In this document: positions 1 to 32,893 of the stretch, piece by piece
Layout: each line of letters begins with the position of its first letter
How positions within the stretch are numbered: the stretch's first letter is position 1
DNA from: Chloroflexota bacterium
Lineage (GTDB): Bacteria; Chloroflexota; Anaerolineae; Anaerolineales; UBA11858
DNA: 32,893 bases
Reading direction: 5' to 3'
Assembly (NCBI GenBank): GCA_003648195.1
Contig: QMOK01000005.1
Location: forward strand, 1-32,893
The notes under the pieces: model-generated
Seen by the model: only the letters and a program-made list of their open reading frames with translations
The model's database searches: none
Told to the model about the DNA's origin: nothing
Made by a program: the position numbers and the translations under genes

Positions 1-511
1 CGAATATTAACCCTACGGTCAAAAGGTGTCGCTGCTGAGCTATTTCGGCTTCACGAGCCTGCTGTTCGGCGTCTTCTAGGTCATCTCCGAGAATCACGGC
101 TTCGAATCCGGACTCGGAGACTGTTTGGCGGAGTTCTGACTGGCTAACGACTGTGGGGATGTAGGTGACACGGGCACGTTCGGTAGTGAAGTTAACGCTA
201 GCCGCTCGCACTCCATCCATTTCGAGGAGGGCGCGTTCCAGGCGGCGGGCGTCATTATTGTCACTGAGTCGCTTGATGATAAGGTCGGCTTCTCCGGTCG
301 CTATGCCGTATCCAGCCCGCTCAATGCGGTTCAGGATGTCGTCTGTTTTCAGCAAGGCGGGATTAAATTCGATTGTGGCTCGCTCCGAGGAGAGGTTGAC
401 GTTGGTGAGGATTACACCATCAACTTTTCTGATATTTCGCTCAACGGCGGCAACACAGTTGACGCAGGTCATTCCGGTAATGGGGAGGGTGATTTGTTTG
501 TTTTCTGTCAT
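1..511 (-). CDS. copA: Copper-translocating P-type ATPase, N-terminal part (partial)
   Basis: The reverse strand reads in frame from ATG at 511 to the left edge, giving the first 170 residues of a protein whose body lies outside the window. Residues 8-72 form a heavy-metal-associated (HMA) domain with the Cu(I)-binding motif GMTCVNC (Cys16, Cys19). Residues about 75-141 form a second HMA-like domain in which the Cys pair is replaced by RLSDNNDA, so it should not bind metal through CxxC. A charged Glu/Gln-rich linker then leads into a hydrophobic stretch that looks like the first membrane helix. In the family, the ATPase pumps Cu(I) out of the cytoplasm. It is the third gene after csoR and copZ, which supports copper specificity. 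The ATPase core (DKTG, CPC) cannot be checked here. Confidence 0.85.
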   Translation of the reverse strand, partial: MTENKQITLPITGMTCVNCVAAVERNIRKVDGVILTNVNLSSERATIEFNPALLKTDDILNRIERAGYGIATGEADLIIKRLSDNNDARRLERALLEMDGVRAASVNFTTERARVTYIPTVVSQSELRQTVSESGFEAVILGDDLEDAEQQAREAEIAQQRHLLTVGLIF

Positions 512-581
512 GGTTTTTGGTGGAATGGTGATTAGTGACTAGGGGACTAGGAAATAAAATTGTAAATGGTAAATTGTGAAC

Positions 582-624
582 GGTGAATTATAAATGAGGA
601 ATCGTTTACAATTTATAATTCACC
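582..624. repeat. AT-rich inverted repeat between copZ and copA
   Basis: A perfect 14-bp inverted repeat, ggtgaattataaat at 582-595 and its complement at 611-624, encloses a 15-bp loop. Similarity continues outward: TAAATGGTAAAT at 562-573 pairs with the complement of a similar word near 625-637 with one mismatch, but a 7-base insertion on the left breaks the stem. It sits in the copZ-copA gap and could form a hairpin in the mRNA. There is no adjacent U-tract that would make it a clear terminator. Confidence 0.6.
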
Positions 625-646
625 ATTTGCCATTTATCATTCGGTT

Positions 647-853
647 TTAGATTACAGGAGGGAAATTGATCTCGGCTAAGAGTGTCTTGATGCTTTCTTC
701 GGTAGCGGGTTCTTGGAAGGTGATGGTGACTTGCTTGGGCTCCACAGTAGCGTCTACACTTTGAACGCCATCGAGGGCGCTGACTTCCATTTTGATGGTG
801 TTGGTACAATGTCTACAAGAGATGTTGGGGATGTTATAGGTTAGGGTTTGCAT
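647..853 (-). CDS. copZ: CopZ-like copper chaperone (HMA domain)
   Basis: This 68-residue protein is a single HMA domain with the metal-binding motif ISCRHC (Cys13, Cys16) near the N-terminus, followed by the beta-alpha-beta pattern ending in TLLAEINFP. Family members carry Cu(I) in the cytoplasm and hand it to the N-terminal HMA domain of CopA. It lies between csoR (stop 62 bases upstream) and copA (start 135 bases downstream) on the same strand. Length matches stand-alone CopZ proteins. The motif SCRHC differs from the usual TCxxC by a Ser before the first Cys, which is common in chaperones of this size. Zn or Hg specificity is possible but less likely given the neighbours. Confidence 0.85.
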   Translation of the reverse strand: MQTLTYNIPNISCRHCTNTIKMEVSALDGVQSVDATVEPKQVTITFQEPATEESIKTLLAEINFPPVI

Positions 854-915
854 GGTTAAAACTCCTTGGTTAGATAAGAATTTTTGGACCTGTCAGGTCT
901 CGAGAAATATTTGTC

Positions 916-1188
916 TCAGACTTTGGCGGCGGTCTCAAAGACGTTTATGATTTCTTGAAGCACCCGCTCTCGCTCGGCAGCGTCACCGCCTTGTACGGCG
1001 GTGATAAGACAGGTGTGAAGGTGATCTTCTAAAATCATGGTGCTGACTTTGTTCAGAGCCGATTGGACTGCGTGAATTTGGGCGATGGTGTCTATGCAGT
1101 AGGCTTCTTCTTCAATCATGCGCTGAATTCCACGGATGTGGCCTTCAATGGTCTTGAGACGTTTTTTGGCTTCTTCATGTTTTGGCAT
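916..1188 (-). CDS. csoR: CsoR-family copper-sensing repressor
   Basis: This 90-residue, all-helical protein belongs to the DUF156/CsoR family of metal-sensing repressors. The N-terminus has the family signature (KKRLKTIEGHIRGIQRMIEE). The Cu(I) ligand set Cys31, His56, Cys60 is present in the spacing seen in CsoR (C-x24-H-x3-C), which argues for copper rather than Ni/Co (RcnR) or persulfide (CstR) sensing. Apo-CsoR represses and Cu(I) releases it. It is first in the copper operon and lies just downstream of a G/C-tract operator at 1201-1225, so autoregulation is likely. ATG at 1188 is preceded by an AAGGAG ribosome-binding site. Confidence 0.9.
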   Translation of the reverse strand: MPKHEEAKKRLKTIEGHIRGIQRMIEEEAYCIDTIAQIHAVQSALNKVSTMILEDHLHTCLITAVQGGDAAERERVLQEIINVFETAAKV

Positions 1189-1200
1189 TTGCTTCTCCTT

Positions 1201-1225
1201 GCCCCCCCCAGGGGGGATGGGGTAC
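1201..1225. promoter_or_regulatory. Putative CsoR operator
   Basis: The stretch is a C-tract meeting a G-tract, then ATGGGGTAC. Read on the minus strand it begins GTACCCC and ends in a run of G, the G/C-tract pseudo-inverted repeat with flanking TA that CsoR/RcnR-family proteins bind. It lies immediately downstream of the -10 element of the csoR promoter, so a bound repressor would cover the transcription start. The match is by eye to the general pattern of the family. Confidence 0.65.
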
Positions 1226-1232
1226 GTGAAGC

Positions 1233-1261
1233 ATGGTAACTATCATCTTCGAGGTTGTCAA
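1233..1261 (-). promoter_or_regulatory. Sigma70-type promoter of the copper operon
   Basis: On the minus strand TTGACA (1256-1261, perfect -35) is followed after 17 bases by TACCAT (1233-1238, 4 of 6 to the -10 consensus). Transcription would begin near 1226, at the edge of the putative CsoR operator, and run into csoR. Confidence 0.65.
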
Positions 1262-1465
1262 GAGTAACGCGTAAAAAAAAGTATATTAAAAAGTTGTTGG
1301 TTAAACATTCCCTCTCTCAATCCCCCTAACGCAGCATTCTGTAAAGGGCAAATGCCAAAAGCATCTTAGTTGAGTTTTCTATAAAAAATGGGGCTATCAA
1401 GGCTATCGCCTTGCTGGTAAACTGGTTAAAATATCGTTAGAAATCTATCACCCATCAATTTTTGC

Positions 1466-1494
1466 TTGACACTTCTCTAGCTGCCAAGTACACT
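1466..1494 (+). promoter_or_regulatory. Sigma70-type promoter of the tlpA-lgt-like operon
   Basis: TTGACA (1466-1471), a 17-base spacer, then TACACT (1489-1494). The start would be near 1501, about 37 bases before the ATG at 1538, with AAAGGA at 1525-1530 as ribosome-binding site. The 1262-1465 stretch between this and the divergent copper promoter shows only a small hairpin (CAAGGC-TATC-GCCTTG at 1398-1413) and nothing else recognisable. Confidence 0.6.
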
Positions 1495-1537
1495 TTGAGC
1501 TACGTTCAAGAAATTAAATTCAGCAAAGGAAATAATA

Positions 1538-2086
1538 ATGCGCACTATTCTCTCAAAATATTGGATATACTTCACAATAGCAATCTTGGTTCTGGGTGCG
1601 GGTTGGATTTGGGTTAGCGCTCAAAACACCAACTCTACCAAGACACTTGAAACAGCCCCACAAGAAGGCTTTCTGGCTCCCAATTTCACCCTCGACACCA
1701 AAAACGGAACGCAACTCTCCCTTTCGGACTTTCGAGGCCAGCCTGTTTTGGTCAACTTTTGGGCCAGTTGGTGTCCTCCTTGCAAAGCCGAGATGCCCGG
1801 CATGGAAATAGTTTACCAAGAATTCCAAGATCAAGGTTTTGTCGTCTTAGCCATCAATGTTACCCATCAAGACAGTCTAAGCGATGCAGCTCGCTTCGTT
1901 GAAGAGCAAGGGTTCACTTTCCCCATCTTACTAGACGCACAAGCCATCGCTTCTCAGGCTTATCAAATACGCTCATTGCCCACATCGTTTTTTATAGACC
2001 AAGAAGGCATCATCCAACAAATCGTCTTCGGCGGCCCAATACCCAAAGCAGACCTCCATGCAAAAATTGAGGACTTGTTAAAATAA
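1538..2086 (+). CDS. TlpA/ResA-like membrane-anchored thioredoxin
   Basis: This 182-residue protein has an N-terminal membrane anchor (about residues 8-28) and an extracytoplasmic thioredoxin fold (about 43-180). The active site is WASWCPPC with Cys79 and Cys82, and the cis-proline is Pro148 in SLPTS. The spacing and the insertion between active site and cis-proline match the TlpA/ResA/CcmG group, which reduce or shuffle disulfides outside the membrane, often for cytochrome c maturation or copper-site assembly. It overlaps the next gene by one base (TAATG), so the two are translationally coupled. No cytochrome gene is visible nearby, so the client is unknown. The AAAGGA ribosome-binding site 7 bases upstream supports the start. 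Confidence 0.85.
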   Translation: MRTILSKYWIYFTIAILVLGAGWIWVSAQNTNSTKTLETAPQEGFLAPNFTLDTKNGTQLSLSDFRGQPVLVNFWASWCPPCKAEMPGMEIVYQEFQDQGFVVLAINVTHQDSLSDAARFVEEQGFTFPILLDAQAIASQAYQIRSLPTSFFIDQEGIIQQIVFGGPIPKADLHAKIEDLLK

Positions 2087-2820
2087 TGTTCCCCGTCTTG
2101 CAAATTGGGCCGCTCTCTATCCAAACGCCTAACCTTGTCATCCTTTTGGGGCTGTGGCTAGGGCTTACGCTTGCCGAACGTCTGGCGCCTCGCTTCGGGG
2201 TTGATGGGGACACTCTCTACAACCTCTCATTCATAGCTATCATTGCCGGCATCATTGGCGCGCGCCTCTCTTTTGCCGCTCAGTCTCTGCAAAATTTTCT
2301 CGACAAGCCGCTAAGCCTGCTCTCACCAACGCCCAATATGCTAGACCCGGTAGGAGGCATGTTAATAGCTCTCACCGCAAGCCTCATCTACGGAAGCCGC
2401 AAAAAACTCGCTCTCTGGCCCACCTTGGATGCGCTAACGCCTCTCTTGGCTACATTGGGGATTGCGTTAGGGTTGGCTCATTTGGCTTCGGGAGACGCCT
2501 TTGGAATGCCTGCCGAACTTCTTTGGGGAATATCTTTGTGGGGGGCACGGCGACACCCAAGCCAAATCTATGAAATCGTGGCAAGTGGCTTAACTTTATG
2601 GTTGATCTGGCCCCGAGCGAACTCTGCAAGGGGGATGGCCGGAGAAACCTTTGGCCGATTCACCGCCCTAAGCGCGGGGGCGTGTCTCTTCCTCCATGGA
2701 TTCCGAGGAGACAGCACCATCCTTGCTAATGGCTTCCGATTAGAGCAGATAATAGCTTGGGGGGTGCTGGCGGTCAGTTTGTGGTGGTTGGGAAAGTTTT
2801 ATAAGAAAATAGAAGGTTAA
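2086..2820 (+). CDS. Lgt-like membrane protein with altered active-site motifs
   Basis: This 244-residue protein of about seven membrane helices resembles prolipoprotein diacylglyceryl transferase (Lgt). Family landmarks are kept: GAR at 58-60, GDAFG at 136-140, and RHPSQIYE at 157-163 (the HPSQLYE signature). Other key positions are not. The FHGG His motif is absent from the DPVGGML segment near residues 87-93, and the GRxGNFxN stretch that normally precedes GDAFG reads LGLAHLAS, losing its Arg and Asn residues. It may therefore be a divergent or non-canonical Lgt rather than the housekeeping enzyme. One-base overlap with the TlpA-like gene suggests a shared role in the envelope. The stop is 3 bases before folB. 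Confidence 0.7.
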   Translation: MFPVLQIGPLSIQTPNLVILLGLWLGLTLAERLAPRFGVDGDTLYNLSFIAIIAGIIGARLSFAAQSLQNFLDKPLSLLSPTPNMLDPVGGMLIALTASLIYGSRKKLALWPTLDALTPLLATLGIALGLAHLASGDAFGMPAELLWGISLWGARRHPSQIYEIVASGLTLWLIWPRANSARGMAGETFGRFTALSAGACLFLHGFRGDSTILANGFRLEQIIAWGVLAVSLWWLGKFYKKIEG

Positions 2821-2823
2821 ATC

Positions 2824-3183
2824 ATGGATAAAGTAATTATAAAAGATCTTTTGGCGCGGGGTATCATTGGCGTTCATGCTTGGGAAAGAGAAAGGCCGCA
2901 AGATATTCTTATTAATTTAGTTTTGTTTGGGAGTATTTCTAAAGCGGGGGAAACGGATAATGTTGAGGATAGCATTAATTATCAAACGGTGGCCGAAAAG
3001 ACGTTAGCACACGTTGAAAACGCCAAACGCCTCACGGTAGAGGCGTTAGCGACAGATATTGCTAAGTTGTGTTTAGAAAACGGGGCGGTTAAAAAGGTTT
3101 GCGTAAGGGTAGAAAAGCCCAGCGTGGTGCCTTTTACGACGTCTGTAGGGGTAGAAATTGAACGCACACGAGAGAATTTCTGA
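2824..3183 (+). CDS. folB: Dihydroneopterin aldolase
   Basis: This 119-residue protein matches FolB in length and pattern: an opening DKVIIKDLLARGIIGVHAWERERPQ-type strand (residues 2-26), the conserved NYQTVAEK segment (about 53-60), EALATDIAKLC (about 73-83) and the closing VRVEKPSVVPFTTSVGVEI (about 94-112). FolB cleaves 7,8-dihydroneopterin to 6-hydroxymethyl-7,8-dihydropterin and glycolaldehyde in folate synthesis. It follows the Lgt-like gene by 3 bases and converges with folE, the first enzyme of the same pathway, on the opposite strand. No good ribosome-binding site is seen apart from the AGAAGG inside the preceding gene end, so translation may be coupled. Confidence 0.9.
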   Translation: MDKVIIKDLLARGIIGVHAWERERPQDILINLVLFGSISKAGETDNVEDSINYQTVAEKTLAHVENAKRLTVEALATDIAKLCLENGAVKKVCVRVEKPSVVPFTTSVGVEIERTRENF

Positions 3184-3263
3184 CGTTCGCTGGGGAAGAG
3201 CAAACGGTCAGGGGAATTTCAGTACACGCACAAACTTACATCTGCTGCGTCTGAGGAAATGAG

Positions 3264-3283
3264 TTTGCACCCTAGGTTGCAAA
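3264..3283. repeat. 20-bp near-perfect palindrome between folB and folE
   Basis: TTTGCA, C, CCTAGG, T, TGCAAA: a palindrome broken by a single mismatched pair, in the gap between convergent folB and folE. It might help terminate one or both transcripts, but there is no U-tract, so the role is open. Confidence 0.35.
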
Positions 3284-3325
3284 TCCGCTTTGGAGCAGTT
3301 ATACGCACGTTATCCCCAAAAGAAT

Positions 3326-3958
3326 TTAGAAATGAAGAGGGGCTGAGCCGCGCGAGATGTTGTCTAGGAATTCTTGGCGGGTAGGCATGCTGTTGCGGAA
3401 CGCGCCCAACATTGCGGAGGTAGTCATGCGGGCATCGTGTTTTTTTACGCCGCGCATCATAGAGCACATGTGCAGGCCTTCAACTACTACGGCTACGCCT
3501 TGGGGGTGAAGGAGTTCGTCTATCAGGTCGGCTACTTGCCGGGTCATGCGTTCTTGGATTTGCAGACGGCGGGCGAACATATCGACAATGCGGGGGATTT
3601 TGGAGAGGCCAATTATTTTTCCGTCAGGGATGTAGGCAACATGCGCACGCCCAATGAATGGGAGCATGTGATGTTCGCAGAGGCTATAGTATTCTATGTC
3701 TCTGACGATGACCATTTCGTCGTAGGAGGCGTGAAAAATGGCCTCATTGAGGAGTTCGATGGGGTCTGTACGGTAGCCAGCCAAAAGTTCTGCGTAGGCA
3801 CGGGCTACACGTTCGGGGGTTTTTTGCAGCCCTTCGCGGTTTGGGTCTTCGCCGATGGCGGTTAAGATTTCTTCAATGGCTTGGGTAATTTTTCCCAGGT
3901 CCATATCTTGTTTGAATAAATTTGCTACGTCATTGATAATTTTTTTATTTTTTTCCAT
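3326..3958 (-). CDS. folE: GTP cyclohydrolase I
   Basis: This 210-residue protein is a type I GTP cyclohydrolase, which converts GTP to 7,8-dihydroneopterin triphosphate, the first step of folate or pterin synthesis. The zinc ligands are in place: Cys94 and His97 in [10 protein letters not shown], and Cys165 in HMCSMMRG. Other family segments visible are [16 protein letters not shown] (37-52), [19 protein letters not shown] (107-125) and RMTSAM-like residues near 177-183. Full length for the family with a short N-terminal extension. AAGAAGG precedes the ATG at 3958 by 8 bases, and a strong promoter lies upstream. It converges with folB. Confidence 0.95.
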
Positions 3959-4012
3959 TTTATTTGCCTTCTTTATATTAGTGAGAATTAAAGTATTTTT
4001 TACACGCGGGGT

Positions 4013-4041
4013 ATTTTATCACTTGTGAAATATCTTCTCAA
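4013..4041 (-). promoter_or_regulatory. Promoter of folE
   Basis: On the minus strand TTGAGA (4036-4041), 17 bases, TAAAAT (4013-4018). Each hexamer matches consensus at 5 of 6. The leader to the folE start is about 48 bases. Confidence 0.6.
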
Positions 4042-4117
4042 TGTTTGAATGTAGGTAATTAGGGCAATTGCAAATATAGAAATGAACGGCTTTAATCCTC
4101 AAAAATTGGGGAGGTAC

Positions 4118-4146
4118 TTGAAAATTAGTAAAAATGACGCTACAAT
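4118..4146 (+). promoter_or_regulatory. Promoter of the cyclic-nucleotide-binding gene
   Basis: TTGAAA (4118-4123), 17 bases, TACAAT (4141-4146). Each hexamer is 5 of 6 to consensus. Transcription would start near 4153, about 74 bases before the preferred ATG at 4227. Confidence 0.6.
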
Positions 4147-4226
4147 GCAACTAGAAAGTACTGATTTTGAACAACATCTATGCAGAGAGTTTGTCGTTGC
4201 TTTACAATATTATGCTAGGAGTATTG

Positions 4227-4676
4227 ATGAAAATACAAGGGCTTTTGCAAAAAGTTGAGCTGTTTAGAGGGCTTACAGAAGAGGAGTTAACGCAAATTGC
4301 GAATATCTGTAAGGAAGAGCGGTTTCAAGAAGGGGAAGTTTTCGCTAAGGAAGGCGAGATGGGGGATACATTTTGTGTCATTAAAGATGGTCTCATGAAG
4401 GTTGAGATCAATCAGATGCCAGATTTGCAACCCCATGTAATTGTTCATCTTGGCACAGGCCAATTAATTGGGGAAATGAGTTTGGTTGACCGTGGTGTTC
4501 GTTCTGCTACGGTTCGGGCCATTCAAACGCCAACTGATATTTTAGTAATTCACCATGATGAATTTCACGATCTATGTGAGAAGAATAATCGAATTGGGTA
4601 CGTGGTAATGCGCAATATGGCCGCCGACCTCTCTTTCAAGTTGCGTCACCGTTCTTTAAGCGAGCAAGGGAGGTAA
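4227..4676 (+). CDS. Stand-alone cyclic-nucleotide-binding domain protein
   Basis: I take ATG 4227 as start because AGGAG at 4217-4221 sits 5 bases upstream; an in-frame ATG at 4167 would add 20 residues without a ribosome-binding site. The 149-residue protein is essentially one Crp/PKA-type cNMP-binding beta-barrel: VELFRGLTEEEL at the front, EGEMGDTFCVIKDG, then the phosphate-binding cassette GQLIGEMSLVDRG (78-90) followed by VRSATVRA with the conserved Arg. The C-terminal part (about 110-149) is helical. No helix-turn-helix follows, so it is not a Crp-type activator by itself; it may bind cAMP, cGMP or another ligand and act on a partner. It overlaps the next small gene by one base. Confidence 0.8.
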   Translation: MKIQGLLQKVELFRGLTEEELTQIANICKEERFQEGEVFAKEGEMGDTFCVIKDGLMKVEINQMPDLQPHVIVHLGTGQLIGEMSLVDRGVRSATVRAIQTPTDILVIHHDEFHDLCEKNNRIGYVVMRNMAADLSFKLRHRSLSEQGR

Positions 4677-4879
4677 TGATGCCTACTTATAAAATAAGTT
4701 ATGTGGTTCCAGATAAGAAGCATCCGGGAGGGATTATCAATTTAGATTATTGTCCTGTCAGGGGCGAGACTTTGGAGATAGGGGGTGTAACCTACGCGAT
4801 TCAAGAGGTTATAGAGTTGATGCCTCCTCAGGGTTTGTTCCATTATTTGCATGTCACTTGCGAAACTTTGGAGGAGTGA
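4676..4879 (+). CDS. Small protein of unknown function
   Basis: This is a 67-residue protein (66 if the second of two adjacent ATGs is used). GGGAGG at 4668-4673 is close upstream, and the start overlaps the stop of the cyclic-nucleotide-binding gene (TAATG), so coupling is likely. The sequence predicts beta strands (YKISYVVPDK, ETLEIGGVTYAIQEVIEL, GLFHYLHVTCETLEE), with single Cys residues and no membrane segment. I do not recognise a family. Its position suggests it acts with the ligand-binding protein before it, but that is inference. Confidence 0.6.
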   Translation: MMPTYKISYVVPDKKHPGGIINLDYCPVRGETLEIGGVTYAIQEVIELMPPQGLFHYLHVTCETLEE

Positions 4880-4916
4880 GAGAATATTCTTTTTCTAGGT
4901 ATTTCGCGTATAAAAT

Positions 4917-4953
4917 AAAAGGCAGCGAACACAATTGCGTTCGCTGCCTTTTT
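4917..4953. terminator. Bidirectional intrinsic terminator
   Basis: Stem GGCAGCGAAC (4921-4930) pairs with GTTCGCTGCC (4939-4948) over an 8-base loop. It is followed by TTTTT on the plus strand, and on the minus strand by TTTTATTTTA. It serves the convergent plus-strand pair ending at 4879 and the minus-strand hpf ending at 4975. Confidence 0.9.
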
Positions 4954-4974
4954 GCGTGTTAGCGATTTATTTTA

Positions 4975-5523
4975 TCAAATTTCAGGTTCAATTAATCCAT
5001 AGGTTCCGTCGTGCCGCTTGTACAAAACGTTTATCATTTGTGCCTGAATATTGAAGAAAACGAAGAAGCTATTGTGTCCTAGAAGTTCCATTTGCTCGAT
5101 CGCTTCCCATTCATCCATAGGAGTAAGTTTGAATTCTTTGCGACGCACGATAACAGGTTCTTCTTCATCTTCGTCTTCAAAAGTTTCTACAATTTCTACA
5201 TCTCTATCTTTCTTCCAACGCTCGTTGCGTTTCCCCTTATAGCGTTTAATACGTCTTTTTATAGTTTCTAAAGCAAGATTGACAGCTCCAAAAATATCCT
5301 CGTCTCGTTCTTCGGAGCGCAAGATAAATCCTTTGCCGCGGGCAGTAATTTGAGCGACTGCACGCTCTTTGGCGCTTCGGGCATTGGTCGAAGCTAAATC
5401 AACACGAACTTCATTTATGTCTTCCAAATAACGATCCAATTTGGAGACTTTCTTAAAGACATATTCATTTATACGATCTGTTACTTCCAAATCACGGCTA
5501 AAAATCTTAACTTCTGCTGTCAT
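4975..5523 (-). CDS. hpf: Long-form ribosome hibernation-promoting factor
   Basis: This 182-residue protein has two parts. Residues 1-97 are the HPF/RaiA domain that binds the ribosomal decoding centre (ITARGKGFILRSEERDEDIFGAVNLA). After an acidic linker (about 108-124), residues 125-182 form the C-terminal dimerisation domain of long HPF, with the conserved KLTPMDEWEAIEQMELLGH and the closing RHDGTYGLIEP. Long HPF pairs 70S ribosomes into inactive 100S particles in stationary phase or stress. GGAGG precedes ATG 5523 by 6 bases. The 33-base gap to comF suggests co-transcription, and the gene ends at the shared terminator. Confidence 0.95.
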   Translation of the reverse strand: MTAEVKIFSRDLEVTDRINEYVFKKVSKLDRYLEDINEVRVDLASTNARSAKERAVAQITARGKGFILRSEERDEDIFGAVNLALETIKRRIKRYKGKRNERWKKDRDVEIVETFEDEDEEEPVIVRRKEFKLTPMDEWEAIEQMELLGHNSFFVFFNIQAQMINVLYKRHDGTYGLIEPEI

Positions 5524-5556
5524 AAGTACCTCCGTAATATAGAGTTAGCGATCTGT

Positions 5557-6282
5557 TCATTTTCTCTTTTGAGAGCGAACAGCACGCGCGAGCGTAAGCC
5601 CATAAACCTGTCTAGCATTTGCACGTCGAAGGGCATCTGCACAAGCATCAAGCGTGGAGCCAGTGGTAGTCACATCATCAATTACCAATACAGATTTTCC
5701 TGAAACAATTTCAGGGATTGCCTTGAAAGCTCCGGCCACATTTTCTCGGCGTTCAAGGATAGATAATTCCACTTGGCTGCGGGTTTCTCGAACCCGTTGC
5801 AAAGCTTTGGGAATGTGCGGTATACCCACGCTCCAGGCAAATGGGCGAGCCAAAAGCATAGCCTGATTATACCCTCGTTTCTTGAATCGTTCCATCCCCA
5901 AAGGAACCGGGACAACTAGGTCTACTTTCCAATCTGTGCTTGAAAAGACTTTGCACAAAAAATTTGCCATCACCTCCCCTAAGCCTAAATTTCGTTCGTA
6001 TTTCAAAGCGTGAAGAGCCTTTTGGACTTGGCCCTCAAACACTGCCCATGACCGAATAGCAGCATATTGTGGACGATGTTGCCGACAGCGTTCGCAGAGG
6101 TTCCAAGACGTATCGTCAGGCAGCTGATCTCCGCATAGCGAGCATATAGGTTCTTTAATTTCAGTGACTTGATTTATACAAGATTCGCACCATCTATCCC
6201 CCCATTTTTCACATCCCACACAACGAGGCGGAAAAAAGAAATCAACTATTTTCCACCCGTATCTATACAAACGAGAATGCAC
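5557..6282 (-). CDS. comF: ComF family phosphoribosyltransferase-like protein
   Basis: The start is GTG at 6282, with GGGAGAA 5 bases upstream. The 241-residue protein carries an N-terminal zinc-ribbon region with four CxxC pairs (Cys21/24, 32/35, 47/50, 63/66). A type I phosphoribosyltransferase domain follows, with the PRPP-binding loop VLVIDDVTTTGSTL at 198-211. The VVPVPLGMERFKKRGYNQA segment (around 130-148) is the ComF/GntX signature. ComF is needed for DNA uptake in naturally competent bacteria and is proposed to help handle incoming single-stranded DNA at the cytoplasmic side. No other competence gene is in the window, although the tad pilus cluster lies just upstream. Confidence 0.9.
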   Translation of the reverse strand: MHSRLYRYGWKIVDFFFPPRCVGCEKWGDRWCESCINQVTEIKEPICSLCGDQLPDDTSWNLCERCRQHRPQYAAIRSWAVFEGQVQKALHALKYERNLGLGEVMANFLCKVFSSTDWKVDLVVPVPLGMERFKKRGYNQAMLLARPFAWSVGIPHIPKALQRVRETRSQVELSILERRENVAGAFKAIPEIVSGKSVLVIDDVTTTGSTLDACADALRRANARQVYGLTLARAVRSQKRK

Positions 6283-6361
6283 GGCGGTTCTCCCTGAAGA
6301 ATCTAGTGAAGGCTACCTGATGATGTTCCTCGAAATGGCTAGATGGATCTCTTTTTGTTCA

Positions 6362-6389
6362 ATTATGAACACGTTCTAGAAAATGTCTA
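6362..6389 (-). promoter_or_regulatory. Candidate promoter of comF-hpf
   Basis: On the minus strand TAGACA (6384-6389), 16 bases, CATAAT (6362-6367); each hexamer is 5 of 6. The leader to the GTG at 6282 would be about 75 bases. It lies beside the palindromic repeat at 6395-6521. Confidence 0.45.
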
Positions 6390-6394
6390 ATTAT

Positions 6395-6521
6395 AACTGC
6401 TCAGCCCACCATTGAAATGTCACTGTGAGGGGCATTTTTTACCCCGAAGCAGTCTCCCAGACGCTCTAGGAGATTGCTTCAGCGGGAAAACACCGCTTCG
6501 CAATGACATGCCTGAGTAGTT
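6395..6521. repeat. Imperfect palindromic dispersed repeat, copy 1
   Basis: A 127-bp imperfect palindrome fills most of the tadC-comF gap. The ends AACTGCTCAG and CTGAGTAGTT are inverted with one mismatch. The inner arms run from ATGTCACTG at 6417 and from CAATGACAT, which ends at 6509; each contains a form of GAAGCAGTCTCC or GAAGCAATCTCC. A second copy of the 93-bp core is at 29131-29223. It encodes nothing; a MITE- or REP-like element that also acts as a transcript hairpin is plausible. The rest of the gap (6522-6599) shows nothing. Confidence 0.75.
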
Positions 6522-6599
6522 ACGTCAAATTTAATGTATTTGAGATAAATGCTAAACTTGCTATTTGGTATTTTTCTGATAAGTTCTGTTTTTCGATGT

Positions 6600-7550
6600 T
6601 TATAGAAAGTCTGATAAAACAGAATTTTTCAAAAGCAAACCCGCAGGCCCAAGAAGAATAATCATCAAGGAAGGAAAAATCAACAGAGCCATCGGGAATA
6701 GCATCTGCACAGGAGCTTTGTGCGCCTTTTCTTCTGCTATCTGCCGCCGTTTCACTCGCATCTGATCAGACTGTATCTTTAATACTTTTCCCATACTAAC
6801 GCCCAGTTTATCGCTTTGAATAATGGCGGCTACAAAACTTGTCACCTCTGAAATACCAATTCTATCAGACATATTCCGCAGTGCTTCTCGGCGCAGTTTT
6901 CCAAGTTGTATCTCACGCAAAACAACCGCGAACTCATCAGCTAACTCATCTTCCCATTTTTCAGCTACTTTTGCCATAGCAGCATCAAATCCCAGGCCAG
7001 CTTGAACGCAAATTGTCAAAAGGTCTAAAGCGTCAGGTAATGCTTTGCGTATTTCAGCTTGCCGTCCATTAATTTTGCTCTGCAACAAAAGCTGTGGCAG
7101 GTAAAACCCTATCAAGGAAAATATGATGGTAATCAATAGCTTTCGTCCCCAAGTCCAATTTAGAGAGCTAATAGAAAAAAGAAAGAGCAACAAAACAGCA
7201 ATACCACCACCAGCTATGAACCGCGCAGCCCAGAACATCATTGGATCTAATCCTTTAGGGCTTCCAGCAAGTTTTAACTTACCTTCTGTTTGCTCCATAA
7301 CGCTCTGTGGAGCAAAACGAGCGGTCAATTCGCCTATGTTTCGGATCAAGGGTATAATAACGCGCTCGCTCAATGACTGCGAAAGCTCGATCTCTTCGAG
7401 AGTAACTTCTTCACCACGAGAAGCATATTCAAGCATACGAGCCTCAAGTGGATCTTCCTCTTTATCTTTGTCGCGGATACCCACGTAAATTAGAGCAGCA
7501 GCTCCTCCAATCACGACCGCGCTAATAAGAACCCAAATAAGAGTGCTCAT
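6600..7550 (-). CDS. tadC: Tad pilus inner-membrane platform protein TadC
   Basis: This 316-residue type II secretion F-domain protein has an N-terminal membrane helix (about 4-25), a helix pair near 107-150 and C-terminal helices near 285-312. Between them lies the cytoplasmic F domain, with RKALPDALDLLTICVQAGLGFDAAM (about 167-191) and VSMGKVLKIQSDQMRVKRRQIAEEKA (about 251-276), both typical of TadC. With TadB it forms the platform on which the TadA ATPase drives pilin assembly. It is the last gene of the cluster, 21 bases after tadB, with a GGAGA ribosome-binding site. No clear intrinsic terminator follows, but the palindrome at 6395-6521 lies about 80 bases downstream. Confidence 0.9.
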   Translation of the reverse strand: MSTLIWVLISAVVIGGAAALIYVGIRDKDKEEDPLEARMLEYASRGEEVTLEEIELSQSLSERVIIPLIRNIGELTARFAPQSVMEQTEGKLKLAGSPKGLDPMMFWAARFIAGGGIAVLLLFLFSISSLNWTWGRKLLITIIFSLIGFYLPQLLLQSKINGRQAEIRKALPDALDLLTICVQAGLGFDAAMAKVAEKWEDELADEFAVVLREIQLGKLRREALRNMSDRIGISEVTSFVAAIIQSDKLGVSMGKVLKIQSDQMRVKRRQIAEEKAHKAPVQMLFPMALLIFPSLMIILLGPAGLLLKNSVLSDFL

Positions 7551-7571
7551 GTTAAAATCTCCATTGCAAAA

Positions 7572-8537
7572 TTATACTTCAATATCAGCTATCCGCGTCA
7601 TGATGAAATAGCCAATGCCGACCAGAACACCCGCAATACCCAACATGATAAGCCCGCATATTAAGTTTCTAGGTTCAAAAAATTGCATCATATATTCTTG
7701 ATTTATAAACCACAAAATGGCCGCCAAAATGAACGGTAGTGCAGACAAAAATCGTCCCGAATACATTACTTGGGAGACAAGCACTTTAATCTCGCCTTTG
7801 ATTCGGATTCTTTCTCGGATTGTGTATGATATAGTGTCTAAGATTTCCGCCAAATTACCACCGACTTCTCGTTGGACGTTAATAGCGGTATTAATCAAAT
7901 CCAGATCATCACTAGGTATCCGCCGATGCAAGTTCTCAAGTGCCGCTTCCATTGGCAAGCCAAGTTGCATCTCCTGCACAACACGATGAAACTCTTCGGA
8001 AATAGGGGGAGGCAATTCCTGGCTAACCGCTTCCAAAGCTTGAATAGTAGAATAACCAGCCCGCAGACCATTCACAACCAGATTCAACATGTCGGGCAAT
8101 TGGTCACTAAAGGCTTTCAAACGCGCCCCTCGTTGTCGCTTAACGTAAATGCTGGGAATCATTAAACCGATAATAACTCCAATCCCGGCCGAGACTGGCG
8201 ATTTCTGACCAAAAAACCAAGCCACAAAGCCCGCGCCAAAAGCGAGTATCACCATCAAGGCCAGGTATTCCGCTGGACGCAATTTCAAATTCGCTTGAGC
8301 CAATTTAGTGGCAACTTTGTCTCCCCACTTAGACCCCTGCAGGCGTCTATCTAGCCATTCGGTCATCTTAGAGGGTTGTTCATCAGTTTCTTCTTCTTGA
8401 GATACAAATTCTTCTTCCGCGTAGTGTTCAATCCTTTCATCCAGTAAAGATTGCTTCCCGCGAATCTCAACAACAAGCCCCACTATCAATAAAATAGCCA
8501 CTAATCCGCCCCCCAAGAATAAAATGGTTGTGGTCAT
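7572..8537 (-). CDS. tadB: Tad pilus inner-membrane platform protein TadB
   Basis: This 321-residue protein has the TadB layout: an N-terminal membrane helix (about 5-24), a charged acidic stretch, two helices near 88-130, the F domain with KAFSDQLPDMLNLVVNGLRAGYS (about 141-163) and LINTAINVQREVGGNLAEILDTI (about 213-235), and C-terminal helices near 262-315. It pairs with TadC as the polytopic core of the pilus machine. It sits 30 bases after tadA and 21 before tadC. Type II secretion F-domain proteins of other systems look similar; the order tadA-tadB-tadC decides the name. Confidence 0.9.
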   Translation of the reverse strand: MTTTILFLGGGLVAILLIVGLVVEIRGKQSLLDERIEHYAEEEFVSQEEETDEQPSKMTEWLDRRLQGSKWGDKVATKLAQANLKLRPAEYLALMVILAFGAGFVAWFFGQKSPVSAGIGVIIGLMIPSIYVKRQRGARLKAFSDQLPDMLNLVVNGLRAGYSTIQALEAVSQELPPPISEEFHRVVQEMQLGLPMEAALENLHRRIPSDDLDLINTAINVQREVGGNLAEILDTISYTIRERIRIKGEIKVLVSQVMYSGRFLSALPFILAAILWFINQEYMMQFFEPRNLICGLIMLGIAGVLVGIGYFIMTRIADIEV

Positions 8538-8567
8538 AAGATATACCTTTAATTGCCGTAATCACGC

Positions 8568-9959
8568 TTATCTTTGTCGTCTTCTACTAAAGAGAGAAGG
8601 CGGTAAATGAATTCCGGCTGCTTCAATTCTATCAAGGATATTCGGACGCAAGCCGGTTGAGCGCACACCACCTAAAATTTTACCTTCTTCAATACCAGTT
8701 TGTTCAAACACGAACAAATCAGTCATTGTGATTATATCCCCTTCCATGCCGACAACCTCAGTAATGCTAACCACTTTCCGAGACCCATCACGGAAACGTT
8801 CTAGGTGGACTATGATATCAACTGCTGAGGAAATCTGTTCTCTAATAGCGCGAATTGGTAATTCCATTCCGGCCATCAAAGCCATGGTCTCGATTCTTGA
8901 TATGGTGTCACGCGGGCCATTAGAGTGGGCTGTTGTCAGAGAGCCATCGTGACCAGTGTTCATGGCCTGGAGCATATCTATTGCTTCTGCACCACGAATC
9001 TCGCCAACGATAATTCGGTCTGGGCGCATACGCAAAGTGTTCACAACCAAGTCGCGAATAGTCACTTCCCCTCTTCCTTCAATATTAGCGGGGCGAGACT
9101 CTAGAGTAACTACGTGGTCCTGACGCAATTGGAGTTCAGCTGCATTCTCAACTGTAATAATCCGTTCATCAGAAGGAATAAATTGTGAGAGGACATTCAG
9201 GAATGTGGTCTTACCAGAACCAGTTCCACCGGAAACTACCATATTTACACGGGCCTCAACGGCAGCTTTAAGGAATTGCAAAGGTTCGGGAGTAATTGTT
9301 CCAAATCCGAGCAATTGTTCGGCAGTGATAGGATCTTCTGAAAATTTACGGATTGTGATCACAGGCCCTACAAGAGAGATGGGGGGAATAACAGCATTAA
9401 CACGGGAGCCGTCTGGTAACCGAGCGTCTACATAAGGGCTAGATTCATCGATACGTCTTCCCAAAGGAGATACAATTCGGTCAATGATTCGCATTACGTG
9501 CTCATCGCTCTCAAATGATACTTGCGCGCGCTTAATTTTTCCTTTCTGCTCAATGTAAATGTTTTTGGCGCCGTTTACCATCACTTCGGTGATAGTGTTG
9601 TTTCCCAACAGGGGTTGCAGAGGGCCAAATCCAAGTATTTCTGCTGCAATTTGCTCAAAGAGGCGATGTTTTTCTTGACGAGAAAGCACGATGCTTTCTT
9701 CTGATAAGATTTGTTCAAATAACTCTCTAATTGTATTTCGAACCGTTTCTACTTCGGTGATGTCAAGAGAAGGGTCAAGCTCGGCTAAGAGTCTATTCTG
9801 AACTCGGCTCTTCAAGTCAGAATAAGTGTCTCGTTGCGCATCTCCTCGGGGAGGAGCAACTCGTCTGGCTTGGAGAGAACCAAGCCGAGACCCATCCGGT
9901 TGTCGACCGCCATCGTCATTTGAATCTTTACCTTGTTCTATTCTCCTAAGAAGAGACAT
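8568..9959 (-). CDS. tadA: Tad pilus assembly ATPase TadA/CpaF
   Basis: This 463-residue secretion ATPase (VirB11/CpaF family) powers pilin export and assembly from the cytoplasmic face. Visible parts are an N-terminal helical domain (about 45-240) with the CpaF signature GFGPLQPLL and EVMVNG, Walker [10 protein letters not shown] (244-252), an Asp box near DERIITVEN, Walker [10 protein letters not shown] (315-323) and the His box TTAHSN (342-347). Residues 1-50 are charged and low in complexity. The C-terminal segment after 400 is slightly longer than in many CpaF proteins. It lies 45 bases after cpaE in the same operon. Confidence 0.95.
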
Positions 9960-10004
9960 TTTCTCACTTTCCTAAAATCCACTAATAAAGATTGGAATTT
10001 GCAT

Positions 10005-11237
10005 TCATCCTTCAAGTTGTCCAATATCATCAAATTCTGCCAAACTTTCTCGTATAACTTCGGTTAGCTTCAACATTCCTTCGCCAACAGTACGTGCTTT
10101 TTTTACGTCCATCATAAATGGAACCCCTCGGTTCACCGAAGGTATTACAACGCGCGGATCTTCTGGAATCACGACAGTAATTGCTTGATTTAAATTTTCG
10201 CCCACTCTTTCAGCGGTGATCGCTATTCTCTTATCGTAACGGCTCATAACTAGCACAATCCGCTTTTTGTTGATTCCAAGAGCTTCCAATAAGCCAAGCA
10301 TAATTCGTGAATTATTGATAGCGGGAATCCCTTGTGTGGTCAAAAGAACAAACACATCACTATTTTCAATTGTTTCTAGGGTAATGTCTGAAAGTCCAGA
10401 AGCAGTATCAACAATGACGTAAGTATAGAGTCTTTTGAGGTAATTTAATACTTTCGCAAATTGCTTCCCATCAACCGTCTCTGCATCTTCTGGATGAGAG
10501 GGTGCGGCTAAAATATCAACCCCAGAAGCGTTATGGTGAATCATCACCTCTCCAAAGATATCTGGGTCTAACTCATCTGCTCTGGGAGTCAAATCTACAA
10601 CACTGTTTCGACTTCGTTCATTGAAAAATACAGCCACATCGCCAAATTGCAGACTGGCATCTACAAGTGCGACCGGGGTTTCTGCATTTTGCAAAGCTAC
10701 CGCTAAGTTAGCCGCTACAGTAGTAGTTCCAACGCCACCTTTGGGGCTAAAAATAGTGATAATATTTCCATTAGAACCCGATTGCATTGCAATGCTTGAC
10801 GCATCTAGCCGCCCAGTTTGTACAGCAACTTGCCGTGATATTTTTTCTTTCTCGAGCTGGGCTCGTTGCCCAGCTCGTCTAATAGCTGAAACTAGCTCAT
10901 CGCCCTTGGGAGGTTTGGTGAGAAAGTCGCGTGCGCCTGCCAACATGGCTCTACGCATGTAATTAGCATCACCTTGAACTGAGAGAATAACAATCTGGGT
11001 ACAAGGGAACTTCTCTTGGATTATCTCAGTGGCTCTAATGCCGTCTATATCTGGCATGTTTATATCCATTAGCACCACATCTGGCTGAAGCGTTCCTACC
11101 ATCTTTATTCCTTCTCGCCCAGCCCGAGCGGTGCCTAGGACTTCAATATCGCTTTCAAATTGCAATAGCTTACTTAGCCCTTGGCGGGTCTCTGCAACGT
11201 CGTCAACTATGATTATCGTAAATTTTTCTTTTGGCAT
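10005..11237 (-). CDS. cpaE: CpaE/TadZ-like protein with N-terminal receiver domain
   Basis: This 410-residue fusion joins a response-regulator receiver domain (about 6-125) to a MinD/ParA-like ATPase (about 157-400). The receiver keeps all key residues: Asp12/Asp13, phosphoacceptor Asp58 in VLMDINMPD, Ser86 and Lys108 in the TKPP turn. The ATPase has the deviant Walker A SPKGGVGTTT (164-173) with its signature Lys. In Caulobacter-type systems CpaE places the pilus machinery at the cell pole, and many CpaE proteins have a degenerate receiver; here it looks phosphorylatable. Gaps are 3 bases to cpaB and 45 to tadA. The obvious kinase candidate is the DegS-like protein at 13131-14192. Confidence 0.9.
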   Translation of the reverse strand: MPKEKFTIIIVDDVAETRQGLSKLLQFESDIEVLGTARAGREGIKMVGTLQPDVVLMDINMPDIDGIRATEIIQEKFPCTQIVILSVQGDANYMRRAMLAGARDFLTKPPKGDELVSAIRRAGQRAQLEKEKISRQVAVQTGRLDASSIAMQSGSNGNIITIFSPKGGVGTTTVAANLAVALQNAETPVALVDASLQFGDVAVFFNERSRNSVVDLTPRADELDPDIFGEVMIHHNASGVDILAAPSHPEDAETVDGKQFAKVLNYLKRLYTYVIVDTASGLSDITLETIENSDVFVLLTTQGIPAINNSRIMLGLLEALGINKKRIVLVMSRYDKRIAITAERVGENLNQAITVVIPEDPRVVIPSVNRGVPFMMDVKKARTVGEGMLKLTEVIRESLAEFDDIGQLEG

Positions 11238-11240
11238 GTT

Positions 11241-12410
11241 TTATTGTTGTGGAGTTGGAGTAGGTTGTTTCTCTGTAGGCAGCTCTACTTCGTCTAATCG
11301 CGGAGCAAAACCATAAGGCAATTTAGCGGGCACGGGGATAGAATAACTATCCAAGAAGTATTGCATTGTAACTGTTTGGGTGTCAAGCACTGTATCATCA
11401 CCTGCCGAACGAAGGGCCAGTGTTAAATCCACACCACTATTTAATAAGTAGGTGAGGTTGATGGCTTCTTGAGAAGTAACGATCAAAGTAATAAGATCAG
11501 GAGCTTCTGGTTTTTCTGGTTCTATTGCACCTGTTTCATTACTTCCTACTAGTTGGGCTTCTGCAGGAATTGTTGTTGGTGTTGCTTCAACGCCAGGCAC
11601 TTCTTCAACTTCAGCCCATGGGAATTCGCCCACATGTAAAACTTGCGCGCGGGGGATAATGATTTGCACAGCTAAACGAGACCGTTGTGCCTCTGAGGGA
11701 GTGGTGTAGAATGCTTCATCTGCGTTGGCATCATCAACCCGTCCCCCTGTAACACTCTTTTGTTCTAGCAAAAGCTCTTTCCATAAATCAAGAAACGCCA
11801 CAGCTAGAGCAGCATCCTCGCCTTCACCGCCCATACCTAAAATACTCGTTGGGGCGTAAGTCAACATAGATGCGTTAGGAAGAATAGTATTAGGGAAAAT
11901 GGTCTGAAACTCGCTGTCAATATCGACAAATTCCATAGAGGCCATAACCATCACATCATCTCCGGGCTTTAACGCATACGCTACACTAGAAAGCCGGTTT
12001 ATGGGAATTGTCATAGCAACCATGCCTTTAGGAATCGACAAGGAGGCTAATGAACCTCTGGCCGAAAGTTGTGTCGCGCTATCTGCTAACATGTTCACAG
12101 TCAGTGGAATGCCGCTATCAAGGTCAAATCGAGCTTGATAGCCAACAACTTCAGCTATATCGCTAAACATGCCTTCAATGAATAAGTCTTGAGCTATAGG
12201 AATAGTTCCCAAAACCGTTTCGTCTAAAACTGTGCCGAGAGGTGTTTTCTGGGTAATTACCACAACATTAACAGTAACGGGAGTAGCCACCGGCTGATTA
12301 GCCGAATCCGATTTGCCGCCTGAAAAATATCTTTGATAAGCAACAACCCCTCCCGCTCCCAATAAAATAACGATCAAAATCAAATATAGAGCAACTCGTC
12401 CACGGCGCAT
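11241..12410 (-). CDS. cpaB: CpaB/RcpC-like pilus assembly protein
   Basis: This 389-residue protein has one N-terminal membrane helix (about 7-25) and an extracytoplasmic remainder. Residues about 47-125 look like the SAF/CpaB domain (TPLGTVLDETVLGTIPI and SGIPLTVNML), followed by the RcpC region (KGMVAMTIPINRLSSVAYALKPGDDVMVMASM, about 140-172). Family members line or support the pilus channel. Near residues 275-310 there is a Pro/Glu/Thr-rich linker, and the end is Pro/Thr/Gln-rich, as often in secreted Chloroflexota proteins. AGGAGG sits 5 bases before ATG 12410. It is the first gene of the tight cpaB-cpaE-tadA-tadB-tadC run. Confidence 0.85.
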   Translation of the reverse strand: MRRGRVALYLILIVILLGAGGVVAYQRYFSGGKSDSANQPVATPVTVNVVVITQKTPLGTVLDETVLGTIPIAQDLFIEGMFSDIAEVVGYQARFDLDSGIPLTVNMLADSATQLSARGSLASLSIPKGMVAMTIPINRLSSVAYALKPGDDVMVMASMEFVDIDSEFQTIFPNTILPNASMLTYAPTSILGMGGEGEDAALAVAFLDLWKELLLEQKSVTGGRVDDANADEAFYTTPSEAQRSRLAVQIIIPRAQVLHVGEFPWAEVEEVPGVEATPTTIPAEAQLVGSNETGAIEPEKPEAPDLITLIVTSQEAINLTYLLNSGVDLTLALRSAGDDTVLDTQTVTMQYFLDSYSIPVPAKLPYGFAPRLDEVELPTEKQPTPTPQQ

Positions 12411-12784
12411 AGGAACCTCCTAATAGATTCAATATTCTCTTGATTATTAGCATTTTACCTCAAAACCCCAAGTTTAACATCAATATCGTTGAAATAGTGC
12501 TAAAGCTAAGAACGATTGACCAAGGCCAAAAGAATGCCCTTATCTTTACTAATAAATTAGCCACATGATGTTAAGTTTATATCACTAACTTATTTGATTA
12601 TATCATCGTTTACCTTCTGTGAAAATTATATACGGCCTGAACTATCAGAATTATAATTTTTGCTGGATAGCAAGAGGTACAAAAAAACATTCCTTTGCCA
12701 AAGGCACGCGTCTAGTGAGAGTAACATATCTACGCTTGCGGTGCTAAAAGCAGTAAGTGGTGTCATTGTGCTGGTTACAAATAA
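12411..12784. other. Non-coding gap between cpaB and flp
   Basis: No convincing gene is seen in this stretch. The cpaB ribosome-binding site is at 12416-12421. A weak minus-strand promoter-like pair (TTGGGG, 16 bases, TAATAA) lies near 12440-12470, but I do not trust it. The rest is AT-rich without repeats or RNA folds that I recognise. Confidence 0.5.
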
Positions 12785-12817
12785 GTAGAGCCTCGCCCTT
12801 CTTGGGCGAGGCTCTAC
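12785..12817 (-). terminator. Terminator after flp pilin gene
   Basis: A 14-bp perfect stem (GTAGAGCCTCGCCC at 12785-12798 with its complement at 12804-12817) closes a 5-base loop. On the minus strand it is followed by TTATTTGT. It lies about 50 bases after the flp stop and could terminate or partly attenuate between the highly expressed pilin and cpaB. Confidence 0.75.
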
Positions 12818-12864
12818 TAGTAACATTTAAAAGGCAGCTACTCGCCTAGAACATAAAAGTTCCA

Positions 12865-13011
12865 CTAAATATTATCAATAATATTCTGGAAGATATTGCC
12901 GATAGCAGGCCCAAGAACAGCGAGGATAACGATCACAACAACAGCTACTAATACAAGAATCAACGCATACTCTACTAGACCTTGGCCTTTTTCTTTCGGT
13001 GCAAATAACAT
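12865..13011 (-). CDS. flp: Flp-type pilin subunit
   Basis: This 48-residue protein carries the Flp prepilin signature GQGLVEYALIL at residues 9-19: Gly before the processing site, then Glu14 and Tyr15 as the EY pair, followed by a hydrophobic helix rich in Val, Ile and Leu to about residue 37. The short positively charged leader (MLFAPKEKG) fits cleavage by a TadV/CpaA-type prepilin peptidase, which is not in the window. It should be the major subunit of the tad pilus. AAAGGAGGT lies 7 bases before ATG 13011, a near-perfect ribosome-binding site, and a strong promoter lies upstream at 13076-13104. A hairpin terminator follows. High expression is expected. Confidence 0.93.
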   Translation of the reverse strand: MLFAPKEKGQGLVEYALILVLVAVVVIVILAVLGPAIGNIFQNIIDNI

Positions 13012-13075
13012 GGTTTTTACCTCCTTTGTCTAAGATTTCCGTTTGGGCGTATGCAATCCCAAGTGGATTGCCATA

Positions 13076-13104
13076 ATTATACACAAGCCCTATAAAAAAA
13101 GCAA
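13076..13104 (-). promoter_or_regulatory. Strong promoter of flp
   Basis: On the minus strand TTGCTT (13099-13104), 17 bases, TATAAT (13076-13081, perfect -10). The leader to the flp ATG is about 58 bases and ends in a strong ribosome-binding site. Confidence 0.7.
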
Positions 13105-13130
13105 CACTCCAAAAAGCCAATCCTTAACAA

Positions 13131-14192
13131 TTATGCAAAGACGTCTCCCCCTACTTCGCCGGCTGGTAATTGGAATGCTATCCGTGTCCCTTGGCCAGCT
13201 ACGCTATCAATTGTCATGTGCCCGCCAAGTATATCAACCCGATCATTGATGACTTTAAGCCCCATGCTGTTTTCCATTGCCTGTTCAACGTCAAATCCTT
13301 CTCCATTATCTTCTACACTTACTTTTACATCGGTCTCAGTAATATCAACTTGGACTTGAATTTGATTTCCGTGGCTATGTCGGCTCGCGTTACTTAATAG
13401 TTCCTGGATAGCTCGGAATATCATTACTTCTACGTATCTCTCTAATCTGCGTTCCGTTCCCAGTGGGGCGAATTCAATATTGCAGTCAACTTGACGTTGG
13501 TAGGCTTCTACGTAATGCCGCAAAGTGGGAATGATGCCCAAGTCATCCAACATCATTGGGCGCAATTCAAAAATGAAGTCGCGTACTTTTTGGAAGGTAA
13601 TGCCTGCCGCTTCTTTCAGCGCATCCAGTTCGGCCCGCGCTTGGTCTATATCTCTCTCGAAATAGCGTTGAGCGATTTCAGCTTGCAAAATGAAGTTAGA
13701 CAGGGCTTGAGCGGGGCCATCGTGCATCTTACGAGAGAGTCGTTGACGTTCAGATTCTTGGGCTTGAATGACAGACTCAATTAGCTCTATAGCGCCTGCG
13801 TTTTTCCCGCCCCATTCGGCAATGGGAATATCCTCTAATTTTCCCAAAATCATCTCAACTTGTTCAACATAAACTTGTAAATGAACTTGTTCGCTTTGCA
13901 ATTTTTCCATTTGCCCCCGCATGACAAACAAGCGTTGTTGCGCATCTAAAGCAGCATCATAAGTTTCTCGAATATCATCGCGAGGCACATCATTAAAAGA
14001 TGTCCTTATTTTTCGAAGACGTGCCGTAACAGAAACATTGCGCTGAGACAGCTTATCAACCTCTCTTTGACTTTGTTGAAGTTTTCGAGAAATGTTTTCA
14101 AGCTCTCTATTGGCCTGAGATAATTCTGTTTGCATACTTTCTTTTAGAGAAAGCAAAGTTCCCTTGCTATCATTTTCATTTTTTTGCGCCAT
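13131..14192 (-). CDS. DegS-like cytosolic sensor histidine kinase
   Basis: ATG 14192 is chosen because TTAGGAG lies just upstream and the coiled-coil begins there; the reading frame stays open to 14399 without a ribosome-binding site. The 353-residue protein has no membrane segment. Residues about 15-125 are heptad-rich coiled coil, then comes a HisKA_3 dimerisation domain with QESERQRLSRKMHDGPAQ and the phosphorylated His157, then a HATPase domain with N box ELLSNASRH, G1 box VEDNGEGFD, and G2 near the end (GQGTRIAFQLP). The HDGPAQ motif and soluble architecture match Bacillus DegS. No NarL/DegU-type regulator is adjacent; the intact receiver on CpaE is the nearest possible partner. It stops 120 bases before flp, with its own promoter. 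Confidence 0.88.
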   Translation of the reverse strand: MAQKNENDSKGTLLSLKESMQTELSQANRELENISRKLQQSQREVDKLSQRNVSVTARLRKIRTSFNDVPRDDIRETYDAALDAQQRLFVMRGQMEKLQSEQVHLQVYVEQVEMILGKLEDIPIAEWGGKNAGAIELIESVIQAQESERQRLSRKMHDGPAQALSNFILQAEIAQRYFERDIDQARAELDALKEAAGITFQKVRDFIFELRPMMLDDLGIIPTLRHYVEAYQRQVDCNIEFAPLGTERRLERYVEVMIFRAIQELLSNASRHSHGNQIQVQVDITETDVKVSVEDNGEGFDVEQAMENSMGLKVINDRVDILGGHMTIDSVAGQGTRIAFQLPAGEVGGDVFA

Positions 14193-14231
14193 GTTTGTTT
14201 CTCCTAAAGTGTAGTTTGTTTTGCAATTGTG

Positions 14232-14260
14232 AGTATAGCACAGTAAACCATTGCAAGCAA
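14232..14260 (-). promoter_or_regulatory. Promoter of the DegS-like kinase
   Basis: On the minus strand TTGCTT (14255-14260), 17 bases, TATACT (14232-14237) with a TG extension before the -10. The -35 and spacing are the same as in the flp promoter. The leader to ATG 14192 is about 33 bases. The rest of the gap up to 14460 shows nothing. Confidence 0.6.
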
Positions 14261-14460
14261 ATAATTGAGGATTCTGGTGTGCGTGTTCTTCAAAGCAGGT
14301 ATCCAGCCCTGTAAGGAAGCACTTCGTTTGGGTAACGGGAAAACCCCAATTTCCTAGCAGTTTCATCTCGTTTGGGGACAGAAATATCGCCAGTGGCATT
14401 TGGCATCCGTTAGATGGGCTGGGAAACGTCTGGTTATTCTAGAAGAGCCGCATTGTGTTA

Positions 14461-15687
14461 TTACTCCAATACCAAACGAGCAGGGCGTACTATCCACCAT
14501 TTTATCCAATATAGGCCAAAGAGCAAAAAGGCAGGAAATGGGATGAACATAATTGGGTCTTGCGCCAGTTGGGAGGTATAGTTTAGAGATAAACTCCACA
14601 AGCCAAGCAACAAGATGAGAATGGCAGTCAGGGCTATCCAATTCCCGTGTTTTTTCCAACGTTTATCCCAGCCCGATAATATTAAAACAAGGGCGGGGAA
14701 AAGGAAGATGAAGTTTCCAGGGTTTGTTGGAATACCTATCCATTGGCTAACGACTAGGGTTAGGGAGGCTGTCCAAAGGAACCATGTGAAATCTTTTTGG
14801 CGAGCGGACCACCATTCCCAGAAAAGGATTAGGCCAAACAAGATGGTGATGCCCCATTTTAGTTGAGTCGCTATTCCGGGCATCCAGCCGCCGAGGACTT
14901 CCCCTAGGGTTCCGGCTGGGTTATAAGCGGCACTACGTATTACTTCCCAAATGTTTTGCGTAATCCAATTGGGGATGAAGAATATGCCTAAAACTATTAA
15001 TGCGGCTAAGCTCCCGAAGAACCAGCCAATTATTTTCCAGCGGCGTTGAGAGACGCTCCAAAAAAGGATAAATAGAATGATAACGAACACTAGTTGAGGG
15101 TTGATGGTTGAATAAGCTAACAGAAAGCCAGCTATTTCATCTCTTCCGTTCCGAATGGCTAGAAACGCCCCTGTAAGAAGCAACCCAATTATAATGACGG
15201 CGTTACCGTTTATTACGGCTCGAGCTGCATGATACCAAAGCAAGGTGAAAATGAAATAAACGGTTAAGAGCCATACTGGGGGCCGCCATTTAACAAGGGA
15301 AAGGCTCAGAAGAGAAATTATTATTAAAGAAATTTCAAGAACGGTCATCCAAACAGCGCGTGCCAAGGTGTAGTCGGCAATGAATGCAAAGGGAGCAAAG
15401 AGCAATTCCGAGTATAAAGGGTAAGTTACGCGATTCTCGTTTTGCCCTTGGGCTGCGGGATGTCCCAAAACGATATTTTGGGCGCGAAGCGCTACTTCTT
15501 CGCTGTATGGGCTAATACCATCAAAAATAAATGCTCGCGCTCCTATCCAATGCGGCAAAAAGTCGTTTCCGCCTGGATTCCGCGCTGAGAAACGGTAATT
15601 ACCCCAGAGTAACCCACCCACAGCAGTCAAGATTAAGATGCTGAGAATAATCCAATTTATCGGAGATGATTTGTATGCAATGGTCAA
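14461..15687 (-). CDS. GT87-like polyprenyl-phosphate-dependent glycosyltransferase
   Basis: The start is TTG at 15687, with AAGAAGG 7 bases upstream; no ATG is available early in the frame. The 408-residue protein has about ten membrane helices. The first extracytoplasmic loop reads NDFLPHWIGARAFIFDGISPYSEE (about 39-62), the acidic-residue loop typical of GT87/DUF2029 transferases, where the Asp is expected to be catalytic. A second loop has ENRVTYPLYSELLFAPF (about 83-99). Such enzymes add mannose or other sugars from a polyprenyl phosphate outside the membrane. It is the first of several membrane glycosyltransferases in the region, but a 176-base gap separates it from the next one, so it may be a separate transcript. 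Substrate unknown. Confidence 0.7.
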   Translation of the reverse strand: MTIAYKSSPINWIILSILILTAVGGLLWGNYRFSARNPGGNDFLPHWIGARAFIFDGISPYSEEVALRAQNIVLGHPAAQGQNENRVTYPLYSELLFAPFAFIADYTLARAVWMTVLEISLIIISLLSLSLVKWRPPVWLLTVYFIFTLLWYHAARAVINGNAVIIIGLLLTGAFLAIRNGRDEIAGFLLAYSTINPQLVFVIILFILFWSVSQRRWKIIGWFFGSLAALIVLGIFFIPNWITQNIWEVIRSAAYNPAGTLGEVLGGWMPGIATQLKWGITILFGLILFWEWWSARQKDFTWFLWTASLTLVVSQWIGIPTNPGNFIFLFPALVLILSGWDKRWKKHGNWIALTAILILLLGLWSLSLNYTSQLAQDPIMFIPFPAFLLFGLYWIKWWIVRPARLVLE

Positions 15688-15863
15688 TTTAACGCCTTCT
15701 TAAGAGCAAAACATAAATAGTGAGGCTCTTGTGTAATATTTGTTCAAAAAAGCAAGATAAATTTTACGTTACGGAAAGTAGCGCGACATTTATGCCGCCC
15801 TTGCACATCTTTTACAAATGAGCCAATAGCAACAAACGAGATGTACACGTAAATTGCGAAAAC

Positions 15864-17096
15864 TCACCCTATTTTATCAGGTACAAGGCCTTCGGGGTGA
15901 ACCATTTTGGTACCCTGCCAAAACCGAAGCCCTAATACAATAAGCAAAAATGTTCGCAGAGGAATAAGCACCCATAAACTCCAAAAATATCCGCGTGAGA
16001 GCAATAGAGGCCATTCTAACAAACTTATCAAAACCAAAATTACGGCCATTAGCACGCCTTCTCTATCGGGAATGACGAGGAGCGTCAAAGGCAGCAAATA
16101 AAGCACCCATTGAGGACTATAACCCGGTGACCACAGCAAGAAAACTGCGAAAGTGAAGCCCACAAAAGCTATCGCTTGGCGTTTATCAGTCAAATCGGCG
16201 CGAAGAAATCCCCATAACCCTAAACCCGCGAAAAACGCCAACGTTAGCCAGCTGGGGATGCGCGGAGATGCTCCAGACATTTGGCGGATGGTAGATGGCA
16301 AAGCGCGGTCAACATCCGCACCAAAGTTACCTGTGTGAAGATTACCATCAATCAATGCCCATACCGTTTCCCAAGAACCTTTTTTGCCCTGTGAAATTAA
16401 AGACGCTGTTGTCATTTTTGGGGATGAAAAATACAATCCGCCCCAAACGAGGGCTGCCATCCCCAGCGTGATGACAGTTATTTTCAAGGGCCGGCGCGGG
16501 GAGCGTATCTTCCAAACGGTTGCCAACGTCAAGGCTGGGAACCACTTTATAAGTGCGCCAAGAGCCAAAATAACGCCAATTTTCAGGTCTGTCCATTTGC
16601 TTGCTGAAACCTCGGATTTCTGAGGTTCATGGATGTCAAAATATCTCACCAAATAATAAATAGCCGCCATCAAAGCAAGAACGGCTAAAGGATCAAAATA
16701 TCCCCATCCATAAAACAGCCCAATGAGCAGAGCAAAATAAATCCATTCGCGCCGCCGCGCTTGCTCTTCAGCAAAGATTTGCCGAGCTATGCGCGAGAAA
16801 TAGTATAAGCTGCCAGCCTGAGCAATAGAAAACAAAAAAGCTAATAAATATTCGTAAGCATGTTGCCGGCCACCAACTAATTGATACACAAGCGAAGATA
16901 AAAAGGGAAATATCGGTGGGAATTCTGTCCAATAATCAACAAAGGGAATACCGAGGCTGGCCTGGTGATAAAAATTCCAATAGTCCCCATAGCCTCTGAG
17001 ACCTTCCAGCGAGAGAGAAAGGAATAGCAGCAATCGAGCCAACAAAAATAGCCCAGGAATAAGCAAGTGTTCAGATTTTTTAGCATTTTTAGACAT
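15864..17096 (-). CDS. GT-C-type membrane glycosyltransferase (GT87/DUF2029-like)
   Basis: This 410-residue polytopic protein has about ten helices. After the first helix comes GYGDYWNFYHQASLGIPFVDYWTEFPPIFPFL (about 35-66), a loop with two acidic sites and the DYW-EFPP pattern common in GT-C transferases of the GT87 type. A middle segment has LGALIKWFPALTLATVWKI (about 179-197), matching the GT87 region where KWxP or KPQ occurs. The sugar donor would be a polyprenyl phosphate sugar and the acceptor is unknown. It lies between the pilus cluster and the debris region on the same strand. The acyltransferase-like alternative is unlikely because no such motif is seen. Confidence 0.65.
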   Translation of the reverse strand: MSKNAKKSEHLLIPGLFLLARLLLFLSLSLEGLRGYGDYWNFYHQASLGIPFVDYWTEFPPIFPFLSSLVYQLVGGRQHAYEYLLAFLFSIAQAGSLYYFSRIARQIFAEEQARRREWIYFALLIGLFYGWGYFDPLAVLALMAAIYYLVRYFDIHEPQKSEVSASKWTDLKIGVILALGALIKWFPALTLATVWKIRSPRRPLKITVITLGMAALVWGGLYFSSPKMTTASLISQGKKGSWETVWALIDGNLHTGNFGADVDRALPSTIRQMSGASPRIPSWLTLAFFAGLGLWGFLRADLTDKRQAIAFVGFTFAVFLLWSPGYSPQWVLYLLPLTLLVIPDREGVLMAVILVLISLLEWPLLLSRGYFWSLWVLIPLRTFLLIVLGLRFWQGTKMVHPEGLVPDKIG

Positions 17097-17169
17097 TCCA
17101 ACTCCATTCCGAGCCGTCCAATCTGTTCATACAGTTCAGCTTCACAAACAGCCTATGCCTTTTGTTTTT

Positions 17170-17406
17170 TTATTTAACTGGATTTTCATAGACATCAATT
17201 TCTCCAGACTGAAATACCAACGTCCATTTCTTAACATCTGCAATCATGGCTTCCACTTCGGGCATATTCGCCGCAGCCCAATTACGCCAGACAGGATCAA
17301 TAACCACGTACCGCGCTTGGGTATAACGCGGGTCAAAAGCAAATCGCTCCAGAGGGATATCAGCGGGGAAATGTTTCGTAGCTTTTCCCTCCGCCGCAAT
17401 AGCCAT
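17170..17406 (-). pseudogene. C-terminal fragment of a membrane glycosyltransferase-type gene
   Basis: This 78-residue frame reads like the soluble C-terminal tail seen on GT39-type proteins of this kind: DPRYTQARYVVIDPVWRNWAA followed by a conserved end with GEIDVYENP. It has no membrane helices of its own. The frame is closed by a TAG two codons before the ATG at 17406, and no ribosome-binding site stands out. It is best read as the 3' remnant of a lost glycosyltransferase gene, though a small stand-alone protein cannot be excluded. Confidence 0.55.
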
Positions 17407-17511
17407 GAGCTAGTTGGCGAGAGGCTAATTATCAAAAAAACACTAAGTATCCGTAATTAAATAAGCGAGTGTATCCTAGTTTCAGTCTCAGTATTTGCAT
17501 GTGACACATAG

Positions 17512-17613
17512 TCACTTCTCAAACACCACAGCCAAATCATCTTCATAAACCAATTCTTTTTCGGGAAGACAACTTGCTACAAAGCTTCGCGGTACATTAT
17601 TCTCAAGCCCCAT
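17512..17613 (-). pseudogene. Duplicated 3' remnant of the gene ending at 18410
   Basis: The minus strand encodes 33 residues ending in LVYEDDLAVVFEK and a stop. The gene at 18410-19927 ends with the same 13 residues, and the preceding part is recognisably similar (VPRSFVASCLPEKE against VPTSDFALSRFSEAGWE). At DNA level the last 42 coding bases differ at only a few sites. The frame is closed by TAA immediately before an ATG at 17613. This is the tail of a former paralogue, left by recombination or deletion. The flanking 17407-17511 shows nothing coding. Confidence 0.75.
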
Positions 17614-17653
17614 TTAGATGTACAAACGTACCTACAAGGAATTTCTTTCATCG

Positions 17654-18370
17654 TTACAGATAATTCATCATGTAAAACCATCTTGCCCACATCATACACC
17701 AAACAGGCAAAAATACCCATATCGGCAATGTTGCTACAGCAAGTAATGGGGCAATTAAAGATTGAACTGCTGCATATGGAAACAGAAATGGTGAGACAAA
17801 CATCCGATACCGTTTATCTTTAGCAAAAAGCATAGGTATTGCAATTATCCCTAATGGCCAGTAACTCCAATTCCATTTATTTACATTGAATTGAAATAAT
17901 GGTCCCATGGCTTCTTTGCCGGTTATAGAAAAAGGCCACCCCCAGATTGCCCACGCAGTACCCAAAAGAAAAACGATAACTAATAATGAAAAAGGTTGTT
18001 TATAGATTGCGTAAACACCTGCACCTAAATTGGATTGTGGTTTTGATAACATAAAACCTACCGCAAAATATGATGACAAAAGATAAGCCATCAACATTAT
18101 TCCATCAATTTGCCCCATAAACAAATTCCACAAAACTGGAGGACTAAAAATCACCATCAACAAATGAATTAGCGAAAGTCTTAGCATTTTTCCTAATTTA
18201 ATGATCACTAATACAGCCATAAACTCCAATGCAATCACACTTCCGTAAGGGCCAAGTAACCGCAATGGTTGCAACAAAACAAATAGCCATGGCAAATTAA
18301 AAACACCGTATTGCACAATCCAAGGATTTTGAAGTTGCGGCCAAAAATAAGTCAACCAATCATAGAACAT
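17654..18370 (-). CDS. Short GT87-like membrane protein, possibly N-truncated
   Basis: This 238-residue protein of about six helices has GT87-like features: YDWLTYFWPQLQNPW then LPWLFVLLQPLRLLG at the front, NLFMGQIDGIMLMAYLL (about 102-118), and a KPQ motif near residue 131. It lacks the first helix and Asp-containing loop expected in a full enzyme of about 400 residues, so it may be truncated or a reduced family member. ATG 18370 follows the gene ending at 18410 by 39 bases. It lies next to the debris region, which supports decay. Codon use and composition are more AT-rich than in its upstream neighbours. Confidence 0.5.
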   Translation of the reverse strand: MFYDWLTYFWPQLQNPWIVQYGVFNLPWLFVLLQPLRLLGPYGSVIALEFMAVLVIIKLGKMLRLSLIHLLMVIFSPPVLWNLFMGQIDGIMLMAYLLSSYFAVGFMLSKPQSNLGAGVYAIYKQPFSLLVIVFLLGTAWAIWGWPFSITGKEAMGPLFQFNVNKWNWSYWPLGIIAIPMLFAKDKRYRMFVSPFLFPYAAVQSLIAPLLAVATLPIWVFLPVWCMMWARWFYMMNYL

Positions 18371-18409
18371 AAAAAGGCATCATCCATCTTTCTCATACCA
18401 CATCCATAA

Positions 18410-19927
18410 TCACTTCTCAAACACCACAGCCAAATCGTCCTCATAAACCAATTCCCAACCCGCTTCGGAGAAACGACTTAACGCGAAATCGCTGGTTGGC
18501 ACAAGAACCAAGCGAACATTATACTTTTTTAAGATGTCTTGCCAAGCGGCATTGCCCTGCATCACGCTTAAATACTCACCCAACACCTCATCCCCGTACA
18601 AATCTGTGCGGCCATCAACAAAAACGGGATAATCGCGCAGGTGCCAAACTAGGTAGCCGCCCCAATTATAGTCGTTGAACATGTTCCTCTCTGGCCGATT
18701 CTCGTCAATCCACGCCACCGCGTCAACGGGGAAGATTTGTTTTTCTGCTTGATGAACAAACTCCGGTTCGGTCACTTGGATAAGTTTGACGATAGCGGCA
18801 AAACTTAAAAGAACAAGAATAGCGACGTTAATGCTCTGCTGGAGGGTGGGGTTGATGTTTTGCTCTGAGCGTGCGCCAAATTTGGATATTTTATTAACCC
18901 AGGGATATTGACGGGCGAGCCGCTCTTTCCAAGCGGGGAACAAATTTGCGAGGTGGCGGGCCAGTACAGGCGCGGTGACCAAAGCAAAAGGCCCGTAGTT
19001 TCGGCGTGAAACCAGTGCCAAGTAAGCGAAAACGCTCACACTGGCGAGGTCGCTGCCATCCAGCCGGCGTTTGGAGATGCCAACCGAAGCAAAAGTGAGC
19101 AGTAACAGCCAAAGCAATGGCTGCTGGGCGAGTTGATGAAAATCGGGTGAAGCCCATTCAGAGATGAGGCTTTGTAAAACATTGACGCCCACGGTGCGAA
19201 AGGGGATAAACCACACGTCCGGGCCGTTGGGATTGAGTACCACGACAAGGGATCCAGCCAACCCCCACAGTGCGAGCGTCCGTACCTGTTTCCAGGTCAG
19301 AACTTCCTCTCCATCCCAGCCCAACGCCCAATTGCAGACCTCCCCGCCAATCATCGTCCCCACAAGAATTAGCCCTAACACATACCCGCCATGCAAATTA
19401 GACCAAAGTATAAAAATAGGTATCAGCCATCCCAGGCGATTTTTGCCGCGCCATTTGTAAAGGTACAGCAAATATCCAACGAGAGCAAACATTACTAGAG
19501 AGGTAGTTTGCGGGCGGGGGGACCAAACCACAGACGAAACCAGCGCGGCTAAGACAACGACCACCGCGCGGAGAATGAAATTACCTTCTATTTGAAGGTA
19601 GAGCAACCCCATGCTCAACACTGCTAAAAGAGCCACTCCCGCGCTAATAGCCCGATAGCTTCCAATTTGATAGAGGAGATATAAGCCAACCTGTGAGAGC
19701 CAACCATGATATGTCCATGTTGTCCCCTGACGAGTATACGAAAACGAATCTATGGCAGATACTTCACCTGTCTGCCAAGTGGTTTCGCCATCACGCAAAT
19801 GCCACCACATATCGCCGTCTAAAGGAGTGCGGGCGGCCATGGCAAAAACCGAAATTAGTACCACGGCTAAGAACAAACGCTCTACGGTAAACCAAGGTTT
19901 GGTTTTAGGGATTTTAGTACTATTCAT
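18410..19927 (-). CDS. GT-C-like membrane protein with soluble C-terminal domain (paralogue A)
   Basis: This 505-residue protein has about ten helices in residues 15-390 and a soluble tail of about 110 residues. The first loop holds DGDMWWHLRDGE (37-48), an Asp/His loop in the place where GT-C enzymes bind donor phosphate and metal. Later segments are YHGWLSQVGLY, WSNLHGGYVLGL and, in the tail, FNDYNWGGYLVW and VFVDGRTDLYGDE. The same motifs appear in the protein at 24321-25826, so the two are paralogues. I do not recognise a named family; a sugar transferase acting outside the membrane is the likely role. ATG 19927 is 2 bases after the stop of the phosphoesterase-like gene, with no gap for a promoter. 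Confidence 0.65.
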   Translation of the reverse strand: MNSTKIPKTKPWFTVERLFLAVVLISVFAMAARTPLDGDMWWHLRDGETTWQTGEVSAIDSFSYTRQGTTWTYHGWLSQVGLYLLYQIGSYRAISAGVALLAVLSMGLLYLQIEGNFILRAVVVVLAALVSSVVWSPRPQTTSLVMFALVGYLLYLYKWRGKNRLGWLIPIFILWSNLHGGYVLGLILVGTMIGGEVCNWALGWDGEEVLTWKQVRTLALWGLAGSLVVVLNPNGPDVWFIPFRTVGVNVLQSLISEWASPDFHQLAQQPLLWLLLLTFASVGISKRRLDGSDLASVSVFAYLALVSRRNYGPFALVTAPVLARHLANLFPAWKERLARQYPWVNKISKFGARSEQNINPTLQQSINVAILVLLSFAAIVKLIQVTEPEFVHQAEKQIFPVDAVAWIDENRPERNMFNDYNWGGYLVWHLRDYPVFVDGRTDLYGDEVLGEYLSVMQGNAAWQDILKKYNVRLVLVPTSDFALSRFSEAGWELVYEDDLAVVFEK

Positions 19928-19929
19928 AA

Positions 19930-20886
19930 TTATCGCCTTGAATCGTCCAATGGGATGAATTGCAATTTAACGTTTTTAGGGTTGACGGAAATTAAAAGTA
20001 TCAGGTCTTGGGGAGTGTCGCCAATACCGGTTGTGATGGTTGTTAAGTCGGCCTCTTGATATTTTTCGATCTGCGGGGTCAAATTTCCACCCCACGCTCC
20101 TACGTCTCCTGCAAATAAGTAAATCGGCTTTTTCTGAGCTGCAGGCCAAAAAATATCTTCAAGTAATTCATTGTAATTATTAGCAAATATACACGCCCAA
20201 CGATCATTTGGCAACTCAGATTGATTTGTGTTCAGCCGTTGAAATAAATTACTGTCGAAAAAAAGAACTTTGTGCATAAAAACAAAGATTTGAGTAATTT
20301 GCTCGTCTTGAACGGCTTGGTTTATAGTTGCTTCAAGAAAAGTTTTTTGCGTCCCTGAAATTTTACAGCCATCTTGTTCAGTGTCTAAAAAAAGATATTG
20401 CGCGGATCCATATTGAAACGTGAAAAATGTTCTCCCGTAGCGTTGTTCGTAGATATTTCGCTCTTCAACATCATGATTGCCAACAGCGTTAAATATTGGG
20501 AATGTTGTTTGGCTTAAAAATTGCTTTTCAAGAACTTCATAGTTTGCTTGGCTTGCGTGAGGAACTATATCTCCTAACAATATCATCATGCTGGGAGCGA
20601 GCGACTCAAAATAATCTTTGTTATCTAAGATAGTGGCAGCGGGATGTGAATCCTGAGGGCGATGACTCCCGTAAATGTGCCCAGCAACTATGAAGCGATA
20701 TGATTCTGACGCCGGTTGCGCCAAAACGCGCTCATTTAGGCTCACCGCGTTAGGGTCTACAAAGAATTCTTGAGATATTTGGCTTAACGCTTGTTGCTGG
20801 TTCGAGGACGTTTGGCATGACGCCAAAATAAGAATTGTGGCAAAGAAGCAAAGCGTTTTCCTTTTACGCAGCCAAGAAACGTTCAC
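19930..20886 (-). CDS. Metallophosphoesterase-like lipoprotein
   Basis: The start is GTG at 20886, preceded by AGGAA; it lies 2 bases after the CotH stop. The 318-residue protein begins with a lipoprotein signal peptide whose lipobox is LASC (Cys24). A calcineurin-type phosphoesterase fold follows: ILLGDIVPHA (Asp106), AVGNHDVEE (Asn137, His138) and MHKVLF (His205). Two usual metal motifs are changed: the first DxH reads AGHIYG (69-72), and the last GHxH reads AGDVGAW. It may hydrolyse a phosphodiester or phosphate on the outer face of the membrane, or be a degenerate ligand-binding version. Its place directly after a CotH kinase suggests opposing or linked phosphate chemistry. Confidence 0.75.
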   Translation of the reverse strand: MNVSWLRKRKTLCFFATILILASCQTSSNQQQALSQISQEFFVDPNAVSLNERVLAQPASESYRFIVAGHIYGSHRPQDSHPAATILDNKDYFESLAPSMMILLGDIVPHASQANYEVLEKQFLSQTTFPIFNAVGNHDVEERNIYEQRYGRTFFTFQYGSAQYLFLDTEQDGCKISGTQKTFLEATINQAVQDEQITQIFVFMHKVLFFDSNLFQRLNTNQSELPNDRWACIFANNYNELLEDIFWPAAQKKPIYLFAGDVGAWGGNLTPQIEKYQEADLTTITTGIGDTPQDLILLISVNPKNVKLQFIPLDDSRR

Positions 20887-20888
20887 CT

Positions 20889-23621
20889 TTAATTTCCTAA
20901 AATTCCTAAATCATATAGCAAACCAACGTCAAAATCTTGGGATTCCACAATGCTCTCATCAATAATGATTATGCTGCCGGTCTGTGCCAAGGCATAAGTT
21001 TCTGTATTTTGCACACTAAGTTCTTTGGCAATAATTTCTGCTGGCCCGTATTCGGATTTTTTGATATATGCCGCCAAAGCCGCGTGTTCTGCCGCGATAA
21101 TCTCGCTTTGAATAATGAATACGGTAGATAAATCTTTGCTGGCGATGCCGATACCCACCGATTCTATTGTCAGCGCCAGGGCATGAATTTCGCTCTGCTC
21201 CCCGGCGGAGAGAGCTTTATCGGCGATATTTACAAACTTAGATCGCTCAATTTTCAGGACGGAGCCGCTGATGTCTACCGCGTCTCCGCCAATATCATGG
21301 AAACTACATTCCACAATTTCGCCGTGCGTAAAATCTCCATCAAAGGCATCAGAGACCAAGCCGCCAAATTCTGAAAACTCAATCTTATATTCGCTTCGGA
21401 TAATGTTAAGAGCATCTTCCGCCATTGACCCAGTAATAGCGACCGCGGTCAAGTGAACAGGACTCTCGTAAAAGGTGATTCCGCCCGTTAGCATCCACCC
21501 AGAACGCTCACTGCCTGCCGTGTTTTCTATCCGCGCGTATTCCCAAGATGAGGCGTTATCAGCGCCCAGCACAACCACCCCTCCCCAAGACTCTTGCTGC
21601 GATGTAAGCGTGACGGGTTTTTCTTCCGTGCCGAGAATTGTCACCGAAGCAGTGCTTATCAGCAGGGCACCTCGCTCAAAGCGCAGGGTTGTTCCGGGGG
21701 GGATGGTTAATGGCACACCCTCTGGCAAAACCAAATCCCCGGCCACGTCCCAATCGCCAGACTCTACACGCAAACTTTCTCCACCGCCAGCAAGCGATAA
21801 ATAATGATGCAAAGCTAAGGCTTCTGTTATAGAGGGAGCGTTTGGCCTAGCACCCTGCGAGAGAACGGGCGAGGACGCGTAATTTAGCAGCGGAATTTCG
21901 TGTAACTCATCCAGACCTAATATGCGAACCATCGCATAAACATCAAACTCTGCGTTCTCTGAAACAACGTCTAAGCCATTAGGAAAATGAACCACAAAAC
22001 TCGCCGCCGATAAAGATTCCCGCTCTCCCATTGGCCCTTGCCGCAGGGTGGGAACAATCTTATCGGGGAGGATGTATTTCTCGGTTGAGGCTGTAATCAT
22101 CTCTCTCTTGGCCGGTATCGGTTGCCCAGACACCTTAAAACCGATCACCTCAACAGGCAACACCATTAAATTGCTAATATCAAACCTCAAATAATCGCCC
22201 CCTTCGCCCACAGGAAATGAGGTAAATTCATAAACTCCTCGTACCTCCTGAACAGGACGTAATTGTTCACTCAGCATCAATCTCCGATCTTCCAAATCGT
22301 CCCAAGGAGGTTCTAAAACATCGCCAGAATATTCCCAATCCAAAGCTGAACGCAAAAAGTCAAATTCTTCTCGCAACTGGCTTTGAATAGGTTCTAAATA
22401 TTCCTCTCTTGTAACGCGCTCTAGTTCCCGAACGTAAGCCTCTTGAATGGCCGCGTCATCAAAAAGTTGGTCGTCCGCAAAGGGATAAGCCACGCCATCT
22501 CGCATCCACCAATCATCTAGGGGAATAGCGTCATACGCAATCGGCTCCAGCAGACCTGTCACCGGATTATAGTAAAAACGGATATTATGCCAGCGAGTGG
22601 TATGCCCCGCGCCCCATAAATCGCTCAAAGCGTAAAAACGCCCCATCAATTCCACGTCAAAGACGCTAGAAGCTGGCAATTCCCCGCGCTGGAACGTTTG
22701 AAGCAGGCCCACAGCCATCCTCGCCTGAGCAGATAAAGCGGGGTCATCCTTTACGTGTCCGCTTCGGAAAACGCTCACCTCAGAGGTGTTCATATCCGTG
22801 ATTTGAAAAAAGCCGGCGAAAATAGCCTCATCAAGAATCGCATTTCCGCCCGCCTCCATGAAGTTCGCTGTATTCTCCCACATGGGATCTTCTTCAAAGC
22901 GCAGAATAACACCCGGACGCCGCCCCTGGGATTCTAGCAATTCGTCTGAGAAACTCTCTTCAAGCGCGTAAACACCTTTTACATCCCCGTTAAAAACCAC
23001 ATTTACAAACTGATACCTGGGTGATAAGACACCTTCCCGTGCTAGATGTTGGTGAAAGGCCCACTCGTTTAAAAAGTTGCGCGTTTCAGGAGCTTGAATA
23101 GAAAAACGCCGCATGCCCTCTATTTGTCCCTTGTTTTCAACATGGATTCTATAAGACCATTTTTCGCTTTCCAAATGATCAACCCAATCCCCCTTAAGAC
23201 GCATATCAACTTCAAGTGTCTCCCCATCCTTATAGCGGATTTGCGCGGGAACCATATCCTCGTCTGAAGTTAATAAAACGCCTATTCGCAAAGCTTCTTC
23301 GCGTTTCTCTAAAATCTTATAATAGCTTTCATACGGCATATCTATATACAACGTTGGCAAACCGTTTCGTCGATACGAACCAACTTTCACCACCAATCCC
23401 TGAGTAGTTTTAGCCCAAGCCTTATGTCCCCACAAAACCCAACTATAAAGCTGTCCAGAACTATGCGCGAATATTCCCAAGATAAACGCCAGCAATACCA
23501 CCAAGCAAAAAGCTAACGCCCTGAAAAACCTGGAACGCAGCGCAAGACGCAAGTGAGAAATAAAACCAAAAGACTGTGATTTTTTAACTTCATTCTCAAC
23601 CTGTGGCCTGGAAATCTTCAT
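20889..23621 (-). CDS. CotH-kinase family surface protein with beta-helix C-terminus
   Basis: I prefer ATG 23621 (910 residues), 4 bases after the DUF4956 stop, over the in-frame ATG at 23657, which would overlap that gene. There is one membrane anchor (about 32-55). Residues about 75-430 are a CotH-type kinase domain: MRLKGDWVDH and KWSYRIHVENKG, then LSDLW (Asp334), HNIRFYYNP-TG (His345, Asn346), then PIAYDA (Asp364), the metal-binding Asp. After a beta-rich linker, residues about 630-900 repeat short strands typical of a right-handed parallel beta-helix (PPGTTLRFERGALL, SVTILGTEEKPVTL, DAVDISGSVLKIERSKF). CotH enzymes are atypical secretory-pathway kinases that phosphorylate Ser on exported proteins. 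Here it would act at the cell surface on an unknown partner. Confidence 0.8.
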   Translation of the reverse strand: MKISRPQVENEVKKSQSFGFISHLRLALRSRFFRALAFCLVVLLAFILGIFAHSSGQLYSWVLWGHKAWAKTTQGLVVKVGSYRRNGLPTLYIDMPYESYYKILEKREEALRIGVLLTSDEDMVPAQIRYKDGETLEVDMRLKGDWVDHLESEKWSYRIHVENKGQIEGMRRFSIQAPETRNFLNEWAFHQHLAREGVLSPRYQFVNVVFNGDVKGVYALEESFSDELLESQGRRPGVILRFEEDPMWENTANFMEAGGNAILDEAIFAGFFQITDMNTSEVSVFRSGHVKDDPALSAQARMAVGLLQTFQRGELPASSVFDVELMGRFYALSDLWGAGHTTRWHNIRFYYNPVTGLLEPIAYDAIPLDDWWMRDGVAYPFADDQLFDDAAIQEAYVRELERVTREEYLEPIQSQLREEFDFLRSALDWEYSGDVLEPPWDDLEDRRLMLSEQLRPVQEVRGVYEFTSFPVGEGGDYLRFDISNLMVLPVEVIGFKVSGQPIPAKREMITASTEKYILPDKIVPTLRQGPMGERESLSAASFVVHFPNGLDVVSENAEFDVYAMVRILGLDELHEIPLLNYASSPVLSQGARPNAPSITEALALHHYLSLAGGGESLRVESGDWDVAGDLVLPEGVPLTIPPGTTLRFERGALLISTASVTILGTEEKPVTLTSQQESWGGVVVLGADNASSWEYARIENTAGSERSGWMLTGGITFYESPVHLTAVAITGSMAEDALNIIRSEYKIEFSEFGGLVSDAFDGDFTHGEIVECSFHDIGGDAVDISGSVLKIERSKFVNIADKALSAGEQSEIHALALTIESVGIGIASKDLSTVFIIQSEIIAAEHAALAAYIKKSEYGPAEIIAKELSVQNTETYALAQTGSIIIIDESIVESQDFDVGLLYDLGILGN

Positions 23622-23625
23622 AAAT

Positions 23626-24297
23626 TCAGCCCCCCAACAAATTGTTCTGCTCAACAAAACTAAGAGAACTGCCCGGAACTTGCGTTTTTAGAGCATCCAT
23701 AATAGCAATCACTGTGTCTTGTTCTGTAATAGAAAGATAATAGGTAATACTCAAATTGCTCTGACGCGAATCTAAGCGTCTCAAATCCGCTTCGGGAACA
23801 TGTTCCATCAAAACCCTATTAATCTCGGCAAATAATACTTCGTTCTCTTGTTCGGCGTCAACTTCAATGTTCAAATACATGCTATGGCTCTTCTTCCACC
23901 CTAGTTTTAACTTCTGTTGAATAAATAAATACCCAACAATAATAGCCACCGCCAACAAAGTGGGAATCTGTTGGTCAGCGCCCAGCCCCAATCCCAGGCC
24001 AATTGCCAAGAACAAAAAAATCAATTCCTCAGGGTCCTTTATAGCGGTACGAAAACGAACAATAGACAACGCGCCCACCAACCCCAAAGACAAAGCCAGT
24101 GATGATTTCACGACTGAAATAACCAAAATCACAATTAGGGTCAATATAGGCAATAAGGGAGCAAAGCTTGCCCGATTAGAAAGTGACCTTCCATAACGGG
24201 CGTAATACCAGGCAATGAGCAAAGACACCAGAATACCTAAACACAGATTCAATGCCAAAGAAGATAAAGAAAGAGGAGCCGGGGCTGTCAAATCCAT
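23626..24297 (-). CDS. DUF4956 membrane protein
   Basis: This 223-residue protein has four or five helices in residues 12-125 and a soluble C-terminal domain (about 140-220) with an ACT-like beta-alpha pattern. The hallmark GALSIVRFRTAIKDPEELIFLF (about 74-95) identifies DUF4956. In many bacteria DUF4956 genes lie with CotH kinases and VTC-type polyphosphate polymerases; here the CotH gene follows directly but no VTC domain gene is present in the window. Role unknown, perhaps a membrane partner of the kinase. It starts 23 bases after the glycosyltransferase-like gene that ends at 24321. Confidence 0.85.
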   Translation of the reverse strand: MDLTAPAPLSLSSLALNLCLGILVSLLIAWYYARYGRSLSNRASFAPLLPILTLIVILVISVVKSSLALSLGLVGALSIVRFRTAIKDPEELIFLFLAIGLGLGLGADQQIPTLLAVAIIVGYLFIQQKLKLGWKKSHSMYLNIEVDAEQENEVLFAEINRVLMEHVPEADLRRLDSRQSNLSITYYLSITEQDTVIAIMDALKTQVPGSSLSFVEQNNLLGG

Positions 24298-24320
24298 AAC
24301 ATTCTCCTTAAATACACATT

Positions 24321-25826
24321 CTACCGAACAAAAATAATTGCCGTGGCATCCTCGTAGGCAACTTCCCAGGTCAATTCAGCCCGCAAGGCGTCACTCAAAG
24401 CCGAATCTACTGGCATAATCACCCAATCCACGCCATACTGCTCAAGAACATCCTCCCAGCCGTCACCCAGCGTAATCACACGCTCGTATTGGCGGGTGAG
24501 CGTCTCGCCGTAAAAGTCGGTCTGACCATCAATGAATACATTCTGCGCCGGCCATAGGCGGTACAGCAAATACCCGCCCCACGGAAAATAATTAAACATT
24601 TCTCCCTCTGGGGGATATTTCTCCACCCACGCCGCGGCCTGGACGGGAAAGGTGGTGCTAGAAAATTGGTTCCTCGATGAAGACATCGCCCCCTTGTGTA
24701 AGTCGGGGTGGTGACCAATATAAAACGTGAGTGCCACCCCCAAAACGACCAACACCATCCAGTAGCCGCGTCTCAGGTCAGCATCCACGCTCGAAATTCG
24801 CGCCTGCAAATTCTGGAACCACGTAAATTTCCTCTCTTGAATCACATCCCTGGCAAGAGCGGCCAAAATTGGCGCGGATAAAACAGCATAAAGCGGGATG
24901 TTGCGAGTGCTGTACAATCCCATAGCTGTCCACCCAGCCACAAGAAAGAGATGCGCCAAAGGCACACGTGACCGTCTAAGCCCCAGCAACAAAAGCGAAA
25001 GAGCAATTAAGCCCAAAAACGGCCACGTGCTCAAGCTATGAAAATTCGGAGGCAAATATTCCGCTGTGTGCCCCACCAAATAACTGTTTCGCACGTAACC
25101 CACGCTGGTCGCCCAAATATGCCATCCCGCCGGGTTCAAAAGTGACGCCGCCAAGGAGGCGGTTCCGCCTAGCAGCCAGGGTTTCCATCTCTGCCAAGAC
25201 CCCCAGCCTTTTTCTAGCAATTCACCCGCCACATACATCCCCAAGAGCATAAAGCCGGCAATAAAAGCTCCGTGTAAATTGACCCAGAAAAGCATCAGCA
25301 AAGGAAGATTCCACCAACGCCCGCCTTGCCCTTGGCGTAATCGCTCCAATTGACCTGCCCAGAGAACCACAAATAAAATGGTGACCAAATGTGGGCGCGC
25401 CAGCCAATGCAAGCTAGAAGCCGCCGCCGCCGCTAGGGAAAAGCCAAGGGAGAGAAGCACGCCGCCGCTAAGTTTCAAGCTCTGGCGGTAAACGCCCAAA
25501 AAGGTGAGCGCGATGAGCAGAGCACAAACGAAAACCACCCCATCCAGAGCGGCAAGACGATAGAAAACGGCGAAAACCACTTGTACCAGCCATTCGTGCG
25601 GAGTCAAGGATTCTCCCGCCATGGTATGCGAAAACACGTCTTGGGTGGGGATTACGCTTTCTTGCAACATGTACTCCCCCAAAGTGAGATGCCTCCCTAA
25701 ATCTCCATCTATGTTCATTAGACGCGGGCCAAGCGCGATTACACTAAAGAAAATAGCGATAAATAAAACATCCTCTAGGGATGGTAAGAGGTACTGCAAA
25801 AAACGCTCTACGCGAGACGTGCTCAT
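24321..25826 (-). CDS. GT-C-like membrane protein with soluble C-terminal domain (paralogue B)
   Basis: This 501-residue protein is a paralogue of the one at 18410-19927. Shared landmarks in the same order are the first-loop NIDGDLGRHL (38-47), PHEWLVQVVF, WVNLHGAFIAGF, FNYFPWGGYLLYRL and VFIDGQTDFYGE. It has about ten membrane helices followed by a soluble tail of about 110 residues. The ATG at 25826 overlaps the stop of the upstream gene by 4 bases (ATGA), showing translational coupling. Likely a polyprenyl-phosphate-sugar transferase, substrate unknown. The two copies bracket the DUF4956-CotH-phosphoesterase genes. Confidence 0.65.
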   Translation of the reverse strand: MSTSRVERFLQYLLPSLEDVLFIAIFFSVIALGPRLMNIDGDLGRHLTLGEYMLQESVIPTQDVFSHTMAGESLTPHEWLVQVVFAVFYRLAALDGVVFVCALLIALTFLGVYRQSLKLSGGVLLSLGFSLAAAAASSLHWLARPHLVTILFVVLWAGQLERLRQGQGGRWWNLPLLMLFWVNLHGAFIAGFMLLGMYVAGELLEKGWGSWQRWKPWLLGGTASLAASLLNPAGWHIWATSVGYVRNSYLVGHTAEYLPPNFHSLSTWPFLGLIALSLLLLGLRRSRVPLAHLFLVAGWTAMGLYSTRNIPLYAVLSAPILAALARDVIQERKFTWFQNLQARISSVDADLRRGYWMVLVVLGVALTFYIGHHPDLHKGAMSSSRNQFSSTTFPVQAAAWVEKYPPEGEMFNYFPWGGYLLYRLWPAQNVFIDGQTDFYGETLTRQYERVITLGDGWEDVLEQYGVDWVIMPVDSALSDALRAELTWEVAYEDATAIIFVR

Positions 25827-27400
25827 TCTTCCTCCATTTTATGTTTACGGTCAAAATGCCATATTCCCCACAGGCTTGATAAAGCCAGAGCAACGCATGC
25901 CCACGCCCCAGGCGAGTTATCCCCGCGCAAGCGAGCGTGCAGCCACCAAAAATCGATTGTGTTCCGGCGCAAGAACTCGCTTTGGAGCAATTCTACCCCA
26001 TTCTGAACACCCGCGCCCGCCAAAACAAGTTTTTCCATTTGGGAAGTTGCTGCCTTCCAGGTGTTTTTTTGACGATAGGCGGTTGCTAGCTCTAGTGCAG
26101 TAGGCCATTGTTTCGCTAAAGGAGATTTTTCAAGTTGATAAATAGTTTCTTTGTAGGCTTGGGCCTGGTTAGGGTTTTCGGCTAGTTGTGTTGTTAAATA
26201 CCGGCTGTGATCAACTAAAATTGCGGGGAATTGGAGGAAAAAGCCCAATGCGAAGAGGCTCCAAAATATCAGACGGCGCCATTTTATTTGAGTGCTTTCT
26301 AAAAGGGCGCAGAGGGGCAAGTGGCTCACTATCACTACGGGTAACAAAAAACGCGGCCCCCAATTAAAGCCGCCTGTCCAAAAATTGTAAGGGGCGTAGA
26401 AAAGGAAAAATCCCAGCCACAAGCCAATGAGCAACCAAGTTTCGGCGCGGAAGCGTTTATAAAAGATTGCCAAGGCTGCCAGGCTGAGGAGGAGAAGCGG
26501 GGCATACAAAAATACGCCTTTGCCGGGACTAAATAACAAGCCGTATAATCCGTTTAAGATGGGTGTTGTCCAGGCTACTTCCGCGTACCCGGTCGTGAGC
26601 GGAGAGCCAAATCTTTGCCAATTATACAGCCCTGTTGCGCTCAAAGAAAGAAAGCCCGCCACCCCAAACGGGAGAACCGCTTGCCAGCGTTTTTCGGGGG
26701 GCGAAACGGCGACTATGTAAATAAACAAAGCGGGAATAGCTATGGCCGCGCTAAGCCGAAAGAGGAGCATAAGCCCCACGGCAGAGGCGGAAATCCACAG
26801 CCAGCGATTTTCGGTTGTCTGCCGCCAGCGGTAAGCGGCGTAGACCGCTCCTAGAAGGAGGAGCGCCGTGCTCGGTTGCGGGTAAAAGGTTTTTGTGTAA
26901 GGCCAAGCAAAGGATGAGAAAATAGCGCCCAGGGCTGCTACGCGGCTGGTGTTTCGCTGGTAGCCCAGCGTTTCGCCAAAGTGTGCTAACAACGCTCCCA
27001 CCCCAGCTAGGGCAATGGCGTTTAGCCAGGAGACAGCTAGGCGCGCCGTGTCGGTCTTATTTTCGAAAATCGCTCCCCAAACGTTCCCAGCCAGGTAAAG
27101 CGGAATAGCCGCTAAGGATTGTCCCATGCCATATTTGGAGTAGGTTTGCCCGTCCCGCCCCGGAATGGCCGATGTGGTTTCTATAGATTCGTTCTGTCGG
27201 GGGAGAAAAAGCGGGGACTGCGTGCTGGGGATGGTTAACGATTCGCGTCCGACCGCTATCCCTTGCCCGTTGAGCAAATTTTGGGTGACGCGGTACATGG
27301 TCTCTTCGTCTCCGCCTACCAGGTGGCCGCCCGCGCTTAATATCAGCACCGAAAGCAGTAAACTCCAGAAAGCCCAATTAGAAAGTTTCTCCGATTTCAA
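25823..27400 (-). CDS. GT39-like membrane glycosyltransferase
   Basis: The start is TTG at 27400: the frame begins there, AAAAGG lies 9 bases upstream inside the end of the previous gene, and the next ATG would remove the first helix and the catalytic loop. The 525-residue protein has about ten helices. The first loop contains GGDEETMYRVTQNLLNG (about 28-44), the Asp-Glu motif of protein O-mannosyltransferase-like (GT39/PMT_2) enzymes. A long loop with SKYGMGQSLAAIPLYL (about 87-102) follows. The C-terminal region carries an alpha-helical segment (about 395-470). Sugar and acceptor are unknown. It overlaps the next gene by 4 bases. Confidence 0.65.
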   Translation of the reverse strand: MKSEKLSNWAFWSLLLSVLILSAGGHLVGGDEETMYRVTQNLLNGQGIAVGRESLTIPSTQSPLFLPRQNESIETTSAIPGRDGQTYSKYGMGQSLAAIPLYLAGNVWGAIFENKTDTARLAVSWLNAIALAGVGALLAHFGETLGYQRNTSRVAALGAIFSSFAWPYTKTFYPQPSTALLLLGAVYAAYRWRQTTENRWLWISASAVGLMLLFRLSAAIAIPALFIYIVAVSPPEKRWQAVLPFGVAGFLSLSATGLYNWQRFGSPLTTGYAEVAWTTPILNGLYGLLFSPGKGVFLYAPLLLLSLAALAIFYKRFRAETWLLIGLWLGFFLFYAPYNFWTGGFNWGPRFLLPVVIVSHLPLCALLESTQIKWRRLIFWSLFALGFFLQFPAILVDHSRYLTTQLAENPNQAQAYKETIYQLEKSPLAKQWPTALELATAYRQKNTWKAATSQMEKLVLAGAGVQNGVELLQSEFLRRNTIDFWWLHARLRGDNSPGAWACVALALSSLWGIWHFDRKHKMEEE

Positions 27401-27402
27401 TT

Positions 27403-29040
27403 CTATAAACCTTTTGCGTTTAAATCTAACTCAGGGGGTCTTATTATTTCTGAAAGCGCGTAAAAAATGTGATAGTCACCAATTTCCTTTTCCTCCCAGG
27501 TAATTCCATGCGCGGTGAAGTTCTCACGCAGGGCGGCGTTGAGCGCGGGGTGATTGGTGGTGATGTAAGCAACTTCGTCCGCTTGCGCCACCATTTTGTC
27601 GTAGGGCGCGTACCGGTCATCGCGGGGAGTAAACCGAAAATCGCTGTGGTAAGGCAAGCGAGGAATGAAGATTAGTTCTTCTTGGGAAAGGAAGGCCAAG
27701 GGGTAAGCGACCCAATAATTGGTATAACCTCGGTTTATATTTTGCTCTTCGAGAAAAGCGATTAGATCATCCATGTAGTCGTGGTCAACCTGGGCTATGA
27801 CGTCAAATTGGGTAGTGATGCCAGGGGGATATTTGCAGGCCATTTGAATTGTGCCGCCCAAATTAAAAACAAGAATCATTAATAATAATCCCCATGATAA
27901 GATTTTGCTTTTATCAACGTAAGAAATAATCATATCCGCTGCGAAGAGAGCCATGGGAACGGCGAGGGGAACAAAATAGCGGCCTGAAGGATCATTGCCA
28001 AAGGGGGTAAAGATAAAGCCCAAAAACAGCGTGAGCATAACGGCTCCTATTAAACCCACTTTTGCGCGATTGAGCTGTTTAGGATAAATTCGCCGCACGC
28101 TGTACACCATAACGCCGACCCAAAACATGAGCAAAAAGGGCAGCAGCGGAAACATTAGCCAGGTGACGGCCCAGGGGGGGCGCAAGCCAAAAGTTACGGT
28201 ACTTCCTAGTAGAAGTAAATTGAATAATCGTCCAAACGGCTTGAGCAAAGCGGGGACGGCAGTGATATTGGCGATGGCTCCACCGCTTAATTCTGAAATC
28301 ATATCACCCCACCCATGGATAGAAGCATATACCCACCAGGGAGCGGCTCCCACCATCACCCCAGCCAATAATCCGCCCAGGGCTTTTCCCACCTCTAAGC
28401 GTTCCCCACCTTTCCACAATTGCACTATCTTCCACAGCAAATAAAGCCCTGCGGGCAAGCTATAAACCAGCGACAGGCCAAATATCCACCATCCCACGCC
28501 TGCCATCCCGCCCCACAACAACCATCGCCACCAAGGAACGTTTTTTTTGTCTTCTATATTGTTGGCTATACGCAAAGTGCATATTAAAAGCAAGTTGCCC
28601 AATAGCAGGGCTTCGCCGTAGCCGCCCAAAGTAACAGTGGTATATAAAGAAACGTTCACCGTGGGGACAGCCATTAAAAGCGCGGCAATTTTTCCAATCT
28701 CGCGACTACCAAAGGCGATTTTGCCTAATTGAAATGTTGTCACCACCGTGCCCAGATACAATAAACTTTGGACGAAACGCAGCACCCATATTTGTTCGCC
28801 AAATATCCGAAAGCCGAAAGATACCAGTAAGGCATCTAGACTGCCCATGTAGGCCTGCCCGTAGAAAAAGATGGGGAGTTCGCCTTGTGTAATGTGCCGG
28901 GCCATGAGTGCTACCACGGCTTCATCGGCGTTAAATGACAGCACGCCGGAAAGCACCAGCCATGTTTTCATGGCGATTGCCGCAAAAATAGCCAACCAAA
29001 GAATATTTAACTCCAACTGTCCTATTTTTATTTTTCCCAT
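27403..29040 (-). CDS. GT39-like membrane glycosyltransferase, first gene of the envelope operon
   Basis: This 545-residue protein of about ten helices has FNADEAVVALMARHI (about 36-50) in the first extracytoplasmic loop, the DE motif of GT39/PMT_2 enzymes, followed by FFYGQAYMGSLDALL (about 58-72), a segment typical of this group in Chloroflexota. The C-terminal 100 residues are soluble. GGGGAG lies 5 bases before ATG 29040 and a near-consensus promoter lies 60-90 bases upstream. Every gene from here to 18410 is on the same strand with gaps of at most 23 bases, so this appears to lead a long operon. Confidence 0.7.
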   Translation of the reverse strand: MGKIKIGQLELNILWLAIFAAIAMKTWLVLSGVLSFNADEAVVALMARHITQGELPIFFYGQAYMGSLDALLVSFGFRIFGEQIWVLRFVQSLLYLGTVVTTFQLGKIAFGSREIGKIAALLMAVPTVNVSLYTTVTLGGYGEALLLGNLLLICTLRIANNIEDKKNVPWWRWLLWGGMAGVGWWIFGLSLVYSLPAGLYLLWKIVQLWKGGERLEVGKALGGLLAGVMVGAAPWWVYASIHGWGDMISELSGGAIANITAVPALLKPFGRLFNLLLLGSTVTFGLRPPWAVTWLMFPLLPFLLMFWVGVMVYSVRRIYPKQLNRAKVGLIGAVMLTLFLGFIFTPFGNDPSGRYFVPLAVPMALFAADMIISYVDKSKILSWGLLLMILVFNLGGTIQMACKYPPGITTQFDVIAQVDHDYMDDLIAFLEEQNINRGYTNYWVAYPLAFLSQEELIFIPRLPYHSDFRFTPRDDRYAPYDKMVAQADEVAYITTNHPALNAALRENFTAHGITWEEKEIGDYHIFYALSEIIRPPELDLNAKGL

Positions 29041-29098
29041 ATTGCTCTCCCCACAAATTTTGTCTCAAATACTTTTCATAATCTTAATACGTACTTAT

Positions 29099-29127
29099 AA
29101 TATAGGCAACTACTTTGGCAATGTCAA
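29099..29127 (-). promoter_or_regulatory. Promoter of the envelope glycosyltransferase operon
   Basis: On the minus strand TTGACA (29122-29127, perfect), 17 bases, TATATT (29099-29104, 5 of 6). It lies at the edge of the dispersed repeat at 29131-29223. The leader to ATG 29040 is about 50 bases. Confidence 0.7.
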
Positions 29128-29130
29128 CTT

Positions 29131-29223
29131 AATATCGCTGCGAGTGGCATTTTTTGCCCCACAGCAGTCTCCCATACGGTCCAGAGGATTGCTTCAGCGG
29201 AAAACACCACTTCGCAATGACAT
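29131..29223. repeat. Imperfect palindromic dispersed repeat, copy 2
   Basis: This is a second copy of the 93-bp core at 6417-6509, in the same orientation. Shared words include GGCATTTTTT, CAGTCTCCCA, GATTGCTTCAGCGG and CTTCGCAATGACAT, and GCTGAGTAG follows nearby. Many single differences show the copies are old or independently inserted. It fills the gap between two divergent glycosyltransferase genes. The rest of the gap (29224-29374) shows no gene. Confidence 0.75.
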
Positions 29224-29374
29224 CAGGGCAATGAGACGGCTGAGTAGCCACTAATTTGGTAAGTTTTAAATGCGGTGAACTCATTGCGACAATATTAGTA
29301 AGTATTTGCTCGCCATTTACAACTCGGTGTGATATTAGTATTGTAGACCCTACCCCAAAAAGGGACAACCCTGA

Positions 29375-30667
29375 ATGAAAAATTTTCTCACCCGCCACTG
29401 GCTATTTTTACTCGTTCTTAGCGCGTTCACGGCTTTCTATCTTTGGGGCGTTAGCGTCATCCCGTTCCATCCCGATGAGAGTACTCAAACCTATATGAGC
29501 CAGGACTTCACCAAATTATTCACCCAACCACTATCCATGGCTTGGAAACCGGGCCAAAACCCCGCCCCAGAGCAACTCCTCCGCGAATTGGACGCGCCAC
29601 TCACAAAATATCTCATTGGTCTCGGAAGAACGCTCAGCGGCCAACCATCTTTACATTCAGACTGGAATTGGAGCGCGTCTTGGGAAGAGAATCAACAAGC
29701 AGGCGCACTTCCTTCTACCGCGCTACTCATCGCGGCCAGAGTGAGCATTTGCATTCTTCTCCCGTTCAGCCTTACATTTACATACCTCACCGCAAGCCGG
29801 TTGAAGAATCGCTGCGTGGGCATTCTCGCCGCCATACTTTTGGGAACAAACGCCTTGGTTCTCCTCCACGCCCGCCGCGCGATGGCAGAAGGCACGCTCC
29901 TTTTTGGAGTAACATTCCTTTTATGGAGCCTGCTTGACGGGCATAAACATCCCTGGCTCACCGGCCTGGCAATGGCGGTCGCATTCAACGCCAAACAATC
30001 CACGCTGGCGCTCTTTCCCATTGGTGCGCTAGCCGTAATTTGGCTGCCCCAACACACCCAGCATAAACTACGCCAAATCATCATCAACGCCCTCCAATAT
30101 CTTGTTGTTTTCCTCCTCGTATTTCTACTTCTCAACCCCCTCTATTGGAAAAACCCAATCCAAGCCGGACAAGCTAGCTGGAACGCTCGAAAAGAATTAT
30201 CGCGGCTTCAAATGGCTGACCTAAACCGTCTAGCCCCACACCAGGCTCTCTCCACGCCCCAAGAAAGAACCATAGCCCTAATAGCCAACCTCTACCTCAC
30301 TCCGCCTAGTTTTGCAGAATTTGGGAATTACTTGGGGGAAACCCGCCAAGCGGAGGAAGAATACCTCAGCGTTCCGGGGCACGCCCTGGCGCGCGGGCTG
30401 CTCCCGGGCGGGATTCTTCTGGCATTCATGCTGGGAGGTGTTATTCTAGCGGGGGTGCACCTCCCCAAAGAATCGCCACTACTTCGCCGTCAACTAACCT
30501 TGCTGCTCCTTGCTTTCTTCGCCCAAACCGCCATCATACTAATAGCCATCCCCATCCCCTGGCAGCGCTACACCATCCCCATCATTCCATTCCTCTGCAT
30601 CCTAACAGCCTACGGCGTTATCCCATTCTTGCCCAAATCTAAAAAACAGCAAGAAAAAACTGTTTAG
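29375..30667 (+). CDS. GT39-like membrane glycosyltransferase
   Basis: This 430-residue protein of about ten helices has FHPDESTQTYMSQDF (30-44) in its first loop, the DE motif of PMT_2/GT39 enzymes. A helical segment with ILLGTNALVLLHARRAMAEGTLLFGVTF (about 154-181) matches the region in the family with the conserved Arg and Glu that follow helix four. It probably transfers a sugar from a polyprenyl phosphate donor outside the membrane. AAAAAGGGA lies about 10 bases before the ATG. It is divergent from the large minus-strand operon. It lacks the long soluble tail seen in its neighbours. Confidence 0.75.
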   Translation: MKNFLTRHWLFLLVLSAFTAFYLWGVSVIPFHPDESTQTYMSQDFTKLFTQPLSMAWKPGQNPAPEQLLRELDAPLTKYLIGLGRTLSGQPSLHSDWNWSASWEENQQAGALPSTALLIAARVSICILLPFSLTFTYLTASRLKNRCVGILAAILLGTNALVLLHARRAMAEGTLLFGVTFLLWSLLDGHKHPWLTGLAMAVAFNAKQSTLALFPIGALAVIWLPQHTQHKLRQIIINALQYLVVFLLVFLLLNPLYWKNPIQAGQASWNARKELSRLQMADLNRLAPHQALSTPQERTIALIANLYLTPPSFAEFGNYLGETRQAEEEYLSVPGHALARGLLPGGILLAFMLGGVILAGVHLPKESPLLRRQLTLLLLAFFAQTAIILIAIPIPWQRYTIPIIPFLCILTAYGVIPFLPKSKKQQEKTV

Positions 30668-30722
30668 AATAATCCTTTACACCCTCCCAGAGGACTATTT
30701 GTAGCCAAAAGAGGAAAAATAG

Positions 30723-30750
30723 TTCAAAAACTAACATATTCTGCTATAAT
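30723..30750 (+). promoter_or_regulatory. Promoter of the TPR-repeat gene
   Basis: TTCAAA (30723-30728), 16 bases, TATAAT (30745-30750, perfect) with a TG extension. Transcription would start near 30757, about 78 bases before ATG 30835. GGGGAG at 30820-30825 is the ribosome-binding site, 9 bases from the start. Confidence 0.6.
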
Positions 30751-30834
30751 GTTAATGTTATTAAAATAAAGTTTTGCAAAGTAATAATTGTGCCTCCGAT
30801 AACATAACCATTTTATAATGGGGAGCGTTTTCTT

Positions 30835-32893
30835 ATGACGAAAATCTCACTTCGCGCTTATAACCAAGAAATAGAGAATATGATTAACGAAAGGCAAATA
30901 GAAGAAGCTATTGCCCACTGTCAACATATTCTAGAAACATTTCCTAAACACATTGGAACATATCGCCTCTTGGGTAAAGCCTACCTAGAAAGTTCCCAGC
31001 ACAGCAATGCAGCCGATATATTCCAGCGCATTCTTTCAGCTATCCCAGATGATTTCGTGTCGCATATTGGAATGAGCATCATCCGTGAAGATGAAGGCAA
31101 TTTCGAAGCCGCAACAGCCCATATGGAAAAAGCCTTTGAAAAACAGCCCTACAATCCCGCTATTCAAGATGAACTCCGCCGCTTATACGGGAAACGGGAT
31201 GGGATGGAACCTCCCAAGGTGCAACTCACTCAAGGCGCGCTAGCACGCATGTATCTCAAAGGCAACCTCGTTCAACAAGGTATAGCAGAACTACGTTCAG
31301 CACTCGCCAAAAACTCAAAACAAATCGATCTCTTAGCCCTGCTGGCCGAAGCGTATATAGAGATAAACAAAAAAAACGAAGCTCTAGAAGTTGCAAGCAC
31401 TATTCTTAAAAAATTTCCGTACAACATCACCGCTAATCGCATCATGACAGAATTACTTTCCGTAAGAGAACACCCTAAAGTCATGAAAGCGTGTCGCCAG
31501 CGTTTATACGCACTTTCCCCTTATCAAATGCACATCTCGGAACACGCTCCTACCGAGGAGCAAGTTCCAGACAGGGCTATCACCCTTACCCAACTAGACT
31601 GGATTGCGGATAGAGAAGCGCAAACCCAAACCTCCGCCAGAGAGAAGCAACCAGACTGGGCAACTTCTATTGGAATAAATATCGAATCTGAAGAAGATGA
31701 AGACCAGCTTCCTTCATGGCTAACGGATGATGCGTCTGAAGGCGCAGAAGAGCAAACATCCGTACATCGAGAACCATTTCCTGGTTCAGAAAAAACCGAC
31801 AAAGAAGAGGAAGACATTATTCCCGATTGGATGCAAGAGGCCGGCTGGGGTGTCTCAACCGACAAAGTTGACGAATCTGAACAAAACTGGTTCAGCGATG
31901 AAGAAGAGGAGGAGGAAAAGCTAACTCCCGCCAACATTCCCGATTGGCTCAGGGAAAAAGAGCCTTCCACAAGCTCAACAGAATCCGCCCAAAAGAACAA
32001 TGACACGATACTAAAAGGCACCGATTGGCTTACCGAACTTGAAGAAGAAGAGCTTCCCGAGTTGTCTGAAATAGACGCAGACATAGCCGATATCCAAGAA
32101 ATCCCTGACTGGTTGAAAGAGTTAGGTGAAGAAGAAGATACTTCGCAACCAAAAGAAGAAATACAAAGTTGGCAAGACCAAGAAAAAGCTGATGAACCTC
32201 CTAGTTGGCTAGCAGATATGGAAGCGGAGCCAGAGGAATCGACATTCATAGAAGAACTAGGGGAAGTCGAAACCGTTGCTCCTGCCGAAAAAACAGAAGA
32301 TATTCCCGAATGGTTATCCGACCTGGAAGGCGAAGAAGAAACCCACGGAACTGTCATGTCTTGGCTTGAAGCAGAAAAAGAACCAGAACCCATTGAAAAT
32401 GACGAACCACCACTAGAAAAAACTGAGGATATCCCCGCGTGGTTATCCGACCTACAAAAGGATGAGAGCTTAGAAGAACCAATGCCATCCATGGAAGAAG
32501 CCGAAACCGTTGCTCCTGCCGAAAAAACAGAAGATATTCCCGAATGGCTATCTGACCTGGAAGGCGAAGAAGAAACCCACGGAACTGTCATGTCTTGGCT
32601 CGAAGCAGAAAAAGAACCAGAACCCATTGAAAATGACGAACCACCACCAGAAGAAGAAGCCGAACCCATCGCAGCCGCCGAAGAAGTTGATGAACTTCCT
32701 GCTTGGTTATCGGACATAAAGGACGAAGAAGAGCTAGAGCCACTTCCAGAAGAAGAAGCCGAACCAGTCACAGCCGCCGAAGAAGTTGATGAGCTTCCCG
32801 CTTGGTTATCGGATATAGAAAAGGAAGAAGAACCAGAACCCATTGAGGCAGCGAGTGAACCTGTAGAAGAAACAGCCTCTGAAATGCCCGACC
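30835..32893 (+). CDS. TPR protein with acidic P-x-W-L repeat tail (3' end missing)
   Basis: The frame is open from ATG 30835 to the right edge (686 codons, no stop). Residues 1 to about 235 are tetratricopeptide-like helical pairs (IEEAIAHCQHILETFPKH, KAYLESSQHSNAADIFQRIL, AEAYIEINKKNEALEVASTIL), usually protein-protein interaction scaffolds. From about residue 250 the protein becomes very acidic and repeats a short motif of the form [DE]-[IL]-P-x-W-[LM]-x-[DE] at least ten times (LPSWLTDD, IPDWLREK, IPDWLKEL, PPSWLADM, IPEWLSDL, IPAWLSDL, LPAWLSDI). A 145-bp block in the tail is duplicated 234 bp apart. No signal peptide or membrane helix is seen, so it is cytoplasmic in this part. The function is not known to me; the tail looks like a multivalent set of binding motifs. 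Confidence 0.8.
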   Translation, partial: MTKISLRAYNQEIENMINERQIEEAIAHCQHILETFPKHIGTYRLLGKAYLESSQHSNAADIFQRILSAIPDDFVSHIGMSIIREDEGNFEAATAHMEKAFEKQPYNPAIQDELRRLYGKRDGMEPPKVQLTQGALARMYLKGNLVQQGIAELRSALAKNSKQIDLLALLAEAYIEINKKNEALEVASTILKKFPYNITANRIMTELLSVREHPKVMKACRQRLYALSPYQMHISEHAPTEEQVPDRAITLTQLDWIADREAQTQTSAREKQPDWATSIGINIESEEDEDQLPSWLTDDASEGAEEQTSVHREPFPGSEKTDKEEEDIIPDWMQEAGWGVSTDKVDESEQNWFSDEEEEEEKLTPANIPDWLREKEPSTSSTESAQKNNDTILKGTDWLTELEEEELPELSEIDADIADIQEIPDWLKELGEEEDTSQPKEEIQSWQDQEKADEPPSWLADMEAEPEESTFIEELGEVETVAPAEKTEDIPEWLSDLEGEEETHGTVMSWLEAEKEPEPIENDEPPLEKTEDIPAWLSDLQKDESLEEPMPSMEEAETVAPAEKTEDIPEWLSDLEGEEETHGTVMSWLEAEKEPEPIENDEPPPEEEAEPIAAAEEVDELPAWLSDIKDEEELEPLPEEEAEPVTAAEEVDELPAWLSDIEKEEEPEPIEAASEPVEETASEMPD
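32269..32647 (+). repeat. Duplicated 145-bp block inside the TPR-repeat gene
   Basis: Bases 32269-32413 and 32503-32647 are identical except at three sites, and all three are synonymous (two Leu codons and one Ser codon). The 234-bp period is 78 codons, so the frame is kept. This looks like a recent in-frame duplication within the acidic tail. Confidence 0.85.

Follow-up and report, generated by a model that had tools for sequence, protein, structure and literature searches.

A VTC-less DUF4956-CotH-phosphoesterase trio in a Chloroflexota bacterium: a probable displaced copy of a cross-phylum cassette

Why do genes for a DUF4956 membrane protein, a CotH-like protein and a phosphoesterase-like lipoprotein stand together among genes for polytopic membrane proteins, and from which donor could a CotH domain located outside the cell take phosphate? 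The locus that raises these questions lies in the window, the whole stretch of 32,893 nucleotides that was analysed, where eight ORFs, all on the minus strand, occupy positions 17654-29040. Their layout and spacing agree with the first-pass annotation, apart from the start of the CotH gene. From upstream to downstream, the features are the following.

29099..29127, minus strand: sigma-70-like candidate promoter, TTGACA-17-TATATT, upstream of 29040 (consensus scan, 11/12)
27403..29040, minus strand: putative GT-C glycosyltransferase of the PMT_2 family, first gene of the array (Pfam PF13231, 5.9e-7)
25823..27400, minus strand: LA_3751/LA_3752-like putative glycosyltransferase (NF047440, 2.4e-22, under its cut-off)
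24321..25826, minus strand: paralogue A, GT-C-like polytopic membrane protein, assigned to an older array outside the cassette
23626..24297, minus strand: DUF4956 membrane protein, MgtC-like (Pfam PF16316, 1.4e-18)
20889..23621, minus strand: CotH-like protein with C-terminal beta-helix (Pfam CotH, 34 bits; AlphaFold2 fold matches)
19930..20886, minus strand: calcineurin-like phosphoesterase lipoprotein, lipobox LASC (fold model; conserved columns; genome co-occurrence)
18410..19927, minus strand: paralogue B, GT-C-like polytopic membrane protein, 30% identical to A and likewise assigned to the older array outside the cassette
17654..18370, minus strand: short polytopic membrane protein without family match

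The PMT_2-family gene is separated by 2 bases from the gene at 25823-27400, which overlaps that of A by 4 bases; 23 bases lie between A and the DUF4956 gene, 2 bases on either side of the phosphoesterase gene, and 39 between B and the gene at 17654-18370. As called, the CotH ORF spans 20889-23657 and begins with a TTG that overlaps the DUF4956 gene. The real start is likely the ATG at 23621, 4 bases from the DUF4956 gene, which is favoured because its methionine aligns with that of the second copy in this genome. The tight spacing of seven genes behind one near-consensus promoter suggests co-transcription. The promoter described in the first-pass annotation does match the consensus at 11 of 12 positions, but 32 such sites were observed in the scan versus 17.4 in shuffles and, consequently, its role as promoter of the array is suggestive only.

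The trio becomes easier to read when similar loci are considered. In its general plan, the cassette starts with the DUF4956 gene, followed by a gene for CotH with a C-terminal beta-helix, a VTC polyphosphate polymerase gene and, often, a calcineurin-like phosphoesterase gene. It is carried by members of at least six phyla (Chloroflexota, Planctomycetota, Latescibacterota, Omnitrophota, Bacteroidota, Gammaproteobacteria and others). VTC had been named as the usual partner that is missing here, and this is confirmed. Apart from the window, 29 distinct and uncut DUF4956+CotH(beta-helix) loci were covered by a six-frame rescan; all 29 have an adjacent VTC gene, and the window alone has none. A hidden VTC gene in the window is ruled out, as the six-frame search of the genome gives only two loci, on contigs C31 and C94. 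The rescan also identified several apparently VTC-less cassettes as artefacts of the choice of long antisense ORFs.

Among the 301 genomes sampled from the order, a profile search found a clear CotH-helix protein in 15, a count that leaves out four more matches with weak beta-helix matches; a search of the phylum with the single protein returned its own genome only, which, given these 15, is no sign of rarity. The closest CotH relative (52-53% identity) is that of G442, where the order is CotH-VTC-phosphoesterase, and most Flavobacteriales with a lone CotH-helix gene carry VTC-DUF4956 at another locus. The cassette VTC conserves the basic-tunnel residues and is homologous to the polymerase domain of the eukaryotic VTC complex (VTC4, 3G3Q; E 5e-14). 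In contrast to that complex, the bacterial protein is a bare polymerase domain, and DUF4956 is MgtC-like and not known as a VTC1 homologue.

The trio lies, as the first-pass annotation observed, between two paralogues, A and B. That annotation counted four GT-C transferases; of these, only the product of 27403-29040 passes PMT_2, that of 25823-27400 falls below, and A and B, with 5-6 transmembrane segments predicted by a crude scan, gave no match to Pfam or PDB sequences, so that their GT-C identity is unproven. The A/B family is present in 207 of the 301 genomes and is not enriched among those with the CotH-helix protein (8/15, p = 0.25). In fact, in three same-genus genomes without this CotH, A and B are direct neighbours, in the same gene order and about 45-80 bases apart. 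A PMT_2-family gene lies directly upstream of A in relatives; in one of them, G364, the LA_3751/LA_3752-like gene is missing between the PMT_2-family gene (GTC545) and A. No relative of A or B was found near the cassettes of at least six phyla. A and B were rejected as cassette members on account of this wide distribution without enrichment and of their adjacency without the trio. As they adjoin each other in trio-less genomes of the same genus, the trio would have been inserted into an older membrane-protein array, and 19930-24297 is very probably a displaced, VTC-less copy of the cassette that came to lie between two tandem membrane-protein genes.

These observations also bear on the original proposal of a single system made up of the trio and the transferases on its flanks, in which glycosylation would be joined to the phosphorylation of an envelope protein or glycan. 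The compact arrangement of seven genes behind a single near-consensus promoter would fit such a system, as would the fact that both parts act at the membrane. However, the trio and the array do not track each other in related genomes, and relatives carry the array without the trio. A neighbourhood survey, set beforehand as the refuting test, found the cassette without the paralogues and the paralogues without the trio. The proposed link is consequently unsupported, and we regard a single system as very unlikely.

Both the CotH and the DUF4956 assignments are well founded, as the two proteins score over the Pfam cut-offs. DUF4956 reaches 68 bits, and the protein has four predicted transmembrane segments followed by a soluble C-terminal domain. 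Its alignment with MgtC by hhalign (E 3e-6, prob 88, 183 columns) is a moderate link, and the MgtC model matches the DUF4956 protein of contig C31 at 2.5e-4, under the cut-off; a PDB sequence search gave no match. The MgtC family is tied to magnesium and phosphate homeostasis. In the window, the DUF4956 gene adjoins that of the CotH protein.

The latter (34.1 bits versus a cut-off of 23.8) is modelled by AlphaFold2 with a pLDDT of 82.6 as an N-terminal transmembrane anchor, a kinase-fold domain (~87-456) and a right-handed beta-helix (~585-899). The kinase-fold domain matches the structures of the Bacillus spore-coat kinase CotH (5JD9, Z 27.4 over 319 residues; also 5JDA; PMC7821199), with which it shares the loop Asn (N346) and the metal-binding-type Asp (D364, Asp251), both kept in 58/59 homologues. 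By contrast with that kinase, the window protein has the membrane anchor, an extra beta-rich region, the beta-helix and a His at the expected place of the catalytic Asp. In 58 of 59 homologues, His340 is found in the catalytic loop and the conserved Asp is absent; the equivalence of His340 with Asp228, essential in B. subtilis, derives from a sequence-profile alignment. With this residue missing from the loop, the domain may perhaps be no kinase, but the presence of a single residue at the Asp place suggests that the active site has been kept rather than decayed. R141, K143, E222, N346 and D364 are near-invariant across several phyla, and a canonical Asp-type CotH is also encoded in this genome, in the same arrangement.

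The invariant residues are densest in the beta-helix (D758, D761, D763, D780, D783, S785 and D801, and further K802, E808, K829, D830, K854 and K855). Its fold matches that of the mannuronan C5-epimerases AlgG (4NK8, Z 27.6) and AlgE, polysaccharide lyases and other right-handed beta-helix polysaccharide enzymes (Z 26-28). Unlike in these enzymes, with which identity is 11-12%, its invariants form Asp, Lys and Glu ladders, and the AlgG/AlgE-type catalytic His/Tyr set was not seen among its invariant columns.

The lipoprotein was rightly called phosphoesterase-like: although its Metallophos score (19.9) is just under the cut-off (21.5), its model (pLDDT 80) has the fold, the whole domain resembling GpdQ (2ZO9, Z 21.4 over 222 residues) and purple acid phosphatases (Z ~21). 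It differs from these in its metal motifs (GH, LGD, GNHD, H, GDxG), which depart from the full two-metal set (DxH, GD, GNH, H, GHxH) by xGH for DxH and GDxG for GHxH. Conserved columns show this alteration to be consistent family-wide and across phyla. A PDB sequence search gave no match. The family is present in 8 of the 301 genomes, all eight of which have this CotH (p = 4e-12), adjacent in seven; without profile seeds, co-occurrence is 6/6 (p 2e-9).

Gene sets, synteny, predicted folds and residue conservation are thus directly established, and a mechanism may be sketched on them. Tentatively, the CotH-helix protein could transfer phosphate to a surface polymer outside the cytoplasm, for which polyphosphate from VTC, together with the MgtC-like DUF4956 protein, is a plausible donor; a CotH domain outside the cell cannot count on ATP. 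The VTC protein would make polyphosphate from ATP in the cytosol, and the DUF4956 protein would couple it to or across the membrane, a conduit step modelled on the yeast VTC complex, where cytosolic synthesis is coupled to membrane translocation (PMC9911596). The anchored CotH domain would then place phosphate onto a surface polymer gripped by its own beta-helix, and the lipoprotein would trim or recycle the phosphate of that polymer. In this genome, the VTC encoded in the second cassette, on contig C94, would serve in trans. The donor, the substrate, the direction of phosphate flow and the conduit role of DUF4956 are what we infer here. As a counterpoint, VTC is missing from the window copy itself, and the trio may thus function without polyphosphate. 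On balance, a displaced cassette copy together with polyphosphate-fed phosphotransfer is the best explanation overall and reasonably probable. The earlier idea of envelope phosphorylation or phosphate handling therefore stays plausible, somewhat strengthened by the polysaccharide-type beta-helix, but loses its tie to glycosylation.

Two other readings of the cassette must be weighed against phosphotransfer. The CotH fold could be a scaffold binding a ligand or polyphosphate, with the beta-helix as the enzyme (polysaccharide lyase, hydrolase or epimerase) or as an adhesin. Such a division of labour would account for the replaced catalytic Asp, for the dense invariant residues of the helix and for its likeness to polysaccharide-acting enzymes; however, the kinase-fold residues listed above are near-invariant over several phyla too, and the constant His points to a kept active site, which makes a scaffold somewhat unlikely. 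It is unlikely, too, that the cassette serves to store or sense phosphate, with polyphosphate being exported or stored by VTC-DUF4956 and only bound, and degraded to supply phosphate, by the CotH-helix and phosphoesterase proteins. This would be consistent with the conserved polymerase, the resemblance of DUF4956 to MgtC and the co-occurring phosphoesterase, but it leaves unexplained both the polysaccharide-type helix and the Asp-type CotH that this genome carries in the same arrangement.

Where CotH in the spore coat obtains its ATP has been stated to be an unanswered question (PMC7821199). That CotH, a polyphosphate polymerase and an MgtC-like membrane protein keep together so tightly across phyla suggests an answer that is direct and testable, and hints that bacteria may phosphorylate their outer surface with exported polyphosphate. 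The window, with a VTC-less copy and VTC elsewhere in the genome, amounts to a natural experiment. The boldest version, in which a His-type CotH transfers phosphate from exported polyphosphate to a surface polysaccharide on its own beta-helix, the altered-metal phosphoesterase is the eraser, and VTC-DUF4956 powers the extracytoplasmic kinases of bacteria in general, is speculative and quite improbable.

In the literature searched, no dedicated study of CotH with polyphosphate or VTC was found, and DUF4956 is named in 3 of 5.39 million papers, CotH being mentioned as well in one of the three; the clade with His at the expected catalytic Asp, the beta-helix and the altered phosphoesterase seems undescribed there. 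The nearest likeness is found in Gram-positive Pel clusters, whose accessory genes cotH, polyphosphate polymerase, DUF4956 and DUF4832 likewise place CotH, polymerase and DUF4956 contiguously. Their CotH, however, has been described as orthologous to the spore-coat kinase, whereas the cassette encodes a His-type CotH that carries a C-terminal beta-helix, often has a phosphoesterase partner and is accompanied by no Pel genes, and the window set differs further in having no VTC. The Pel accessory set is linked to an exopolysaccharide locus (PMC7112168).

The eight minus-strand reading frames of the first-pass annotation, their spacing and a promoter-like site were all found in the window, and for CotH the likeliest start codon is the ATG at 23621, 4 bases past the DUF4956 gene. 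As the spacing is tight, co-transcription is likely. The family assignments held only in part. DUF4956 and CotH were confirmed by Pfam, while the lipoprotein gave a sub-threshold calcineurin-like match and, of four supposed GT-C transferases, only 27403-29040 passed a glycosyltransferase model. The polytopic membrane-protein paralogues A (24321-25826) and B (18410-19927), which bracket the DUF4956, CotH(beta-helix) and phosphoesterase genes (19930-24297, minus strand), gave no Pfam hit and no sequence-level hit in the PDB.

The DUF4956-CotH-VTC(-phosphoesterase) group, in which VTC is a polyphosphate polymerase, is a real, conserved cassette of a known but uncharacterised kind. A single scan across 84,980 species genomes yielded 48 CotH-helix relatives from Chloroflexota, Planctomycetota, Latescibacterota, Omnitrophota, Bacteroidota, Gammaproteobacteria, Dadabacteria and one Pacearchaeota bin, and when 301 genomes from the window's order were searched with a profile, 15 were clearly positive. 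In six-frame HMM scans, DUF4956, CotH and VTC adjoined in 29 distinct loci; besides the window, VTC was missing next to DUF4956 and CotH only in L022, L027, L093 and L095, where the contig stops at that point. The phosphoesterase family adjoins the cassette in 12 other distinct loci from at least four phyla, and its eight strong occurrences in the order sample all fall within the 15 CotH-positive genomes (p = 4e-12; 2e-9 once two profile-seeding genomes are left out). For the lone CotH-helix genes of Flavobacteriales, VTC-DUF4956 is mostly found elsewhere in the same genome. Among described sets, the nearest is the accessory group of cotH, polymerase and DUF4956 genes in the Pel loci of Gram-positive bacteria, for which a regulatory kinase role was proposed (PMC7112168).

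The window's genome (3.0 Mb, 327 contigs) holds three DUF4956-CotH pairs. Contig C31 carries a canonical VTC - DUF4956 - CotH lipoprotein set, whose catalytic loop contains an NWD motif, and contig C94 the order DUF4956 - CotH(beta-helix) - VTC, its CotH being 44-45% identical to the window's. The phosphoesterase has no second copy in this genome, so C94 lacks one next to its VTC; the window, conversely, combines CotH and DUF4956 with a phosphoesterase but has no VTC, which occurs only in C31 and C94.

The proposed link to glycosylation was not borne out. Members of the A/B family occur in 207 of the 301 genomes in the order sample, with no enrichment alongside CotH (8 of 15 CotH-positive genomes, p 0.25), and relatives have A-B without the trio. 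Three same-genus genomes (G364, G441, G329) and G305, from the order, share the window's order GTC545 - A - B, GTC545 being the PMT_2-type gene heading the array; in G364 and G441, GTC430 lies divergently upstream. The A-B gap measures 45 bases in G364 and about 50-80 in G441 and G329, and the profile search found no CotH-helix match in these three; in the window, the trio fills a distance of ~4.4 kb. We infer that the trio was inserted into an older membrane-protein array, and its G+C (0.41-0.475, lower than 0.525 in A and 0.503 in B) agrees weakly with foreign origin. The CotH tree groups C94's copy with same-family genomes and sets the window copy apart, nearest, with approximate placement, to G442, from another family. 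G442 has the order CotH - VTC - phosphoesterase, with VTC exactly at the position of the window's 2-base gap. The simplest account, its direction inferred, is that a full cassette was acquired and then lost VTC, and the place in which the window's copy landed most likely explains the apparent link to glycosylation. The LA_3751-like glycosyltransferase gene at 25823-27400 is a second extra gene; GTC545 adjoins A directly in same-genus relatives.

What the analysis establishes is the gene sets, their co-occurrence, predicted folds and conserved residues. In the proposed mechanism, VTC-made polyphosphate would reach the cell exterior by or with DUF4956 and serve as phosphate donor for the CotH domain, the beta-helix would hold a polysaccharide substrate, and the phosphoesterase would reverse or recycle. 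In yeast, the VTC complex couples polyphosphate synthesis to translocation (PMC9911596), and for spore-coat CotH the phosphate donor is an open question (PMC7821199). The cassette VTC is homologous to VTC4, with invariant basic residues, and profile comparison suggests that DUF4956 (core ALSLGLVGALSIVRFR) is MgtC-like. The AlphaFold2 model of the window CotH (36 sequences, pLDDT 82.6) comprises a TM anchor, a CotH kinase domain that matches 5JD9 (Z 27.4 over 319 residues, rmsd 3.0) and a right-handed beta-helix that matches AlgG 4NK8 (Z 27.6 over 277 residues); it also has a beta-rich region, which is predicted weakly. The main threat to phosphotransfer is the missing catalytic Asp: among 59 aligned proteins, no conserved Asp replaces Asp228, and the CotH domain could instead be a scaffold. 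The same loop has His340 (58/59), Asn346 (58) and Asp364 (58); a profile alignment sets the His one column ahead of Asp228, so that the two are equivalent only approximately. In the beta-helix, D758, D761, D763, D780, D783, S785, D801, K802, E808, K829, D830, K854 and K855 are invariant, resembling a putative retained binding or catalytic face. The phosphoesterase model shares its fold with GpdQ and purple acid phosphatases (Z about 21), and the motifs xGH, LGD, GNHD, H and GDxG are common to proteins of different phyla; presumably one metal's ligands are kept, the fifth-motif His being Asp, and the other's are incomplete.

Some cassettes vary in content. Two CotH-helix genes flank DUF4956 in L086 (G514) and lie in tandem in L012 (a Chloroflexi bin), and Halioglobus-type genomes (L048, L050, L053) have a conserved ~185 aa gene between VTC and phosphoesterase. 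The contig that carries L019, with DUF4956, CotH and VTC all present, was assigned to a Pacearchaeota bin, which reflects either horizontal transfer or a binning error.

Elsewhere in the window, the Ser-rich frame at 31524-32843 (minus) is an artefact, antisense to a conserved protein at 30835-32892 (plus) with a TPR-like start, acidic 'IPxWLxxLxxEEE' repeats and same-genus homologues at 40-59%. Downstream lie secretion genes:

6600-12410, minus strand: Type II secretion/Flp pilus-type genes (two T2SSF, T2SSE, a response-regulator/ParA fusion and RcpC/CpaB)
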